Origin: Chryseobacterium sp. SN22
GTDB taxonomy: Bacteria > Bacteroidota > Bacteroidia > Flavobacteriales > Weeksellaceae
Direction: 5' to 3'
Assembly (NCBI RefSeq): GCF_008329705.1
Contig: NZ_VTSX01000017.1
Coordinates: 1-64,000, forward strand
Length of the DNA: 64,000 nt
The notes beneath the pieces were generated by a model. It did not search any database, was not told the DNA's origin, and worked only from the letters and a program-made list of their open reading frames with translations. Below are positions 1-64,000 of the stretch, in pieces (position 1 is the first letter of the stretch; every line of letters starts with the position of its first letter). Made by a program: the position numbers and the translations under genes.

Positions 1-197
1 TTTTCAGGAAAAAGCATAAAATTTATGTCTTAAAGTTGTCTTGTCTTAATAAATTCACTTTTGAACTAAAGAAAAAAAATGGAATTTAGTTTACTTAATT
101 GCCGAGACATATTAAACGCTTAATCTCTTACAGTTTTATTACTCATCTGTAATAGAATCATCTTTATCAAAAACTAGAGATCATTAATTAAAACCCC
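1..197. other. AT-rich leader region, no gene seen
   Basis: This stretch is AT-rich and has no open frame or hairpin that I can support. It probably holds the promoter of the following SMI1/KNR4-type gene, but I see no clear TAnnTTTG element. The gene upstream lies outside the window. Confidence 0.4.
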
Positions 198-669
198 ATG
201 GAAATTAAGTTTTTAAAAAAACTGGAAAATAATAGAACTATAAATTGGGATACGATCAAGGGTGTTTCCGAGAGTGAAATTAAGAACGTAGAGAATAGAT
301 TTGGAATAAAATTTCCTCTTGCATTTAAAGAATATCTTTATTTGGCTGGCGATTCTTCCGGAGGATTAAGGCTTGCTGACGGGAATGGTTCTTTAGCTGT
401 TTTGACAAAAGATGATGTAAGAAAAAAATTAGAAAAATCTTTGCAGGAATTCCAGATTCCTATAAAAAGGCCGTTTTGGGTTTTTTCGGAAAAGGATGGG
501 TTTCAGCAGTTCTTTTTTATTTATCTCGATGAAAATTCAGAAAATCCCCCTGTCTGGTTTACCACTTGAGGATGAGCCCAATGTAATCATACAACTTAGC
601 GACACCTTCAGTCAGTTTATCGATGATTTAATTGCTCGCTCTATACTTTTTGCTCAGAGAGGATATTAA
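198..669 (+). pseudogene. SMI1/KNR4 family immunity-type protein, frameshifted
   Basis: The first frame encodes 123 residues with the SMI1/KNR4 pattern: an N-terminal helix ending in a FGIKFP-type segment, then FKEYL, and a central strand region up to ENPPVW. It then stops at 567-569. In the +1 frame the sequence continues without interruption from about 556 to a TAA at 667-669, reading GLPLEDEPNV, then a LSDTFSQFIDDL-type helix, which is the normal C-terminal end of this family. The single-base shift must lie between about 546 (a run of five C) and 561. SMI1/KNR4 proteins commonly serve as immunity proteins to polymorphic or contact-dependent toxins. No toxin is visible here, so the role is inferred. 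The shift may be real decay or a sequencing error. Confidence 0.7.
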
Positions 670-733
670 ATTTGTTCAATTTATTTGCTTGCATTTTTGA
701 GAAGAAAAGCAAAATACACGAAAAATTAAAAAA

Positions 734-1114
734 ATGATAGATCACCAATCAACAGAATGGCTTTATTACGAACACATTTACAGATGGGCTCTGGATAAAA
801 CTGTATATGACGACCCCAAATATGTGGAAATGTTACCCTACGAAGACGAATTTCTTGAATATATTATGAATTGCAGCACTAAAGAATTTATAACTACTTT
901 AATTTATATTTTCAAGAAGGAATATCCTGTAAATTATTCCAATATAAGAGCTGAATTGAGCTGGGATGAGCAAAAAGAAGAATGTATCGAAGGTAAATGT
1001 TTCCGTAAGGCTGCTGATATCAAGAGTATTTATTTTATAGAGGATGAAGATTATTACAATCTGAATAAAGTAAGTCTGGAATTTTCCTCTTCACAGCCTG
1101 ATGCAAAAGACTAG
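734..1114 (+). CDS. Hypothetical protein, possible immunity-type
   Basis: An acidic, soluble 126-residue protein that I do not recognise. It has no signal peptide or membrane segment and is rich in aromatic residues (several Tyr and Trp near the N terminus). The ATG follows an A-rich stretch typical of flavobacterial start sites. It lies 65 bases after the SMI1/KNR4-type gene on the same strand. Small, acidic, orphan genes beside immunity genes are often further immunity proteins, but this is only inferred from position. The reading frame stays open after the TAG stop for another 56 codons, so the gene may once have been longer. Confidence 0.5.
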   Translation: MIDHQSTEWLYYEHIYRWALDKTVYDDPKYVEMLPYEDEFLEYIMNCSTKEFITTLIYIFKKEYPVNYSNIRAELSWDEQKEECIEGKCFRKAADIKSIYFIEDEDYYNLNKVSLEFSSSQPDAKD

Positions 1115-1285
1115 GTAAAACAGGGATTGCTGGGCAAGACCTACCAGGAACAAAATGCTTCCGGAGAAACCGTTTTTTCTTTTCAGGATGAAATTTTACA
1201 AACCATAAAAGTTACTGATAAAGGATTGCTGATTCAGCTTAATTCGGATCAGCTCCCGGAACAAACAGATGCCGTCTCCTTGTGA
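1115..1285 (+). pseudogene. In-frame coding remnant after the stop codon
   Basis: Directly after the TAG that ends the previous gene, the same frame runs open for 56 codons to a TGA at 1283-1285. The translation has protein-like composition, with segments such as GLLGKTYQEQN and TVFSFQDEIL, and ends in TDAVSL. It has no ATG start. It may be the original C terminus of the preceding protein cut off by a stop mutation, or the tail of another gene joined by deletion. I do not recognise a family. Confidence 0.3.
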
Positions 1286-1362
1286 GGCAGTTTTTTTATT
1301 ACAGAAAAAAAAATTAGGTGTCACCTTTACCTTTATCAGGAAATTTTAAAATAAAAAATAAC

Positions 1363-1397
1363 ACGTCAAGTTTTGACGTTTCCCGCTTCTACCTTTG
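1363..1397 (+). promoter_or_regulatory. Palindromic operator-promoter module, copy 1
   Basis: The core ACGTCAAGTTTTGACG (arms ACGTCAA/TTGACGT around GTT) is followed after 11 bases by TACCTTTG, a Bacteroidota -7 element. Two other sites in the window have the same core pattern and the same spacing. The palindrome covers the position where the -33 element would sit, so a bound repressor would block RNA polymerase. Downstream is the small acidic gene, with a predicted leader of roughly 50 bases. Confidence 0.65.
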
Positions 1398-1454
1398 GAT
1401 TATGAAAACAAAGTAGCACAATAAACCTATCTGAAATTAATACCAAAGAAAAAC

Positions 1455-1625
1455 ATGGAAAAACCAAATCACCCATCCGATATATTCTTCAGTGAAGACA
1501 ATTACACAATTGAATGGATCGACATTGAAAATGCCGAATTAGACGCTGAAAGATATCTTAACGATATCGAAAACTTTTTCCGCCGGGACTTTGAAAACAA
1601 TATGCCTGAAGAAAAAGTTTCCTGA
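1455..1625 (+). CDS. Small acidic hypothetical protein (56 aa)
   Basis: This frame runs from ATG to TGA and encodes 56 residues starting MEKPNHPSDIFF and ending PEEKVS. It is strongly acidic (about 16 Asp/Glu against few Lys/Arg) and has no signal peptide or transmembrane segment. Its reality is supported by the palindromic promoter module ending about 57 bases upstream, which has no other gene to serve. I do not recognise a family. Small acidic proteins include DNA mimics and antitoxins, but nothing here shows such a role. It lies between the immunity-type genes and the WYL regulator, and shares a promoter design with that regulator. Confidence 0.5.
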   Translation: MEKPNHPSDIFFSEDNYTIEWIDIENAELDAERYLNDIENFFRRDFENNMPEEKVS

Positions 1626-1854
1626 TTAAGTTTCCTGCTCTGCAGCTGTCGGGACCTGATCACCATACCAATACTACTTTAAGGTCTCATCCTTTGAATT
1701 ACCATTTGCAAAATACCGACAGCCGGAGCAGGTTTTTAATGCAATATGTAAAGCCCGGTTATGGAAAACCGGAAGAGATTATAAACCGACATTATGATGT
1801 TCTATTTGCGGTAATACCGACTACCATTGTTAATTTTTTAAACAAAAATAAAAT
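1626..1854. other. Intergenic, no supported gene
   Basis: The stretch between the small acidic gene and the WYL promoter contains one 60-codon frame that runs into the palindromic promoter itself and has no protein-like features. I see no terminator hairpin or other signal. Confidence 0.4.
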
Positions 1855-1889
1855 ACGACAAGTTTTGTCGCATTAACCTCATATATTTG
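1855..1889 (+). promoter_or_regulatory. Palindromic operator-promoter module, copy 2
   Basis: The core ACGACAAGTTTTGTCG (arms CGACAA/TTGTCG around GTT) lies exactly 11 bases before TATATTTG. It sits about 80 bases upstream of the WYL-domain regulator gene, with no other gene between. This is the position expected for an autoregulatory operator. Copy 2 is the most perfect TAnnTTTG match of the three. Confidence 0.7.
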
Positions 1890-1967
1890 TGGTATAAACT
1901 TTTAGCAATGAAACGCCCGTGTTTCATCCTTATAGACAGACATACGTGGCAACATTAATATTTCAGC

Positions 1968-2888
1968 ATGAAAAAAGACTTTTACCTGACCAGATACGCA
2001 CTCATTATCAAGAGACTGGAAACTTCACCGGCTGCTTATCCGCAGCTGGAAGAGTATTTGCTTAATTCTTTTGAATTTCAGGATGCCGAGATCAAGAGCT
2101 ATTCCATCCGTACCCTGCAGCGGGACATCCGGGAGATTGCGAATCTTTTTAATCTTTCCATCCATAACAAGAAAAAAGGCGACAACCGGTATTATATCGA
2201 AAGCCGGCCGGTAATGGAAGTGGATGAGTACAACCAGAAACTGCTGGAATCTTTTCAGGTAAGCAACGCTTTAAACCTTCATCCCGATTTTTCAGACCTG
2301 ATTTTTTTCGAAACCCGAAAACCGACGGGCGTAGAACATTTTTACGATCTCTTCTTTGCCATCCGTAATAAAAGAATCGTCCTGTTTGAACATTACAACT
2401 ATAAAAACAAGGTAATGTCTTCCCGGAAAGTGCATCCTTTGGCATTAAAGGAATCCAAGGACCGTTGGTATTTGATCGCGGTAGACACCAAGGATAAGAT
2501 GCTGAAATCTTTCGGGCTCGACCGGATCAACTATCTCGATGTTTCGAAAAACAAGTTCAGGGAAAAATACAAATACAATTTCAGGGAACACTTTAAAAAC
2601 GCCTTCGGAGTCATGAACCTGGCTGAGCAGCATCCGCAGACTATTGTATTACGGTGCAGCAGGCATCAGGGAGAATATATCAGAAGTTTCCCCCTTCACC
2701 AGTCCCAGAAAGAAACCAGGGAAACACCGGAAGAGATCTTTTTTGAATTCTTTCTTCATCCGACGTACGACTTTATGCAGGAAATCCTTTCGTACGGAAA
2801 AGAAGTACAGGTCCTGGAACCTAAGATTTTAGTTGAGGAAATCCGCAGGCACCTGCAGGAATCCCTGAACCGTTACCTGGAGGATTAA
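1968..2888 (+). CDS. WYL-domain helix-turn-helix transcriptional regulator
   Basis: A 306-residue protein with an N-terminal DNA-binding region (about residues 1-75, containing SIRTLQRDIREI, the recognition-helix pattern of DeoR/WYL regulators). The WYL domain covers about residues 125-205 and includes IVLFEHYNYKN, HPLALKESKDRWYLIA and FGLDRI. A C-terminal WCX-type extension follows. WYL proteins sense small molecules or nucleic acid and often control stress, phage-defence or accessory genes. The gene has its own promoter with a palindrome over the -33 region, so it probably regulates itself. The same module before two other genes suggests they are co-regulated. Which ligand it senses cannot be told from sequence. 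Confidence 0.85.
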   Translation: MKKDFYLTRYALIIKRLETSPAAYPQLEEYLLNSFEFQDAEIKSYSIRTLQRDIREIANLFNLSIHNKKKGDNRYYIESRPVMEVDEYNQKLLESFQVSNALNLHPDFSDLIFFETRKPTGVEHFYDLFFAIRNKRIVLFEHYNYKNKVMSSRKVHPLALKESKDRWYLIAVDTKDKMLKSFGLDRINYLDVSKNKFREKYKYNFREHFKNAFGVMNLAEQHPQTIVLRCSRHQGEYIRSFPLHQSQKETRETPEEIFFEFFLHPTYDFMQEILSYGKEVQVLEPKILVEEIRRHLQESLNRYLED

Positions 2889-2937
2889 ACTGGTAAGATT
2901 GTGATTTTTTTGATTACATTTACATAAATATACCAAA

Positions 2938-3567
2938 GTGAAGCCTCTCCTTCTGTACTTGTTCTGCTTTATTTCATCGCTCTGTTTTGCACAGCAGACC
3001 GAGGAATTCAAACTGATTAAGAATTATTATAACCAGCACCGTTCCATGCTGGGAAAAGAATTCAGGAAAAAGTTCGATGCGGAAACCAATAATTTCCACA
3101 AAGCTTCCATTAAACAGGATTACCTGCTTTTTATGGAAAAGATGGACAGCATCGAAAATGTGGCACTTACCGGTGCCTTATTGAAAACAAAAAATCTGGA
3201 AGACCTGGATAAATTAAAATTACTCAATAAAACTTTACCTGCAGTGGTTTCACCGTCTCATTCCGTGGTCATCGATAAAGCCGCAGATTATCCCGGCGGA
3301 ATCAACGAGCTCCGCAAAGAGGTGGCAGATCTTTTTTATCTGGGAGGGGTATATTCCGACACCAAAACCGTAAAAGCCAATGTGGGATTTATTGTGGAAA
3401 GAGATGGCCGCGTTACCAACGTGCAGGCAGAAGGTGAGAATTTCACCTTTAACCGGCAGGCGGAAATTGCAGTTTATTCGGTTTCTCAAAAATTCTCTCC
3501 GGCCATCGTCGACGGGGATCCCGTCCGGTACCGGTTTAAGCTTCCTTTAACGATGAATATTGAATAG
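2938..3567 (+). CDS. Secreted protein with TonB C-terminal-like domain
   Basis: Starts with GTG. Residues 1-18 form a signal peptide (KPLLLYLFCFISSLCFA, cleavage before QQ). A helical, charged region follows, and the last 65 or so residues resemble the TonB C-terminal domain: VGFIVERDGRVTNVQ, then a helix and a closing strand YRFKLPLTM. Real TonB proteins are anchored by a transmembrane helix and have a proline-rich linker. This one has neither, so it is probably a free periplasmic protein rather than an energy transducer. tadA begins 2 bases after the stop, so the two genes are probably co-transcribed. The window contains two similar proteins elsewhere (50.9 and 53.4 kb). Confidence 0.65.
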   Translation: MKPLLLYLFCFISSLCFAQQTEEFKLIKNYYNQHRSMLGKEFRKKFDAETNNFHKASIKQDYLLFMEKMDSIENVALTGALLKTKNLEDLDKLKLLNKTLPAVVSPSHSVVIDKAADYPGGINELRKEVADLFYLGGVYSDTKTVKANVGFIVERDGRVTNVQAEGENFTFNRQAEIAVYSVSQKFSPAIVDGDPVRYRFKLPLTMNIE

Positions 3568-3569
3568 TT

Positions 3570-4004
3570 ATGGTATTTTCCGACGAATATTTTATGAAAA
3601 TGGCTTTTCAGGAAGCTGAATTAGCTTTTGAAAAAGATGAGGTCCCGATCGGCTGTGTCGTGATTTCCAACAACCGCGTGATTGCAAGAGCACATAATCT
3701 CACTGAAACTTTAAACGATGTCACGGCTCATGCCGAAATGCAGGCCATCACCTCAGCCGCTAATTTTTTGGGCGGTAAATATCTGAAGGACTGCACGATG
3801 TACGTAACTTTAGAGCCTTGTGTCATGTGTTCCGGGGCATTGGCCTGGGCACAGATTTCAAAGGTCGTTATCGGGGCAAGGGATGAGCAGCGGGGATTTA
3901 TCAGCAAGCACCTCAGCCTTCATCCGAAAACAGAGATCGTTACAGGAATTATGGAAAACGAATGTTCAGCAGTTGTTAAAGATTTTTTTAAATCGAGGAG
4001 ATAA
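3570..4004 (+). CDS. tadA: tRNA adenosine(34) deaminase TadA
   Basis: A 144-residue cytidine/deoxycytidylate deaminase-fold enzyme. It converts adenosine to inosine at the wobble position of tRNA-Arg(ACG). The catalytic motif HAE is at residues 54-56 (zinc-binding His54 and proton-shuttling Glu56), and PCVMC supplies the zinc ligands Cys84 and Cys87. DEVPIGCVV near residue 23 is the standard TadA substrate-pocket region, and the length is typical. It starts 2 bases after the TonB-like gene, which places it in a two-gene operon. Confidence 0.93.
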   Translation: MVFSDEYFMKMAFQEAELAFEKDEVPIGCVVISNNRVIARAHNLTETLNDVTAHAEMQAITSAANFLGGKYLKDCTMYVTLEPCVMCSGALAWAQISKVVIGARDEQRGFISKHLSLHPKTEIVTGIMENECSAVVKDFFKSRR

Positions 4005-4111
4005 TTATAATTTTTACCATTAATTTGTTTCATATTGACACCTATTATTTGATGTAATAATAAATATTAAAATTATTTTTAATAAAAATCCCTTTTTATT
4101 GATTTAATGAT

Positions 4112-4119
4112 TATATTTG
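4112..4119 (+). promoter_or_regulatory. TATATTTG promoter of the leader-peptide gene
   Basis: A TAnnTTTG -7 element lies 27 bases before the ATG of the small peptide gene. It overlaps the alternative upstream starts (TTG/ATG around 4117-4122), which would then lie at or before the transcription start, so the downstream ATG is preferred. Confidence 0.6.
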
Positions 4120-4146
4120 ATGAGATTTAAAACTAAAATAATCACT

Positions 4147-4332
4147 ATGAGAAAGTTATCAAGAAAAGAAACGGCAAAAATTAACGGCGGAATCAGACCA
4201 GACCAGTGTTTTTATGTAGATCCTAATACAGGGCAAAGAAAGGTTGGATGCAGAAACATGCCTTTCCAGGATGAAAACGGAACCTGGGTATATCCATTAA
4301 TTGAATGTGAGCCTTGCGGTGGAATCTTATAA
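4147..4332 (+). CDS. Bacteriocin-like peptide with double-glycine leader
   Basis: A 61-residue peptide. The first 15 residues (MRKLSRKETAKINGG) have the shape of a double-glycine leader as found in class II bacteriocins and the many 'bacteriocin-like' peptides of Chryseobacterium: a KLSR..L/I..INGG pattern ending at Gly14-Gly15. The core is 46 residues with four cysteines (21, 35, 54, 57), the last two in a CEPCGG motif. It has its own promoter and a strong terminator right after the stop, so it is a single-gene transcript. Leader peptides of this type are cut by C39-peptidase ABC transporters. None is encoded in this window. The product could be an antimicrobial, a signal, or a protein of unknown use, and the activity is not shown. 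Confidence 0.65.
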   Translation: MRKLSRKETAKINGGIRPDQCFYVDPNTGQRKVGCRNMPFQDENGTWVYPLIECEPCGGIL

Positions 4333-4335
4333 AAT

Positions 4336-4361
4336 AAAAAGCGGCCTTAAGGCCGCTTTTT
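4336..4361. terminator. Bidirectional terminator between peptide gene and coaX
   Basis: A perfect hairpin, AAAAAGCGGCC with loop TTAA and GGCCGCTTTTT, lies between two convergent genes and has A/T runs on both sides, so it can stop transcripts from either direction. It overlaps the stop codon of coaX by two bases. Confidence 0.85.
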
Positions 4362-5118
4362 ATTTATCTTTCCCCAAAAAATACAATCCTTTCAGAGTAT
4401 GAAGCCGGTCCATCACATGAATCTTATCGGTAAGCGGTTTGTAAACATGGGAAACGCCGCCTGTCGCTACCACAAAGCAATCATCATTTACTTCATCATT
4501 AATCCGGTTGATAAATCCTTCCACCATCCCGAGAAAACCATACACCATCCCGCTCTGCATACAGGTAACAGTATCCAGCCCCAGCACAGTTTTCGGTTTT
4601 ACGAGTTCGATGCTTGGAAGCTGGGCGGTCTGGCTGATCAGGGAATTTAAGGCCGTTACAATTCCCGGAGCGATAATCACGCCTAATGTTTCTCCATCTT
4701 CTGCAACACAGCTTGCCGTAAGTGCAGTCCCGAAATCCAGCACGATTTTTTTCCGGTCGGGATACATATTGTGTGCAGCCACGAGATTGGCATAAATATC
4801 CGTTCCCATCTGCTTGGATTTTGCCACAACGCCGGAGGGTGTCGTCCTGTCAACAATTACGGGATCAAGGTCATGAATTTTTTTAATCGCCGCATTCATT
4901 ACTTTGGTAAGCGGCGGAACTACAGAACCGATGATCACTTTATGGATCTCCTTCGGTTCGATTTTATACGTCTGATACAGCATCGACATCTGAACATACA
5001 ATTCATCCGGCGTTCTGTATGGTTTTGTATTGATTACCCAGGAAATATCACAATTGTCGCCGTTAAAGAGCCCGAACCGGATGTTGCTGTTGCCTATGTT
5101 GATTACGATTGAATTCAT
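4360..5118 (-). CDS. coaX: Type III pantothenate kinase
   Basis: A 252-residue ASKHA-fold kinase that phosphorylates pantothenate, the first step of coenzyme A synthesis. The N-terminal phosphate motif is INIGNSNIRFGLF (usual form DxGNT; here the acidic residue is Asn, reading INIGN). Further motifs are GSVVPPLT, the catalytic segment LDFGTALTASCV around residue 125, and ATGGVSHV near residue 220. The length is typical for CoaX. It is transcribed alone, convergent with the peptide gene. coaBC at 34-35 kb carries later steps of the same pathway. Confidence 0.9.
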   Translation of the reverse strand: MNSIVINIGNSNIRFGLFNGDNCDISWVINTKPYRTPDELYVQMSMLYQTYKIEPKEIHKVIIGSVVPPLTKVMNAAIKKIHDLDPVIVDRTTPSGVVAKSKQMGTDIYANLVAAHNMYPDRKKIVLDFGTALTASCVAEDGETLGVIIAPGIVTALNSLISQTAQLPSIELVKPKTVLGLDTVTCMQSGMVYGFLGMVEGFINRINDEVNDDCFVVATGGVSHVYKPLTDKIHVMDRLHTLKGLYFLGKDK

Positions 5119-5264
5119 GCATCTATTTTAAAAAGACCGAAATCTTATGTTCGTTTTGAAGCGTTAAAATTAATGATTTTAATAAAACGATACTTTATAC
5201 TTTTACCTTCTATTCAAAAACAATTATTTATATTTAAAAACTGAAATCATTTCAACTGCATCTC

Positions 5265-5867
5265 ATGAAAAAGCTGTTTCTCTTGTTTTTACTTTTTATC
5301 GGCCTGAATATACCTGCGCAGACGGCGGCGGCGGCAAAAGAAGTCTTTGAAAAAATTAAAAAGGAATCAAAGATCGACGGCAGCGACCAGACCGTATACA
5401 ATCTCCTTGACGAGTTTTATGCCAAAACCCTTCAGGCCGAAAATGACGAACTGAATACAGAAACCATAGAAAAAACACAAAAGTTCGTATCAGACCCGGA
5501 TACGAAGAACCTGCATATCCTGATGCTTTTTCTGATGTACCAACAGCATATCAGCCAGACGGCGGCCGTCGGGAAAACACCGGACGCCGGATTCCAAATG
5601 GCAACCATGAAACTGCTGGAAGATGAAATGAGAAATATCTACGGAAAAGTACCGGCTATCGTTTATATTTATAAGTATGAAGCTTTAGAAAGCGGAAATA
5701 AAAAAGAAGAAGCAAAGGCTGCAGCTTTACAGGGATTAAAAGAATATCCCGATTCGGTTCCTTTGAAGATGTATGTTTATTTAAGTACGAATGACGAAGC
5801 CCTAAAAAACGATCTCCTGAAAAACCATGCCAACCACTGGATGGTAAAACAATTTGGAATTAAGTAA
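5265..5867 (+). CDS. Secreted hypothetical protein with TPR-like C terminus
   Basis: A 200-residue protein with a clear signal peptide (MKKLFLLFLLFIGLNIPAQ, cleavage after AQ). The rest is helical and charged. The C-terminal part (KKEEAKAAALQGLKEYPDSV and following) resembles one tetratricopeptide hairpin. It is likely periplasmic. No enzyme motif is visible. It is a single gene followed by a strong terminator. I do not recognise a named family. Confidence 0.7.
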   Translation: MKKLFLLFLLFIGLNIPAQTAAAAKEVFEKIKKESKIDGSDQTVYNLLDEFYAKTLQAENDELNTETIEKTQKFVSDPDTKNLHILMLFLMYQQHISQTAAVGKTPDAGFQMATMKLLEDEMRNIYGKVPAIVYIYKYEALESGNKKEEAKAAALQGLKEYPDSVPLKMYVYLSTNDEALKNDLLKNHANHWMVKQFGIK

Positions 5868-5891
5868 GCTTTGAAAGAAAGTTATAAAAAT

Positions 5892-5921
5892 AATCCCCGG
5901 AGAAAAATTTCTCCGGGGATT
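5892..5921 (+). terminator. Terminator after the secreted protein gene
   Basis: Perfect 14-base arms AATCCCCGGAGAAA and TTTCTCCGGGGATT separated by two bases, 24 bases after the stop codon, followed by an AT-rich run. Confidence 0.85.
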
Positions 5922-6103
5922 TAAATATATTATCAGGATTAAATTAACGTAAACCAGACCGTATTTAATTTGTTTCCGGTCGCTTATTGAAATAGAAGAT
6001 TAGAATTCAAATGGGTAAATCAGGATTTTAAACAGATTTCTTATTTATATAATAACCAACGAGTCCATTTGATACTGCATACCTCTAAAAGTAGTATTGA
6101 CAA

Positions 6104-6137
6104 ATAAACTTCGGCATCCATCTTCCCTCTTCCAGCC
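6104..6137. repeat. Dispersed intergenic repeat, copy A
   Basis: Thirty-four bases that match 17214-17248 with one gap and two mismatches; both contain the shared segment CGGCATCCATC and end in CTTCCAGCC. Both copies lie just beyond the 3' end of a minus-strand gene. On the minus strand they read as a purine-rich GGCTGGAAG...GATGGATGCCG element, typical of small dispersed repeats in Chryseobacterium intergenic regions. Confidence 0.6.
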
Positions 6138-6172
6138 TGTTAATCCCGATTTTACTTCGGGTTCACGTTCAG

Positions 6173-8014
6173 TTACTTCACTTCAACGAAATTATCACCA
6201 GGATTCACATCCGCAAGCCTTTGGCTGATATCAATTCCTATCATCGACAGCTGGGACTTTGTGTACGGAACCGTAATGGTGTATTCCTTCTGTGTCCACG
6301 GCCAGTACGGCATCGTTTTGAAATCTCCGAAGGCATCTTTTGTTTTCCAGGTATGCGTCATGTTCATCGGGATCTGGTAATTCACGATCTTTTTATCGGC
6401 TGTCATGATGCTGAAATCGATCGGCATCGGAACCTGCCCGTTATTTACCAGAGTAATGGTGGTGGATTTGGCGTCATACTTTATATCCTTGATGCCGTAA
6501 TCGATGGTTTTGGTGGTATTGATCCAGTAATTCTGGAACCATTTCAGATCCATCCCCGAAACTTTCTGTGCAATATGCAGGAAATCCCTGTCAGAGGGAT
6601 GTTTCAGCGCCCATTGGTCATAATACTGCTTCAGGGTTTCGGCAAGATTCTGTTCACCCATAATATATCCCAATTCCACCAGGTACAACTCTCCTTTTAC
6701 ATACGAAGCATAGGTATAAGAAGTTCCGTTATCGTGGTGATCGCCCAGCCAGACCGCAGGCTCTTCAATTCCTTTCTTAACGAAATTCCGGTAGGCATTG
6801 ATCGAATTAAAAAACGGATTCGGAAGTTTTTGGGCCGGCGGAAACAGCTGGTTCATTACATACCCTTCCGCATAGCTGGTAAACCCCTCATCCATCCACG
6901 GGCGCATCGGCTCGTTGGTTGCCAGCATCTGCTGATACCAGGAATGAGCGCCTTCATGGGCCATTAGCCCCATCAATCCTTCAATATCTTTGGCTTCTCC
7001 TAAAATCATGGTACACATCCCATATTCCATTCCGCCGTCGCCGCCCTGAATAAAGGCATAGGTCGGATATACATATTTTCCGAAATGGGCGTTCATCAGC
7101 TGGTAATATTTCGTAAGGTAAGGCTGCGCCTCTTCCCATACTTTTGTCCTGTCATTATTCTGATACACCAGAAAAACTTTCGGGCCCTGCGGGACATCGA
7201 AGCTTTTCACAATATAATCCTTATCGGCGGCCCAGGCAAAATCAAGGATATTTTTCGCCGTCCATTTCCAGGTGGCTTTGTTTTTATCGGCTTTTATTTT
7301 GGCATTGGCGTCATAACCTTTTACGTCCGCAGGATTTTCAAGGATTCCGCCTGCTCCGATGACATAATCTTTATTGATTTTAATCGTAATGTCAAAATCA
7401 GAGAACGGGGCATGAAACTCCCTCCCGATATAATCGAAAGTTGCCCAACCATCGTAATCATATTCCGCAATCTTCGGATACCATTGGGTCATCGTCATAT
7501 CGACACCTTCCCGGTTGTTCCTTCCGCTTCGTCTGATCTGCTGCGGAATGACGGCATCCCACTCGAGGGTAAAGGTAGTAGATGAATTCGGCTTAACCGG
7601 TTCTGCCAGATATACTTTCATCACGGTTTCCTGGATTTCATATTTCAGGGTCTTTCCGTTCTGTTTGATCCAGTGGATGTTTTGTGCCCCTTCCTGGTCT
7701 TTAGGAATCGCAGCCAGCCTTGAAACCCCGTCTTTCTGCAATCTGGAATCTCCGTTTTTCCCCTGTCCGGCTACCCGCTGATCCATCATCGATCCAGGCT
7801 TAAAGGCATTCCAGTACAGATGGAAATATACCACCTCCAATTCATCCGGCGAGTTGTTTTTATAATCTAAAGTCTGTTTTCCTTCATAAGTAAATTTTTC
7901 AGCGTTGACATCAATATCCATCTTGTATTTCGCACTCTGCTGATAATAAGGACCCTGCTGGGCATGAAACTGTGAAATGATAAACGCAAACAGGATTGCA
8001 ACCGATTTTTTCAT
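6173..8014 (-). CDS. Secreted M1 family zinc metallopeptidase
   Basis: A 613-residue protein with a signal peptide (cleaved near FHAQ, residue 18). The zinc site is HEGAH at residues 353-357 with the third ligand Glu376 in WMDEGFTSYAE, giving the HExxH-18-E spacing of gluzincins. The exopeptidase signature is GGMEYGM at about 328, in place of GxMEN. Residues 30-280 form the N-terminal saddle domain. M1 enzymes remove N-terminal amino acids from peptides; this one is exported and probably feeds on extracellular or periplasmic peptides. It has no T9SS C-terminal sorting domain. The upstream TACCTTTA resembles a -7 element. Confidence 0.9.
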   Translation of the reverse strand: MKKSVAILFAFIISQFHAQQGPYYQQSAKYKMDIDVNAEKFTYEGKQTLDYKNNSPDELEVVYFHLYWNAFKPGSMMDQRVAGQGKNGDSRLQKDGVSRLAAIPKDQEGAQNIHWIKQNGKTLKYEIQETVMKVYLAEPVKPNSSTTFTLEWDAVIPQQIRRSGRNNREGVDMTMTQWYPKIAEYDYDGWATFDYIGREFHAPFSDFDITIKINKDYVIGAGGILENPADVKGYDANAKIKADKNKATWKWTAKNILDFAWAADKDYIVKSFDVPQGPKVFLVYQNNDRTKVWEEAQPYLTKYYQLMNAHFGKYVYPTYAFIQGGDGGMEYGMCTMILGEAKDIEGLMGLMAHEGAHSWYQQMLATNEPMRPWMDEGFTSYAEGYVMNQLFPPAQKLPNPFFNSINAYRNFVKKGIEEPAVWLGDHHDNGTSYTYASYVKGELYLVELGYIMGEQNLAETLKQYYDQWALKHPSDRDFLHIAQKVSGMDLKWFQNYWINTTKTIDYGIKDIKYDAKSTTITLVNNGQVPMPIDFSIMTADKKIVNYQIPMNMTHTWKTKDAFGDFKTMPYWPWTQKEYTITVPYTKSQLSMIGIDISQRLADVNPGDNFVEVK

Positions 8015-8218
8015 TTAAAATTTTATTTTTCTAAAGGTAAGTATTTAAAATAAAAACCTCAAATGTGAAGTTATTATTGAGGTTTTGGATTGGATTAACG
8101 TATTTAATTCTCTCGATGATATTGCAGATTTTAACTCAAACATCTGCTCAGTTCTCGATCTGCATCAGATATTTGAACACGGCTATCACAAATCTTTACA
8201 CTATTTAAACACAAATAA

Positions 8219-8265
8219 AATTCGTGTTATTTGTGAAGATATTCGTGTAATTTGTGTTTTAGCTC
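8219..8265. repeat. Degenerate tandem motif TTCGTGT-ATTTGTG
   Basis: Two imperfect units, ATTCGTGTTATTTGTGAAG and ATTCGTGTAATTTGTG, lie head to tail. A weaker echo (ATTCGTGAATG) is at about 8758 on the other side of the DinB-like gene. It accounts for a short open frame here that has no other support. It may be a small dispersed repeat. Confidence 0.35.
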
Positions 8266-8723
8266 AAAAGCTTCCTGATTAAAGTAATCTGCCCCAGATG
8301 ATAGTACGCATGCTCAATCATTCCGTCGATATTCCTTAAATAGGTTCCGTATTTTTCATCAACAAAAACTTCATTCATTTTAGCATCGGGCGTCTGCTCC
8401 AATAAAACAGCAAATCTCCCGGCATCATTCCAAAGTTTATTCAGTAATGATTCCCACTGCTCCTGCGATTCAACCGGCGGAAAATCAAAACTGTATTGAT
8501 CCCTGATCTCCAGATTGCCGCCTTCAAAAACCTGAATTAATCCGGCAATGTAATAATCGATATGAAAAGTCAGCATGGCAATGGTATTCAGCGAACCGAT
8601 TTGTGTTACCGCCTGCTCCCAAGTTACATCAGAAAGCTGATCTTTAAAATTGGTATTGGCGATCCAGACACCATCCAGCAATACTTCACGAAATCTTTTG
8701 GCTAATTGTAATACGGTACTCAT
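8259..8723 (-). CDS. DinB-like four-helix metal-binding protein
   Basis: A 154-residue soluble protein with the DinB/YfiT pattern: a His in the second helix (LTFHIDYY) and a C-terminal HAYYHLGQITLIRK motif that together form the three-His metal site. In Gram-positive bacteria this fold includes thiol-dependent transferases and damage-inducible proteins; the role in Bacteroidota is unknown. It is a single gene. The length matches the family. Confidence 0.75.
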   Translation of the reverse strand: MSTVLQLAKRFREVLLDGVWIANTNFKDQLSDVTWEQAVTQIGSLNTIAMLTFHIDYYIAGLIQVFEGGNLEIRDQYSFDFPPVESQEQWESLLNKLWNDAGRFAVLLEQTPDAKMNEVFVDEKYGTYLRNIDGMIEHAYYHLGQITLIRKLLS

Positions 8724-8870
8724 TGGTTGTAATTTTTTTAAAGATAATTATTTTTCACTATTCGTGAATGACGTATTCGGTTAAGATGGCAGACCAGTTT
8801 CTATAAAGGTCATGCATATTTTTATACGCAATCATCCGTGAAAATCTGTATAATCTGTAGGAAATAAAAA

Positions 8871-8903
8871 AATCCTTCAAGGTTTTAAAAACCTTGAAGG
8901 ATT
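8871..8903 (-). terminator. Terminator of the DUF6909 gene
   Basis: Perfect 16-base arms AATCCTTCAAGGTTTT and AAAACCTTGAAGGATT, 22 bases beyond the stop of the minus-strand gene. On that strand a T run follows, so it fits a rho-independent terminator. Confidence 0.85.
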
Positions 8904-8925
8904 ATAAATATTTTCAGACTTTAAA

Positions 8926-10611
8926 TTAAGCGAAAAGCTCTTTCTTTGCGCTGCGTAAAATCTTCTCAAGAATTTTTAAGGTAATCAGGTAAGTCGGTTT
9001 CACACCGGTTAATCCCAATCCTCCCGATGAAAGCGTGCTTCCGGTTTCCAGCGGATTATCCGAAGCGTAATAAGCGTACATCACAAACAGATCCGGGGTA
9101 ATGTGGTGTCTGATCTTTGAGGCCACCTGAATGGCTTTCTGGTAGTGGGCACCTTCCATTTCAAGACCGATCGCCTTCCATGAAGTGTTCATAAAATACG
9201 AAAGGATATCCCTATTTTGCAGCGAGGTCCCCAGAACGGTAATCATCGGCCCTTCAAAAGCAAGCAGTTCGTCATCTTTAAAATCTTCCAGTTTCAAAGC
9301 ATTTTCAAAAGGATAGTTATCGGCCGTACCTTCAAAAATATGGGAGGTCGGAATCATGATATCGCCTTTTCCGCCGGCCAGGATTCCCGCTTTCCCCATG
9401 ATCGATACCGATTTTACTTTCATCATATATACTTCCCCTTTATGTTCGAAAGGCCTCAGCAATTCGTCCATTACTTCAAAAGCCTGCTCCCCGAATGCAT
9501 AATCGAAAACCATGATCACATCGTCTCCGCCGTATTTGATATCGCTGAAAGGCGTATTTTTAAGATTAGTCTTGCTCAGATCGATGATCTGGACGTCGAT
9601 ATTGCTTCCGCTCTTATCATTGATGTAGATCATTCCTTCATCCAGCGCATATTTGGACACCTTTTCGCGAAGATCCTTCTTATCGGAGATTTCGCCGTAC
9701 AGCTTATAATCTACTTCTTTGGAATCTTTTTTCTTCAGGGCATCATTCCCGTACAGCATGTTTTTTACCGAGTGCATATTGGCGGAGATGATATGCAATG
9801 GACGCATGTGAAGATCGTTTTCATACAGAACCTCCTTCACTTTATGGGCCCACTTTTCACCGAAATAGTGATGCCCCACCCTTTCTCTGAGGATCGAGCT
9901 GAAATGAATTTCCCGCTCCCTGGTCTGCTTGGCATCTTCCAGGCTTACTTTCGCCAGGTTGTAGATGATCTTAAACAGACGGTCCGGATTATCGTCGTCC
10001 CCAAAAGTATTATATGCCCTTAACGTTTCATCAAACGTCCTTCCTATTAAAGAAGACAGATGGATCAGGGCTACCTCCTTTTCTTTTCTGCTGAATTTCT
10101 TTTCGCCTTTTACCACTTCTTCGATGATCTTGAAAGCGCGGGTCGGTTTCCAGTTTTCGTCCTGGGCAAAAGCCAGGTTGCGGATCTTGTCCGCTTCTAT
10201 AAATAAAAAGGTAAGGTGGGTAAGAATGTCATAAATCTCGGAACGGCCCAAAAGAACTTCAATATTCATCTGGTGCTCGTCGATCCGGTAGCAGTTTCTT
10301 CTTCTCTTTTTGGGAACAATCGGTTCGAAACTTCCTTTATCAAACCCTTCATCCGAGGTAAGATGAATAAAAGCACATTCTTCAATGCCTTCCGGAAGCC
10401 TGTCCAGCACATACATCAGCCCGTCCAGCTCCAGCTTGCTCGGAATATTCATGCTTCCGTAAATCTCAGGATTAATGGTCTTCAACAAACTTCTGATCGT
10501 CTCCCCCGAAACACCGGCAGGTTTAAAAAAACCTCTGTAAAAGAGGTGTCTCATAGAAATATACAATCTTTCAATTGCTTCCGTTGTTTCTCTTGCTCTA
10601 GAATTTGTCAT
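8926..10611 (-). CDS. DUF6909 family protein with nucleoside-phosphorylase-like C terminus
   Basis: A 561-residue cytoplasmic protein from the chosen ATG (MTNSRARETTEAIERLY). I match it to the flavobacterial family called DUF6909 from memory. The N-terminal 250 residues are helical and of unknown function. The C-terminal third carries motifs reminiscent of purine nucleoside phosphorylase/AMP nucleosidase: GKGDIMIPTSHIFEG, VLGTSLQNRD and, most telling, GLEMEGAHYQKA (the ExEGA ribose-binding motif). This suggests a nucleoside- or nucleotide-cleaving domain fused to a novel N-terminal domain, but this is inference. The longer upstream start is rejected because the promoter TATATTTG lies between it and the chosen ATG. 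Confidence 0.7.
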   Translation of the reverse strand: MTNSRARETTEAIERLYISMRHLFYRGFFKPAGVSGETIRSLLKTINPEIYGSMNIPSKLELDGLMYVLDRLPEGIEECAFIHLTSDEGFDKGSFEPIVPKKRRRNCYRIDEHQMNIEVLLGRSEIYDILTHLTFLFIEADKIRNLAFAQDENWKPTRAFKIIEEVVKGEKKFSRKEKEVALIHLSSLIGRTFDETLRAYNTFGDDDNPDRLFKIIYNLAKVSLEDAKQTREREIHFSSILRERVGHHYFGEKWAHKVKEVLYENDLHMRPLHIISANMHSVKNMLYGNDALKKKDSKEVDYKLYGEISDKKDLREKVSKYALDEGMIYINDKSGSNIDVQIIDLSKTNLKNTPFSDIKYGGDDVIMVFDYAFGEQAFEVMDELLRPFEHKGEVYMMKVKSVSIMGKAGILAGGKGDIMIPTSHIFEGTADNYPFENALKLEDFKDDELLAFEGPMITVLGTSLQNRDILSYFMNTSWKAIGLEMEGAHYQKAIQVASKIRHHITPDLFVMYAYYASDNPLETGSTLSSGGLGLTGVKPTYLITLKILEKILRSAKKELFA

Positions 10612-10626
10612 AAAATAAATTTCACA

Positions 10627-10634
10627 CAAATATA
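10627..10634 (-). promoter_or_regulatory. TATATTTG promoter of the DUF6909 gene
   Basis: On the minus strand TATATTTG lies 15 bases before the ATG at 10611. It decides the start, since the longer frame would begin upstream of it. Confidence 0.6.
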
Positions 10635-10665
10635 CAAAATCTCCGCCCAACTTTATTTTAAGTAA

Positions 10666-11117
10666 CTTTTAATAAGTCGCTTAACATAATATATAAGGTA
10701 TGGAACGCAATCCTTTATTTGTTCCGGCAATTAAGTATTCCAATCTTTTAAGCTCCATTACCGCTTTTATCATTCATGACGACCATCCGGCCATTTTCAG
10801 GAGCCGGGAACCTGCTTTCCGCTGTATCTTTTTCGCCGCACCAAAGGCCTTCCGGAAAAAGGATGCCGCTGCAATCAGGGCTAAGAGTATAATCCTTTAT
10901 AAAAAAGCGGACTTTGGTTGCATCAGCCACCGCTTTTATCCTTACATTAAGCAGATATTTACATAAGATTCCTTAAATTTAAATGAAATCGAACTTAAAA
11001 TTCAAAATCATCCCTATAACCCCTCTCAAAATTTCAAATCTTTGTTTAATTTTTTGTTAAATTTAAACCAACCCCTTAAATTTTTAGGGTAAAAATATTT
11101 TTGATTTAATTTTTTCG
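10666..11117. other. Divergent intergenic region, no supported gene
   Basis: About 450 bases separate the divergent DUF6909 and glnN genes. Overlapping frames of 88 codons (+) and 60 codons (-) have unlikely composition and no promoter, so I do not call them. The last 130 bases become very AT-rich and lead into the glnN promoter. Confidence 0.4.
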
Positions 11118-11125
11118 TAAATTTG
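11118..11125 (+). promoter_or_regulatory. TAAATTTG promoter of glnN
   Basis: A TAnnTTTG element followed by GC lies 22 bases before the glnN ATG. The sequence upstream is T-rich with a TTG 14 bases before it. The leader is very short. Confidence 0.6.
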
Positions 11126-11147
11126 CCACGTAAAAATCAAACCTAAT

Positions 11148-13343
11148 ATGTCAACTTTAAGATTCAAAGCGTTAGAAACTTTACCATTCAAGGACTTTAG
11201 AAGAGATAATTCCGTTGAAGTTCCCGTAAAATTGTCAGAATTATTCTGCCAGAATGTTTTCTCAGAAGAGACGATGAGAGAATATTTAACGAAAGAAGCC
11301 TTCACTTCTATTATGGATGCAGTGAAAAAAGGAACCAAAATCCAGAGACACATTGCAGACCAGGTAGCCGTAGCGATGAAAGACTGGGCGATGAGCAAAG
11401 GGGTAACCCACTACACGCACTGGTTTCAGCCGCTTACAGGAAGCACTGCCGAAAAGCACGATTCGTTCTTCACCCCGATTGAAGGAGGAAGAGCCATCGA
11501 AAGATTCAGCGGAAACCTGTTGATCCAGCAGGAGCCGGATGCATCTTCTTTCCCGAATGGAGGAATCAGAAACACTTTTGAAGCAAGAGGTTACACGGCT
11601 TGGGATCCTACTTCCCCGGCGTTTATCATGGGGACCACTTTATGCATCCCCTCGATTTTTATTTCTTATACCGGAGAAACATTGGATTACAAGGCCCCTC
11701 TTTTAAGAGCATTGAATGCCGTAGACGAGGCTGCTACCAACGTGATGCAGTATTTCGATAAAAACGTAACCAAAGTAACACCTACGTTAGGCTGGGAACA
11801 GGAATATTTCCTGGTTGATTCCGCATTATACCAATCCCGCCCGGACCTTGTATTAACAGGTAAGACCTTATTGGGACATTCCCCTGCCAAAGGACAGCAG
11901 TTAGACGACCACTATTTCGGTTCTATTCCTACAAGGGTAATGAACTTCATGAAAGAGCTGGAAATCGAATGCATGAAACTCGGAATCCCGGTGACAACAA
12001 GACACAACGAGGTGGCGCCGAACCAGTTTGAGCTGGCCCCGATGTTTGAGGAAGTAAACGTTGCCGTAGACCACAACTCTTTGTTAATGGATGTTATGGC
12101 AAGAATCGCCCACAGACACCATTTCCATATTCTTTTCCACGAAAAACCGTTTGCTGGCGTAAACGGAAGCGGAAAGCACAACAACTGGTCTTTAGCGACC
12201 GATACCGGGGAAAACCTCTTAAGTCCGGGTAAAAACCCTAAGAAAAACTTACAGTTCTTAACCTTCTTCGTAAACACCATCAAAGCGGTTCACGAATATG
12301 CTGATCTTTTAAGAGCAAGTATTGCTTCTGCAAGCAATGACCACCGATTGGGAGCCAACGAAGCGCCGCCTGCCATTATTTCCGTATTTATCGGAAGCCA
12401 GCTGTTCAGCGTATTGGAAGAGCTTGAAAAAGTAACCAGCGGAAAACTTTCCCCTGAAGAAAAAACAGAATTAAAACTGAATGTCGTAGGAAAAATCCCT
12501 GAAATCTTATTGGACAACACCGATAGAAACAGAACTTCTCCGTTCGCATTTACCGGAAATAAATTCGAGATCAGAGCCGTAGGTTCTTCTGCCAACTGTG
12601 CAGAATCCATGACGGTAATGAATACCATCGCAGCGAAACAGTTAAGCGACTTCAAAAAAGAAGTGGATGCTTTAATTGAAACCGGTCTTAAAAAAGACGA
12701 AGCGATCTTCAATATATTAAGAGAATACATCAAGCAGTGCAAGAGCATTATGTTTGAAGGAGACGGATATTCCGACGACTGGGCGAAAGAAGCTGAGAAA
12801 AGAGGATTGAACAATCTCAAAACAACTCCTGAAGCCCTGAAGCAGGAAATGGATGAAAAATTCCTGGCGCTTTATGAAGAGATGGGAATTTTCACGCACC
12901 GTGAAGTTGAGGCCAGAAACGAAATCAAATTAGAAAAATATTCTACCGTTATCGATATTGAGGCAAGAGTATTGAGTGATATCGCAAGAAATCACATCAT
13001 TCCTTCCGCGCTGAACTATCAGAACAGACTGATCGAGAACGTAAAAGGCCTTAAAGAAATCTTCGGAGAAAACGAATTCAGGTCTTTAGCGAAAGAACAG
13101 ATGAGCCTGATTACAAATATCTCTGAAAACGTATCTAAAATCAAATTAGGCGTTGAAGATCTGATCAAAGCCAGAGAAGCAGCAAAAGCCGTAACGGAAA
13201 GCCAGAAGCAGGCAGAAGAGTACTGTAATACGGTAAAACCTTTATTTGATGTGATCAGAGAAGCTTCTGATGATCTTGAAATGATGGTGGATGACGAGCT
13301 TTGGCCGATGACGAAATACAGAGAAATGTTATTTACAAAGTAA
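11148..13343 (+). CDS. glnN: Glutamine synthetase type III
   Basis: A 731-residue enzyme of the large GSIII class, which joins ammonium to glutamate using ATP. It shows the GSIII N-terminal region, the active-site segments GWEQEYFLVD (about residue 215), TRHNEVAPNQFELAP (about 280), NGSGKHNNWS (about 338, the ATP-loop region) and GANEAPPAI, plus a long C-terminal helical extension. The length is typical for GlnN of Bacteroidota, where it is often the main nitrogen-assimilation enzyme. It is a single gene with its own promoter and terminator. Confidence 0.95.
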   Translation: MSTLRFKALETLPFKDFRRDNSVEVPVKLSELFCQNVFSEETMREYLTKEAFTSIMDAVKKGTKIQRHIADQVAVAMKDWAMSKGVTHYTHWFQPLTGSTAEKHDSFFTPIEGGRAIERFSGNLLIQQEPDASSFPNGGIRNTFEARGYTAWDPTSPAFIMGTTLCIPSIFISYTGETLDYKAPLLRALNAVDEAATNVMQYFDKNVTKVTPTLGWEQEYFLVDSALYQSRPDLVLTGKTLLGHSPAKGQQLDDHYFGSIPTRVMNFMKELEIECMKLGIPVTTRHNEVAPNQFELAPMFEEVNVAVDHNSLLMDVMARIAHRHHFHILFHEKPFAGVNGSGKHNNWSLATDTGENLLSPGKNPKKNLQFLTFFVNTIKAVHEYADLLRASIASASNDHRLGANEAPPAIISVFIGSQLFSVLEELEKVTSGKLSPEEKTELKLNVVGKIPEILLDNTDRNRTSPFAFTGNKFEIRAVGSSANCAESMTVMNTIAAKQLSDFKKEVDALIETGLKKDEAIFNILREYIKQCKSIMFEGDGYSDDWAKEAEKRGLNNLKTTPEALKQEMDEKFLALYEEMGIFTHREVEARNEIKLEKYSTVIDIEARVLSDIARNHIIPSALNYQNRLIENVKGLKEIFGENEFRSLAKEQMSLITNISENVSKIKLGVEDLIKAREAAKAVTESQKQAEEYCNTVKPLFDVIREASDDLEMMVDDELWPMTKYREMLFTK

Positions 13344-13367
13344 CATTTGTAAAGTTCCATATTAGTG

Positions 13368-13394
13368 AAACTCTCCGGCTCCACCGGGGAGTTT
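13368..13394 (+). terminator. Terminator of glnN
   Basis: Arms AAACTCTCCGG and CCGGGGAGTTT (one T-G wobble) with loop CTCCA, followed by a T run, 24 bases after the glnN stop. Confidence 0.85.
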
Positions 13395-13815
13395 TTTTAT
13401 GGTTTGAAATTAATTCCGTACAAAGAATGTTTTTATGATTTATCGACGATGTTAAGATTCATCCAAAATCAATTCACCAACTTCAAATAGTAGAATTAAA
13501 TTATTTAATACAGCTTGTAATCAATTGTTTATTAACAGATATTATAAGCCCTTTTTTTGAAATAAACCTTTTGCAAAGTCTTATTCCAACGAATCTGAGG
13601 AAAATTTTGTTAAAGAATCTTAATAAAAAAAACCGCAGGCCCACCTAAAACAGGCGGCTGCGGTTTATTTTTCTTTAACATACTTAAAAAATATGTTAAA
13701 ATGTGTTAAATAAAGAACCTGACAATTGTCATATCAAGGTGCTTTTATACGGATTCTATATTTTTGTATTGCTTTTGAAAATATAATATCCTTTTAACAC
13801 GGTAATCAAATATAT
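13395..13815. other. Long intergenic region with an orphan hairpin
   Basis: About 420 bases lie between glnN and the NlpC/P60 gene. No open frame is supported. The first 230 bases are AT-rich and plain. An orphan GC-rich terminator-like hairpin follows at about 13630-13668. A TATTTTTG element at 13759-13766, 50 bases before the NlpC/P60 ATG, is a candidate promoter for that gene. Confidence 0.5.
13630..13668. terminator. Orphan bidirectional terminator-like hairpin
   Basis: Outer arms AAACCGCA and TGCGGTTT enclose a partly paired GC-rich middle. An eight-base A run on the left and a T-rich tail on the right would allow termination in both directions. It lies 240 bases after the glnN terminator and has no gene directly in front of it, so it may end an unannotated small RNA. 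Confidence 0.55.
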
Positions 13816-14529
13816 ATGAAGAAAAGAGTTTTGTTTTATCTAGTTGCTTTCGTTTCTACAGTATCGTTACAATCTTGTGTTACCAACTACGTCGTTTCAA
13901 AACCAGCAACTTACGCAAAAGAGTACAAAACAGATGCCAAACTAGCTTCTTTCGAAACAAACAAAATGGAACAGGATAAGCAGAAACTTATCAACTCCTT
14001 CCTGGCGGAAAAAGCAGCTACCCTGGTAAAGGCAAGAAATTCTATTAAAAATTCCGAGATTGCAAAAGCAATCAAACACAATACCACCATCGACAACATT
14101 TTAACGGAAGCTCAGACCTATATCGGTACGCCTTACCGTTACGGAGGAATGACAAGAAACGGAATCGACTGTTCAGCTTTCGTTCTTTCCGTTTTCGGAG
14201 CTGCTGCAGGACTCAGTTTACCAAGAGTTGCTGCGTCCCAATCTGAAGAAGGAGAAAAAATAGACAAAGAAAACCTTCAGAAAGGAGATCTTATTTTCTT
14301 TTCTCACGGAAGAAGAATTTCACACGTAGGTATCGTGGAAAGTGTAGATGAAAACGGGGAAATAAAATTCATTCATGCCGCGACATCGAAAGGGGTCATG
14401 ATTTCTTCACTAAATGATTCGTACTGGGGACCAAAATACAGGTTCGGAAAAAGAATCATCAACGAGAACGGGGAAGCCTATAACAACCTGGCAACAATGA
14501 CTCCCGCTTCCAACGGAACAAGTTTTTAA
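13816..14529 (+). CDS. NlpC/P60 (C40) peptidase lipoprotein
   Basis: A 237-residue cell-wall hydrolase. The signal peptide ends in a lipobox LQSC with Cys21 as the lipidation site, so it is membrane-anchored in the periplasm. A helical linker precedes the NlpC/P60 domain (about residues 90-215), with catalytic Cys119 in NGIDCSAFV, His170 in RISHVGIV and the third polar residue His187 in FIHAAT. The family cleaves the D-Glu-mDAP bond or similar bonds in peptidoglycan stem peptides. It is a single gene followed by a hairpin terminator. Confidence 0.9.
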   Translation: MKKRVLFYLVAFVSTVSLQSCVTNYVVSKPATYAKEYKTDAKLASFETNKMEQDKQKLINSFLAEKAATLVKARNSIKNSEIAKAIKHNTTIDNILTEAQTYIGTPYRYGGMTRNGIDCSAFVLSVFGAAAGLSLPRVAASQSEEGEKIDKENLQKGDLIFFSHGRRISHVGIVESVDENGEIKFIHAATSKGVMISSLNDSYWGPKYRFGKRIINENGEAYNNLATMTPASNGTSF

Positions 14530-14554
14530 TTTTAAATAATTGATTTAAATAATG

Positions 14555-14577
14555 AAACCATCAGATGCTGATGGTTT
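14555..14577 (+). terminator. Terminator of the NlpC/P60 gene
   Basis: Arms AAACCATCAG and CTGATGGTTT around ATG, followed by a T run, 25 bases after the stop. Confidence 0.85.
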
Positions 14578-14614
14578 TTTTATTTTTAATAATAATCGTA
14601 AGTTTTAATATAAT

Positions 14615-14649
14615 ACGACGAGTTTTGACGTACCACCCTATTACTTTTG
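14615..14649 (+). promoter_or_regulatory. Palindromic operator-promoter module, copy 3
   Basis: The core ACGACGAGTTTTGACG is followed after exactly 11 bases by TACTTTTG. The palindrome is less perfect than in the two copies near the WYL gene (six of eight arm positions pair). It overlaps the longer possible start of the beta-helix gene, so translation should begin at the ATG 52 bases further on. Confidence 0.6.
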
Positions 14650-14700
14650 AATTCAGAAACTTCTTGCAAGAGTTTAAAGAATTATATTAAAATTAAAAAA

Positions 14701-16473
14701 ATGAATACAATTGAATTGAATGATCCTTATACAGGAGAGTGGACTGTTTTTGAAGAGGCAGTATATACATATGACGGTGAACTTATCAGTACTATTGGAA
14801 CTGATGGAATAATTTACAAAAATATTGATGGTAAATATTATAGAAGAGTACTTCCAAATGACTATATAAATGTAAAATGGTTTGGAGCCAAAGGCGATGG
14901 TTCTACTGATGATACAGCAGCTGCGCAGGATGCAGCAGAAATAAATAAGAATATTTATTTTCCTGAAGGAACATATTTAATTAATGTTATACTGAAAGAC
15001 AAAATCATTTTATCCGGCGCAGGTACTTCGAAGACTTGTCTAAAGCCGTTTGATATAACAAAGGCCACTATATTATACCAAGGTAAAGGTCCATTCTGGA
15101 CATACGGAACGGAGTTTTCCAATTTTACATTAATGGGAAAAAATAAAACAGGCATTGGATTTTCTTTTTCAAAAAGTCATGAAAACGAATATGCAAAATA
15201 TGATGAATATTCTGGAAATGTTGTTTTTAGAAACGTATATTTTAAAGATTTAGAAAAAGGAATTCAAGCTTTGTTTGGAAATATTGGTGTCGAATTTTAT
15301 TCTACGGGATTTAATTCTAATAAATATGGCGCCTATTTCATTGATAATAAATTTAAAGCAATGGGTGGAGGTGATGTTATGCATGCCGGGAATAAATATT
15401 TCTTTGGCGGAGAATTCTCATCCAATGAAATTGGAATTTATATACACAACCGTACAGATGGTTTTGGTGGCATTACTTTTAATAATGTAATATTTCAGCT
15501 TAATAACATCGCTACTTATATTAATACAGATAATATATTTTTACCTGTAGTTTTTAATTCCTGCTGGAATGAAGCTAACGGGCAAATCTTTTCCGGCAGC
15601 CAAATCTCCATTGACAGCTGGAATAACTCGACTAAAAACTCTACCCTGATTAATCCTCATTCTCATATTTTCGAAGGGGAAAATTCAGTATACTCTGTTA
15701 ATAACGGAAGGTTAACTGACGTTTATATTAATGGAAGCAATATAACATTAAATGCTGTTGATTGCTCTGTAGAGGCAGATCCCGGCGTATTAGGAGCACC
15801 TTCAACGGTATTGGGAAATAACAGCAATATTTTACTTCGTAATCCTACAACCGTAAAAGGTTTGCCTACCACTGAAAATATTTATGTTGTTGACAATTTT
15901 AACTTCGATAAATTAGCTGCTGTAGATAACAATTCTTATAATGCTGTAGCCAGAAGTGCCATTCTTCTTCCAAGAATTGGTAAAACTTCTAATTACATAA
16001 ATAAAATCAATTCCATTTCACTTGAAAGCATAGAAAAATTCGGAGGCGGAACTTTTAATAATATAGACGGCCAGATTATATCCGATTCACGACTTTTTAG
16101 CAGTTCGAATAAGTTTATAATTCCATTTACTTCAAGTAATCAATATGTAAAACTTATAAACAGTGATGTCAATACTGTTAAAAAAGGCTGGTACATTATT
16201 ACTTTTGATATAAAGATATTACAAGGTAATCCTGCTTTCTTTCTTTGGAATCGGGATAACTTTCAACTCAGCCAATTTCAATCTTCCGCTAAGAACATAT
16301 GGCAGACTATTGGTTCCTGCGCCTATGTTGATAATGATTCAGCGGATTCATTTTATCTGGATGTATCTGATAAGACTACTACAGAGTTTCTGCTTTCTGC
16401 TTATCAAGTTTTAAGATTTGACACTTCAGCCGAAGCAAGATCCTATATGGAATCTAAGAATTTTGCTGTGTAA
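14701..16473 (+). CDS. Tailspike/pectate-lyase-like beta-helix protein
   Basis: A 590-residue protein from the ATG that follows the promoter (MNTIELNDPYTGEW). Residues 1-55 form a short N-terminal domain. KWFGAKGDGSTDDTAA at about residue 60 is the hallmark entry motif of the pectate-lyase-3 superfamily, shared by phage tailspikes and GH28-related proteins. About 300 residues of Asn/Gly-rich right-handed beta-helix follow, then a C-terminal region (about 450-590) that looks like a carbohydrate-binding sandwich. There is no signal peptide and no sorting domain, which fits a phage-type protein rather than a secreted lyase. It is clearly more AT-rich than its neighbours, suggesting transfer. It shares its promoter module with the WYL regulator. 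Confidence 0.75.
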   Translation: MNTIELNDPYTGEWTVFEEAVYTYDGELISTIGTDGIIYKNIDGKYYRRVLPNDYINVKWFGAKGDGSTDDTAAAQDAAEINKNIYFPEGTYLINVILKDKIILSGAGTSKTCLKPFDITKATILYQGKGPFWTYGTEFSNFTLMGKNKTGIGFSFSKSHENEYAKYDEYSGNVVFRNVYFKDLEKGIQALFGNIGVEFYSTGFNSNKYGAYFIDNKFKAMGGGDVMHAGNKYFFGGEFSSNEIGIYIHNRTDGFGGITFNNVIFQLNNIATYINTDNIFLPVVFNSCWNEANGQIFSGSQISIDSWNNSTKNSTLINPHSHIFEGENSVYSVNNGRLTDVYINGSNITLNAVDCSVEADPGVLGAPSTVLGNNSNILLRNPTTVKGLPTTENIYVVDNFNFDKLAAVDNNSYNAVARSAILLPRIGKTSNYINKINSISLESIEKFGGGTFNNIDGQIISDSRLFSSSNKFIIPFTSSNQYVKLINSDVNTVKKGWYIITFDIKILQGNPAFFLWNRDNFQLSQFQSSAKNIWQTIGSCAYVDNDSADSFYLDVSDKTTTEFLLSAYQVLRFDTSAEARSYMESKNFAV

Positions 16474-16480
16474 ATTATAT

Positions 16481-16520
16481 AAGAAGTAAAATCATTGACT
16501 TAATGATTTTACTTCTTTTT
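16481..16520 (+). terminator. Terminator of the beta-helix gene
   Basis: Perfect 16-base arms AAGAAGTAAAATCATT and AATGATTTTACTTCTT with a five-base loop, eight bases after the stop, followed by T's. Confidence 0.85.
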
Positions 16521-16571
16521 ATAATAGCCATACGACTTTCTTCCTTAATCTTTTCTCTTCCGGCCCACCAA

Positions 16572-17153
16572 TCAGCTATTCCTGTCAATTTCAATATTTA
16601 AATGACAGAGAAGACCATGAACTTCAGAAAGCGAAAATCTGGCCTGTTTCAGCCTGTTTAACGAGGGATTAATAGAATAACGGACCGAAGTCCTGAAATC
16701 CGCTTTTTCGAGGTTGGTACGGTCGAAAACTGCTCCTGAAAAATCGCAGCCGGAAAAGACGGCATTGGATAAATCGGCTTCTGAAAAATCGACGTCCGTT
16801 AACCTGGAATTTTTAAAGCGTATTTTCTGCAGGGAAGTTTTATAGAAAACAGCATTGTTAAGCAGGCAGTCTTCGAATTGAAAAGACAGTCCAAATTCAT
16901 TGCAGTCATTAAACTGCAATCCGAACATCTTGCATTCTTTGAAAACCACTTTCCGGAAAGCCGCAGACACCAGCTTCACCAGACTCAGATTACATCCGGT
17001 GAATTCACAATCGTTAAAACTACATCGGGAAAGATCCGCATATTCAAAATTACAGTTCCGGAATATACAGTTTTCATATTCTCCTATGGTAAAAGGCTCG
17101 AGTGTAAAGTCCTTGTTTTCGAAATACTGATCTGAGAAATAGTTGTCTGTCAT
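16572..17153 (-). CDS. Pentapeptide repeat protein, Qnr/McbG-like
   Basis: A 193-residue protein built almost wholly of pentapeptide repeats of the A(D/N)LxX / xxFxx type from about residue 25 to 155, predicted to form a right-handed quadrilateral beta-helix. The break near residue 90 (NEFGLSFQFEDC) and the C-terminal segment INPSLNRLKQARF followed by a GLL helix resemble the middle break and the dimer module of Qnr and McbG proteins, which mimic DNA and protect DNA gyrase. This resemblance is from reading only, and protective function is not shown. It is cytoplasmic with no signal peptide. It lies between a beta-helix gene and the rod-shape operon, as a single gene. Confidence 0.75.
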   Translation of the reverse strand: MTDNYFSDQYFENKDFTLEPFTIGEYENCIFRNCNFEYADLSRCSFNDCEFTGCNLSLVKLVSAAFRKVVFKECKMFGLQFNDCNEFGLSFQFEDCLLNNAVFYKTSLQKIRFKNSRLTDVDFSEADLSNAVFSGCDFSGAVFDRTNLEKADFRTSVRYSINPSLNRLKQARFSLSEVHGLLCHLNIEIDRNS

Positions 17154-17213
17154 TAGTATTTTGGGAATATGTTAAGGTTAGGTTGAGCTTTCCCGGTAAC
17201 AGATATCCGGATT

Positions 17214-17248
17214 ATAAACTTCCGGCATCCATCATCCCGCTTCCAGCC
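17214..17248. repeat. Dispersed intergenic repeat, copy B
   Basis: The partner of the repeat at 6104-6137. It ends two bases before the rodA stop codon, that is just beyond the 3' end of the rod-shape operon, which mirrors the position of copy A after the M1 peptidase gene. Confidence 0.6.
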
Positions 17249-17250
17249 AT

Positions 17251-18480
17251 CTATACCAGACTGTTCTTATCCGAATAATTCAGTTTAAAAAAGATAAAAG
17301 TCATCATCGAAAAGGCCAGCAGTGAACTCCCTCCGTAACTGAAATACGGCAGTGGAATCCCTACTGTCGGAAAAAGCCCCATGACCATCCCTAAATTGAT
17401 CGTAAAGTGCATCAGAAGGATTGAGGCAAAGCAATATCCGAATACACGATTAAAGCCCGATTTCTGCTGTTCTGCTAGATAGTAGATCCGTCCGATGTAA
17501 ATCATATAACAAAGGATTAAAACGGCACTTCCTACAAAGCCCCACTCTTCACCCACCGTACAGAAAATATAGTCGGTTTCCTGTTCCGGAACGAATTTTC
17601 CCTGGGTGACGGAACCTTCCCGGTAGCCTTTGCCCCAAAGTCCTCCGGAACCGATGGCCGTTTTAGAATACAGCAAGTTATAACCCGACGTATCCCGGAA
17701 TGCCTTTTCCCCTTTAAAAAGAACCTCGATTCTTTCGCGTTGGTGCTTAGGCAGTTTTTCTAGAATATAAGGCGAACCGAAAGCCAGTCCGCATAAAAGG
17801 ATCACAGAACCGGCAATGCTTGAAATGGAGATAACGTTCCAGGACATTTTGTAATAATTCATCACGATATATCCGCCGACAATCACAATAATGGCAAGCG
17901 CAACCCAGATCGGATCCACTGCCAGTGAAATCAGGAATACGCCGGCAAATAAAAACCCGACCCCGAACAACATTCCGCTTAGGCCTTCACGGTATAATGC
18001 AATGAAGAATGCGATGAAGACCAGCATTGAGCCTACATCGGGAATGGCCAGTACCACCACTGCCGGAACCCCTATGATGGCCAGTGTTGTCAGTAAGGAT
18101 TTTCTGTTTTTGAGATTGAATTCCGGCCCGGAAACGTAGTTAGCCAGCATCAGTGCTGTTCCTATCTTGGCAAACTCCACCGGCTGCATCGTAAAGCTCC
18201 CGAATTTGTACCAGTTTTTCTGTCCGAGAATTTCTTTACCAAACGGAAAGAGTCCGACTAAAAGCAGCACCCCACCAATGTAAATAATCCCCGACATGTT
18301 TTCAAAGAACTTGCTTCTTCCGACAAAAATGATCAATCCTACAAATACGGAAATCCCGAAAAACATCAATTGTTTTTCGCCAAGCTTCTGATCTACACTG
18401 TAAATATTTGCGATGGCAAAAGCACAAAGCAGGAAATACAGGCCGAGACCCAATTTATCTATCCCTTCTGCCCATTTCAT
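17251..18480 (-). CDS. rodA: Rod shape-determining protein RodA
   Basis: A 409-residue SEDS-family membrane protein with about ten transmembrane segments. It is the glycan polymerase of the elongasome and works with PBP2. Family motifs include KFGSFTMQPVEFAKIG, the catalytic-region loop with the EQETDYIFCTVGEEWGF signature, and the C-terminal GIPLPYFSYGGSS. Its start overlaps the PBP2 stop by four bases (ATGA-type coupling). It is the last gene of the mre operon. Confidence 0.95.
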   Translation of the reverse strand: MKWAEGIDKLGLGLYFLLCAFAIANIYSVDQKLGEKQLMFFGISVFVGLIIFVGRSKFFENMSGIIYIGGVLLLVGLFPFGKEILGQKNWYKFGSFTMQPVEFAKIGTALMLANYVSGPEFNLKNRKSLLTTLAIIGVPAVVVLAIPDVGSMLVFIAFFIALYREGLSGMLFGVGFLFAGVFLISLAVDPIWVALAIIVIVGGYIVMNYYKMSWNVISISSIAGSVILLCGLAFGSPYILEKLPKHQRERIEVLFKGEKAFRDTSGYNLLYSKTAIGSGGLWGKGYREGSVTQGKFVPEQETDYIFCTVGEEWGFVGSAVLILCYMIYIGRIYYLAEQQKSGFNRVFGYCFASILLMHFTINLGMVMGLFPTVGIPLPYFSYGGSSLLAFSMMTFIFFKLNYSDKNSLV

Positions 18481-20516
18481 TGCTTAACCGTTTTTGTATT
18501 TTTAGGATTCTTCTTCTCTTCGTCTGTTTTTTTCTTCAGCTTTTCCTTTTGCTCTTTTACCAGCTTCAGGCTGTCCTGAATTCTCTTTTGTTTCATGGAA
18601 TCTTCACTGGGCTTATACAGGCCTTTGCGCTTCAGGTCGGCAATCCACTGCCTTTTGTATTCGGGCATAAAACTGGAGGTAACCATTTTTTTGTAAAGGA
18701 AATCACGTTTTACATCACCGGTGATATACTTCTCTGCAATCACCGTTGCGGCAGGGCCTGCCCAGGTAGCACCGAATCCCGCATGCTCCATAACAGCCGC
18801 CACAACGATTTTTGGTTTGTCGGCAGGAGCAATCAGTACAAAAATAGAGTTATCCTTTCCTTGCGGAACCTGCGCCGTACCGGTTTTGGCCAATTGGGTA
18901 AAATCACTTGACTTTAAGCCGTGTGCCGTACCTCTGAGTACCACCGCTTCCATTCCCCTTAGAACCGGATCGAAATGTTTTTTGTCGACCAGTGTATAAT
19001 GTTTTTTCTTGAATCTCGGATCCGGATTCGGCTTTCCGTCGATTCCTTTCACAATATGCGGCGTATAATACCAGCCTTTGTTGGCAATGGCAGAAACATA
19101 ATTGGCCAGCTGAAGCGGCGTTACCAGAACGTCCCCTTGTCCCATCCCGTTGTAGATAGCTCCGGTAGACATTTCGTCCCAGTTTGTGAAATCGGTCCTT
19201 TTGGAACCGCTGGCTTTGATCATCGCCTTAAATCTTTTCTCGTAGAAATCTCCGGAAGGAATCCTGCCTCTTGCGCCTACTGCAAAATCATTATTCAGGA
19301 ATTCGCCGACCCCAAAACTGCTCATAATTTTCTTCCATTCATCTACGCCTCTGGAAGGATTTAAAGGATATTTTTTAAGAATGGCAATAAAAGCATAGGT
19401 GAAGAAGCAGTTGCTGGAAACCTGAATCGAAGGGATCAGCGGATCTGCCCCGCCATGGCCTTTAATTCGTTTACCTTTATAATAAAATCCGCCGCCGCAC
19501 GGGAAAATCGTATTTTCATCCATCACCCCCATCTGCATGGCTGCTAAAGCCGTCAGCAATTTAAAAGTAGATCCCGGCGGATAAGCCGCCTGCAACGATC
19601 TATCGAAAGTCGGTTTATTCTCGTAGATGGTATCTTTTGATAAAGCGTATAAATTTCTTGATTTGTTAGGGCCTGTGAATAAGTTCGGATCGATATCGGG
19701 GCCTGTCGCTGCAACCAGCACTTCTCCGTTATTCGGGTCTATGGCTACAATGGCGCCATGCTTATTCACCAGCATTTCTTCCGCCATCCGCTGAAGGTCG
19801 TAATCGATCGTCAGGGTAATGTCTTTTCCGGTAATCACGTCTTTATCCAGCGATCCGTTTTTATAAGGTCCGACATTCCGGAGACGGATGTCTTTCTGGA
19901 TGTACTTCATTCCTTTTACGCCGCGGAGCTCCTTTTCATAAGCCTTTTCGATTCCTGTTTTCCCGATAAAATCTCCCGGTAAATAATAGGCTGAGTCTTT
20001 TTTAATTTCCCGTTCGTTTACTTCACTGGTGTATCCCAAAAGGTTTCCGGAAGTAGACACTTCATACTGGCGCTGAGGCCTGGAAACAATACTGAACGCA
20101 GGATATTTGAATATAATTTCCTGAACCCTCGCAATATCTTCCCGGCTCAGGTTTTTCATAAACGTCATCGGAGTCAGCTTGGAATAGTATTTTTCCTTTT
20201 TAATATTCTCGATGGTCCTGATAAAATCATTTTTCGATATTTTCATCAGGTTACAGAAGCCTATCGTATCGAAATCCGGTCTCATCAGCGCCTGAGTGAA
20301 AGAAATTTCATAGGCGGGCTGGTTTCCTACCAGGATTTTCCCGTTCCGGTCGAAAATGACCCCCCGCTGCGGAATGACATATTCAATTTTAATGGATGTA
20401 TTGGCTGCATTAAGGGCATACCGGTCTGTAAAAAGCTGTAAATAAGCAATTCTCGCTATGAAAATCAGGGCGAGAACAATGAGAACGGAAAATATTTTTA
20501 AATAACGTGTGTTCAA
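18477..20516 (-). CDS. mrdA: Penicillin-binding protein 2, transpeptidase
   Basis: A 679-residue class B PBP that cross-links peptidoglycan during cell elongation. It has one N-terminal transmembrane helix (about residues 8-28), a dimerisation domain starting at RGVIFDRNGK, and a transpeptidase domain with SxxK at 316-319 (STFK), SxN at 367-369 and KTG at 544-546. The last 50 residues are a Lys/Glu-rich tail beyond the usual domain end. The start overlaps the mreD stop by four bases. Confidence 0.95.
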   Translation of the reverse strand: MNTRYLKIFSVLIVLALIFIARIAYLQLFTDRYALNAANTSIKIEYVIPQRGVIFDRNGKILVGNQPAYEISFTQALMRPDFDTIGFCNLMKISKNDFIRTIENIKKEKYYSKLTPMTFMKNLSREDIARVQEIIFKYPAFSIVSRPQRQYEVSTSGNLLGYTSEVNEREIKKDSAYYLPGDFIGKTGIEKAYEKELRGVKGMKYIQKDIRLRNVGPYKNGSLDKDVITGKDITLTIDYDLQRMAEEMLVNKHGAIVAIDPNNGEVLVAATGPDIDPNLFTGPNKSRNLYALSKDTIYENKPTFDRSLQAAYPPGSTFKLLTALAAMQMGVMDENTIFPCGGGFYYKGKRIKGHGGADPLIPSIQVSSNCFFTYAFIAILKKYPLNPSRGVDEWKKIMSSFGVGEFLNNDFAVGARGRIPSGDFYEKRFKAMIKASGSKRTDFTNWDEMSTGAIYNGMGQGDVLVTPLQLANYVSAIANKGWYYTPHIVKGIDGKPNPDPRFKKKHYTLVDKKHFDPVLRGMEAVVLRGTAHGLKSSDFTQLAKTGTAQVPQGKDNSIFVLIAPADKPKIVVAAVMEHAGFGATWAGPAATVIAEKYITGDVKRDFLYKKMVTSSFMPEYKRQWIADLKRKGLYKPSEDSMKQKRIQDSLKLVKEQKEKLKKKTDEEKKNPKNTKTVKQ

Positions 20517-21019
20517 ACTTTCTGTTTGATTTTAAATATTAATGCGTAGATAATAATAAATACAAATGAAATTCCACTGGTTACCAATACATTAAGCAAT
20601 ATATCAAAAAATCTGCTCAGCTTAAAGAACTCGATATACTGTACCAAAAGCTGGTGTAAGAAGATGCTCGAAAATAAAAAGAGCAAAAACTGCGCCCATT
20701 GAAGGGACTGAAAGGAAAAGAAATCGGTGGAAGTATCAGTGGAAGTCCTGAAAATCAAAGTCCTGAAATAGGCGATAAGAGTGGTTGCAAACGCATTGAT
20801 TCCCCATGTCCCAAGAAAACCATCTACCGCAAGTCCGATTAAAAAACTTAAAGCCAGAAACTGGAATCTGTTTCTGAAAAAAGGATAGAACATGACGAAT
20901 ACAGGATACAGCACCGGCGTATACTTTCCGAAGATCGTGATCCTGTTCAGCACAAAAATCTGTAATGCCACCAGGAAAATCATAATCAATATGTCCGTAA
21001 ATAGAGTCCTGCTAATCAT
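20513..21019 (-). CDS. mreD: Rod shape-determining protein MreD
   Basis: A 168-residue inner-membrane protein with five to six hydrophobic segments. The family is poorly conserved, but SFLIGLAVDGFLGTWGINA is the recognisable MreD loop (usual pattern GLLxDxxxGxxxG). It links MreC to RodA/PBP2 in the elongasome. It overlaps mreC by eight bases and PBP2 by four. Confidence 0.88.
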   Translation of the reverse strand: MISRTLFTDILIMIFLVALQIFVLNRITIFGKYTPVLYPVFVMFYPFFRNRFQFLALSFLIGLAVDGFLGTWGINAFATTLIAYFRTLIFRTSTDTSTDFFSFQSLQWAQFLLFLFSSIFLHQLLVQYIEFFKLSRFFDILLNVLVTSGISFVFIIIYALIFKIKQKV

Positions 21020-21866
21020 TTTCCTTTTTTATTACAGCCTGCATGGTATCCTGAATTTTCTGAACTTCAGCTTTTTTCAGGTTTTTCACTACGTACACTT
21101 TACTCAATGCTCCCATCTTTTCACTAAGCTCCACGGAAATATCCCAGAAGCCTGTTTTATTGTCAACGGAATAACCCGCAATGGTCCCGATCATCACGCC
21201 TTTCGGAAAGATGGCGGATTTACCGTCTGTTACTACGGTATCCCCTACTTTAAGGGCAACATATTTGGGAATATCTGCCAGATGCATGACCCTGGAATTT
21301 TCTCCGGTCCAGGTAAGCGTTCCGAAATAACCCGAATTTTTTAAAGCGGCATTGATCCTTATTTTATTAACACTTAAAACCGACTGTACCAATGCATAAC
21401 TATCGGTAGAGTTGATAACGATCCCTGCTATGCCTTTCGGAGCCATAACACCCATCTGCGGAAATACACCGTCGCGCCGCCCTCTGTTGATCGTAAAATA
21501 ATTGTTTCTTCTGTTGATGCTGTTGAAGACGATTTCCCCATCTACAAAAGTATAGATCTGGCCACCGCCCAGGGTATCATGAACTTTCCTGAACATAGGA
21601 TTTTTAGCTCCCTGTTTTCCATAAAGTTCCACCATCAGCGCCTGATTTTGGGTCACAAGGTCTTCGTTGATCTGTTTTAGCTTAAGATAGGAAACCCCTT
21701 CGTCTATATAGCCGGACACCCATGAATTAAGCGCAGCCGACTGGCCCGCAATCCAGGATTGCTGCATGGCATTTTTAGAGAATATCAGAACAAGAGCAAT
21801 GATTTGCAGAAATATAAAGAAGACAAAAAGTGCATTCTTTGAAAATAATCTCAGCAAAAATCCCAT
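21012..21866 (-). CDS. mreC: Rod shape-determining protein MreC
   Basis: A 284-residue protein with one N-terminal transmembrane helix (residues 13-33), a coiled coil and a periplasmic double beta-barrel. Typical segments are RDGVFPQMGVMAPKGIAGIV and GDTVVTDGKSAIFPKGVMIG. It scaffolds MreB, MreD and the PBP2/RodA synthase. It starts 27 bases after mreB. Confidence 0.93.
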   Translation of the reverse strand: MGFLLRLFSKNALFVFFIFLQIIALVLIFSKNAMQQSWIAGQSAALNSWVSGYIDEGVSYLKLKQINEDLVTQNQALMVELYGKQGAKNPMFRKVHDTLGGGQIYTFVDGEIVFNSINRRNNYFTINRGRRDGVFPQMGVMAPKGIAGIVINSTDSYALVQSVLSVNKIRINAALKNSGYFGTLTWTGENSRVMHLADIPKYVALKVGDTVVTDGKSAIFPKGVMIGTIAGYSVDNKTGFWDISVELSEKMGALSKVYVVKNLKKAEVQKIQDTMQAVIKKEND

Positions 21867-21893
21867 TCAGATGTGTTTCGTAAAAGGTTAGAA

Positions 21894-22919
21894 TTATTTA
21901 ATCAGGAAATTGAATTTATCCATATTCTTTAGGGCAATACCGGTTCCGCGTACGACTGCTCTTAAGGGATCTTCCGCCACAAATACCGGAAGGCCCGTCT
22001 TCTTATGCAGTCGGTCGGCAAGGCCTCTCAGCAAAGCACCTCCCCCCGCAAGGTAGATTCCTGTTTTGTAAATATCTGCTGCCAGCTCCGGGGGAGTTAA
22101 AGAAAGGGTTTCCATTACCGCATCTTCAATCCTGATGATGGATTTATCCAATGCTCTGGCAATCTCCTTATAACCTACCATAATTTCTTTCGGCTTCCCG
22201 GTAATAAGATCTCTTCCCTGTACCGGAATATCTTCAATATCCACATCCAGGTCTTCAACGGCAGAACCTACTTCGATTTTGATTCTCTCCGCAGTTCTTT
22301 CCCCGATATAAAGATTATGGTGTGTTCTCAGGTAATACGCAATATCGTTAGTGAATACATCCCCCGCAATTTTTACGGATTTATCGCAGACGATACCTCC
22401 TAATGCTACTACGGCAATTTCCGTAGTACCACCGCCTATGTCGATGATCATATTCCCTTCCGGCTTCTGAACGTCGATCCCGACTCCTATTGCAGCCGCC
22501 ATCGGTTCATAGATCAGACGGACTTCTTTGGCATTTACTTTTTGTGCCGAGTCTCTTACCGCTCTTTTTTCAACTTCCGTAATCCCGGAAGGAATACAGA
22601 TAACGATCCTTAAAGCAGGCTGAATGAATTTACCCTTGATTCCGGGAATTTTTTTGATGAACTCCTTAATCATGTGTTCAGAAGCGTGGAAATCAGCGAT
22701 TACCCCGTCTTTCAGCGGACGGATGGTCTTGATGTCCTCATGAGTTTTACCCTGCATATGCTTTGCCTGCTCACCCACGGCGATCGGTCTGCCGGTAGAA
22801 CGTTCAATAGCAACAATCGACGGCTGATCTATAACAATTTTATTATTATGGATGATAAGGGTGTTGGCAGTACCAAGGTCTATCGCAATCTCTTGCGTAA
22901 ACATATCGAATAAACTCAT
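21894..22919 (-). CDS. mreB: Rod shape-determining actin homologue MreB
   Basis: A 341-residue actin-fold ATPase from the chosen ATG (MSLFDMFTQEIAIDLGTANT). Phosphate-1 motif IDLGTANT, connect motif, phosphate-2 IDIGGGTTEIAV (about 160) and adenosine motif GIYLAGGGALLRG (about 285) are all present. It forms filaments that guide the elongasome. The longer start is rejected because the promoter TATCTTTG overlaps it. It is the first gene of a tightly packed five-gene operon mreB-mreC-mreD-mrdA-rodA. Confidence 0.95.
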   Translation of the reverse strand: MSLFDMFTQEIAIDLGTANTLIIHNNKIVIDQPSIVAIERSTGRPIAVGEQAKHMQGKTHEDIKTIRPLKDGVIADFHASEHMIKEFIKKIPGIKGKFIQPALRIVICIPSGITEVEKRAVRDSAQKVNAKEVRLIYEPMAAAIGVGIDVQKPEGNMIIDIGGGTTEIAVVALGGIVCDKSVKIAGDVFTNDIAYYLRTHHNLYIGERTAERIKIEVGSAVEDLDVDIEDIPVQGRDLITGKPKEIMVGYKEIARALDKSIIRIEDAVMETLSLTPPELAADIYKTGIYLAGGGALLRGLADRLHKKTGLPVFVAEDPLRAVVRGTGIALKNMDKFNFLIK

Positions 22920-22949
22920 ACTTTTTACTTCTGGTATTTTAAGGAAGTA

Positions 22950-22957
22950 CAAAGATA
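22950..22957 (-). promoter_or_regulatory. TATCTTTG promoter of the mre operon
   Basis: On the minus strand TATCTTTG lies 30 bases before the mreB ATG. It spans the alternative upstream start at 22952, which therefore cannot be used on this transcript. Confidence 0.6.
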
Positions 22958-23310
22958 TAAATTTAACACGTCTAAAGAAATTTCGCGTGCATTTAATTTG
23001 GTTAAAATTTTATTAAAATTTCTACGCAGTTATTAACTTTTACGTGAAGTATTTACAGAGCCTGAATTAAACCAGATTCAAGATTTTCCTCAATATCAAA
23101 GCGGCCCAGAACACACCCCTGATTTATCTAAATTGAAAATTTGAAAAGTGCATAAAATTTTTCAGTATTAAAATTCTTAAAACCATTAACATATTTAACT
23201 GGAAAAAGACCTGTTTATGCAAAGGCAGTCCTTATTTAGAAGCAACCCAAAATAGTTATTTACGATAATTATCATATACATTTTCAGAAGGTGCTTTATG
23301 AAAAAAAACG
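22958..23310. other. Divergent intergenic region between mreB and hemA
   Basis: About 350 AT-rich bases between the mre and heme operons. No open frame, hairpin or repeat is supported here. Each operon has its promoter at its own edge. Confidence 0.4.
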
Positions 23311-23318
23311 TAAATTTG
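23311..23318 (+). promoter_or_regulatory. TAAATTTG candidate promoter of the heme operon
   Basis: TAAATTTG followed by CC lies only eight bases before the preferred hemA ATG and downstream of the GTG of a longer frame. If it is active, the message would be nearly leaderless. Confidence 0.45.
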
Positions 23319-23326
23319 CCCCGCTT

Positions 23327-24601
23327 ATGTTACAGTATTCCAACATACATCAGACCTCGAATTTCGCCGTCCTTTCCATCAGTTTCGAAAAAGCTGATAC
23401 CGAAACGAGAGGGAAATTTGCATTTTTTGATGAAAACATCAAGAGCTTCGTCACCCGGATTCACAATGAAGATTTAGGGGACGCTTTCGTGGTTTCAACC
23501 TGTAACAGAACGGAAATCTACACCACTTCTCCGAACTATCTTCTTGTGGCTGAAGAATATTGTAAAACCATCGGCGTCAATCTGATGGACTTCATGCAGT
23601 TTGCCAATATCCTGACCAAAGAGGAAGCTTTAAAGCATCTGTTCAGGGTAGCTGCCGGCCTCGAAAGCCAGATTATCGGAGACTTTGAGATTATCGGGCA
23701 GATTAAAAAAGCCTACAACCGCTTTAAGAAGGAAAGACAGAATTCCAATCCTTATCTTGAGCGGGCCATCAATTCGGCCATTCAGATTTCAAAAAGGATT
23801 AAGAACGAAACTGGGATTTCCAACGGGGCAGCTTCCGTTTCCTATGCTGCGGTTCATTATATCCTGAACAGCCAGAAAAGGATTACCGAAAAAAACATTC
23901 TTCTGCTGGGGGTCGGGGAAATCGGGCAGAATACGGTAGAAAACCTGGTAAAGCACGTTTATCAGCCAAAAATCAAGATTGCCAACCGGACCCAGGAAAC
24001 CGCTGCAAAGATTTCTGAAAAATACAGGATCCCGCATATCGACTATGCCGATTTTGATAAGGAACTGAGCGGAACTGATATTTTAATCGTAGCCACCGGA
24101 GCAAGGCATCCGATTGTCAACAAGACCCATTTCCCAAACGGAAAGGAAACGCTGGTGATCGATCTTTCAATTCCGAACAACGTAGATAAAAACGTGACGG
24201 ACAATAAAAATGTGACGCTGATCGACGTGGACGAACTCTCCAAGCAGATTCAGGAAACCATCCAGCAACGGGAAAGAGAAATCCCGAAAGCGGAAAAAAT
24301 CATCAAAGAGATGACGAAAGATTTCCTGGAATGGGAGAAAAAACGCAGGCTGGCACCAAACATCCATCATTTTAAAGCGGTCCTGAAAAATATGGAACGC
24401 AATGAAATGCACAATTTTTATAAAAAGAATAAATACATAAACATCACGGACATGGAACTTTCCGATAAAATGATTCAGAAAATCACCAACCGTTTTGCAA
24501 AATATATTATCGACAATCCGTTAAAAGCCGAAGAAATTAGTAAATTAATGCACGAAATATTAGTTGAACAACCAAACAACGAATTCAATGAAAAGCATTA
24601 G
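23327..24601 (+). CDS. hemA: Glutamyl-tRNA reductase
   Basis: A 424-residue enzyme that reduces glutamyl-tRNA to glutamate-1-semialdehyde, the first step of C5-pathway tetrapyrrole synthesis. The catalytic Cys59 lies in STCNRTEIY. The NADPH site GVGEIGQNTVENL (about 190) and a C-terminal helical dimerisation domain follow. I chose the ATG of MLQYSNIHQ, the usual family start, over a GTG 36 bases upstream. It overlaps hemC by 14 bases. Confidence 0.93.
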   Translation: MLQYSNIHQTSNFAVLSISFEKADTETRGKFAFFDENIKSFVTRIHNEDLGDAFVVSTCNRTEIYTTSPNYLLVAEEYCKTIGVNLMDFMQFANILTKEEALKHLFRVAAGLESQIIGDFEIIGQIKKAYNRFKKERQNSNPYLERAINSAIQISKRIKNETGISNGAASVSYAAVHYILNSQKRITEKNILLLGVGEIGQNTVENLVKHVYQPKIKIANRTQETAAKISEKYRIPHIDYADFDKELSGTDILIVATGARHPIVNKTHFPNGKETLVIDLSIPNNVDKNVTDNKNVTLIDVDELSKQIQETIQQREREIPKAEKIIKEMTKDFLEWEKKRRLAPNIHHFKAVLKNMERNEMHNFYKKNKYINITDMELSDKMIQKITNRFAKYIIDNPLKAEEISKLMHEILVEQPNNEFNEKH

Positions 24602-25499
24602 AATCGGAACCAGAAATTCCGCACTGGCCCTCTGGCAGGCGAGAGAAGTTGCGAGGCACCTTCAGAACAACAATTATTTAACGGAAATTGTCCCTATCCT
24701 ATCTTCAGGCGACAAGAATCTTTCTCAGCCGTTGTATGCTTTAGGAATCACCGGCGTTTTTACACGGGATCTGGATGTCGCTTTATTAAATGACGAAATT
24801 GATATTGCCGTCCATTCTTTAAAAGACGTCCCGACCAAACTTCCTGAACATCTTGAAATCGTTTCTTACCTGGAGCGGGATTTCCCTCAGGATGTTCTGA
24901 TTCGTAAAGAATCAGCAAGAAATAAAGAACTTCATGAGCTTAAACTGGCAACCAGCAGTTTGAGAAGGAGAGCCTTCTGGCTGAAGAATTTCCCACAGGC
25001 GGAGTTTTCCGACATCCGCGGAAATATCCAGACACGTCTTCAGAAGCTTGAAGAAGGAGATTTTGATGCGACAATCCTCTCTCTGGCTGGCATTAAGCGG
25101 ATGAAAATGGACATTGATTACGAGATGATCCCGTTTATGATTCCTGCACCTTCACAGGGTGTGATTGCCGTAGCCGGACATTCTGATAAAACCGAAATCA
25201 ACGAAGCGGTAAGAGAATTTACCAACCACGAAAAAACACAGCTCTGCGTAGAAATGGAGAGACATTTCCTGAGCACGCTGGAAGGCGGCTGTACCGCACC
25301 CATTGGGGCATTTGCCGAGATCTTCGGAGACCAGATCCGTTTCAAAGGCGCTCTGTGCTCGCTGGACGGCAAAAACTGTATTGCTACCGATGAAAGTTTC
25401 ATTTATCATCCGGAAGAAAATTTCGGTGAGAAATTTGCCAGAGTGGTGCTGGAAAACGGTGGTAAAGAATTGATGGCAGAGATCAAGAACCAGATCTGA
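24588..25499 (+). CDS. hemC: Porphobilinogen deaminase (hydroxymethylbilane synthase)
   Basis: A 303-residue enzyme that joins four porphobilinogens into hydroxymethylbilane. It shows IRIGTRNSALALWQA at the start, HSLKDVPT at about 77, SSLRRRAFW and the dipyrromethane-cofactor Cys235 in GGCTAPIGAF. The start at MKSIRIGTRNS is the conserved one; its ATG lies inside the 3' end of hemA, which indicates translational coupling. Confidence 0.95.
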   Translation: MKSIRIGTRNSALALWQAREVARHLQNNNYLTEIVPILSSGDKNLSQPLYALGITGVFTRDLDVALLNDEIDIAVHSLKDVPTKLPEHLEIVSYLERDFPQDVLIRKESARNKELHELKLATSSLRRRAFWLKNFPQAEFSDIRGNIQTRLQKLEEGDFDATILSLAGIKRMKMDIDYEMIPFMIPAPSQGVIAVAGHSDKTEINEAVREFTNHEKTQLCVEMERHFLSTLEGGCTAPIGAFAEIFGDQIRFKGALCSLDGKNCIATDESFIYHPEENFGEKFARVVLENGGKELMAEIKNQI

Positions 25500-25548
25500 G
25501 AATTCGAAGTTCAAGATCAAAATTTAAAGGTTAAGGATTTGATTATCG

Positions 25549-26130
25549 ATGAAAAAATATTTTTCCATACTGATCGTCATGCTCTCCGTGGTTTTATTAA
25601 AAGCCCAGAACCCTTTTGCCCAAAAACTTTCTGATGCTGCACTCAGCCTTATAAAGAATAAGGTAACTTACGATCCTGCTTATTTCGTTATTACATATCC
25701 AAACGGTGATGTTCCGGCTGATAAAGGCGTCTGTACCGATGTTGTGATCAGGGCGTACCGGAAGCTGGGAACCGATCTTCAGAAGGAAGTGCATGAAGAT
25801 ATGGCAAAAAACTTTTCGAAGTATCCGAAAACCTGGGGGCTGAAAAAACCGGATACCAATATCGACCACCGGAGGGTTCCGAACCTGCAGGTCTTCTTTG
25901 CTAAATTCGGGAAATCAAAATCTATAGAAACAAAACCTGAATTATTTATTCCCGGAGATATCGTTACCTGGATTCTTCCGGGTAATTTAACGCACATTGG
26001 AATGGTAGTAAGCCGGAAATCTGCTGACGGCAAGCGGTATCAGATTGTTCATAATATCGGAAAAGGCCAGGTGATGGAAGACTGCCTGTTCAAATTCAAA
26101 ATTACAGGACATTACCAATATCAGAAATAA
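25549..26130 (+). CDS. Secreted DUF1287 family protein
   Basis: A 193-residue protein with a signal peptide (cleavage near LLKAQ, residue 20). It has the DUF1287 signature: NGDVPADKGVCTDVVIRAYR with a conserved Cys62, then NIDHRRVPNLQVFF, PGDIVTW and LTHIGMVVS. The Cys...His...His order resembles NlpC/P60 papain-like hydrolases, so a cell-wall amidase or peptidase role is plausible but unproven. It lies inside the heme operon, seven bases before an amidase. Confidence 0.82.
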   Translation: MKKYFSILIVMLSVVLLKAQNPFAQKLSDAALSLIKNKVTYDPAYFVITYPNGDVPADKGVCTDVVIRAYRKLGTDLQKEVHEDMAKNFSKYPKTWGLKKPDTNIDHRRVPNLQVFFAKFGKSKSIETKPELFIPGDIVTWILPGNLTHIGMVVSRKSADGKRYQIVHNIGKGQVMEDCLFKFKITGHYQYQK

Positions 26131-26136
26131 TAAGCC

Positions 26137-26793
26137 ATGAAGAAGATCCTTTATTTTTTTGTTGCTCTGATCATCGGCTTTGCAAAAGCACAGACCGGCG
26201 AACCGAAAATGATCCGGAAGCCAATCAGCTATTCCCAGGAAAGGGTGCGCCTGAGCCTGGAATATTTAAAGGAACATCACGGCCTTATTCAGAAAACCCC
26301 GACGATTATTCCTAAAATGATTGTTCTTCATTATACCGCCAACGGAAATGTGGAAAGCAATTTTAAATATTTTAATAAAACCTATTTGGAAGGCGGCAGG
26401 AATACATTAAAAAAACAAAGCACCCTGAATGTTTCTTCGCAATACATCGTCGATCGTGACGGAACGATCTACCAGCTGATGGAGCCGGACCAATTTGCGA
26501 GACACACTATCGGACTGAACTATTGCTCCATCGGAATTGAAAACATCGGCAGCAGGAAAGAACCGCTTAACGATCTTCAGGTGGCAGCCAATGCGCAACT
26601 GATCCGGTATCTGACCGGCAAATATAAAATCGAATACCTCATCGGACATTCGGAGTACGGGATTTTCAGAAATTCAAAGCTATGGAAAGAATCGGATCCC
26701 GATTATTTTACCGTAAAGGAGGATCCGGGAAAAGATTTCATGAATAAAGTGAGACGGCAGGTTGCCGATCTGCATTTAAAAGATCAACCTTAA
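26137..26793 (+). CDS. Secreted N-acetylmuramoyl-L-alanine amidase
   Basis: A 218-residue type-2 amidase (PGRP fold) with a signal peptide (cleavage near FAKAQ). Zinc ligands include His65 in MIVLHYTANG and His171 in LIGHSEYG; HTIGLNYCSIGIENIG is the family's central segment. It cleaves the bond between N-acetylmuramic acid and L-alanine in peptidoglycan and probably acts in wall turnover or recycling in the periplasm. Its TAA overlaps the ATG of hemD (TAATG), so it is coupled to that gene. Confidence 0.85.
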   Translation: MKKILYFFVALIIGFAKAQTGEPKMIRKPISYSQERVRLSLEYLKEHHGLIQKTPTIIPKMIVLHYTANGNVESNFKYFNKTYLEGGRNTLKKQSTLNVSSQYIVDRDGTIYQLMEPDQFARHTIGLNYCSIGIENIGSRKEPLNDLQVAANAQLIRYLTGKYKIEYLIGHSEYGIFRNSKLWKESDPDYFTVKEDPGKDFMNKVRRQVADLHLKDQP

Positions 26794-27476
26794 TGAAGAT
26801 TTTATTTACCAAAACCATCGATCCGGCACTCCTGTCCAAAGAATTGGGAGAGGATATCCTGATGGATTGTGTTGAGGTAATCCGGACAAATACATTAAAA
26901 ATCCCTGCATTCGACCTTAAAGATTATTCGCTGATCTTTACAAGTGCCAAAGGGGTAAGCTCTTTCTTTGAAAACGGCTTTACGGCCAATGAAGATTTTA
27001 CGGCTAAAAACTACAACCGGATTTACTGCGTCGGTGAAAAGACCAAAAAAGAATTGCGGAAAAATGGTTTCGGCACTTTCAAAGTCCTCAGAAACGCGGA
27101 CGAACTTTCAAAATTTATCGTTACCCACTGCCAGCACGAGAAGTTTCTGCATTTCTGTGGGAATATTGCCCTGGATGTACTGGACCGCAACCTGCCATTG
27201 CAGAATATCAGCTACCGGAAAATCACCGTGTATAACACTGAGGAAATCAATCCGGTAATAACTGAAAAATATCATGCTGCTGTGTTTTTTAGTCCGAGCG
27301 GAGTTCGTAGTTTTGCAAATCGGAATTCCTTTGAAGATATGAAACTGATTTCCATTGGTGAAACGACGGCCGCCGAACTGAGAAAACAGACTTCGCAGCC
27401 GGTTTTCGTTTCGGAAGGAAACACCTTAAAATCGGTCCTGAAGCTGATCCGAAAAGAAATTTTAAACAAAGACTGA
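26793..27476 (+). CDS. hemD: Uroporphyrinogen-III synthase
   Basis: A 227-residue protein with the poorly conserved HemD pattern: two Rossmann-like halves, LIFTSAKGVSSFF near residue 50, YCVGEKTKKELRKNGF near 78, AVFFSPSGVRSF near 160 and ISIGETTAAELRK near 185. It closes hydroxymethylbilane into uroporphyrinogen III. Position between hemC and hemE supports the call. The start overlaps the amidase stop by one base. Confidence 0.88.
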   Translation: MKILFTKTIDPALLSKELGEDILMDCVEVIRTNTLKIPAFDLKDYSLIFTSAKGVSSFFENGFTANEDFTAKNYNRIYCVGEKTKKELRKNGFGTFKVLRNADELSKFIVTHCQHEKFLHFCGNIALDVLDRNLPLQNISYRKITVYNTEEINPVITEKYHAAVFFSPSGVRSFANRNSFEDMKLISIGETTAAELRKQTSQPVFVSEGNTLKSVLKLIRKEILNKD

Positions 27477-27518
27477 TATTTTAATTGTCATTTTTGGCAG
27501 TAAAATCTACTATATATT

Positions 27519-28556
27519 ATGATTAAAAACGACCTATACTTAAAAGCACTTCGCGGAGAAACCGTAGAAAGACCGCCGGTCTGGATGATGAGACAGGCCG
27601 GGAGATACCTGCCGGAATTCATTGCCCTGCGCGACCAATATGATTTCTTTACCCGATGCCAGACGCCGGAGCTTGCTTCTGAGATCACCGTACAGCCGAT
27701 CAGAAGGTTTCCGCTGGATGCCGCGATTTTATTTTCCGACATCCTCGTGGTCCCCCAGGCGATGGGAATCGATTTTAAAATGAAGGAAAATGTAGGTCCG
27801 TGGCTGGATACCCCGATAAGAACCATGGAACAGGTGCAGAACGTTGCAGTTCCGGATGTGAATGATACCTTAGGCTATGTTTTTGATGCCATTGAACTGA
27901 CTTTACAAAAGTTAGACAATGAAATTCCGTTGATCGGTTTTGCCGGTTCTCCGTGGACAATCTTATGCTACTGTGTCGAAGGAAGAGGAAGCAAGGCTTT
28001 CGATATCGCCAAATCATTCTGTTTCCAGCAGCCCGAAGCAGCCCATCTGCTGTTACAGAAAATTACAGATACCACCATTGCTTACTTAAAGAGAAAGGTT
28101 GAAAAAGGCGTTTCTGCCGTTCAGGTTTTCGATTCGTGGGGCGGAATGCTTTCTCCTACGGATTACCAGGAATTCTCATGGCAGTACATCAGTCAGATCG
28201 TGGAAGCATTAAGTCCGCTGACGCACGTGGTGGTATTTGGAAAAGGATGCTGGTTTGCCCTGGAAGAAATGGCCAAGTCGCCGGTTTCCGCGTTAGGTGT
28301 TGACTGGACCATCACTCCTGAACTGGCCAGAACATTTACGAATCATAATATAACCCTTCAGGGGAATTTCGATCCTGCAAGACTGCACTCTACGCCGGAA
28401 ACCATTAAAAAGATGGTGACTGAAATGATCAACCGTTTCGGAAAGGATAAATACATCGCCAACCTGGGCCACGGTATTCTGCCGAATATCCCGGTGGAAA
28501 ACGCAGAAGCCTTTATCAGAGCGGTGGTGGACTGGAAACCTGCTGCTGAGTTTTAA
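27519..28556 (+). CDS. hemE: Uroporphyrinogen decarboxylase
   Basis: A 345-residue enzyme that converts uroporphyrinogen III to coproporphyrinogen III. The N-terminal signature [16 protein letters not shown] and the [16 protein letters not shown] segment are clear; length and order of motifs are standard. It is the last gene of the heme operon, with a terminator about 77 bases downstream. Confidence 0.96.
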
Positions 28557-28632
28557 TCTTATTTTTAAAAATTCTTTGCTAAACATCGTTGATTCCTACG
28601 GAATCACAAACTTAGTGTAAGATTCATACAAT

Positions 28633-28667
28633 AAAATACCCTTGCTGTAATGGCGAGGGTATTTTTT
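28633..28667. terminator. Terminator between hemE and the ABC ATPase gene
   Basis: Arms AAAATACCCTTGC and GCGAGGGTATTTT (one G-T pair), with a T run behind on the plus strand and an A-rich left side. It lies between convergent genes and could serve both. Confidence 0.8.
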
Positions 28668-28678
28668 ATTCCAATAAT

Positions 28679-29422
28679 TTAATTTAAATCATCCGTTACC
28701 GTAACTGTTTCAACCGGACTTGAAATCTGATCGGCAAAATACTGCTCCAGGTCTTTCAGGGTTTCCGGATTGGTCCGGATGTCTTTTACCTGCTGTCCTT
28801 TGTTGACCACCACGATCCTGTTGCAGACTTCCGTTGTGTGGGAAAGGTCATGGCTGGAGATCAGGAAGGTTACGCCATCCTGCTTGGATAATTCTTTAAT
28901 CAGATTTTTCAGTTTGATCTGCGTAGAAGGATCCAGATTGGCAAAAGGTTCATCCAGAATAATGATTTCCGGATTTCCGATAATGGCACCCACAATTCCT
29001 ACTTTTTTCTGATTCCCTTTCGATAAGTCACGAACATATTTCCCGGAGTTTAAAATTTCCCCACTGAAAAGATCGTGGAACTGTTTCAGGAAATCGTCTA
29101 CCGATGCTTTATTCTGTCCTCTCAGTTCACCGATAAAGTAAAAATACTCTTCCGGCGTCAGATATCCGATCAGGAAAGAATCGTCCACAAAAGCGGAGAC
29201 TTTGTTTTTCCAGGCTTCGGATTCATTGACTTTAATTCCATCGATGCTTACAAAGCCTGTGGTCGGCTGGATCAGATCCAGCATCAGGCTGAAAAGCGTG
29301 GTTTTGCCGGCCCCGTTGTTTCCTACCAGACCGAAAGTTTCCCCTTTGGTAATTTCAAGATGTTCTATATTTAAAACGGTGGCTTTACCGTAAGTCTTTG
29401 TTAAATTCTGTATCGTGATCAT
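28679..29422 (-). CDS. ABC transporter ATP-binding protein
   Basis: A 247-residue ATPase with Walker A GNNGAGKT at 34-41, the signature LSKGNQKKVG, Walker B IIILDEPFANLDP and the H-loop ISSHDLSH. The type is the one that drives export or membrane-embedded permeases of the ABC-2/CcmA class. It follows the DUF5687 permease by four bases. The substrate is not evident. Confidence 0.92.
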   Translation of the reverse strand: MITIQNLTKTYGKATVLNIEHLEITKGETFGLVGNNGAGKTTLFSLMLDLIQPTTGFVSIDGIKVNESEAWKNKVSAFVDDSFLIGYLTPEEYFYFIGELRGQNKASVDDFLKQFHDLFSGEILNSGKYVRDLSKGNQKKVGIVGAIIGNPEIIILDEPFANLDPSTQIKLKNLIKELSKQDGVTFLISSHDLSHTTEVCNRIVVVNKGQQVKDIRTNPETLKDLEQYFADQISSPVETVTVTDDLN

Positions 29423-29426
29423 ATGT

Positions 29427-30893
29427 TTAATCTTTGTTTTTGAATGCTTCTAATGTACTGTATTTTTCTACCTTATAATGTCTGACGATGATGTCGAAGA
29501 TTTTTTCCCTTAATAAAAACCCAATCAGTCCCAAAACTGCAATACTGATTACCCCTGCAGTAATATTAAAGAAGTATTTCATCAGGGCGAACACCACCAT
29601 GGGCAGGATCATTTTCGGAATGAGCAGCAGCATGGACTTGAGATTAAAGCTGTTCTTCTGTCCGAATCTTTTTTCTTTTGAATTGAGATCGATCTGCATT
29701 TTATTAAAAGCACCGGACCACAGGGTAAACTGGGAATTCACCCCGATGTTGTAAATTCCTGCTGCAAAGAATGTGAGATACATGTCCCAGCCGAAATAGG
29801 CATAGCATACCGCCAGGATCATAGAAAAGCCGGTCACAATATTCATCAGCCACCATTTGGCTTTTAAATATTCTTTGTAAGGCACATTCAGTGTCATCAT
29901 GAGCGGGTAATACGAACTGTCAAAGGCCGGAACCCTTTGCCCGAATAAAAACTGGAATCCTCCCGTGACAAACAGACCCATAAACATCATCATCGCCGGT
30001 GTTTTGTAAATGGAAGAAGAGAACATCAGCATGCCGTAAAAGAGGAAGAGGAAGCTTCCCCATATAATCCCTTTTGTGACCTTATTCCGCTTAAGCATTT
30101 TGATATCATTGTTGATGAACGTACCGATGGCTCCGAATTTATTCAGGAATACAATATTCTCCGTTTTGCCGATTTCCTTTTTCGCTTCCAGGCCTTCATC
30201 CAGATAAAAGATTTTACGGATGTGGCTGAAACAGATTTTCCAGAGTCCTGAGAACAATACAATGGAAATCACTATAAAATAAGGCTTCTCATAAAAATTG
30301 TAGAAAAACCGCTCCGAATAATCCAATACCGGAACAATACGGTAATATGCCAATCCGATAGCCGCTGCAAACAGACCGCCTATCAGAATCGCAACAGCCT
30401 CTTTATCATTAAATAGGATGTTGATAAAATTATTCAGGTAAAACAGCAGGGAAACTCCGATCAGCCAGGTAATCATGCCTAAAGCATCATACCCGTTGAA
30501 CAATGCAATGACGGAAAAAGTAATCAGAAACAGGGAATTCAGCCAGCTGAACGCATTCAGAAAGGTTTTGATCAGCATATAATTCACCAGCGTCTTTTTG
30601 GAAATATTCAGCGTAAGAAAAGGCTTGATGTTCTGTGTCGGCAATTCCTGCCAGAGGTATTTAAAAATCAGGTCAACCGCCCAGAGGATAATTAAAAATT
30701 TGGAAATGACCTTTACCGGATCCTGGTGCATTTCTTCCTGGATATAGTAAAAAGCACCAAATGCGCCTCCCACCAGGCAGAGCATAAAATAAAGAATCCC
30801 GATGAAACGGAGAATTTTCATCGCCAGGTTGATCCCTAAAGAGCTGCCGCGGAAAAAGCTTTTGATTTCTAGTCTGAGGAATTGTATAAACAT
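29427..30893 (-). CDS. DUF5687 family ABC permease
   Basis: A 488-residue membrane protein with about twelve hydrophobic segments in two halves. It matches the Bacteroidota family DUF5687 as I recall it, with an N-terminal FLRLEIKSFFRGSSLG amphipathic stretch before the first membrane helix. Location directly before the ATPase gene makes it the membrane part of that ABC system. Confidence 0.8.
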   Translation of the reverse strand: MFIQFLRLEIKSFFRGSSLGINLAMKILRFIGILYFMLCLVGGAFGAFYYIQEEMHQDPVKVISKFLIILWAVDLIFKYLWQELPTQNIKPFLTLNISKKTLVNYMLIKTFLNAFSWLNSLFLITFSVIALFNGYDALGMITWLIGVSLLFYLNNFINILFNDKEAVAILIGGLFAAAIGLAYYRIVPVLDYSERFFYNFYEKPYFIVISIVLFSGLWKICFSHIRKIFYLDEGLEAKKEIGKTENIVFLNKFGAIGTFINNDIKMLKRNKVTKGIIWGSFLFLFYGMLMFSSSIYKTPAMMMFMGLFVTGGFQFLFGQRVPAFDSSYYPLMMTLNVPYKEYLKAKWWLMNIVTGFSMILAVCYAYFGWDMYLTFFAAGIYNIGVNSQFTLWSGAFNKMQIDLNSKEKRFGQKNSFNLKSMLLLIPKMILPMVVFALMKYFFNITAGVISIAVLGLIGFLLREKIFDIIVRHYKVEKYSTLEAFKNKD

Positions 30894-30985
30894 AGTTACC
30901 TTTTTCTTATTAGTTAAAGGAAGGGTAAAAATGTTACAAAGTTTTAACGATAATAGAAATCAAGCATGGATTACTCTAAACAATT

Positions 30986-31489
30986 TTATTTATTAAAAGT
31001 CTCTTTTGTAAAAGTCTGGCTGTGAAATTTTACTGAAAAATCTGCATCTTCACTTTTGTTGTTTTTTATGACCAATTTATCTCTGTTGAAATCCACAAGA
31101 GCATATCGGTTCAAGTGTATCCTGGTCATATCCAGTCTATCAGTATTAATCAAAACTAATGTTTTGCCATGCTTATCTATATAAATGACAATTAAATAAT
31201 TTTCACAAAAATCAATCAGCTGACAGCCGCCATAGGAAAATCCCATAGTATTTGTCTGAACTTTCCATTCCAAAACAAAATTTTTATTGATTTTCAGCTT
31301 TAACAGATCAAGGCCCACTTCATTATTCTCATACCATGCCAACTTATCATCCTGATAAGCAATATCTTTAGCATAAACCACATGTTCAGCTTCAAAAATG
31401 TTTTTCCAGGTTATTTTACCGTCTTTCAATTCACCATCCTTGAAATCGATCTCTTCATAAACCCATTCCAGAAGCTGCTTTTTATCCAT
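30986..31489 (-). CDS. Hypothetical protein beside recN
   Basis: A 167-residue soluble protein without signal or membrane segment, more AT-rich than its neighbours. It has alternating charged and aromatic stretches that suggest a beta-rich fold (for example WYENNEVGLDLLKLK). It begins 23 bases after the recN stop, so it may be read from the recN transcript. I do not recognise it. Its composition and isolation resemble immunity-type or recently acquired genes, which is inference. Confidence 0.6.
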   Translation of the reverse strand: MDKKQLLEWVYEEIDFKDGELKDGKITWKNIFEAEHVVYAKDIAYQDDKLAWYENNEVGLDLLKLKINKNFVLEWKVQTNTMGFSYGGCQLIDFCENYLIVIYIDKHGKTLVLINTDRLDMTRIHLNRYALVDFNRDKLVIKNNKSEDADFSVKFHSQTFTKETFNK

Positions 31490-31512
31490 AAAAATCAGTG
31501 AATTTTGAAGTC

Positions 31513-33162
31513 TTATCCGATCAACTCCTTCGCCTGCGCCAGTGCCGCCTCCGTAATCTTGCTTCCGGAAAGCAGCTGGGCAATTTCATTGAGCTTTTCT
31601 TTTTCGTTTAAAGGGATGATGGTCGACTGGGTTCTTCCGGCGACATCCTGTTTTACAACCTTATAGTTGTTGTTTCCTTTGGCCGCCACCTGCGCGAGGT
31701 GGGAAATAACGATCAGCTGCATATCGGCAGACATTTCACGCATCAGGTTTCCGATTTCCTCGGCTACTTTTCCTGAAACGCCGGTATCAATTTCGTCTAA
31801 AATTAAAGTCGGCAGTTCATCGCTTTCGGCAATGATTTTCTTTACAGCCAGCATGACCCTCGATCTTTCCCCGCCGGAAATAGCCGTCTGGATCGGTTTC
31901 AGGGGAAACCCGGAATTCGCCTGAAACAAAAGCTGGATGTTTTCTTTCCCGAAAAGATTGAACTCCGCCGCTTCCTTCAGCTCGATATCCACCCTTGCTT
32001 TTTCAAGGCCTAATTTTTTAAGTAAAGCTTCGGCTTTTTTTATGAATACCGGAATGCTTTTCTTCCTGTTCTTGGAAAGTTTATCGGAAATCACCTGAAG
32101 CGACTTCTCTTTTTTAAAAATACCCTCTTGCACTTCGATAATCTGCGCTTCAAGCTCGGAAGCCCCTTTCTGGTCGCCTGCCAGCTGGTCTCTTACTTCC
32201 CGGAGTTCGGTAATGTTACTCACCGTATGTTTCAGGAACAAGGCGTTGATCCGGTTATTCAGTTCAGTAAGAAGGGCCAGATTTTCAGGATTTATTTCTA
32301 TTCTTTCCGCTTCATTCTCCAGTTCGGAAATAATGTCTTTCAATTCTACATAAGAAGTTTCCAGTCTTTCATGAAGCTCGGCAAAACTCTGGGAAACCTC
32401 GGCAATTTTCCCCAGCTTGTTTTTGGCTTCATTAAAAAAAGAAAAGATCCCCACTTCTTCCTGATGGAACCGGGATAAAACCTGCGCCAGGTTATCGGAA
32501 ATCATCCCCGCATTTTCCTGAATGGAAAGCTGGTTCTGAAGGTCTTCAAAATCCACATCGTTCAGATGCAGTTCTTCAAGCTCATTTAAAAGAAAGGCTT
32601 TGTAATCGCTTTCCTTATTGGCATCCGAAAGCTGGGTCTGCAGCTTTTTAAGCTGTATCTTAAGGCTCTGGAAATCGGAAAACTCATTCTGATAGTTCTG
32701 TATGGTCTGTCTGTTTTCAGAAAGCCCGTCGATAATTTTAAACTGATATTCCGAAGTAAAAAGATTGGATGTTTCGAACTGGGAGTGGATATCGATCAGC
32801 TGAGAAGACAATTCCCTTAAAATATCCAGGGTTACCGGAACGTCATTGATGAACGCCCTCGATTTCCCCGAAGGCAGGATTTCCCTCCGGATGATGGTCT
32901 GGTGTTCATAATCCAAATCGTTTTCAATAAAGAATTTCTTGAACTGGTTATTTAAGGAAAATTCAGTTTCAACGATGCTTTTTTCCTGTGCTTTGGAGAT
33001 GGATTTTACGTCTGCCCGCTCCCCGAGGATCAGCCGCAGCGCTCCCAGGATAATCGATTTTCCGGCACCGGTTTCCCCGGTGATGACCTGCAATCCGTTG
33101 TGCAACGATACTTCCAGGGTATCGATCAGGGCAAAGTTTTTAATGTAAATTCTCGAAAGCAT
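31513..33162 (-). CDS. recN: DNA repair ATPase RecN
   Basis: A 549-residue SMC-like protein: Walker A GETGAGKS at 29-36, long coiled coils about 160-350, and a C-terminal ABC half with SGGERSRVMLA and ILDEIDTGVSGKVAEEIG. It holds broken DNA ends during recombination repair. The upstream TATATTTG gives it its own promoter, apart from the porD-coaBC genes. Confidence 0.95.
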   Translation of the reverse strand: MLSRIYIKNFALIDTLEVSLHNGLQVITGETGAGKSIILGALRLILGERADVKSISKAQEKSIVETEFSLNNQFKKFFIENDLDYEHQTIIRREILPSGKSRAFINDVPVTLDILRELSSQLIDIHSQFETSNLFTSEYQFKIIDGLSENRQTIQNYQNEFSDFQSLKIQLKKLQTQLSDANKESDYKAFLLNELEELHLNDVDFEDLQNQLSIQENAGMISDNLAQVLSRFHQEEVGIFSFFNEAKNKLGKIAEVSQSFAELHERLETSYVELKDIISELENEAERIEINPENLALLTELNNRINALFLKHTVSNITELREVRDQLAGDQKGASELEAQIIEVQEGIFKKEKSLQVISDKLSKNRKKSIPVFIKKAEALLKKLGLEKARVDIELKEAAEFNLFGKENIQLLFQANSGFPLKPIQTAISGGERSRVMLAVKKIIAESDELPTLILDEIDTGVSGKVAEEIGNLMREMSADMQLIVISHLAQVAAKGNNNYKVVKQDVAGRTQSTIIPLNEKEKLNEIAQLLSGSKITEAALAQAKELIG

Positions 33163-33189
33163 TGATAATAGCGATTATTTTAGCTATTG

Positions 33190-33197
33190 CAAATATA
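33190..33197 (-). promoter_or_regulatory. TATATTTG promoter of recN
   Basis: TATATTTG followed by C on the minus strand, 28 bases before the recN ATG, in a 64-base gap after porD. Confidence 0.6.
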
Positions 33198-33226
33198 GAA
33201 CTTTAGATTTCAGAATTCAAGTTAAC

Positions 33227-34135
33227 TTACTGTTTCCATTTATTCCATCTGGACTCGGTATTTTTCGGCGAAAGAATAATCATTTCATTCTTCAGATCGC
33301 CCAGTACAAGCCCACCGTTGTTTCCGGAATTGAAAATATTGAAGATCTCATCCGCCTTTGTATCCATGAACAGGTTAAAGAAATAAGCCTGCTGAAAAGA
33401 ATTTTCGTATTGTTTCAGCTGCATTAAGGCATCAAAAATCACTTTTTTCCCCTGGGTCTGGTCCTGATTAAACAGCGTATCCAATCCGGCCCGGTGATAA
33501 GAATAAATGGTAGCACGCAGCTGGCTCCAGTTCGGGCTCAGAATTTCTTTGATCAGAATCGAACGGCTTCTCGGCTCATTAATCTGCTTCCAGCCGTCGT
33601 AGGTATTCTGGGATTCCCCGTTCTGGGCAATCTGCTGGGCTTTCTGATACCACTGCGTTCCGGACATCGACTGGAAGCTGTCGGCATCCAGCCCCAGAAT
33701 CACATATACGTAAAAGCTGATGACATCGATAAGGTTTTTGCCCGAAAACTGTCTTTCGTTGAAAATAAGGTTTTCATTTTCCACATAATCGAAAGAAAAC
33801 CGGTTGTCCTGAAGGTTGATCAGCGGCGATTCGTAAGTGCTACTGAATACAGGGCGCACCGCCTGTATCACAATGCTTCCCCTGAAACGGTTTCCGTCTC
33901 TCTCGGTAATTACAATTGCAAAATTCGATTTTATTTTCTCGAAATTCTGCAGTCTTTTTCCGGTCCAGCTCGTATTGTTGATGAAATCCCGGAGACTTTT
34001 CTCCAAAGCTTTGTACGCCGACTGGTTACTTCCTCCTATCTGCTGGGAATTTACCTGTACCGTCGCCAGCAGCTCCTGGGAAAAACTAGTATTAAATATA
34101 AAGAGCAGTAAAAATATACTTAAAAATTTTTTCAT
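33227..34135 (-). CDS. porD: PorD family (DUF4835) T9SS-associated protein
   Basis: A 302-residue protein with a signal peptide (MKKFLSIFLLLFIFNTSFSQ). The family pattern includes LLATVQVNSQQI, ALEKSLRDFINNTSW, VYVILGLDADSF and a helical C terminus. DUF4835 proteins are now usually called PorD and linked to the type IX secretion system. Its place between coaBC and recN is conserved in Flavobacteriia as I recall. It is likely to be periplasmic or at the outer-membrane face. Confidence 0.8.
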   Translation of the reverse strand: MKKFLSIFLLLFIFNTSFSQELLATVQVNSQQIGGSNQSAYKALEKSLRDFINNTSWTGKRLQNFEKIKSNFAIVITERDGNRFRGSIVIQAVRPVFSSTYESPLINLQDNRFSFDYVENENLIFNERQFSGKNLIDVISFYVYVILGLDADSFQSMSGTQWYQKAQQIAQNGESQNTYDGWKQINEPRSRSILIKEILSPNWSQLRATIYSYHRAGLDTLFNQDQTQGKKVIFDALMQLKQYENSFQQAYFFNLFMDTKADEIFNIFNSGNNGGLVLGDLKNEMIILSPKNTESRWNKWKQ

Positions 34136-34171
34136 TATCTATTAAAAATTGAGAACGGAAATTTATTAAAT

Positions 34172-35374
34172 TTATTTTAAAAGTTGAGACTCAACAAAAT
34201 CCAGAATGTCTTTGGCAACTTCTTCTTTTGATTTCAGATTAAACTCTTTCTTTTCCGTACGGGTAAATATTTTTATTTTGTTGGTATCGTTTTTAAATCC
34301 GGCACCTTCGTCACGAAGCGAGTTCAGCACGATCATGTCCAGGTTTTTCTTTTCCAGTTTCGCTTTGGCATTTTCCTCTTCATTCTGTGTTTCCAGCGCA
34401 AATCCCACTAAGAACTGATGGTTCTTCTTTTCACCCATTGTTTTAAGAATATCCGGGTTCTTAACCAGTTCGATCATCAAATGATCATCATTTTTTTTAA
34501 TCTTCTCTTTGGCAACTTCTTTCGGAGCATAATCTGCAACGGCAGCGCTGGCAATACCAATGTCCGTCTGATCATAAAATTCAAAAACCTTGTCCAGCAT
34601 TTCTTTAGCTGAAGTCACTTTATGCAATGCAATATTTTTATGACCGGACTTCTGAGCACTCGGCCCGGAAATCAGAATGACTTCGGCTCCTCTTACAGCG
34701 GCTTCTTCTGCCAGGGAAAAGCCCATCTTCCCTGAAGAATGGTTCCCGATGAACCGTACGGGATCAATGGCTTCATATGTAGGTCCGGCTGTAATCAGTA
34801 CGGTCTTGCCTTTCAGTGTTTCCTTCTGATCTGTCTTAAAAAAATCTTCAATGGTTTTTGCAATGGTTTCCGGTTCTGCCATTCTCCCTTGTCCAACCAA
34901 TCCGCTGGCCAGCTCGCCGCTTTCCGCCGGAATAACAGTATGGCCGTAGCTTTCTGCGAGTTCCAGATTTTTCTTTGTAGATGGATGCGCATACATATCC
35001 AGATCCATCGCCGGTACAATAAAAACTGGACATTTGGCAGACATATAAGTAGCGATCAGCAGGTTATCACAGATTCCGTGGACCATCTTGGCCAAAGTAG
35101 ACGCCGTACAGGGCGCAACCACCATTATATCAGCCCATAAGGCCATATCCACATGGCTGTTCCAGGTTCCGTTATTGCCGTAAAAATCTGAATAGACCGG
35201 ATTTTTAGACAAAGTGGAAATACTCAGTTTGGTAACGAAATTTTCAGCATCAGGAGTCATAATCACCTGAACTTCCGCCCCTTTTTTCACAAAATCCCTG
35301 ATGAGAAAATGAATTTTATATGCTGCAATTCCTCCGGAAATCGCGATGAGAATTTTTTTACCGGAAAGACCCAT
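34172..35374 (-). CDS. coaBC: Bifunctional PPC decarboxylase / PPC synthase
   Basis: A 400-residue fusion. The N-terminal CoaC flavoprotein (residues 1-180) has GGIAAYK, the catalytic His in SHVDMALWAD, and PAMDLDMY. The C-terminal CoaB (about 190-400) has ITAGPTYEAIDPVRFIGNHS, followed by the SGKMG loop. It makes 4'-phosphopantetheine from phosphopantothenate in CoA synthesis. It begins the coaBC-porD pair. Confidence 0.95.
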   Translation of the reverse strand: MGLSGKKILIAISGGIAAYKIHFLIRDFVKKGAEVQVIMTPDAENFVTKLSISTLSKNPVYSDFYGNNGTWNSHVDMALWADIMVVAPCTASTLAKMVHGICDNLLIATYMSAKCPVFIVPAMDLDMYAHPSTKKNLELAESYGHTVIPAESGELASGLVGQGRMAEPETIAKTIEDFFKTDQKETLKGKTVLITAGPTYEAIDPVRFIGNHSSGKMGFSLAEEAAVRGAEVILISGPSAQKSGHKNIALHKVTSAKEMLDKVFEFYDQTDIGIASAAVADYAPKEVAKEKIKKNDDHLMIELVKNPDILKTMGEKKNHQFLVGFALETQNEEENAKAKLEKKNLDMIVLNSLRDEGAGFKNDTNKIKIFTRTEKKEFNLKSKEEVAKDILDFVESQLLK

Positions 35375-35475
35375 TCCTATTTTAATTTTTAAGAATACTA
35401 AATTACTTATTTTTCATGTAATATGTCTAAAAACTCTGACTAAACTGCCTCTCATGCTCTGTCTGATAAAATATG

Positions 35476-36435
35476 CTATCGGATGAGATGATTAAGACTG
35501 TCTGCCAGTTTTTCGGTAAATAAAGTAGCCCCATGCCTATTAAGGTGGCCGTTATCATAAGCATTTCTGTTAGTATATAATTCACGGAATGCCTTACGGG
35601 AAGAAAAATCCAGGATTCTCGTATGGGGAATCGTCTTAACATCCGACAAATCTGTTGGGGTAGAAAATGGAGGAAGGACAAGAAATAATTTAATCCTTTT
35701 TTTCTGACAATCTTCTGCCAAAAGTCTGAGTTTGGAAACCAGAGCCGGATTCAGTTTCTTTTTCGGGCCTTTTTCGGCATCAATGCGGTTTTTATAGATC
35801 AGCATAGTATCTTTCAGATAAATTGACCGTGCCTTCCTTACACTTACCATGCTGTTGTAATCTTTTTCCAAAGGAAAATAGCCGTTGTTGTAGTCTGTAA
35901 ATTCATTAATGGTTTTATCACGTTGTCCTAGTTTTTTGAAGTAAAAAATATTGGCAAACCAATGGGAAACTGACAAAAATGAAGAATTCCAGTCTTTATT
36001 GTGTGTAAAATATTCAAGTTCGAATTTTACTGTAGGAAGATCGTGGCAGTATAAAAACTTCTCGGTGTAAGCATTGATGTCAAACGGCTGTACATCCTGA
36101 ATTTCAAAAAACAGGTACTTTACATTTTTATGAATGTTTGTATGCCGGTATTCATACATGCTTTCGGAAAAGAAGGTTCCTCCGCTTGCCATGTTGTAGG
36201 CTTTTACCTTATGGGAAGTTGCGGAATCCAGCAATCCCGTATTGACCTGGCGATACATCCTGCTGCTGCCGAAGACAAGAGCATTATACCCGGCGCCATT
36301 CTTATCATAATAACGGACTTTCTGCCTGATAAAATATTCACCATAGAGCTTGTATTTTTTAACGGATGACAAACCGTAACCCAGCAGGAAAAGGAAAAGC
36401 AGCCAGCATGCTATTTTAATAATAAATTTCTTCAT
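35476..36435 (-). CDS. SGNH-hydrolase-like partner of the MBOAT protein
   Basis: A 319-residue protein from the chosen ATG (MKKFIIKIACWLLFLF). It has one N-terminal membrane helix and an exported domain with the SGNH nucleophile motif in ALVFGSSRMYR (Ser57) and a late DNGHLNRHG motif (Asp/His). This is the AlgJ/DltD/PatB type of layout, in which a membrane-anchored SGNH protein receives acyl groups from an MBOAT protein. It starts one base after the MBOAT stop. An upstream start is possible but would overlap that gene. The acceptor is unknown. Confidence 0.75.
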   Translation of the reverse strand: MKKFIIKIACWLLFLFLLGYGLSSVKKYKLYGEYFIRQKVRYYDKNGAGYNALVFGSSRMYRQVNTGLLDSATSHKVKAYNMASGGTFFSESMYEYRHTNIHKNVKYLFFEIQDVQPFDINAYTEKFLYCHDLPTVKFELEYFTHNKDWNSSFLSVSHWFANIFYFKKLGQRDKTINEFTDYNNGYFPLEKDYNSMVSVRKARSIYLKDTMLIYKNRIDAEKGPKKKLNPALVSKLRLLAEDCQKKRIKLFLVLPPFSTPTDLSDVKTIPHTRILDFSSRKAFRELYTNRNAYDNGHLNRHGATLFTEKLADSLNHLIR

Positions 36436-36436
36436 A

Positions 36437-37870
36437 TTAAAACTGGAAATAAATGAATTCATTGCTGCCGAAATTGGCATAACGCAGGATGATAAAAATG
36501 ATAATCAGGTACAGACCTCGCCGCAGCCACGGATTATATTCCCGGATTTCGAGCCCGTGAAATTTCCGCCGGTTCAGCCATTCGATAATCATCATAACAG
36601 CAACAAAGGCCAATACTTTATATGGCATGGGGTCAGGTAATGACAACAAGGTTTTACCGAATAACCTTTTGATATACAGGATGGCCTGTAAAACACTTTC
36701 TGCACGGAAGAAAATCCAGGCAAGGCACACCAGTGAAAAGGTAATCAGGATCTGGAAAATTTCCCTGAAGGAAGGGACCAGCCGGTTCATGGCGACCACT
36801 TCAAGATTCTCACGGTTTTTCCCGAATACCAGCAGCGGTAAAAAGTAAACGGCGTTTAAGCCGCCCCAGATCACAAAGGTCCAGTTGGCACCGTGCCAGA
36901 ACCCGCTGACAAGAAAAATAATAAAGGTGTTCCTTATTTTCATCAGCATTCCGCCTTTGCTGCCTCCTAAAGGAATATACAGATAGTCCCGGAACCAGGT
37001 AGAAAGGGAAATATGCCATCTTCTCCAGAATTCGGCAATGTCCCTTGAAAAATATGGAAAAGCAAAGTTTTTAAGAAGCTCAATGCCGAACAGGCGCGAT
37101 ACCCCCAAGGCAATATCCGAATACCCGGAAAAATCCCCGTAGATCTGGAAAGCAAACAGAACGGCACCGATGGCCAGATTGCTGCTGCTCTCTGTCTGGT
37201 AATGGGTAAAGATCTCATTGACGATCGGGGCACAATTGTCCGCGATTACGATTTTCTTGAAGAAGCCCCACAGGATCTGCCGCATCCCGTCTACAGCCTG
37301 TTCATAATTAAATACCCTTTCTTTCTGGATCTGCGGAAGAAGGTGGGTTGCCCTTTCAATAGGCCCTGCCACCAAGAGGGGAAAATAGCTTACGAAAACG
37401 GCATAATCAATAGGATTTCTTTCTGCGGAAATTCTTTTTTTATAAATATCGATAATATAGGAAAGGCCGTGAAAGGTATAAAAGGAAATACCGATCGGCA
37501 AGACAATATGCAAAAGCATGACATTTACCTGGAAACCAAATCCCTGGAGCAGCTCCGAAAAGCTTTCTGCAAAAAAGTTGTAATATTTGAAAAAGCCCAG
37601 GAAACCGAGATTAATACCGATGCTTAAGACAAGCCAGAATTTGGCAGCGTGCTTCGTTTTGCTTCTTTCGATCTGTATTCCGGAAAAGAAATCCAGCGCA
37701 ATGGAAAACATAAGGAGCAGCAGAAACCTCCAGTCCCAGCATGCATAGAAGTAGAGACTGGCAACCAGTAAAAGGATATTCTGGTACTTATATTTTTTAT
37801 TGAAAAAAAACCAGTACAGGATGAAAACTACCGGTAAAAACAGTAAAAAGCTTATTGAATTGAACAGCAC
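36437..37870 (-). CDS. MBOAT family O-acyltransferase (AlgI/DltB-like)
   Basis: A 477-residue polytopic membrane protein with about eleven transmembrane segments. MBOAT hallmarks are present: GISFYTFHGLSYIID, FWRRWHISLSTWFRDYLYIP (conserved His) and SGFWHGANWTFVIWGG with the catalytic His. Such proteins move acetyl or other acyl groups across the membrane to polysaccharide, peptidoglycan or teichoic acid. With the SGNH gene it forms a two-gene module. The target is probably an envelope polymer, by inference. Confidence 0.9.
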   Translation of the reverse strand: MLFNSISFLLFLPVVFILYWFFFNKKYKYQNILLLVASLYFYACWDWRFLLLLMFSIALDFFSGIQIERSKTKHAAKFWLVLSIGINLGFLGFFKYYNFFAESFSELLQGFGFQVNVMLLHIVLPIGISFYTFHGLSYIIDIYKKRISAERNPIDYAVFVSYFPLLVAGPIERATHLLPQIQKERVFNYEQAVDGMRQILWGFFKKIVIADNCAPIVNEIFTHYQTESSSNLAIGAVLFAFQIYGDFSGYSDIALGVSRLFGIELLKNFAFPYFSRDIAEFWRRWHISLSTWFRDYLYIPLGGSKGGMLMKIRNTFIIFLVSGFWHGANWTFVIWGGLNAVYFLPLLVFGKNRENLEVVAMNRLVPSFREIFQILITFSLVCLAWIFFRAESVLQAILYIKRLFGKTLLSLPDPMPYKVLAFVAVMMIIEWLNRRKFHGLEIREYNPWLRRGLYLIIIFIILRYANFGSNEFIYFQF

Positions 37871-37934
37871 GATATTTCGTTAAAATGTTACGCCGTAAAA
37901 GTAATAAAAATAAGGCCCTGTTTTTTATATAAAA

Positions 37935-37972
37935 AAAACATTCTGTAAAACCTATATTTTACAGAATGTTTT
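37935..37972 (-). terminator. Terminator of the bamD-rpoZ unit
   Basis: Perfect 16-base arms AAAACATTCTGTAAAA and TTTTACAGAATGTTTT around CCTATA, with a T run behind it on the minus strand. It lies 53 bases beyond the rpoZ stop and separates that unit from the MBOAT pair. Confidence 0.85.
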
Positions 37973-38024
37973 CTATAATTTATCATGCTTAAATTAAAGT
38001 TATGCATGATCATAAAAGACGTAC

Positions 38025-38348
38025 TTATTTTCTTTCCTCCGTTTTTCTGAAGTAAACATCACCGTTTAGCCATTCTTCAATCGCAATGGAAGTCGGCTTA
38101 GGAAGTTTTTCGTAATGTTTGGAGATCTCGATCTGCTCTCTGTTTTCAAAAACTTCTTCCAATGTTGAATTGTGCACGGCAAATTCGTCAAGCTTATTGT
38201 GAAGTTCCGTACGGATTTCAGCATTGATCTGCTCTGCTCTTTTTCCCATGATAACAATCGCTTCGTAGATTGAGCCTACATTGTCTTCAATCTTATCTTT
38301 ATCGTAAGTAATTGTATTTACTTCTGCTTTTGTATCTTTTACACTCAT
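38025..38348 (-). CDS. rpoZ: DNA-directed RNA polymerase omega subunit
   Basis: A 107-residue protein of the Bacteroidota omega/RpoK type: DNVGSIYEAIVIMGKRAEQIN is the omega core, followed by a charged extension. It assists assembly of RNA polymerase. It follows bamD by 42 bases and has its own promoter in that gap. Confidence 0.9.
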   Translation of the reverse strand: MSVKDTKAEVNTITYDKDKIEDNVGSIYEAIVIMGKRAEQINAEIRTELHNKLDEFAVHNSTLEEVFENREQIEISKHYEKLPKPTSIAIEEWLNGDVYFRKTEERK

Positions 38349-38378
38349 TTTGAGAATATTATTTTTTATTTAAGTTCG

Positions 38379-38386
38379 CAAATTTA
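38379..38386 (-). promoter_or_regulatory. TAAATTTG promoter of rpoZ
   Basis: TAAATTTG followed by C on the minus strand, 30 bases before the rpoZ ATG, in the short gap after bamD. This allows omega to be made apart from BamD. Confidence 0.55.
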
Positions 38387-38390
38387 CGAA

Positions 38391-39386
38391 TTATCTTTGA
38401 ATTTTGAAAGTCGCTGCCGGCGGAGGGGTATTTATCGCCGCACTGTCCCTCTGGATCTGCATTGCTTTCTTTTCAGCATCCACCTGATCTTTTGCCTGCT
38501 GTTCGGTTTTTGCTTTCTCCGCATTCTGCGCTTCCAGTCTTTTCTGCTTCTCCGTTAAAGCGGCAATTCTTGCTTCGGTATTCTTTTTAACAACAACAAA
38601 ATCTTTCTTTTCTTTTTCCAGCTTTTCCCTGAGGTCTAGAGCCGTTTTGGCCACGTCGGTATCCGGCATTTCCTTTTCAATCTGTCTGGTAAAGGCCAAT
38701 GCACTTTCGATACGCTCGTCTTTAAGATCGTAAACCGATTTGGTAGCCAGCTCGTAACGGGACTTCACGATATAATCATAAATCTGCGGACGAAGCTTTG
38801 TACTTGGGAAATCTTCCAGCACATTTTCAAACGTTACGTTCGCTGCCTTATATTCGCCCATTTTATAATACTGCTTTGCATTTTCATATGCTTTGAACTC
38901 CAGCTTGTAAGACAATTCGTCAATCAGGGTGTTGATATTTTTGGATCTTTCTGAAGTCGGATAGTTGTTCAGGAAGTCCTGAAGCTCGTTGATCGCAGTT
39001 TGTGTGGTAGACTGGTCCAGGTTGTAATCCATTGATCCTTCATAATAACATAAGGCCGACATATATGCCGCCTCTTCCTTACGGCTGTCCTGAGGGAAGC
39101 TGATGGCAAAATTCTTGAACTGGTTTCCCGCTAATCTGTAATTTTTATCATAGTAGTTGGCATAGGCAGAATTGAAGACCACATTAGGTGCGTCATCAGT
39201 TCCCGCTACCAGATTCGGAAGCCTGTCGTAAAGTGCCAAAGCATTTTTCCACTTCTTTTTAGCAAAGTTTTCGTTAGCCGTCTTTAAGATCAGATTCTTA
39301 TCCGCACTTTTCATTGCCCTTTCCTGCTTACTTACGCAAGACGCTACTACTGCTACAGTAAAAAGACCTAAAATATATTTTTTCAT
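38391..39386 (-). CDS. bamD: Outer membrane assembly lipoprotein BamD
   Basis: A 331-residue lipoprotein with lipobox VASC (Cys at about residue 17), five TPR-like repeats from about 25 to 245, and the characteristic NYPTSER and EDFPSTKLRPQIYDYIV segments. It is part of the BAM machine that inserts beta-barrel proteins. The last 75 residues form a Lys/Glu/Gln/Ala-rich coiled-coil tail ending in a TPPPAATF stretch, beyond the usual BamD length of about 250. Confidence 0.88.
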   Translation of the reverse strand: MKKYILGLFTVAVVASCVSKQERAMKSADKNLILKTANENFAKKKWKNALALYDRLPNLVAGTDDAPNVVFNSAYANYYDKNYRLAGNQFKNFAISFPQDSRKEEAAYMSALCYYEGSMDYNLDQSTTQTAINELQDFLNNYPTSERSKNINTLIDELSYKLEFKAYENAKQYYKMGEYKAANVTFENVLEDFPSTKLRPQIYDYIVKSRYELATKSVYDLKDERIESALAFTRQIEKEMPDTDVAKTALDLREKLEKEKKDFVVVKKNTEARIAALTEKQKRLEAQNAEKAKTEQQAKDQVDAEKKAMQIQRDSAAINTPPPAATFKIQR

Positions 39387-39432
39387 ATAAAAAATTCAAC
39401 AGTTTTCGGATTACAGCCGATTTACTAATTTG

Positions 39433-39440
39433 CAAAAATA
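39433..39440 (-). promoter_or_regulatory. TATTTTTG promoter of bamD
   Basis: TATTTTTG followed by C on the minus strand, 46 bases before the bamD ATG. Confidence 0.5.
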
Positions 39441-39487
39441 TAACTTTTTTGCCAATAGATTTTTTTTTATGATTATTTAACGTAAAT

Positions 39488-40117
39488 TTAGTCGGCTGCG
39501 TATCCTAAAATTGCAAAAACACTCATTAAAAGATTCATCCTTACCTTTTTCTCTGCTTCCTTAGCATAGGTTTCATCATTTTTATTGGGAACATAGAGTT
39601 CATAAAAATTACGGTTGCGGATAACGAATAAGGTAGAGCCGATGATGGTGGTAAGCACATCTTCCGGTTTCGGAGTAAAGGTGAACACGCCGGAAGCCAC
39701 TCCTTTTTTGATGACTTCGTCAAGTTTTTTAACAAACAGCTGGTAAAAATCCATCAGTTCATCTTTTACATGATCGGTATGGCGGAGTTCCTGGGTTACG
39801 AAACCGTGGAAATAATTGTATTTAAACAATTGCCCAACAATGTACTTGATCATTTCCTTCATCTGCATTTCCGGCTTTCCGTCTTTGATGGTATCGGCAA
39901 ACCCCGAAAAGTTTTCCCTGGTTTTAAGAACCCGGTACTGGTAAAGGTAAGACATCATTTTTTCTTTGGACCCGAAGTAATAGGAAATCATAGCGACGTT
40001 AATATTAGCCTTGGAACAGATATCCCTTACCGAAGTTCCTTCGTAGCCTTTTTTTGCAATCAGTTCTTCGGCAATGTCTAAAATGTGGATTTGCTTTTCT
40101 GTAAATTTTTTTTTCAT
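39488..40117 (-). CDS. TetR/AcrR family transcriptional regulator
   Basis: A 209-residue repressor-type protein. The N-terminal helix-turn-helix covers residues 5-50 (ILDIAEELIAKKGYEGTSVR, then NINVAMISYYFGSKEKMM). The rest is an all-helical ligand-binding domain with no recognisable ligand signature. It is divergent from the tatD gene. A short inverted repeat in the shared upstream region may be its operator. Confidence 0.9.
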   Translation of the reverse strand: MKKKFTEKQIHILDIAEELIAKKGYEGTSVRDICSKANINVAMISYYFGSKEKMMSYLYQYRVLKTRENFSGFADTIKDGKPEMQMKEMIKYIVGQLFKYNYFHGFVTQELRHTDHVKDELMDFYQLFVKKLDEVIKKGVASGVFTFTPKPEDVLTTIIGSTLFVIRNRNFYELYVPNKNDETYAKEAEKKVRMNLLMSVFAILGYAAD

Positions 40118-40159
40118 GAATGCACTTTGAGTAAAGTTAAGAATTTTTAACAGATTTAT

Positions 40160-40171
40160 AAACGTTCGTTT
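40160..40171. promoter_or_regulatory. Candidate TetR operator
   Basis: An inverted repeat AAACG-TT-CGTTT in the divergent gap between the TetR gene and tatD. TetR regulators often bind palindromes of this type in their own upstream region. The assignment rests on position and symmetry only. Confidence 0.4.
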
Positions 40172-40212
40172 AAGGAATTTACATTAAATATAAATTAATA
40201 GTATTTTTGAAA

Positions 40213-40839
40213 ATGGAATTTTTCAATTTTCATCATCATAATAAACAGACGGCCCATGGTATTTACAATCTTGAAGCTGGAGAAACACCACCTGACTTTC
40301 CCTATTCGGTCGGAATCCATCCTAAAACTATCGATACCGATCAATTCGAAAACCAATGGAGCCGGCTGTGTGCAAATATTACGGACCACTGTTTTGCAAT
40401 CGGGGAATGCGGGCTGGATTCCTTTGCAGAAACGGATCAGAAAATACAGGATGAAGTTTTCTTAAAACAGATCCGGCTGGCCAATGAAATAAAAAAGCCG
40501 CTGATTATCCACTGTGTCCGGAAATTTTATGAAGTGATTTCCTTTAAAAAATATGCTGAACAACCCATGGTCATCCACGGTTTTAATAAAAAAGACAGCA
40601 TTGCAGCAGATCTGCTGAAAAATAATTTTTATCTGAGTTTTGGAAAAGCGGTTTTGTATAATTTATCTTTGCAAAATACTTTGAAAATTACTCCTTTAGA
40701 CAAAATTTTTCTGGAAACCGACAATGATGATTTCCGCATCGAAGAATTGTACGGAAAAGTTGCTGAACTGAAGGGAATTTCGCTGGAAGAGTTAAATAAA
40801 CAAATTACAGAAAATCTAGAGACAATAAAAAATGGATAA
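40213..40839 (+). CDS. TatD family metal-dependent hydrolase
   Basis: A 208-residue TIM-barrel hydrolase from the ATG (MEFFNFHHHNKQ). Metal-site motifs are FNFHHHN at the start, AIGECGLDS (about 66), IIHCVRKFYEV (about 98), VIHGFNKKD (about 120) and LETDNDD (about 173). It is shorter than E. coli TatD (260 residues) and belongs to the compact Bacteroidota form. TatD enzymes are DNases or tRNA-processing phosphodiesterases. It overlaps tcdA by eight bases. Confidence 0.85.
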   Translation: MEFFNFHHHNKQTAHGIYNLEAGETPPDFPYSVGIHPKTIDTDQFENQWSRLCANITDHCFAIGECGLDSFAETDQKIQDEVFLKQIRLANEIKKPLIIHCVRKFYEVISFKKYAEQPMVIHGFNKKDSIAADLLKNNFYLSFGKAVLYNLSLQNTLKITPLDKIFLETDNDDFRIEELYGKVAELKGISLEELNKQITENLETIKNG

Positions 40840-41557
40840 ATACTGGTTGGAAAGAACAGAGCTCCTCATCAAGGAAGAAGGTTTGGAAAAGTTGAATAAG
40901 GCTACGGTTCTGGTAGTAGGTTTAGGAGGTGTCGGTTCTTTTGCAGCAGAGTTCCTTGCCAGAGCCGGAGTCGGAAACATGACGATTGTTGACGGCGACA
41001 CCGTAGATATTACCAACATCAACAGACAGCTGCCGGCCCTTCATTCAACCGTAGGAAAGCATAAGGTGGAAGTAGTCGCGGAAAGGCTTATGGATATTAA
41101 TCCTCAGCTTAACCTTACAAAAATCAACGAGTTCCTGAATCCGGAAAGAATGGATGAAGTATTGGATTCCGCAACATTCGATTATGTACTGGATTGCATC
41201 GACAGTGTAACCCCAAAGCTTTGTTTGATTATTGCCGCAAAAAAAAGGAGGATAAAAATCGTAAGTTCCATGGGAGCGGGCGGAAAGATCGATCCGAGCA
41301 AAGTGATGGTACGCGATATCAGCAAGACTGCAGACTGCCACCTTGCGAGACAGGTCCGAAAAAGGCTGAAAAAAGAAAAAATCGATAAGGGGGTGCGCTG
41401 TGTGTTTTCTGGTGAAATCCAGAACGAAGAGAGCCTGAAAATGACTGACGGAACCAATTACAAGCGGTCTTTTTACGGAACCATCAGTTATATGCCGGCT
41501 ATTTTCGGACTGTATGCTGCTTCGGAAGTCATTAATTATCTGATGAAAAAGGATTAA
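40832..41557 (+). CDS. tcdA: tRNA threonylcarbamoyladenosine dehydratase
   Basis: A 241-residue E1-like (ThiF/MoeB) enzyme with the ATP motif GLGGVGSFAAE from residue 30, DGDTVDITNINRQ (about 55) and SSMGAGGKIDPS. It converts t6A37 of tRNA to its cyclic form ct6A. It lacks the Cys-cluster zinc domain of MoeB and matches the TcdA length and segments such as SGEIQNEESL. It is translationally coupled to tatD. Confidence 0.9.
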   Translation: MDKYWLERTELLIKEEGLEKLNKATVLVVGLGGVGSFAAEFLARAGVGNMTIVDGDTVDITNINRQLPALHSTVGKHKVEVVAERLMDINPQLNLTKINEFLNPERMDEVLDSATFDYVLDCIDSVTPKLCLIIAAKKRRIKIVSSMGAGGKIDPSKVMVRDISKTADCHLARQVRKRLKKEKIDKGVRCVFSGEIQNEESLKMTDGTNYKRSFYGTISYMPAIFGLYAASEVINYLMKKD

Positions 41558-41668
41558 TCGGGTATTAAAAGCTTCGACATATCAGGCAATCCATTACCGT
41601 ATAAGTTACGCCTGGCAAAGCCGAGGCCCTGCTATAAATAAAAATTATCCCTTATCTTTACCCCTGTC

Positions 41669-42043
41669 ATGACAAACTTCAAATATCCCAGAGCCGAAAA
41701 ACTCAAAAAAAATACCGAGATCTCTTTACTTTTCGAAAAGGGAAAATGGAGAACAAACGGGAATTTGAGGATCATCATTTTGAAAAACAAACCTGCAACT
41801 CCTGTTGAAAGCACGAAATTTGCGGTCTCAGTTTCCAAAAAATATTTCAAAAAAGCGGTTCACAGAAACCGCATCAAGAGACTGCTGCGTGAATCGTACC
41901 GGCTGAATAAAGAGGCCTTTAAAGAGGCCTTCGGCGACCAAACGATGGCAATGCTCTTCTGGGCTTCTTCGGAAATGCCCCAGAAATTCCAGGAAGTGGA
42001 AGCCCAGTTCATCAGGCTTTGCCAGGCTCAGAAAAAACCGTAG
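41669..42043 (+). CDS. rnpA: Ribonuclease P protein component
   Basis: A 124-residue basic protein with the RnpA signature KKAVHRNRIKRLLRESYR at about residue 67. It is the protein subunit that helps RNase P RNA mature the 5' ends of tRNAs. It is not next to rpmH or yidC here, so it lies apart from the origin cluster seen in many bacteria. The upstream TATCTTTA is a near-consensus -7 element. Confidence 0.93.
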   Translation: MTNFKYPRAEKLKKNTEISLLFEKGKWRTNGNLRIIILKNKPATPVESTKFAVSVSKKYFKKAVHRNRIKRLLRESYRLNKEAFKEAFGDQTMAMLFWASSEMPQKFQEVEAQFIRLCQAQKKP

Positions 42044-42146
42044 CTCCTGTTTTCACAAAATCAGTTATATATTTTATATAAGATTCAATATTAAATTTTT
42101 CTTCTACTTTTCGTATCTTAGGGCAACCATAAATCTGAAAATTAAT

Positions 42147-42755
42147 ATGTTAGATCATGTTCCCTATTTCTCTTATGTGCTAAGTGCATTTATCGGTATC
42201 GGGCTGGCTGCAGCTACCGGCTTCAGGGTATTTCTCCCGATGTTTGCCGTAAGCCTGGCCTCCTATTTTCACTGGATTCCCATGAACGAAAGTTTTGAGT
42301 GGCTTGCAGGACTTCCGGCACTTATCACCACCGGTATTGCTACCATTGTCGAAATTCTGGCTTATTATATCCCTTTTGTCGATCATCTGCTGGATACGGT
42401 TTCCGTCCCGATGGCTACAGTTGCAGGTTCGGTTTTATTTGCCAGCCAGTTTGCAGAGCTGGGAACCTTTCCGCAATGGGCTTTGGGATTAATTGCCGGC
42501 GGTGGAACGGCAGCGACAATAAGTTCTGGCTTTGCGGGGCTGCGGGCTGCTTCAACGGCGACAACCGGCGGACTGGGAAATTCTGTGGTAGGAACTACGG
42601 AAACGGCCGGAGCAGGCATAATGGCTTTCCTGGCGATGGCAGCTCCTGTTATTGCTGCTGCTTGTGCCATTCTCCTGATTATCGGTGTTGTATTTTTTGG
42701 GAGGAAACTGTGGCGGAAATTTAGAAAAAAGAAAGCTATGGCGCGGCCAACATGA
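42147..42755 (+). CDS. DUF4126 family membrane protein
   Basis: A 202-residue membrane protein rich in Gly/Ala with about five transmembrane segments: GIGLAAATGFRVFLPMF at the start, then TVSVPMATVAGSVLFAS and a Gly/Ala/Thr-rich central stretch, ending in a basic tail (KLWRKFRKKK). It matches DUF4126. No function is known. It is a single gene. Confidence 0.82.
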   Translation: MLDHVPYFSYVLSAFIGIGLAAATGFRVFLPMFAVSLASYFHWIPMNESFEWLAGLPALITTGIATIVEILAYYIPFVDHLLDTVSVPMATVAGSVLFASQFAELGTFPQWALGLIAGGGTAATISSGFAGLRAASTATTGGLGNSVVGTTETAGAGIMAFLAMAAPVIAAACAILLIIGVVFFGRKLWRKFRKKKAMARPT

Positions 42756-42782
42756 ATAACGGCGGAAAAACTTCCGCCGCCT

Positions 42783-42932
42783 CTATTTCAATTCAATTTG
42801 TTCATTCCATTTTTTCCGGATAAATTTTCCCAGGATAGTTTCCAGAAAACCTATAATTGGGAAAAGCAGAACTGCAATATACAGTAAAATTACAGCTAAG
42901 CCTATGGAAGTAATATGATAAGCCGTGATCAA
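42783..42932 (-). CDS. Possible small membrane protein (49 aa)
   Basis: A TTG-started frame encoding 49 residues: one long hydrophobic stretch (SIGLAVILLYIAVLLFPIIGF) then a basic tail FIRKKWNEQ. A stop lies three codons upstream of the TTG, so it cannot be longer in this frame. It sits just beyond the 840-residue TPR gene on the same strand. The clear membrane-then-basic pattern favours a real gene, but the non-ATG start and lack of a family make it doubtful. Confidence 0.35.
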   Translation of the reverse strand: MITAYHITSIGLAVILLYIAVLLFPIIGFLETILGKFIRKKWNEQIELK

Positions 42933-42949
42933 TACTCATTAGCTCTGCT

Positions 42950-45472
42950 TTATCCTTTGGTTCTGAAGTCTTTGATCTCCTGAATCTTTCCTTCGTAGTA
43001 TTTTTTCTTTTCGGGCGTTTTCTTGATCAGAATTTCAAAGGCTTTAATGGCTTTCGTATACAGTTTCTGTTCAAAATACAGATTGGCCAGGGTTTCGGTC
43101 ATCAGATGCGAAATATCATCGCCTTTTTCTTTAATTACAAAACTGCTTTCTTCTTTAAGCTGACTGATCCTGGGATTGTTTTCGATAAAGGTTTCAATGA
43201 CCTTGTTTTTAAGCTCGGCCTTTTCTTTTACCACTTCTTCCGTCCGGTCGATTTTAAGCCAGCTCTGCCAGGTATTGATAAATCCGGGAACATTACTGTC
43301 GAAAATATTTGTCTTCGGTGCTTCAGAAGACTTTTCTCCGGGGAGTTCAGTCTCTTTTTCAGCTGCTTCATTGCTTTTCTGAGAGGCTTCCTTTTTTTCG
43401 GGCTGTGGAATGGTCCATCCGGAACCGAAAAAAGAAACATTCATGACACGCTCTTCTTCATCAGTTTTTACCTGAGTTATTAATTCACCTTCCTCAATAG
43501 GTTCAGGCATTTCCTGATCGTCTGCAGATAGGTTATTATTTAAATCTGAGTTTTCTTCAGTTTCTGTTTCTGCTACTATTTCAGCCTCTTTAAGGTTTTC
43601 ACCCTGAGTTTCTTCTTTAACAGTCTTTTCCTTTGAAACTTCCGCAACAGTTTGAGCAGCTTCGGCAGATTTAAACAACAAAGAATCAGGAATATTGGAG
43701 TCAAATGACATCGGCTTCCAGGATCTGGTTTCTGTCTGCTCTTCTTCGGGGTTTGCTATAGGCTGTTCAGAAGTCTGAACCTGTGCTTCTGCTTGTTCTT
43801 TTAATCGAGATTCTGCTTTATCGGAATTTTCCTTTTTCTCTTCTTTGACTTCCGGTAATTCCGGTTTAGCAGATGTTACTTCAAACTGCTGGGTTTCCGC
43901 AAAACTGATATCATGACCGGTATTTTCAGGCTCTTCGGTTTTTTTATTTTCTTCGGAAGCCGCTTTTTCCTTCATTTTTTTCTCAACCTCCTCGATGAGG
44001 CGGCGCATTTCATCTTCATGCTTGCTGAGGTTTTGCGCAGGAAGCTTGTTTATCGTTTCCTCTTCATTGGCCTGAATTTTCACTTCCGGCAGGAATGATT
44101 CTGTCCCATGGAAGCTTAGCTCGGATTTATCCTGAACGGTATCTTCTGCTTTTTCAGATGCAATTTCATCCTCATTGATAATTTTTTCAGAAGTAAAGTC
44201 TGAAATTTCCGGTGCAGGATCAGGATCTGAGCTTTCAAGGTTCTCTATTTCCTCCGGCTCATCAGCAGCGATCTGTACTTCCGGCATAAAGGCTTCCGTT
44301 TCATGGAAACTTAGTTCAGATTCATCCAGAATTTCTTCTTTCTCAGATTCAGCACTGATATTTTCTTCTTCAACAATGGTTTCCGGTGTAAACTCTTCTG
44401 TTTTTTCCGGTTGGGTATTTCCCTTGCTTTCAGCTTCATAAGCTGTGGTCTCATGATCTGATGCTGCTTCAGGATTATCTTCCTGCAAGGCATCCATGAT
44501 AACTTTTATTTCATGGGAGTCTGCTTCGGATGTTTCTGCGTCTTTTTCCTCTTCAACCGGTTCGGCTGTAGCTGTCTCCTCGTCCTCAATAGTGTGTCTA
44601 TCAACAGTTTCAGAGGGAGTATTTCCTACCTGATGACTTTCTGCTTCCTCTTTGAAGTCATTATTCTGAATATCCGGATTGGACTCTTCCAGAAGGGCAG
44701 TTCCGGATTCATCTATATTCTTTTTTTCTTCCGATTCCACATTGATTTCTTCCTTCTCATCAGCGGTTTCAGGTAAAGATTCTTCTTTTTCTTCGATTGC
44801 CTGTACTTCATGAGTTTCAGGATCAGCCGGTTCTGACAGCCGGTTTTCTTCCAAAACAGCAGCCGGCTCTTCTTTTTTCTCTGTTTTCCGGGTCACGATT
44901 GAGCCGGATTCCAGAGTAGACTCCAGGTCTATGGTTTCTACCGTATCGTCATCAAGGAAGTTTTCTTCGCCTTCAAAAAGGATCCTGTTGCGCTCTCCGT
45001 TTATATAGAGGTGCTTGATTTCTTCTCTCGGCGGAGGGAGAATACGGCCCTCTGCATCCTGTAGTTCTTTAATAGTTTCTGCTGAAGATTGTTCCTTTAT
45101 TTCAGGTTCTGCATTTACAGGCGCATCTTCCCTTTTGATCGGAAAACCGGTCGTTTTCGTCTGATACAAACCTTTTAAAGGCTTTTCAACAGAAACAGTT
45201 TTTTCTGTATCCTGTTTTATTTCAGGTTTCGGCTGCTGCCGGATCTTACCGTTAATAAGATGGTAAAGAATTTTTTTATCCGTAGTATAGGCCGCTGTGG
45301 TAGAAAGTACCTGCTGGTAATTCTCTTTATCGTATAAATGGACCCCATACAGGTACAACGCTCTGATGTTCTGAACATAGGGAAAAGAATTAATCTCTTC
45401 TTTCAGAAGATTTAGATCTTCTGACTGAATATTTTTTGGGGCCTTTAATAATTCTAAAACTCTATGATTCAT
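42950..45472 (-). CDS. Large acidic TPR protein with internal repeats
   Basis: An 840-residue protein. Residues 1-75 form a helical N-terminal domain (MNHRVLELLKAPKN, then a TPR-like pair). Residues about 110-720 are a very Glu-rich, low-complexity region with imperfect repeats such as SELSFHETEAFMPEVQI, SELSFHGTESFLPEVKI and DISFAETQQF. The last 110 residues form a folded domain with TPR-like helices (LANLYFEQKLYTKAIKAFEI). There is no signal peptide. It follows lptE by one base in the sigma-54-activator operon. A linker or scaffold role fits the layout, but the function is unknown. Confidence 0.8.
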   Translation of the reverse strand: MNHRVLELLKAPKNIQSEDLNLLKEEINSFPYVQNIRALYLYGVHLYDKENYQQVLSTTAAYTTDKKILYHLINGKIRQQPKPEIKQDTEKTVSVEKPLKGLYQTKTTGFPIKREDAPVNAEPEIKEQSSAETIKELQDAEGRILPPPREEIKHLYINGERNRILFEGEENFLDDDTVETIDLESTLESGSIVTRKTEKKEEPAAVLEENRLSEPADPETHEVQAIEEKEESLPETADEKEEINVESEEKKNIDESGTALLEESNPDIQNNDFKEEAESHQVGNTPSETVDRHTIEDEETATAEPVEEEKDAETSEADSHEIKVIMDALQEDNPEAASDHETTAYEAESKGNTQPEKTEEFTPETIVEEENISAESEKEEILDESELSFHETEAFMPEVQIAADEPEEIENLESSDPDPAPEISDFTSEKIINEDEIASEKAEDTVQDKSELSFHGTESFLPEVKIQANEEETINKLPAQNLSKHEDEMRRLIEEVEKKMKEKAASEENKKTEEPENTGHDISFAETQQFEVTSAKPELPEVKEEKKENSDKAESRLKEQAEAQVQTSEQPIANPEEEQTETRSWKPMSFDSNIPDSLLFKSAEAAQTVAEVSKEKTVKEETQGENLKEAEIVAETETEENSDLNNNLSADDQEMPEPIEEGELITQVKTDEEERVMNVSFFGSGWTIPQPEKKEASQKSNEAAEKETELPGEKSSEAPKTNIFDSNVPGFINTWQSWLKIDRTEEVVKEKAELKNKVIETFIENNPRISQLKEESSFVIKEKGDDISHLMTETLANLYFEQKLYTKAIKAFEILIKKTPEKKKYYEGKIQEIKDFRTKG

Positions 45473-45473
45473 C

Positions 45474-46025
45474 TTACCAATTCGCTACAATATCGTTAAA
45501 TATCTTGTTTATAATTCTGTCCGTTGCAATTTTCACCTGAGAAGATTCGATCTCAGATTGTGAAAGATTACTGTTGAATACAGCCTCGTCACTGTATGTT
45601 CTGTCAAAACTGAAATCCGGATGAAGTTTGTTTTCATAATGGACTTTCACCGTGATCGTCAGCTTATTCTGGGATTCCTGCACCACCCCACCGGTATTTT
45701 GGTTGGTTACCGTATTGGAACCGATGGTTGTCGGCGTAATAGAATAATCCGTAATTTCACCTTCCACCAGGATATCCGGGTTTTCTTTGGTTCCTTTCAA
45801 TGTAGTCCGTTGCAGGAAACGGTTCTGGATGTCCGTGGAGAACTGCTGCGACAGGGTAGGATTTACCAATGGTGCATTGTTCGGGAATTCATTAATCTGG
45901 ATGGTTTTTTCGTCCGTAAGAGATGATCCCGTAAAGCTGTAGCAGGAATTCAGAACTCCCAGGCACAGCAGCAACAGCCAGAATTTTGGCTGTCTGATCT
46001 TGATATTTTTAATTTTAAAATTCAT
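45474..46025 (-). CDS. lptE: LptE family LPS-assembly lipoprotein
   Basis: A 183-residue lipoprotein from the chosen ATG, with signal and lipobox VLNSC (Cys at about residue 28). The family's CYSFTGSSL opening, INEFPNNAPLVNPTLSQQF and the alternating-strand segment TITVKVHYENKLHPDFSF mark it as the Bacteroidota LptE. It helps LptD insert LPS into the outer membrane. It overlaps the preceding membrane-protein gene by 11 bases. Confidence 0.85.
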   Translation of the reverse strand: MNFKIKNIKIRQPKFWLLLLCLGVLNSCYSFTGSSLTDEKTIQINEFPNNAPLVNPTLSQQFSTDIQNRFLQRTTLKGTKENPDILVEGEITDYSITPTTIGSNTVTNQNTGGVVQESQNKLTITVKVHYENKLHPDFSFDRTYSDEAVFNSNLSQSEIESSQVKIATDRIINKIFNDIVANW

Positions 46026-46704
46026 TTTTAATTCCAATTTCCTGAATTTCGTCATAGGTCACCTGCTTCATTGCATCTTCGTAAGCAAAATAATGGCAGA
46101 CATACATTAACGGCATTGTAAAAATAAGGCCGATAAAACAGGCTATGATTCCCAGTTGTGCCAAAATACCTACTACCAACGCATATAAAAAGATGGTCAG
46201 CAGGTTACCTTTGGTCATGGCAAGAGACATTTTCCATGCCGTTTTAATTTCCGTAACCCCGCCAAGCGATATAAGGGCCGGCATGTAGAACCCCTTTAAA
46301 CATACGATCAAAATTACAACATAAATGGCAAATATATAGATGATGAAAAACACCGGAAGTCCTGCTGAAGGATCTCTGTCGGCCATTAACGGAATCATTG
46401 CAATCATCGGGATATAAATAAGCATAATCCCGCCGATTAAGATTAACTGCATGATAAAATACGGCATAAAATTATCGAAATTGAAAATATCGCCGGGGCT
46501 AACCTGTCTTCCCGCCCGTAAATCCCTGCAATATCGATAAAAGTTGCCTACTGCCAAAAAACCACAGAAAGGAATAATGCTCATCAGCACACAAAGCAGA
46601 AAAGCTACAAATACATTTCCAAAATTATTTTTTGTAAAGTCGAAGCCGTTGCTGATGTATTCACCCAGTTTAAAATTGACCGGTTTTGCATTAATTTTCA
46701 CCAT
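46015..46704 (-). CDS. Polytopic membrane protein of unknown function
   Basis: A 229-residue protein with four to five transmembrane segments and a cytoplasmic N terminus (FKLGEYISNGFDFTKNNF). The pattern of one amphipathic repeat (GFDFTKNNFGN... and AWKMSLAMTKGN) before hydrophobic segments resembles DUF4013/GPDPase-membrane-domain proteins. Chryseobacterium versions are often mislabelled as carotene oxygenases; no such motif is here. It lies between the sigma-54 activator (16 bases) and lptE (overlap). Confidence 0.7.
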   Translation of the reverse strand: MVKINAKPVNFKLGEYISNGFDFTKNNFGNVFVAFLLCVLMSIIPFCGFLAVGNFYRYCRDLRAGRQVSPGDIFNFDNFMPYFIMQLILIGGIMLIYIPMIAMIPLMADRDPSAGLPVFFIIYIFAIYVVILIVCLKGFYMPALISLGGVTEIKTAWKMSLAMTKGNLLTIFLYALVVGILAQLGIIACFIGLIFTMPLMYVCHYFAYEDAMKQVTYDEIQEIGIKNEF

Positions 46705-46719
46705 AATTTAATTTTTAGT

Positions 46720-48015
46720 TTATTCTTCTAAGTTATATTGTTTTATTTTTCTGTATAAAGTTCTCTGTGAAATTCCGAGCTCATCCGCAGCTTTATTCCT
46801 TCTTCCTTTGTGTTTTTCCAGTGCCTTGATAATCAGGTCTTTTTCATTATTCTGTAAAGACAGGGATTCCGGCCTGTTTTCCTCAATTTCGATATCTTCG
46901 ATGTCTTCGTAGCTGTTTTCCGGCTCCGACATAATTGTCGGATTCTGGATAGCAGGGTTGGCATTGCTGTTATTCTCAAAATACAGCAATGAGTTCGGCG
47001 CTACATTCTGCTGTTGTGTTTCAGGGGTATAAATCCTGTTGATTAAGTTTTTCTCCTGGTTGCTGAGATCCGAAGTTCCGCGGTTCTTTATGAGTTCCGA
47101 AGTTAAGGATTTTAAATCATTAATATCGTTTCTCATGTCAAACAGAATTTTGTACATGATTTCCCTTTCGCTGCCGAAATCATTCTGCTTCTGGTTGTTC
47201 GGTGTGTTTACCACCATCGGCAGGTGGGATTCCATCGGAATGTATTCGGCAAGCTTTTCAACCGTTACATGGCGGTCTCTTTCCACAACGGTCATCTGCT
47301 CTACCAGGTTTCTCAGTTGACGGACATTTCCGGGAAATGTATAATTTTCTACATAATGAACAGCACTGGGCTCAAGTTCAAGCTCCGGCATCCTGTATTT
47401 CTCTGCAAAATCGATAGCAAACTTCCTGAACAGCAAATGGATGTCGCCTTTCCTTTCCCGTAAAGGCGGCATATCAATCTGTACGGTGTTCAAACGGTAA
47501 TAAAGGTCCTCACGGAACCTTCCGTCCTGGATGGCCTTCATCATATTGACATTGGTCGCAGCCACAATCCTTACATTGGTTTTCTGCACCTGTGAAGAAC
47601 CGACTTTCATAAATTCACCGCTTTCCAGTACCCGAAGCAAACGGACCTGGGTCTGTAAAGGCAGTTCTCCCACCTCATCCAGGAAAATCGTTCCGCCGTC
47701 GGCCACTTCAAAATACCCTTTCCGGGTTGCCGTTGCTCCGGTGAATGCTCCTTTTTCGTGTCCGAACAGTTCGGAATCAATCGTTCCTTCCGGAATGGCT
47801 CCGCAGTTCACTACAATATAAGGCTGGTGTTTTCTTTTGGATTCCGAATGGATGATTTTCGGGATAAATTCTTTCCCGACACCGCTCTCCCCGATCACGA
47901 GAACCGAAATATCGGTGGGTGCTACCTGGATCGCTTTTTCCAGCGCACGGTTTAAGGCCGGAAAGTTTCCGATGATTCCAAAACGGTTTTTTATATTTTG
48001 TAAGTCGTTGTTCAT
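46720..48015 (-). CDS. Sigma-54 interaction (AAA+/Fis) transcriptional activator
   Basis: A 431-residue enhancer-binding protein. The AAA+ domain starts at residue 12 without a receiver or sensor domain: Walker A GESGVGKE at 42-49, the sigma-54 contact loop GAFTGA at 89-94, Walker B DGGTIFLDEVGELP, and a C-terminal Fis-type helix-turn-helix (KAADELGISQRTLYRKIKQY). A spacer of about 110 residues rich in Asn/Glu separates them. It activates sigma-54 promoters; with no sensor domain it may be constitutive or controlled by its level. It heads the operon with the membrane protein, lptE and the TPR gene. Confidence 0.92.
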   Translation of the reverse strand: MNNDLQNIKNRFGIIGNFPALNRALEKAIQVAPTDISVLVIGESGVGKEFIPKIIHSESKRKHQPYIVVNCGAIPEGTIDSELFGHEKGAFTGATATRKGYFEVADGGTIFLDEVGELPLQTQVRLLRVLESGEFMKVGSSQVQKTNVRIVAATNVNMMKAIQDGRFREDLYYRLNTVQIDMPPLRERKGDIHLLFRKFAIDFAEKYRMPELELEPSAVHYVENYTFPGNVRQLRNLVEQMTVVERDRHVTVEKLAEYIPMESHLPMVVNTPNNQKQNDFGSEREIMYKILFDMRNDINDLKSLTSELIKNRGTSDLSNQEKNLINRIYTPETQQQNVAPNSLLYFENNSNANPAIQNPTIMSEPENSYEDIEDIEIEENRPESLSLQNNEKDLIIKALEKHKGRRNKAADELGISQRTLYRKIKQYNLEE

Positions 48016-48091
48016 AAAGTAAAGTTTTATATTATTTTTCGCAGTTTCCTGCAGTCTGATTAATTTTTTTAAATGATTTTCTCTTTAATAA

Positions 48092-48520
48092 TTAACCTAT
48101 AATATTTAAATAATCTTTATTTCTGACTTTTGAAACTTTTGTTTTAAAATATAAAATCCGGGCAAAGAACGGCTCTTTGCTTTTTCTTTCGAAGTTTTTG
48201 AGAATTAGCGTATGCTTTTCTTGTTGAGAGAAGCCTGCTTCTGATGTATTTTTGTGAAAAGTCCTGCTTTCGTGTTCTTTAAAAATTTTGCCAATAAGAT
48301 CAATGGCGTTCTGTTTCTGACTGATTCCGAAATTTTGTCCGGCATTTCCTTCACAAACTTTTTCTGATCCCGTATCATGATGATTTAACATCTGATGATA
48401 CAGCTCGTACAATTGCTTGCAGTCTTCACTTTCAGCATTTCCACTACTGATCTGGGCAGAAATATTACTGCAGATGATTACCAACAATACACTTAGGCAA
48501 TATTTATGAAATTTTTCCAT
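48092..48520 (-). CDS. Secreted hypothetical protein
   Basis: A 142-residue protein with a signal peptide (MEKFHKYCLSVLLVIICSNISAQ). The mature part is hydrophilic with two Cys and no known motif. Its start overlaps the last bases of the decayed DUF1016 gene. I do not recognise it. Confidence 0.6.
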   Translation of the reverse strand: MEKFHKYCLSVLLVIICSNISAQISSGNAESEDCKQLYELYHQMLNHHDTGSEKVCEGNAGQNFGISQKQNAIDLIGKIFKEHESRTFHKNTSEAGFSQQEKHTLILKNFERKSKEPFFARILYFKTKVSKVRNKDYLNIIG

Positions 48521-49144
48521 TGTCTGAGTTTAACATGTTAATAAAATCTTGTTTGCTTGGCAATGCTTTAAAATATTTACTTGCAGAAATCTGCTCGTTA
48601 TTCTAAGGTAAGGTATATTGTACAAAAGTCCCGCTTTGTTCTTACTTAACGGTAATCTTGCATATAAAGCAGAATCGTATTGTCTTTGCAGCTGCCTTAG
48701 GCTCCAGTTATTTTTATAGCTTTCTATCTCGTAAAAACTTCTTTCATTCTGATCTTTAATCCGCATCAATTTCAGATAATGCGACCAGGAAAGGTTGAAA
48801 GTAGCAAGTGGTGACTGTTGAATTGTATCTAAACTTTCAGATTCGTCAGACAGTGTCTGACAAATTGAATAAGACAAGAAAAATTGTCTCATCTGTTTAA
48901 GGTTTGTTTCCGAAAAACCTTTACCAAATTTTTTCGTTAAATTTTCAGAAAGAAACTTAAGCTGTTCTTTCCCATACTCAGCCCGCCTTTCACCATGCTG
49001 TTCATCTTCTACAATCATTCTTCCGATTTCAAAATAGGTAAGTACCATAGTCTGATTAACGGCAATGACCATTTTATTCCGTGCATTTTCAAACAATGCG
49101 GAAATATTCTTTAAAAGCTGTTCATTGGTTAATCCCTCAGACAT
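48504..49144 (-). pseudogene. DUF1016/YhcG nuclease gene with internal deletion
   Basis: The intact first part (about 165 residues) is a clear DUF1016 N-terminal domain: LTYFEIGRMIVEDEQHGERR, EYGKEQLKFLSENLTKKFGK, TNLKQMRQFFLSY, SWSHYLKLMRI and WSLRQLQRQYDSALYARLPLS. The normal protein continues with a PDDEXK nuclease domain for about 150 more residues. Here that core is missing, and another frame supplies the usual C-terminal end: VQYTLP, a TAG stop at 48603-48605, then NNEQISASKYFKALPSKQDF to a TAA at 48504. The gene has lost its catalytic core and gained a frameshift and a stop. It stands between miaB and the sigma-54 activator. Confidence 0.75.
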
Positions 49145-49146
49145 GA

Positions 49147-50586
49147 TTATTTTGAAACCGTTTCCCCTAAAAGCGTGCCCTGTGTATTGTCAAAAACAAA
49201 AACGTCCACAATGTCACCAATTTTCTGGTCTTCCAGTTTATCAAAAACACAAACGGCATTCTGGGAGTTTCTTCCTTTCCACTGGTTTTCGTTCTTTTTG
49301 GAAGTTCCTTCGATTAAGACCTGATGAACTCTTCCTACATAGGATTTCATTCTGTTTCTGGACAGTTCTCCCTGTAAAGCAATCACTTCAGCCAGACGTC
49401 TCTGTTTTACATCTGCCGGAATGTTGTCTTCCATTTTCTTGTGAGCAGGCGTTCCAGGCCTTTCTGAATAAGCAAACATATAACCGTAGTCATACTCTAC
49501 TTCTCTCATTAAGATTAATGTATCCTGGTGATCTTCCTCTGTTTCATTGCAGAAACCAACGATCATGTCCTGAGAAAATGCTACTTCAGGAACGATTTCT
49601 TTGGCTTTTTTAATTAAATCTAAATATTCTTCGCGGGTATGCTGCCTGTTCATCGCCAGAAGCATGTTGTTGCTTCCGCTCTGTACCGGCAAGTGAACGT
49701 ATTTGCAGATATTATCATGTTTCGCCATCATCCGGAATACATCAAGGCTCATGTCCTGAGGATTGGATGTGGAGAAACGGATTCTCATTTCCGGGACGGC
49801 TTTCGCTACGAGATCAAGCAATTGGGCAAAATTAACAGCCGTTGCCTGCTGCATTTCAGAAGCTTTAGCAAAGTCTTTTTTAGGACCGCCTCCGTACCAA
49901 AGGTAAGAATCTACATTCTGCCCCAATAAAGTAATTTCTTTGTAACCGCTGTTCCAAAGGTCTTTGCATTCTTCTAAAATAGAATGCGGATCACGGCTTC
50001 TTTCCCGGCCCCTGGTGAACGGAACCACACAGAAAGTACACATATTATCGCAGCCTCTGGTAATGGTGACATAAGCTGTAACTCCGTTCCCGCCCAGACG
50101 GACCGGATTGATGTCCGCATAAGTTTCTTCCTTTGAAAGGATAACGTTGATGGCATCCCTGCCGTCTTCGGTTTCCTTCAGAAGATTCGGTAAATCCCGG
50201 TAAGCATCAGGGCCTACCACAAGATCCACCAGTTGTTCTTCTTCCAGGAACTTGGTTTTCAACCTTTCCGCCATACAACCTAAGACTCCAACCGTCATAT
50301 TGGGCTTCTCTTTTTTCAAATTTTTGAATTGGGAAAGTCGCATTCTCACCGTTTGCTCTGCTTTTTCACGGATGGAACATGTATTGAGGAGGATAAGATC
50401 TGCTTCTTCTACTTTAAGTGTTGTATTATAGCCCTGTTCATTAAGAATGGATGCAACAATCTCAGAGTCGGAGAAATTCATCTGACACCCATAGCTTTCC
50501 AGAAACAATTTCTTAGAATTGCCGTCTTTTTCGGCAATCGCAAAAGCTTCTCCCTGTTTTGTTTCGTCTATATATTTTTCCTGCAC
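49147..50586 (-). CDS. miaB: tRNA methylthiotransferase MiaB
   Basis: A 479-residue radical-SAM enzyme that adds a methylthio group to i6A37 of tRNAs. The N-terminal cluster cysteines are 34, 70 and 104; the radical-SAM cluster is Cys179, Cys183 and Cys186 in GCDNMCTFCVVPFTRGRE; the C-terminal TRAM domain is at about 415-475. It starts with GTG at the family's usual position. It ends two bases before the DUF1016 pseudogene. Confidence 0.95.
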   Translation of the reverse strand: MQEKYIDETKQGEAFAIAEKDGNSKKLFLESYGCQMNFSDSEIVASILNEQGYNTTLKVEEADLILLNTCSIREKAEQTVRMRLSQFKNLKKEKPNMTVGVLGCMAERLKTKFLEEEQLVDLVVGPDAYRDLPNLLKETEDGRDAINVILSKEETYADINPVRLGGNGVTAYVTITRGCDNMCTFCVVPFTRGRERSRDPHSILEECKDLWNSGYKEITLLGQNVDSYLWYGGGPKKDFAKASEMQQATAVNFAQLLDLVAKAVPEMRIRFSTSNPQDMSLDVFRMMAKHDNICKYVHLPVQSGSNNMLLAMNRQHTREEYLDLIKKAKEIVPEVAFSQDMIVGFCNETEEDHQDTLILMREVEYDYGYMFAYSERPGTPAHKKMEDNIPADVKQRRLAEVIALQGELSRNRMKSYVGRVHQVLIEGTSKKNENQWKGRNSQNAVCVFDKLEDQKIGDIVDVFVFDNTQGTLLGETVSK

Positions 50587-50666
50587 GATAATCGGTTTAG
50601 AGTTCAGGACCTAAAAGCTCAAAGTTATTGAAACCTGAATTTTTATTTCTGAACATATTGAATTTA

Positions 50667-50674
50667 CAAAGATA
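50667..50674 (-). promoter_or_regulatory. TATCTTTG promoter of miaB
   Basis: TATCTTTG on the minus strand, 80 bases upstream of the miaB start. Confidence 0.5.
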
Positions 50675-50963
50675 CAAAATATTGTGACAGAATGGCAGGA
50701 GAAGAATTTAATTAAAATGTCGGAATTTTTAATTACAATTACACGCAGCATGTCTAAAATTAATCTTCATGGCAAATTCAGAATCTACAGAAAACACCTT
50801 GTTACATGAAAGGTTTCGAATTTTCCATCTGCCTTTTGCATCATATCCTATCGGTAAATATTTATTGTTTTAAACCTAAAGACCAGGAACAGGCAAAAAC
50901 CTTTATCACCGGAAGCAATAAAGGTAGTATGAAAAGGTTTTTTATGATGAAAATATTGTGTAT
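50675..50963. other. Intergenic, no gene seen
   Basis: About 290 AT-rich bases between miaB and the next TonB-like gene. No frame, repeat or strong hairpin is supported. Confidence 0.4.
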
Positions 50964-51461
50964 TTAAATATCCGTTGCAATTGAAGACAGGTTCATATTG
51001 ATTTTAATCTGTGATGTTACCGGCTGTCCGTTACAGATTGCGGGGATCCAGTTCTTTTTGATTCTCCGGACTACATATTTCATGTCTTCAAAGAATACCT
51101 TGCTGTTGGCTACTTTAGGTATTCCCTCAATACGGGTAACTTTACCTTTTTCATTTACCGTCAGAATAAATGTAAAACCCCCGTTCAGGACATAGAAATC
51201 CGTATTCAGGTATACGTACATATACTTCCTCAGCATTTCTTTATAAGCCGGGATACCATCTTCAAATTCTGCGGCTTTAAAATCTTTACAGCCTTTCACC
51301 GCTACCTGAAGCAGGGGTTCTTTTATATCTATCTTGAGAATGTTTTTATTATTTTCCATAATAAAATTATCATCTCTTTCCTCCACGTCATTAAGTTGTG
51401 CAAATGCAGAACCGGATACAAAAACCAGCAGCAGGGTAAGCATTTTTAAAGGACTTCTCAT
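50964..51461 (-). CDS. Secreted protein with TonB C-terminal-like domain
   Basis: A 165-residue protein from the chosen ATG (MRSPLKMLTLLLVFVSGSAF), with signal cleavage after FAQ. The C-terminal 75 residues have the TonB C-terminal pattern: FTFILTVNEKGKVTRIEG, a helix DMKYVVRRIKKNWIPA, and the closing strand VTSQIKINMNL. There is no membrane anchor or proline-rich spacer, so it is a soluble periplasmic relative. The longer start is upstream of the promoter element at 51482-51489 and is rejected. Confidence 0.7.
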   Translation of the reverse strand: MRSPLKMLTLLLVFVSGSAFAQLNDVEERDDNFIMENNKNILKIDIKEPLLQVAVKGCKDFKAAEFEDGIPAYKEMLRKYMYVYLNTDFYVLNGGFTFILTVNEKGKVTRIEGIPKVANSKVFFEDMKYVVRRIKKNWIPAICNGQPVTSQIKINMNLSSIATDI

Positions 51462-51481
51462 AAATCGTAAATTTACTTCTA

Positions 51482-51489
51482 CAAAAATA
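51482..51489 (-). promoter_or_regulatory. TATTTTTG promoter of the TonB-like gene
   Basis: TATTTTTG on the minus strand, 20 bases before the chosen ATG; it supports the shorter start. Confidence 0.5.
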
Positions 51490-51530
51490 ATATTAAAAAA
51501 TCTGGTAGCGGATGACCAGAACATTTCTGA

Positions 51531-53264
51531 CTACAGAATATCCTTGATATGTTTGTAGTTGCTTTTCACGGTATCCAGAACTTCTTCCATTTTGCCACCC
51601 AACATCAGCTGCGCCATGGATTTTGTCATTCCAAGCACCTGATTGGCTTCAATTTTAGGCGGCAGGGCTAATGCATTAGGGTTGGTAAAGATATTCAGCA
51701 GATATGGACCATTATACTCCAGGCATTCCCTGATGGCATTCTCCACCTCTTCCGGCTGACGGATATTTTTTCCCGGATATCCCATCGCATGGGCAATCAT
51801 AGCAAAATCCGGATTGATCATATCCGTTTCATTATCCGGCATGCCGGCCACTTCCATTTCCAGCTTTACCATCCCCAGAGACCTGTTGTTGAAAACGATA
51901 ATTTTTACGGGCAGCTTATATTGGGAAATGGTAGCCATGTCTCCTAAGAGCATCGATAAACCGCCATCCCCGCACATTGCAATCACCTGCCTGCCCGGAT
52001 AGGCCAGTGAAGCACCGATGGCCATCGGCATGGCATTGGCCATCGAACCGTGGTTAAAAGATCCGAGCATTTTCCTTTCGCCCGTTCCAGTAATATATCT
52101 TGCGCCCCAGACGCAGCACATTCCCGTATCTACGGTAAAAATAGCATCTTTTGTAGCTAACCTGTCTAAAGTATAAGTAACGAACTCGGGTTGGATGCCG
52201 TTTTCCGTTCCCGGATCTTTTACGTAGGTCAACTGATTTTCTTTTACTTTTTCATAGAATTCCAGTTGCTGTTTCAGGAAATCGGTGTCGGTTTTTTCAT
52301 TTAACAAAGGCAACAATGCCTTGATCGTCTCCTTTACGTCTCCGGTTAACCCGAGTTCCAGCTTAGCCCTCCGACCCAGTCTTTCCGGGCTTTCGTCGAT
52401 CTGAACAATTTTATTTTTGACGGGCATAAATTTGTCGTAAGGAAAATCGGTTCCCAAAAGAACCAGAAGGTCTGCTTCATGCATGGCGTGGTGAGCCGAG
52501 GGAAGTCCAAGAAGCCCCGTCAATCCCACTTCATTCGGATTATTCGGCTGGATCGACATTTTCCCGCGGAAAGAATATCCTACAGGGGCTTTTAAGTATT
52601 TCGATAATTCCACCACTTCTGCATTGGCTGTTTCAGCACCGATCCCACAGTACAGGGTTACTTTTTTACTTTCGTTGATGAGATCTGCCAATTGCTTTAA
52701 CTCTTCATCCGAAGGACGGAGAACCGGATTTGTTTTGAAAATTTTATTGGACGTTGTCGCTTCTTCCGCATCCAGTTCTGAAACATCTCCCGGAAGGCCG
52801 ATTACAGCCACTCCTTTTTTGGAAATAGCATGCTGAATAGCCGTCTGAACAGTTCTCTGCACCTGCTCCGGTCTTGTGATCATCTGGTTGTAATGGCTGC
52901 AGTCGTCAAATAGTTTAATGGTGTTGGTTTCCTGGAAATAATCCATTCCCATTTCATTGCTTGGAATGGTAGAAGCAATCACCAGCATCGGAACGTGCGA
53001 ACGATGGGCTTCATAAACTCCATTGATAAGGTGAACGTGTCCCGGACCACAACTTCCGGCACACACAGCAAACCCGTCTAGTTCTGCTTCAGCGGCAGCT
53101 GCATAGGCTCCGGCTTCTTCGTGCCTTACATGAATCCATTCGATGCTGCTTTTTTTAACGGCGACATTTAAGTGGTTAAGGCTGTCGCCCGTTACGGCAT
53201 AAATTCTTTTCACATTGGCGCTTTCCAGCATCTCTACGATTTGTTCTGCAATATTTTTAGCCAT
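51531..53264 (-). CDS. poxB: PoxB-type thiamine-dependent pyruvate dehydrogenase
   Basis: A 577-residue TPP enzyme. N-terminal domain: RHEEAGAYAAAAEAEL with the catalytic Glu, and CAGSCGPGHVHLINGVYEAH. FAD-type middle domain: about 190-330. C-terminal TPP domain: GDGGLSMLLGDMATISQYKL followed by a NNRSLG loop. The close fit of the SCGPGxxHLINGxxxxHRxHVP stretch and of YFQETN points to pyruvate:quinone oxidoreductase/pyruvate oxidase, giving acetate and CO2. The ATG of MAKNIAEQI is preferred to one 39 bases upstream. Confidence 0.88.
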   Translation of the reverse strand: MAKNIAEQIVEMLESANVKRIYAVTGDSLNHLNVAVKKSSIEWIHVRHEEAGAYAAAAEAELDGFAVCAGSCGPGHVHLINGVYEAHRSHVPMLVIASTIPSNEMGMDYFQETNTIKLFDDCSHYNQMITRPEQVQRTVQTAIQHAISKKGVAVIGLPGDVSELDAEEATTSNKIFKTNPVLRPSDEELKQLADLINESKKVTLYCGIGAETANAEVVELSKYLKAPVGYSFRGKMSIQPNNPNEVGLTGLLGLPSAHHAMHEADLLVLLGTDFPYDKFMPVKNKIVQIDESPERLGRRAKLELGLTGDVKETIKALLPLLNEKTDTDFLKQQLEFYEKVKENQLTYVKDPGTENGIQPEFVTYTLDRLATKDAIFTVDTGMCCVWGARYITGTGERKMLGSFNHGSMANAMPMAIGASLAYPGRQVIAMCGDGGLSMLLGDMATISQYKLPVKIIVFNNRSLGMVKLEMEVAGMPDNETDMINPDFAMIAHAMGYPGKNIRQPEEVENAIRECLEYNGPYLLNIFTNPNALALPPKIEANQVLGMTKSMAQLMLGGKMEEVLDTVKSNYKHIKDIL

Positions 53265-53407
53265 TACTATTGTTTTTTTGGTGTTATTTAAAGAATGATC
53301 CAAACAGACCGATATATAGGCTGTAAAGATTATGCCAAGAAATCCGCTCTATGGCAATTCACAAAAAAAGCCCTGCATTTCTGCAAAGCTTTATGATTTA
53401 TTTTTAA

Positions 53408-53842
53408 TTATCTTGATCCTGCCTGGCCTGCAAAAGGCTCTCTTGCCTGAAAAGCAATCCTTCCGTCTGAAGGCGGCAAGTCTCTGCCAAAGTTCAAATT
53501 TATGGAAACCTCCTGATTCTGGCTTCCGGCAAAATACTTTTTCATTCTTTTAATATCTCTTTTAACCTCTCTTTCAAATGACTTGTCATAAAGTTCAGGT
53601 AGAAGCTTTACATTCGCGACTTCACCTTTATCACTTATGGTAAAACTTAATTTGAAATCACCGTTTGCCTGAAAGGTGTTGGCCGTATATCTTAAATTGT
53701 TGGACAAATCGGTTTCAAATTTTTTCTGTCCGCCTTTGTATATATTTTCTATCTGATTTTTATCAAAAGAGACTTTTACATAGGTTTGAGAAAATGAAAA
53801 AGCAAAGAGGCCTGTTGCTAAAAAGGAAAATAATTTTTTCAT
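53408..53842 (-). CDS. Secreted protein with TonB C-terminal-like domain
   Basis: A 144-residue protein with a signal peptide (MKKLFSFLATGLFAFSFSQ). The mature part has the TonB-like order: FKLSFTISDKGEVANVKLL, the helix YDKSFEREVKRDIKRMKKYF and the strand EVSINLNFGRDLPPS. It is the third such protein in the window and again lacks an anchor. It is a single gene. Confidence 0.68.
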   Translation of the reverse strand: MKKLFSFLATGLFAFSFSQTYVKVSFDKNQIENIYKGGQKKFETDLSNNLRYTANTFQANGDFKLSFTISDKGEVANVKLLPELYDKSFEREVKRDIKRMKKYFAGSQNQEVSINLNFGRDLPPSDGRIAFQAREPFAGQAGSR

Positions 53843-53884
53843 ATGTTATTATTTACCTTTAAAGTTAGGTCTTTTTACAATAAT

Positions 53885-55084
53885 TTACAACACTTCAATC
53901 TGATTTTTAAGAAGATCTTCAAATTCGTCCCTTCTTCGGATCAGGTGCGCTTTTCCGTCCAGGAACATTACTTCGGCAGGTTTCAGACGGGAATTGAAGT
54001 TGGAGCTCATTTCAAAGCCATAGGCGCCGGCATTGCGGAACACCAGAATATCCCCTTCCCGTACTTCATTCAGCTTACGGTCCCAGGCAAAAGTATCGGT
54101 TTCACAAATGTTTCCGACTACGGTATAAATCCTTTCCGCGCCTTTCGGATTGGACAGGTTTTCAATGATATGATAAGAATCGTAAAACATCGGACGGATC
54201 AGATGATTGAATCCTGAATTTACTCCTACGAAAACGGTTGCGGTAGTCTGCTTGATAACATTGGCTTTAACCAACAGATAACCGCTTTTTCCTACCAGGA
54301 ATTTTCCAGGCTCAAACCATAATTCGAATTTCTTTCCTGTAGACTGTGAAAATTCGGCGATTACTTTTTCTACTTTCTTACCCAATGTTTTTACATCGGT
54401 TTCCTCTTCAGTGTCCTGATATGGGATTTTAAATCCGCTTCCCATATCCAGGTATTTCAGATTCGGAAAATGTTCGGAGAGCTCGAGCATAATATCCAGA
54501 GCCTGAAGGAATACATCAGGATCTTTAATCTCACTTCCGGTATGCATGTGAAGACCTTCCACATTAAGGTTGGTAGATTTCATCACCCGCTCGATATGGC
54601 GGACCTGGTGAATGGAAATCCCGAATTTGCTGTCGATATGACCAGTAGATATTTTATAGTTTCCTCCTGCAAAAATATGCGGATTGATTCTCACCAGGAT
54701 CGGGTAAGAGCTTCCGTATTTATTACCGAACTGCTCAAGAATCGAAATATTATCGATATTGATATGTACCCCGCAGGCCATGGCTTCTTCAATTTCAGCA
54801 AGATCCACACAGTTGGGCGTAAATAATATTTTTTCTTTCGGAAAGCCTGCTCTGAGGCCCAGCTTTACTTCGTTAATAGATACACAATCCAAAGAAGCAC
54901 CCAGGTTCTTGACGTACTTCAGGATGTTGATGTTGGTCAACGCCTTCGCAGCGTAGAAGAACTTTGTGTGTTTAGAAAAAGAAGAGGTAAGTTTTTCGTA
55001 TTGAGTTTTGATAGATTCAGCATCATATACATACACCGGCGTGCCAAATTCATTGGCAATCTTCAACAATTCTTTTGGATTCAT
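53885..55084 (-). CDS. lysA: Diaminopimelate decarboxylase
   Basis: A 399-residue PLP enzyme with an alanine-racemase-fold N-terminal domain. The PLP lysine is Lys47 in FFYAAKALTN. HMHTGSEI, GSGFKIPY, WFEPGKFLV and the C-terminal GNICETDTFAWDR complete the pattern. It makes lysine from meso-DAP, the last step of lysine synthesis. It has its own promoter TACCTTTG. Confidence 0.95.
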   Translation of the reverse strand: MNPKELLKIANEFGTPVYVYDAESIKTQYEKLTSSFSKHTKFFYAAKALTNINILKYVKNLGASLDCVSINEVKLGLRAGFPKEKILFTPNCVDLAEIEEAMACGVHINIDNISILEQFGNKYGSSYPILVRINPHIFAGGNYKISTGHIDSKFGISIHQVRHIERVMKSTNLNVEGLHMHTGSEIKDPDVFLQALDIMLELSEHFPNLKYLDMGSGFKIPYQDTEEETDVKTLGKKVEKVIAEFSQSTGKKFELWFEPGKFLVGKSGYLLVKANVIKQTTATVFVGVNSGFNHLIRPMFYDSYHIIENLSNPKGAERIYTVVGNICETDTFAWDRKLNEVREGDILVFRNAGAYGFEMSSNFNSRLKPAEVMFLDGKAHLIRRRDEFEDLLKNQIEVL

Positions 55085-55127
55085 AATAAATAAGTAAAAA
55101 CTTCTTTTTTTGTTATTATAGAAAGAA

Positions 55128-55135
55128 CAAAGGTA
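55128..55135 (-). promoter_or_regulatory. TACCTTTG promoter of lysA
   Basis: TACCTTTG on the minus strand, 43 bases before the lysA ATG. Confidence 0.6.
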
Positions 55136-55226
55136 GTAAGAAATGTTAATAATTCAGAACCAACAACATAGAAGTTTATGCTTAATTTTTAATTTAAACA
55201 GAATAAAATACTTTTTAAAAGCAATT

Positions 55227-55436
55227 TTAAAGAATTTTATTTTGGCTTTTTAGACAATTCCCAATTATAAAAATAAGGATTAGAATTACTGAGAACGCAA
55301 TGACAGAGCGAGGATTCGCAAAATTCACGGTCCATCCGAAGCCATATCTTTCAGGCGGGAAAACCCTTTTATCTTTTTTATTGTAATAAAAGAGGCCGAA
55401 CTTCCAGAATAAAGGATTTCTAATGGAAGATCTCAT
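55227..55436 (-). CDS. Small DUF5808-type membrane protein
   Basis: A 69-residue protein: NPLFWKFGLFYYNKKDKRVF and PERYGFGWTVNFANPRSV match the DUF5808 motif (usual form NPxDxRxFVPKRxGxGWTxNFANP), followed by one membrane helix (AFSVILILIFIIG). It lies eight bases after the exonuclease gene and may be co-transcribed. The role is unknown. Confidence 0.75.
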   Translation of the reverse strand: MRSSIRNPLFWKFGLFYYNKKDKRVFPPERYGFGWTVNFANPRSVIAFSVILILIFIIGNCLKSQNKIL

Positions 55437-55444
55437 CAGAACAG

Positions 55445-56668
55445 CTATTTCGGTAACGGTAGAGTTTCAAAATCTCCGCGGAGTAAGGCCAGCTGCAGTT
55501 CATTCACCAAATCTGAAGACTGATAAAGCAGATCAATTTTCAGTTTCATAAGTTTGCTTAAAGTCTGAATCTGGGTAAAAAGTTCGTAAAAGCCGTACGA
55601 TAGGACTTTTCCGTTTTCAATAATCAGGAATGATTTTTCACCCAGTCTCCTGCCCGGCCCGAGCCAAAGCTCATTCCGTTTCTTAAAATCAATTCTCTTT
55701 TTAAAGGTATCTATTTCTTCATATTCTTTAAACTTTCCGATAAACTGTACCGCCTTTGATCCCTGGGTAAAAGACCTGAACCTCAGGATCGGTTTTTCCT
55801 GCTTATTCAGCTTGTTCTTTTCTACTGCATATTTTCCGTTCCGGTAATACAGCCCGAAAGGCAGGACTTCCCTTTTTTTGATACCTTTTGAATTTAAGAT
55901 CAGCTTGGCAATGATATCCGTTCCGGTAAGCTCATAATTGATCTGCCCGACTTCCTGCTGAATGGGTTCCCATCTTTTGGATTTGGAATTAAAAACCTTT
56001 TTTGAAAACTTGTTAATATCCTGTACATAATCCGAAAAGATAATTTTCCCCTCTTCATTCTGGAAATAGACAAACCCTTTTTCATTGGGGAGATCCTGGG
56101 TCAGCAATTTGATTTTGTTGATATACGTCTTGGCATTGGTCTCTTCGTGGTGCTTCTGGATAATCTCGTTTTCGGTGTCTTTTGAAACAAGCAGCTTAAA
56201 AAGCTCCAGGGTTGCCCGGGCATCACCATCTGCACGATGATGGTTCGTCAAAGGGATACCCAGCGATTTCACAAGTTTTCCAAGAGAATAGCTAACCTCG
56301 TCTGGAATCAGTTTTTTTGCTAAAGGAATCGTATCTAAAGTATTGATTTTAAAGTCATATCCCAATCTTTGAAAAGACTGGCGGAGCATTCGATAATCAA
56401 AGTCAATATTATGTCCGACTAAAGTGGTATTGGCGGTAATTTCCACAATCCGGCGTGCAATTTCGTGGAATTTAGGTGCCGTTTTCACCATCTTGGGTGT
56501 GATGTTGGTTAATTTCTGGACGAAAGGGGTGATATCGCTTTCTGGATTAACCAACGAGATGAACTGGTCGACAATCTTCTGGCCGTCGTACCGGTACACT
56601 GCAATATCAATAATGCATTCTTTTCTGTAACCTGCACCATTACTTTCTATGTCAATTATGGAATACAT
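55445..56668 (-). CDS. DEDD-family 3'-5' exonuclease (DnaQ-like) with extra C-terminal domain
   Basis: A 407-residue protein. Residues 1-165 form a DnaQ/epsilon exonuclease: Exo I IDIESNGAG, Exo II VGHNIDFDYRMLRQ, and Exo III HHRADGDARATLEL (DEDDh). The C-terminal 240 residues are specific to Bacteroidota. Unlike many relatives I see no intact GIY-YIG nuclease motif there, only scattered remnants such as PFGLYYRNGKYAV. It is probably a DNA-repair or proofreading-type exonuclease. Confidence 0.85.
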   Translation of the reverse strand: MYSIIDIESNGAGYRKECIIDIAVYRYDGQKIVDQFISLVNPESDITPFVQKLTNITPKMVKTAPKFHEIARRIVEITANTTLVGHNIDFDYRMLRQSFQRLGYDFKINTLDTIPLAKKLIPDEVSYSLGKLVKSLGIPLTNHHRADGDARATLELFKLLVSKDTENEIIQKHHEETNAKTYINKIKLLTQDLPNEKGFVYFQNEEGKIIFSDYVQDINKFSKKVFNSKSKRWEPIQQEVGQINYELTGTDIIAKLILNSKGIKKREVLPFGLYYRNGKYAVEKNKLNKQEKPILRFRSFTQGSKAVQFIGKFKEYEEIDTFKKRIDFKKRNELWLGPGRRLGEKSFLIIENGKVLSYGFYELFTQIQTLSKLMKLKIDLLYQSSDLVNELQLALLRGDFETLPLPK

Positions 56669-56798
56669 TTAAAATTATACAATATTCTTTTAGATTAATA
56701 ACAAGCCTGCTTTTCTTCAAAAGTATGCCGATATATTTGCACAACCTGTGCCAACAGATCATAAAAACGGGCCAATCCTGCTAAAATAGTAAAAATAT

Positions 56799-58331
56799 TT
56801 ATCTTCTCCTTCCTCCCAGGCCCAGCATTCCCAAAATAGCTTTCGCTCCTTCACGCATCAGCGTACTTGTGAATGTTTTCCCGGCTTTGCTTTGCAGGAT
56901 CTGCTCAAACATTCCGGGTTCTTCTTTTACCGACTTTGTTTTCTGGTTACGGCTCGTTTCCGCTTCCTGAGCAGCCTCATCCATCCTTTTTACAAGAATC
57001 TCATAAGCCGATTCGTTGTCTACCACCTTTTCATATTTAGCGACTAAAGCGGAGCGGCCTGTTAATTCGGAAATTTCCGCATCATTCAGGACATCCATCC
57101 GCGATTCGGGTGAAATCAGGTAAGTGTGCACCAGCGGGGTCGGAATTCCTTTTTCATCCAAAGCTGTTACAAATGCTTCCCCGATTCCCAGATTCTGAAC
57201 GAGCGCCGACGCGTTATAAAAGTCAGTTGTGGGATAATTTTCCACCGCTTTTGAAATCTCTTTTTTATCTTTTGCCGTAAAACCTCTCAGTGCGTGCTGG
57301 ATTTTCAAACCCAACTGCGAAAGAACAGACTCCGGAACGTCGCCGGGAATCTGCGTGATGAAATAAATCCCAACCCCTTTCGAACGGATCAGCCTGACCA
57401 TGGTTTCGATCTGGGAAACCAGGGCTCTGGAAGACTCGTCAAAAATCAGGTGGGCTTCATCGATAAATAAAACCAGCTTAGGCCTTCCGCTATCGCCTTC
57501 TTCCGGGAATGCCATGTAGATTTCCGCAAAAAGCGAAAGCATAAAGGTAGAAAACAATTGAGGCTTACTCTGGATATCCGCTACCCTTAGAATGTTTACC
57601 ACGCCTTTGCCGTCCCTGGTCTGCAGCAGATCATGAACATCGAAACTCAGCTCCCCGAAAAAACCCGAAGCGCCCTGCTGCTCCAAAGCAACAATAGCCC
57701 GTAAGATAGCGCCGAGAGATGCTGATGCAACAGATCCGTAATTGGAAGACAGCTCTGCTTTTCCCTGTGGATTTTCAGTAACATACTGCAGCACTTTCTT
57801 CAGGTCGTTCAGATCAATTAAAGGCAGGCCTTTGTCATCACAGTATTTAAATACAATCGACATGATGCTTTGCTGCGTTTCATTCAATTGTAAAATTTTA
57901 CTTAAAAGCACAGGCCCGAATTCGGTAACTGTCGCTCTCAGCTTAACACCCCTCTCGCCGGAAATAGTCATTAATTCTACCGGAAACGCCTGCGGATGAT
58001 AAGGCAGTTGGGTTTTGGCATATCGTTCCTGAATCGCCGGATTCTCAGTACCCGCTTCGGCAATCCCTGAAAAGTCACCTTTGATGTCCAGCACCAGAGA
58101 CGGGATTCCCTGATGAGAAAGCTGTTCTGCAAACACCTGCAGCGTTTTGGTTTTACCTGTTCCCGTTGCCCCGGCAATAAGCCCATGACGGTTAATTGTC
58201 TTTAATGGAATGGTAACATTTACCTCCGGGACCACTTCCCCATTCAGCATTCCCTTTCCTAATATAATATGATCTCCTTTGGGATTATATCTTACATTTA
58301 ACTCCTTAATAAATTGTGCTTTATCTGGCAT
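56799..58331 (-). CDS. HerA-like DUF853 family ATPase
   Basis: A 510-residue FtsK/HerA-type ATPase. Walker A GATGTGKT is at 54-61; Walker B LVLFIDEAHLIFDE at about 290; an arginine-containing RLIRSKGVGIYFITQ follows. A C-terminal helical region ends in a basic tail LGLGGRRR. DUF853 proteins are cytoplasmic hexameric ATPases of uncertain role in DNA or protein handling. It is monocistronic. Confidence 0.9.
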   Translation of the reverse strand: MPDKAQFIKELNVRYNPKGDHIILGKGMLNGEVVPEVNVTIPLKTINRHGLIAGATGTGKTKTLQVFAEQLSHQGIPSLVLDIKGDFSGIAEAGTENPAIQERYAKTQLPYHPQAFPVELMTISGERGVKLRATVTEFGPVLLSKILQLNETQQSIMSIVFKYCDDKGLPLIDLNDLKKVLQYVTENPQGKAELSSNYGSVASASLGAILRAIVALEQQGASGFFGELSFDVHDLLQTRDGKGVVNILRVADIQSKPQLFSTFMLSLFAEIYMAFPEEGDSGRPKLVLFIDEAHLIFDESSRALVSQIETMVRLIRSKGVGIYFITQIPGDVPESVLSQLGLKIQHALRGFTAKDKKEISKAVENYPTTDFYNASALVQNLGIGEAFVTALDEKGIPTPLVHTYLISPESRMDVLNDAEISELTGRSALVAKYEKVVDNESAYEILVKRMDEAAQEAETSRNQKTKSVKEEPGMFEQILQSKAGKTFTSTLMREGAKAILGMLGLGGRRR

Positions 58332-58692
58332 TTGGATTTTTTTATTTTATAAATATAGGTTTTTTGCAAAATACAAGCAGGAAAATACTTTTTTGTCAAT
58401 ATTATTTTCCACAGACCACTGGATTAAAACATATTATGCTTCGTATATAAAATATTCAAACATTGTGGTATACAACCTATGAAATATATGATTTTTATCA
58501 GGAAAATATCAAAAAAAATATTTTTTTATCATGGAATTTTACACGAAAAGATGAGTTATCACAGAAGATATTATTTTCTTTTAGACCGCAAGTATGCACA
58601 GCCATGGACTTTGCAAAAAGAAATGAAATAAAAAGGTCGATTCAATGTCAAAAAGAGGTGAAATACACTCTTAAAACACTAATAGTTAATCA
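58332..58692. other. AT-rich intergenic region, no gene seen
   Basis: About 360 bases between the divergent HerA-like and paralogue-cluster genes. An 89-codon frame has no protein-like features and overlaps the promoter region. Nothing else is supported. Confidence 0.4.
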
Positions 58693-58723
58693 TTTGTATT
58701 TTTATGAAAAAGAAGTATCTTTG
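58693..58723 (+). promoter_or_regulatory. Canonical TTTG-N19-TATCTTTG promoter
   Basis: TTTG, 19 bases, TATCTTTG is an excellent flavobacterial promoter. It lies 32 bases before the first of three tandem genes, rules out the longer start, and may serve all three. Confidence 0.75.
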
Positions 58724-58755
58724 TGCTCTTAAAAATTAATTTATCCAATACTCAG

Positions 58756-59367
58756 ATGAAAAAAACACGGCTTCTCGCAATTTTATGCATCTCTGGCTTT
58801 TCATTTGCTCAAGTAGGGAACGTAGGAATCAATACAACGACTCCACGTGTAAAGCTTGATATTGCAGGAACTTACAAATCCAGTAAAATTATGACCGGCA
58901 GCAGCAGTTCGATACCGCCTATCAGTTCAGTAGAAAAGGACCGTTACCTGCTGCTCAGCCACAGCATATCCGACAATACGGTAAAGAAAATCAATCCGGG
59001 ACAACCAAATTCTCCGGGAATTGCCAGTATCATTACTTATTCTCTTAATAATGTACAGGGTGACTGGGTAGAAAATTTTAATACCAAAATCAATTCAAAT
59101 GATTATTCACTGATGGTACTTTCAGCTTACTTTGACCGGGATGAATTTGGAGAGAACATTGCCATTCCATCCTATGGCGTAAAAAGTGTGAATAACGAAT
59201 GGCAGATTTATGCAGATTATTCCCAGCTGGCTTCTACTTCAAACGGCGTATGGACGATTGTATGTGCAGTATATCCTAAAACATACGTAAAGATTTTCCC
59301 CGAACAAGGACCATTTGACCTTGGCGGCACAACAACAGGATCAGACAATGCTCCCATTCTACCATAA
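58756..59367 (+). CDS. Secreted VGIGT-motif paralogue 1
   Basis: A 203-residue protein with a signal peptide (MKKTRLLAILCISGFSFAQ). The mature start VGNVGINTTTPRVKLDIAG matches the GIGTxxPxxxLdVxG repeat that opens many secreted or fibre-like proteins of Bacteroidota. A beta-rich domain follows, ending LGGTTTGSDNAPILP. The next two genes have the same plan. There is no T9SS sorting domain. Its function is unknown; a surface or adhesive role is possible. Confidence 0.7.
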   Translation: MKKTRLLAILCISGFSFAQVGNVGINTTTPRVKLDIAGTYKSSKIMTGSSSSIPPISSVEKDRYLLLSHSISDNTVKKINPGQPNSPGIASIITYSLNNVQGDWVENFNTKINSNDYSLMVLSAYFDRDEFGENIAIPSYGVKSVNNEWQIYADYSQLASTSNGVWTIVCAVYPKTYVKIFPEQGPFDLGGTTTGSDNAPILP

Positions 59368-59377
59368 AATCAATCCT

Positions 59378-60016
59378 ATGAAAAAGAATTTCTTATTGAT
59401 CTCCTTATTATTCTCTGTACTAAGCATGGCTCAGGTCGGTATCGGTACAACATCTCCTGTCGAAAAACTTGAAGTCGCAGGAAGTATGGCCGTGAGCCAA
59501 TCCGTAACTATTGATCCGACAGTTTATGTTAACAATGCATCAGGATTTACGATTTTAGGAACGGACCCTTCATCAAACACTGTAGGCGGAGAAGTAATGT
59601 CTGTAGAAAACATGTATACCCCACTTATCGTACAGCCCTATTCTATTACCAATATTTACAGAGACGATCTTAATGATGTAAATCTTAATATCCCTACAGA
59701 TAAATACTTTATCACCATTGCCAATTTTGAGGCCATCCCTGCATCCGGGAATAACGGTATTTATTCTCCTCTAGCCAATCCTGTGACCAATACCAACAGA
59801 GGACATTTTATATTAAATGTTTTCGAATCAGGACAAAACTGGCATGTCAATATAGGATACCCTACGCTCAATACTCAAAATACCACGGACCGGTATACCT
59901 ACAATTTCGATATCATTATCTATTCAAAAAGATTTTATAAAAACCTTGGAATCATCAACGTTGATTTTAACGGAGCTAATAATGCGTCTGCCACTTCGGC
60001 ACCAAGCGGAATCTAA
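59378..60016 (+). CDS. Secreted VGIGT-motif paralogue 2
   Basis: A 212-residue protein with signal MKKNFLLISLLFSVLSMAQ and mature start VGIGTTSPVEKLEVAG. The remaining domain is beta-rich and Asn/Thr-rich. It starts 11 bases after paralogue 1, so the two are probably one transcript. I chose the ATG that gives a signal peptide over one inside the previous gene. Confidence 0.7.
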   Translation: MKKNFLLISLLFSVLSMAQVGIGTTSPVEKLEVAGSMAVSQSVTIDPTVYVNNASGFTILGTDPSSNTVGGEVMSVENMYTPLIVQPYSITNIYRDDLNDVNLNIPTDKYFITIANFEAIPASGNNGIYSPLANPVTNTNRGHFILNVFESGQNWHVNIGYPTLNTQNTTDRYTYNFDIIIYSKRFYKNLGIINVDFNGANNASATSAPSGI

Positions 60017-60029
60017 AACCATCATTGTC

Positions 60030-60692
60030 ATGAAAAGTATTTTATCCATCATAGTACTCATATGTACGTCCCTGATTCTTACGGCCCAAACCAATGGGGT
60101 AGGAATCGGCACCAATACCCCGACCCATACCCTAGAAGTGAACGGAAATACAAAACTCAGCGGAAATCTTTATTTCGAGAATCCGGGTAATTATACCGGG
60201 AGCTCTGCCGGCTCTTACTTTCTGGTGAGGGATAACAGCGACAACGTAATCAAAAGATACGTACCGGCAACCTCTGCCTTCAGTGCCATTAACAGTACGG
60301 TATATTCTATTATCAACATCAGCACAAGTGGGATAACAGATTTCGATACCGGTATCCCGACAAGCAAATACCATGTAATTATCGGGGGCTTTATCGTACG
60401 AGGACAAAATAACGACTCCAATATAAACATTACCCGCCCGAATAATCTGGGTGACTATATTCCTCAATATTCAGCACGTTCATTTAAAGGTATGAATGCA
60501 GCGGGGGTTGAGACCTGGAGGATTAAATTTACGCCAAACAATGGACGTATATTTGACCGTACCGCTGAAATACGTCTCAGCGTCAGTGCTTACCGTCGAG
60601 ATATGCTTACCACGATCAATAACCAGATTGATTATAATATGAACGCCGTAACCAATGGTGTAGCCTCAATACCGGCACCGGCACTGCCTTAA
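60030..60692 (+). CDS. Secreted VGIGT-motif paralogue 3
   Basis: A 220-residue protein with signal MKSILSIIVLICTSLILTAQ and mature start TNGVGIGTNTPTHTLEVNG. A beta-rich domain follows (ITDFDTGIPTSKYHVIIGG, RIKFTPNNGRIF). It starts 14 bases after paralogue 2 and is followed by a terminator. Among the three it has the closest match to the GIGTNTPxxxLEVNG consensus. Confidence 0.7.
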   Translation: MKSILSIIVLICTSLILTAQTNGVGIGTNTPTHTLEVNGNTKLSGNLYFENPGNYTGSSAGSYFLVRDNSDNVIKRYVPATSAFSAINSTVYSIINISTSGITDFDTGIPTSKYHVIIGGFIVRGQNNDSNINITRPNNLGDYIPQYSARSFKGMNAAGVETWRIKFTPNNGRIFDRTAEIRLSVSAYRRDMLTTINNQIDYNMNAVTNGVASIPAPALP

Positions 60693-60719
60693 CCTAGCTG
60701 ATATTGTATAAAAATAAAG

Positions 60720-60744
60720 CATCGGAATCAAATGGGTTCCGATG
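60720..60744 (+). terminator. Terminator of the paralogue cluster
   Basis: Arms CATCGGAA and TTCCGATG with a nine-base loop, followed by TTTT, 28 bases after the third gene. Confidence 0.75.
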
Positions 60745-60886
60745 TTTTCATTTAGAAACCTGATGAGATATTAAGGATTTGATGTAATAGTAACAAAACG
60801 TCTGAATAGAGGGTTTTCGCAGATTTATTACCGGACCATTTTTTCTATGAATACTTTTGCTGAAATAAATATTCTAACAACAGACC

Positions 60887-61873
60887 ATGAAAAATCATCT
60901 GCTTTTTCTTTTCTGCCTGATTTTCTCTTTTACCTTTTGCCAGAACAGAAACCAACCAGCCGAGCTGAAGGTAAAAGGGGATTATATTTATCCTGCTACA
61001 AAAACCATTCTGCCCGAGCTATGGCTGGGATTTCAAAGACGACTATCGTTTCCTATAACGCAGCCGGTACCGATGTTGGGATAAGTTATATCCGGCAGTC
61101 TTCAAAAAAAAGCAAAACGGTTCTTACCCTTTATATCTATCCTAAAAAATACATCGACAATCAAATACTCCGGGATGAATTCTATTCTTACGGTGATGCC
61201 CTAAATCAGAATTCCAAGGATAATGTGGAGATAAAACCTTCTTTCGGAACACTTTCCGGTGACAGCCTGAAAGTGAGCTACATCTATTCGGTTTTCAATA
61301 ACACATTGGGAGAGCGTAATTTTTTCAAAGGGATAAAATATGTCAATAAAAATTCGCTCCTTTCCATTATGAGTGCGGCGGATGGACCTTTAAATAAGGG
61401 CTTCCAGCGACAATACGACTCCTGAACAACTGAAAGAACTGAAGGATAAAGCTGAAAATTATTTTGGGGTTCTGCAGATTGCTTCTGTAAAGCCACTGCT
61501 TATCAATAAAGTTCCGGATATCATATTATCGGCTTCCGTAAAAGGGATTCCATGATGGTGCATGCCATTTCAGAGGCGGCAAAAGCGAAGATTGTTTACC
61601 TTTCAGAGAACCCGGATAAGAAAGAAGTACGCACCGGTTTCCATGATATTAAAATTGATTCCGAAGTATATGTCCTCGAAAAAATGCTTGGGTATTTCCA
61701 GGCCCACGAAAAAGACCGGCCGATGCATCCGGATATAAAATAAGTATTTTGAAGAAATGACGAAGATTTCCCGGAACGGAAAAATGAAAGATCATATTTA
61801 TGAAATGTACCATAACCTGGTCGATTACCCTGCGGGTGAGACAGGAAAGCAGACTACGTTCAGTTTAAAATAG
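60887..61873 (+). pseudogene. Secreted-protein gene broken by four frameshifts
   Basis: The gene starts with a good signal peptide (MKNHLLFLFCLIFSFTFCQ). Protein-like sequence then hops between two frames: the first frame to about 61020 (ATKTILPE), the other to about 61400 (SKTTIVSYNAAGTDV to MSAADGPLNK), the first again (SSDNTTPEQLKELKDKAENY to SASVKG) to about 61545, the other (MMVHAISEAAKAKIVYLSEN to HPDIK) to 61743, and the first once more (YFEEMTKISRNGKM to TTFSLK, TAG at 61871-61873). Joined, these give about 325 residues of one secreted protein of unknown family. Either a decayed gene or several sequencing errors in one place. Confidence 0.7.
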
Positions 61874-62051
61874 ACCAGAATATTTCTGAAGATACGAATG
61901 AAATTTTCTATAAAGTATTCTACAATCTAGAGCAGACTTTACTTTATAGATTTATTCTATCAATATCCATTTTTTATTTTTAGTGGTATTAAAAAAATAA
62001 ACCCGATTTTTGTATTTCAAATAAGAAACATTAAACGGATACAATCACAGA

Positions 62052-63461
62052 ATGAAAGTTGAACAAATATACACGGGATGCCTGGCTCAGGGTGCGTACT
62101 ACATCGTATCCGAAAATGAAGCCGCGATCATCGATCCGCTCCGGGAGGTAACGCCTTACCTGGACCGGCTGGAAAAAGACAAGGTTACTTTAAAATATAT
62201 TTTTGAAACCCATTTTCACGCAGACTTTGTCTCAGGACATCTGGATCTGAGCAAAAAAACGGGGGCTCCTATTATTTATGGGCCCACAGCCCAGCCTGAA
62301 TTTGAAGCCATTATTGCCGAAGACCATCAGATCTTTGAAATCGGAAAGATAAAGATCAAAGTACTTCATACTCCGGGTCATACCATGGAAAGCACAACCT
62401 ATCTGCTGATTGATGAAAACGGGACCGAAACGGCTATTTTTACAGGAGACACTTTATTTTTAGGTGATGTAGGAAGGCCTGATCTTGCCCAGAAAGCAGG
62501 CAGTGTTACCCAGGAAGACCTGGCAGGCATTTTATATGACAGCCTGCAGACAAAAATCATGCCTCTGGCCGACAGCATTACGGTATATCCGGCACACGGT
62601 GCCGGTTCGGCATGCGGGAAAAACATGCAGAAAGAAACCGTTGACCTTCTCGGTAATCAGAAAAGAACGAATTATGCCTTAAACCAGCCGGATAAAGAGT
62701 CTTTTATCCGCGAAGTGCTGGACGGCCTTACCGCTCCTCCCAAATATTTCGGGATGAACGTGGCTTTAAACAAAGGCGGTTACGAAAGCCTTGATACCGT
62801 AATGGATAAAGGGCTGACGCCAATTCGGGCAGAAGACTTCGAAGCTTATGCGGAAGAAACCGGAGCATTGATCCTGGATACAAGAAGTCCTGTGGATTTC
62901 TGCAAAGGATTTGTCCCAAACTCCATTAATATCGGCCTGAAAGGTGATTTTGCGCCTTGGGTAGGTACTTTAATTGTCGATGTAAAACACCCTTTACTCC
63001 TAATTGTAGATGAAGGAACAGAAGAAGAAGCCATTACCAGACTGAGTCGTGTAGGTTTTGATAATGTGGTTGGCTATCTGAAAGGCGGTTTTGAAGCCTG
63101 GAAAAACAGTGGTGAGGAAACCGATGAGGTTAACAGAATTTCTGCCGAAGAATTTACCCGACAGTTTACAGAACAATCGAAAGTAATTGATGTACGTAAA
63201 GTTTCCGAATATTCTGCAGAACACATCGACAATGCTTATAATAAACCTTTAGATACCATCAGCGACTGGGTAAAAACCATTGATGATGCCGAACATTTTT
63301 TCCTTCACTGTGCGGGAGGCTACCGGAGTATGATCGCGGCCAGCATCCTGAATTCCCATGGAATCCGGAATTTTACGGAAGTGGAAGGAGGCTTTGGAGC
63401 GATTAAAAAGACAGGCAGCTTACCAACATCAGATTTTATCTGCCAGTCAAAAGTGATCTGA
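62052..63461 (+). CDS. MBL-fold hydrolase with two rhodanese domains
   Basis: A 469-residue cytoplasmic protein. Residues 1-250 form a metallo-beta-lactamase domain of the persulfide dioxygenase (ETHE1-like) type: HFHADF at 54-59 (His54, His56 and Asp58; the usual final His is Phe59), HTPGHTMEST with His110, and TGDTLF with Asp133. A first rhodanese domain (about 265-355) lacks a cysteine in its active-site loop (VDEGTEE). The second (about 365-465) has Cys420 in HCAGGYRS. It probably handles persulfide sulfur. It is followed 166 bases later by thioredoxin, with no clear shared promoter. Confidence 0.88.
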   Translation: MKVEQIYTGCLAQGAYYIVSENEAAIIDPLREVTPYLDRLEKDKVTLKYIFETHFHADFVSGHLDLSKKTGAPIIYGPTAQPEFEAIIAEDHQIFEIGKIKIKVLHTPGHTMESTTYLLIDENGTETAIFTGDTLFLGDVGRPDLAQKAGSVTQEDLAGILYDSLQTKIMPLADSITVYPAHGAGSACGKNMQKETVDLLGNQKRTNYALNQPDKESFIREVLDGLTAPPKYFGMNVALNKGGYESLDTVMDKGLTPIRAEDFEAYAEETGALILDTRSPVDFCKGFVPNSINIGLKGDFAPWVGTLIVDVKHPLLLIVDEGTEEEAITRLSRVGFDNVVGYLKGGFEAWKNSGEETDEVNRISAEEFTRQFTEQSKVIDVRKVSEYSAEHIDNAYNKPLDTISDWVKTIDDAEHFFLHCAGGYRSMIAASILNSHGIRNFTEVEGGFGAIKKTGSLPTSDFICQSKVI

Positions 63462-63627
63462 CCTGGAATGGAATTATTTTTGTAATCATTCCTTTACATA
63501 ACAAATTCAATACACTCTAGTTTATAAAGAAAAATATTTAAGACACCGGATCCGGTACCCTTCGGATTATTTTAAGTGATTTAAATTTTATAAACTAAAG
63601 TGTTTCTTTTAACTAAAAACCAATCCT

Positions 63628-63927
63628 ATGTCACAAAAATTTCAGGAAATCATTGATTCCGAAAGACCGGTCCTGATCGACTTTTTTGCCACCTGGTGCC
63701 AGCCGTGCAAAGTACAGTCTTCCGTACTGAATACCGTAAAAGAAAACGTAGGCGAAAATGCCAGAATCATTAAAGTGGATGTAGACCAGTATCCTGCATT
63801 GGCCAGCCAGTACGGGGTGCGCGGCGTACCTACCCTGGCGATCTTTAAAAAAGGAGAGATCCTGTGGAAAGAAAGCGGTGTACATGATGTAAATACCTTA
63901 ACACAGCTTTTAAAACAATATGGTTAA
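63628..63927 (+). CDS. Thioredoxin
   Basis: A 99-residue thioredoxin. The active site is WCQPC (Cys24 and Cys27; the classical form is WCGPC), with the conserved VRGVPTLAIF cis-Pro loop at about 70. It reduces protein disulfides. A Gln in place of Gly between the cysteines is seen in several Bacteroidota forms. It is probably functional. Confidence 0.9.
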   Translation: MSQKFQEIIDSERPVLIDFFATWCQPCKVQSSVLNTVKENVGENARIIKVDVDQYPALASQYGVRGVPTLAIFKKGEILWKESGVHDVNTLTQLLKQYG

Positions 63928-63930
63928 ATA

Positions 63931-63976
63931 AAGGCTAAGGCTGAGACTGAGGCTCCTGAATCTCGATCTTAGCCTT
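63931..63976 (+). terminator. Possible terminator of thioredoxin gene
   Basis: Arms AAGGCTAAG and CTTAGCCTT enclose a partly paired region just after the stop. The T tract behind it is weak, so confidence is moderate. Confidence 0.4.
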
Positions 63977-64000
63977 ACTCTTTATAATTCAATTGAAAAA

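What the first reader, a model, noticed from the sequence alone, without database searches (positions are those of the whole stretch)
1363..14649. A 35-base palindromic operator-promoter module occurs three times with identical spacing
At 1363, 1855 and 14615 the sequence reads ACGnCnAGTTTTGnCG, then exactly 11 bases, then TAnnTTTG. The three spacers are unrelated in sequence, so the equal length is not due to recent duplication. The symmetric core covers the -33 region, where a repressor would block polymerase. One copy is before a WYL regulator gene, one before a small acidic gene, and one before an AT-rich tailspike-like gene 12 kb away. This looks like a small regulon with a defined operator.
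Basis: partly seen in the sequence, partly recalled or inferred. Interest (0 to 1): 0.75.

Follow-up and report, generated by a model that had tools for sequence, protein, structure and literature searches.

The report
A WYL-regulator promoter switch for toxins
The repeated motif is very probably the docking site of a DNA-binding switch protein encoded beside it, which appears to turn on a scattered set of cell-lysis, phage-tail-like and toxin-like genes in Chryseobacterium and its relatives, using almost the same DNA code as a DNA-damage regulator in a distant bacterium.

Summary
The 35-base module lies at 1363, 1855 and 14615, each with exactly 11 bases between dyad and TAnnTTTG. The genome holds 27 matches at up to 2 mismatches, against 3 for the reversed control. 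In 59 same-genus genomes, 149 of the 150 listed matches (255 in all) have an 11-base gap although 5-20 was allowed. The link to the WYL gene holds. Of 90 family genomes, 18 carry a close WYL ortholog; 17 of these have 4-26 sites and one has 2; the other 72 have 0-3. Of 27 orthologs examined, 26 have the site before their own gene. The repressor reading is probably wrong: the dyad CGWC-N7-GWCG has the half-site and spacing of Caulobacter DriD (ATACGAC-N7-GTCGTAT), a homodimeric WYL activator whose sites overlap -35 at a fixed distance from -10 (PMC12340889). The predicted WYL structure is nearest DriD. Sites precede the WYL gene, an endolysin-like M15 peptidase, a patatin phospholipase, tail-fibre-like and toxin-domain proteins and a conserved 232-aa protein. 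Binding, activation, the ssDNA signal and lysis release are inferred, not shown.

The parts
1364..1378 (+). Dyad operator CGTCAAGTTTTGACG, copy 1
1390..1397 (+). -7 box TACCTTTG, 11 bp after the dyad
1455..1625 (+). 56-aa acidic ORF, member of a family found first behind 15 of 106 sites with an assigned ORF; function unknown
1856..1870 (+). Dyad operator CGACAAGTTTTGTCG, copy 2; with its flanks matches 13 of the 14 specified bases of the DriD consensus
1882..1889 (+). -7 box TATATTTG, 11 bp after the dyad
1968..2888 (+). wHTH-WYL-WCX regulator (306 aa), the proposed activator; its own promoter region carries copy 2
14616..14630 (+). Dyad operator CGACGAGTTTTGACG, copy 3; 12 of the 14 specified DriD bases
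14642..14649 (+). -7 box TACTTTTG, 11 bp after the dyad
14701..16473 (+). 590-aa tailspike-like (pectate-lyase fold) gene behind copy 3

Best explanation
The module is the binding site and promoter of a DriD-type, homodimeric WYL transcription activator, the 306-aa protein at 1968-2888. The dimer binds CGWC-N7-GWCG, which takes the place of the -33 element. At a fixed 11-bp distance from TAnnTTTG it holds sigma-A RNA polymerase on promoters that otherwise lack a good upstream element. It controls its own gene and roughly 20-26 promoters: an M15 endolysin-like peptidase, a patatin-like phospholipase, tail-fibre/tailspike-like proteins with very large partner proteins, toxin-domain proteins, RHS-like operons, a 51-61-aa acidic protein and a conserved 232-aa protein. 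Shown here, by sequence alone: the motif, its spacing, its distribution, its link to the WYL gene, the operator likeness to DriD and the list of genes behind the sites. Inferred: binding, dimerisation, activation rather than repression, activation by single-stranded DNA or DNA damage, and the purpose (a lysis-and-release weapon or self-sacrifice programme).
For: (1) Linkage to the WYL gene: all 59 genus genomes sampled have both an 84-100% identical WYL and the motif. In 90 family genomes, 17 of 18 with a WYL of at least 65% identity have 4-26 sites and the 18th has 2; the 72 others have 0-3 (Fisher 1.9e-17, not corrected for kinship). Genera g9, g11 and g23 contain both states and agree. (2) Site before its own gene: 26 of 27 orthologs whose flanks I held, and 7 of 12 homologs at 34-39% identity, have it within 150 bp of the start of the match, at up to 4 mismatches. 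(3) Operator likeness to DriD: scanned with DriD's published consensus alone, the best two of about 64,000 + strand windows are copies 2 and 3 (13 and 12 of 14); copy 1 scores 10, as eight other windows do. (4) Geometry as for DriD: overlaps -35, constant distance to the -10 box. (5) No TTG at 17-21 bp: 0 of 11 against 10 of 51. (6) Structure: DriD is first in Foldseek (1.0e-12; PafBC 1.8e-12, BrxR 8.0e-9, CapW 3.7e-8) and in VIA-align (Z 17.7 over 200 residues, rmsd 3.5). (7) The same gene families lie behind the motif in other genera.
Against: No binding, expression or transcript-start data exist for these genes. G105 keeps an intact close WYL ortholog (303 aa) yet has 2 sites. G061 has the WYL gene but no site directly before it (best 8 mismatches). 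Distant WYL paralogs carry nearly the same site, so cross-talk is possible. The -33 control is small, and TTG position in ordinary promoters here is only weakly marked: its commonest gap in the 51 other boxes is 14 (6 of 51), the motif's own value. Structure does not by itself separate activator from repressor: the top two VIA-align rows are DriD C-domains, and full-length DriD chains score 16.8 and 15.4 (crystals) but 13.5 and 13.4 (cryo-EM), the latter tied with BrxR 13.5, PafBC 13.1 and CapW 13.0; by sequence profile PafBC (8.5e-22) beats DriD (1e-13). [quoted passage not shown] I saw no recJ, dnaG or other repair gene as a direct target, so the DNA-damage signal rests on homology and on a nearby Y-family polymerase.
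Confidence: 0.77

Rival explanations
1. The WYL protein is a repressor that sits on the -35 region and blocks RNA polymerase, released by a ligand.
For: Known WYL repressors are homodimers on palindromes (PMC9122588, PMC9122601, passages). A dyad covering about -38 to -24 could also block polymerase, and a site before the regulator's own gene is common in repressors. Full-length DriD cryo-EM chains and BrxR are tied in VIA-align.
Against: CapW sites overlap the -10 and the BrxR site lies downstream of the promoter. A repressor does not need one exact distance, yet 149 of 150 listed matches have N11. The promoters lack a TTG at the -33 distance (0 of 11). The operator sequence is close to that of an activator.
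Confidence: 0.15
2. The motif is the recognition site of an alternative (ECF-type) sigma factor, and the WYL gene is just one of its targets.
For: Fixed spacing between two blocks is typical of sigma-factor promoters, and many unlinked genes share the motif.
Against: The downstream block is the primary-sigma box TAnnTTTG, while the ECF-type promoters of Flavobacterium psychrophilum have a CGT box in the -10 region (PMC9723704, passages). The upstream block is a dyad, which suits a dimer. It tracks the WYL gene and resembles the DriD operator.
Confidence: 0.05
3. A mobile promoter cassette or repeat spread by duplication, with no dedicated regulator.
For: Some copies are local tandem duplicates (C25 three copies, L121 five, L161 four) and several loci are island-like.
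Against: Spacers and flanks differ between most copies while dyad, gap and -7 box are kept. Only 8 of 395 Bacteroidota genomes have the exact form, all in one family, and within the family it follows the WYL gene.
Confidence: 0.03

Closest known systems
[quoted passage not shown]
   Same: wHTH-WYL-WCX protein, first in both fold comparisons; operator half-site CGAC/GTCG with N7, inside ATACGAC-N7-GTCGTAT; site overlaps the -35 region at one distance from the -10 box; poor -35 element.
   Different: The downstream box is the Bacteroidota TAnnTTTG; the third dyad base is A or T; genes behind the sites are lysis, tail-like and toxin-like instead of didA, bapE, recJ and dnaG; the site faces its own gene; only 16-20% identity in the structural alignments; ssDNA activation untested.
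PafBC (mycobacteria), WYL activator by sigma adaptation
   Same: WYL activator working on a -26 promoter motif with sigma-A polymerase, activated by ssDNA (PMC11804915, passages); profile match E 8.5e-22.
   Different: Heterodimer on a non-palindromic motif (PMC6789036, passages); here one gene and a dyad.
CapW and BrxR, WYL repressors of CBASS and BREX
   Same: Homodimeric wHTH-WYL proteins on palindromes.
   Different: CapW sites overlap the -10, BrxR's lies downstream of the promoter, and both control local defence genes; here -35 sites, genome-wide.
SiwR (Mycobacterium smegmatis)
   Same: A WYL activator controlling adjacent genes under genotoxic stress (title and start of abstract in the listings; not opened).
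   Different: Its operator was not compared.

Membership tests
DriD-type homodimeric WYL activator | wHTH-WYL-WCX domain architecture | tested here: met
   Pfam WYL 1.1e-12 and WCX 7.5e-10; AF2 model pLDDT 81, pTM 0.54, with an N-terminal helical domain; first PDB matches are DriD, aligned over nearly the whole length
DriD-type homodimeric WYL activator | About 20-bp pseudopalindrome CGAC-N7-GTCG | tested here: met
   in many sites the third base is T (CGTC/GACG)
DriD-type homodimeric WYL activator | Site overlaps -35 at a constant distance from the -10 box, in promoters with a poor -35 | tested here: met
   By sequence only, transcript starts not mapped: N11 in 149 of 150 listed matches of 255; no TTG at gap 17-21 in 11 of 11; 255 of 330 exact 15-mers in 59 genomes have TAnnTTTG at a gap of 5-20
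DriD-type homodimeric WYL activator | Activates transcription; activated by ssDNA | not testable with these tools
   needs expression and binding assays
DriD-type homodimeric WYL activator | DNA-damage and repair targets | tested here: inconclusive
   No recJ or dnaG recognised among the genes behind the sites examined, without an exhaustive search; Y-family polymerase genes lie near the M15 site in 4 genomes but are not shown to be targets
PafBC | Heterodimer of two WYL proteins on a non-palindromic motif | tested here: not met
   One full-length close homolog (84% or more) in each of 59 genus genomes, the other full-length hits being much less alike; the site is a dyad. The heterodimer itself cannot be tested
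CapW/BrxR repressors | Operator overlaps or follows the -10, beside a CBASS or BREX operon | tested here: not met
   The dyad ends 11 bp before TAnnTTTG and is spread over the genome. Of 10 proteins scanned with PADLOC, the patatin hits phospholipase-effector models and the WYL protein hits WYL models and a Cas3c model; the other 8 hit none. A search for CBASS or BREX genes proper was not done
Alternative (ECF) sigma promoter | Non-sigma-A -10 box with CGT | tested here: not met
   -7 box is TAnnTTTG; the ECF-type box in F. psychrophilum is CGT

The most novel reading that the evidence does not exclude
Chryseobacterium, Elizabethkingia and relatives carry a dedicated 'lyse and release' programme under a DriD-type WYL switch. 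DNA damage (ssDNA) activates WYL, which turns on an endolysin-like peptidase and a phospholipase that open the cell, together with tail-fibre-like proteins and polymorphic toxins, several of which lack an obvious secretion signal (by eye), that are thereby released. This would be the Bacteroidota counterpart of SOS-controlled colicins and pyocins, but run by a WYL protein, and would show that one WYL operator and promoter geometry is kept between Alphaproteobacteria and Bacteroidota.
Probability: 0.35. Interest if true: 0.82.

Novelty: new variant of a known kind. Interest (0 to 1): 0.62.

Why it matters
It gives a Bacteroidota WYL regulator a precise operator, a promoter geometry and a target list. 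The same dyad at the same promoter position in Caulobacter and here suggests that DriD-like activation is an old and general scheme, testable with two short DNA probes. If the regulon is a damage-triggered lysis and toxin programme, it would be a new route to bacteriocin-like killing in soil and opportunistic flavobacteria. It also points to a shared control for several families without known function (the 232-aa protein, the 51-61-aa acidic protein, the 1,200-1,300-aa partners of fibre-like proteins).

Tried and rejected
Repressor reading: weakened by fixed spacing, absence of a TTG at the -33 distance and operator likeness to an activator; not excluded. Alternative sigma factor: the -7 box is of sigma-A type. 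Chance: reversed-pattern controls give 3 against 27 in this genome and 2 against 239 in 90 family genomes. Contractile injection system as direct target: two sheath-like matches under the family's cut-off lie on C61, but the 40 kb fetched there has a single 3-mismatch match, inside a gene. Phage-defence system: PADLOC hit just WYL (with Cas3c) and phospholipase-effector models among 10 proteins. The 232-aa protein stayed unidentified: no Pfam hit, no PHROG hit, one weak PDB profile match at E 0.064 that I do not trust, and an AF2 model too weak to search (pLDDT 65). PafBC as the closest parallel was my first idea (note; the motif letters written there were recalled, not read); DriD fits better because its site is a dyad. 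I first noted G105's WYL gene as broken; one search shows it is intact, so G105 counts as an exception.

Print search, open-access text only: WYL, Bacteroidetes, operator and palindrom 2 papers; 'WYL domain' with Chryseobacterium 0; a looser five-term search with WYL, Bacteroid and regulon, 15 of 31 listed; 'WYL domain' with Flavobacteri 2; WYL with Elizabethkingia 2. By title and start of abstract in these listings none describes this regulon; I did not open the papers. Papers seen: PMC12340889 outline, sections 7, 11 and 12 (first part of two) and passages; PMC11804915, PMC6789036, PMC9723704, PMC9122588, PMC9122601 and PMC10957082 passages; others as listings.

Limits: one of the 20 exact dyads counted for the own genome was not in the stretches fetched (19 seen). 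In one search, 8 of 114 sites had no ORF assigned, several short singletons are doubtful, and one cluster of 6 short ORFs is probably a wrong-frame reading of the acidic family; I draw no target from these. Flanks of the WYL gene were examined for 39 of the homologs found (27 close, 12 distant), not for all. Of the 27 own sites I leave C13:100205 (chance), C2:13879 (doubtful ORF) and C37:321 (contig end) without a target.
Full report
OBSERVATION. Shuffles of the window reach three matches at up to 2 mismatches in 11 of 100 cases, so the strength lies in the three being exact and sharing the box. The wider dyad CGWC-N7-GWCG occurs only at these three places in the 64-kb window. In the whole genome (4.46 Mb, 66 contigs) CGNCNANTTTTGNCG-N11-TANNTTTG has 27 matches at up to 2 mismatches, 16 of them exact, against 3 for the reversed pattern. 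One of the 27, the 2-mismatch site at C13:100205, has no convincing gene behind it and I take it as chance.

SPACING. With a gap of 5 to 20 bases allowed, 59 of 59 same-genus genomes have matches, 255 in all. The tool listed 150 of the 255; 149 have a gap of 11 and one has 10. The same 59 genomes hold 330 exact 15-mers irrespective of a -7 box, so 255 of 330 are followed by TAnnTTTG. In the own genome 15 of the 19 dyads I could inspect have TAnnTTTG at N11, and the other four have a box one base off consensus at the same distance.

PROMOTER GEOMETRY. TAnnTTTG lies at -12 to -5 in Flavobacterium psychrophilum (PMC9723704, passages), so the dyad spans about -38 to -24. Of 62 intergenic TAnnTTTG boxes within 200 bp of an ORF of 120 aa or more in the sequence at hand, 11 belong to the motif. 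TTG at 17-21 bp upstream occurs in 0 of these 11 and in 10 of 51 others. The control is small; in the 51 others the commonest single gap is 14 (6 of 51), which is also the gap inside the motif. An AT-rich tract precedes the dyad.

WHICH REGULATOR. The WYL gene at 1968-2888 is present at 84-100% identity in 59 of 59 genus genomes. In 90 genomes of the family (33 genera), 18 have a WYL of at least 65% identity. Motif counts at up to 2 mismatches in these are 26, 18, 16, 15, 14, 13 (own genus), 15, 14, 11, 10 (g23), 11, 10, 6 (g9), 6, 6 (g11), 7 (g4), 4 (g20) and 2 (G105, g26). The other 72 have 0-3, 50 of them 0. The reversed control gives 2 matches in all 90 genomes, against 239. Within g9, g11 and g23 some species have the close ortholog and many sites, and the others have no close ortholog and 0-2 sites. 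G105 is an exception: its WYL gene is intact. Fisher's test gives 1.9e-17 but ignores kinship. Among the 27 close orthologs whose flanks I held, 26 have the site 51-120 bp before the start at up to 4 mismatches; next-best matches there mostly have 7-9. Of 12 homologs at 34-39% identity, 7 also have it, within 150 bp of the start of the match. In 395 Bacteroidota genomes the form CGWC-N3-TTTTGWCG-N11-TAnnTTTG occurs in 8, all in this family. The Prevotella site lies 92 bp before a WYL gene of 34% identity.

WHAT IT WORKS LIKE. DriD of Caulobacter binds ATACGAC-N7-GTCGTAT (PMC12340889, introduction passage). The sites here read AYRCGWC-N7-GWCGY (102 distinct sites; letters fixed in the search pattern cannot count as conserved there). 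Scanned with the DriD consensus alone, the + strand of the window has its best two scores at 1853 (13 of 14) and 14613 (12 of 14); copy 1 scores 10, no more than eight other windows. DriD sites overlap the -35 element, lie at the same distance from -10 in its promoters, and serve promoters with poor -35 elements (section 11). The AF2 model of the WYL protein (pLDDT 81, pTM 0.54) is nearest DriD in Foldseek (E 1.0e-12, with PafBC close at 1.8e-12; BrxR 8.0e-9, CapW 3.7e-8). In VIA-align DriD leads with Z 17.7 (C-terminal part, 200 residues, rmsd 3.5); full-length DriD crystals score 16.8 and 15.4, DriD cryo-EM chains 13.5 and 13.4, BrxR 13.5, PafBC 13.1, CapW 13.0. A profile search of PDB sequences gives PafBC 8.5e-22 and DriD 1e-13. 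CapW binds over the -10 and BrxR downstream of the promoter, as repressors (PMC9122588, PMC9122601, passages). So I read the WYL protein as a DriD-type activator. Shown: sequence, position and linkage. Inferred: binding, activation and the signal.

REGULON. In the own genome the sites precede: acidic 51-56-aa ORFs (C8:1364, C15:14203), the WYL gene, a tailspike-like gene (C8:14616), a 685-aa protein with an ADP-ribosyltransferase domain (C8:90303; PF03496 7.8e-10), an M15 peptidase (PHROG endolysin 2.4e-30) and a patatin phospholipase (2e-26) on C15, fibre-like proteins on C15 and C44, large proteins of 1270 aa (second in its operon) and 1323 aa, a 728-aa gene with three tandem promoters (C25), a 2032-aa DUF6603 protein about 400 bp on (C34), an 869-aa gene (C5), a 448-aa gene (C22), 528-aa and 110-aa ORFs (C43) and the 232-aa gene (C65). 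Behind a variant dyad (C2, C13, C62, C37) stand 536-578-aa genes, with a T9SS sorting tail in the one scanned, followed by RHS-like genes; the one of these scanned hits RHS_repeat at 0.00084, under the cut-off. The C15 operon continues into a 724-aa protein with a metallopeptidase-toxin domain (1.3e-14). Of 114 exact sites from the 80 listed loci plus the own genome, 106 had an ORF assigned; the largest first-gene clusters are the 232-aa family (25 sites, 24 of them 20-21 bp after the box), the acidic family (15), the 728-aa family (13, mostly tandem promoters), fibre-like (8), M15 (8), DUF2589-like (5; name and likeness by eye), the T9SS-tailed family (4), WYL (3) and patatin (3). In G045, G003, G025 and G027 the WYL gene, M15, patatin and fibre-like genes form one island with several sites; G031 has WYL, M15 and patatin together; in G014 acidic genes adjoin WYL. 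A G045 gene of that island has a weak EndoU-nuclease match (0.00016, under the cut-off). M15, patatin or fibre-like genes stand behind the motif in Elizabethkingia and in genera g9, g11 and g20. A peptidoglycan hydrolase and a phospholipase under one switch with phage-tail-like and toxin-like proteins suggest lysis and release. This is an inference, and no toxic or lytic activity was tested.

SIGNAL. DriD and PafBC are activated by ssDNA. Here the only hint is a Y-family polymerase near the M15 site in four genomes (G000, G031, G045, G027; in G031 a partial ORF), with an XRE-S24 (LexA-like) gene and a DNA polymerase III alpha-like gene on C15. I give DNA damage as signal about even odds.

VERDICT. 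The finding is real and reaches far beyond the window. The regulator is very probably the WYL protein, acting more likely as activator than repressor. It is a new variant of a known kind (DriD-type regulation) with a target set that I did not find in print.

Noticed in passing
L031 (G000:C25:38176, 38279, 38378); L121; L161: The whole operator-promoter is repeated head to tail 3, 5 and 4 times at about 98-103 bp intervals before genes of one cluster (728-730 aa in L031 and L121), giving a tandem-promoter array.
   Followed up: partly
L034:5509-6204 (G000:C65:83508-84203): A 232-aa protein with the site 20-21 bp before its start in 24 loci, the commonest target, with no Pfam hit and no credible PDB match.
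   Followed up: partly
L226:11397-19999 and L227 (G000:C61, about 95-118 kb): A cluster with sheath-like genes (two matches to Phage_sheath_1 under its cut-off) and, by eye, tube-like genes, perhaps an extracellular contractile injection system; no convincing WYL site there.
   Followed up: partly
L029:12576-17639 (G000:C15:16575-21638): XRE-S24 (LexA-like) regulator, Y-family polymerase and DNA polymerase III alpha-like gene near the M15 site; a Y-family polymerase ORF also adjoins the M15 site in G031 (partial), G045 and G027.
   Followed up: partly
window 198-569: A SUKH-type immunity-like gene near the WYL gene; in G027 (L241:2708-3157) a 33% identical relative lies between WYL and the fibre operon, so it may be a leftover of a toxin island.
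   Followed up: no
L035, L039, L040, L033 (G000:C2:9577, C62:170932, C13:97938, C37:11903): RHS-like operons behind a variant dyad CGTCATG(T/C)TTTGTCG, all led by a similar 536-578-aa gene, with a T9SS sorting tail in the one scanned; possibly a subset with different affinity.
   Followed up: no
L098, L100, L101, L103, L105, L106, L108: Distant WYL homologs (36-37% identity) carry slightly different versions of the same site before their own genes, which would allow specificity changes to be traced.
   Followed up: no
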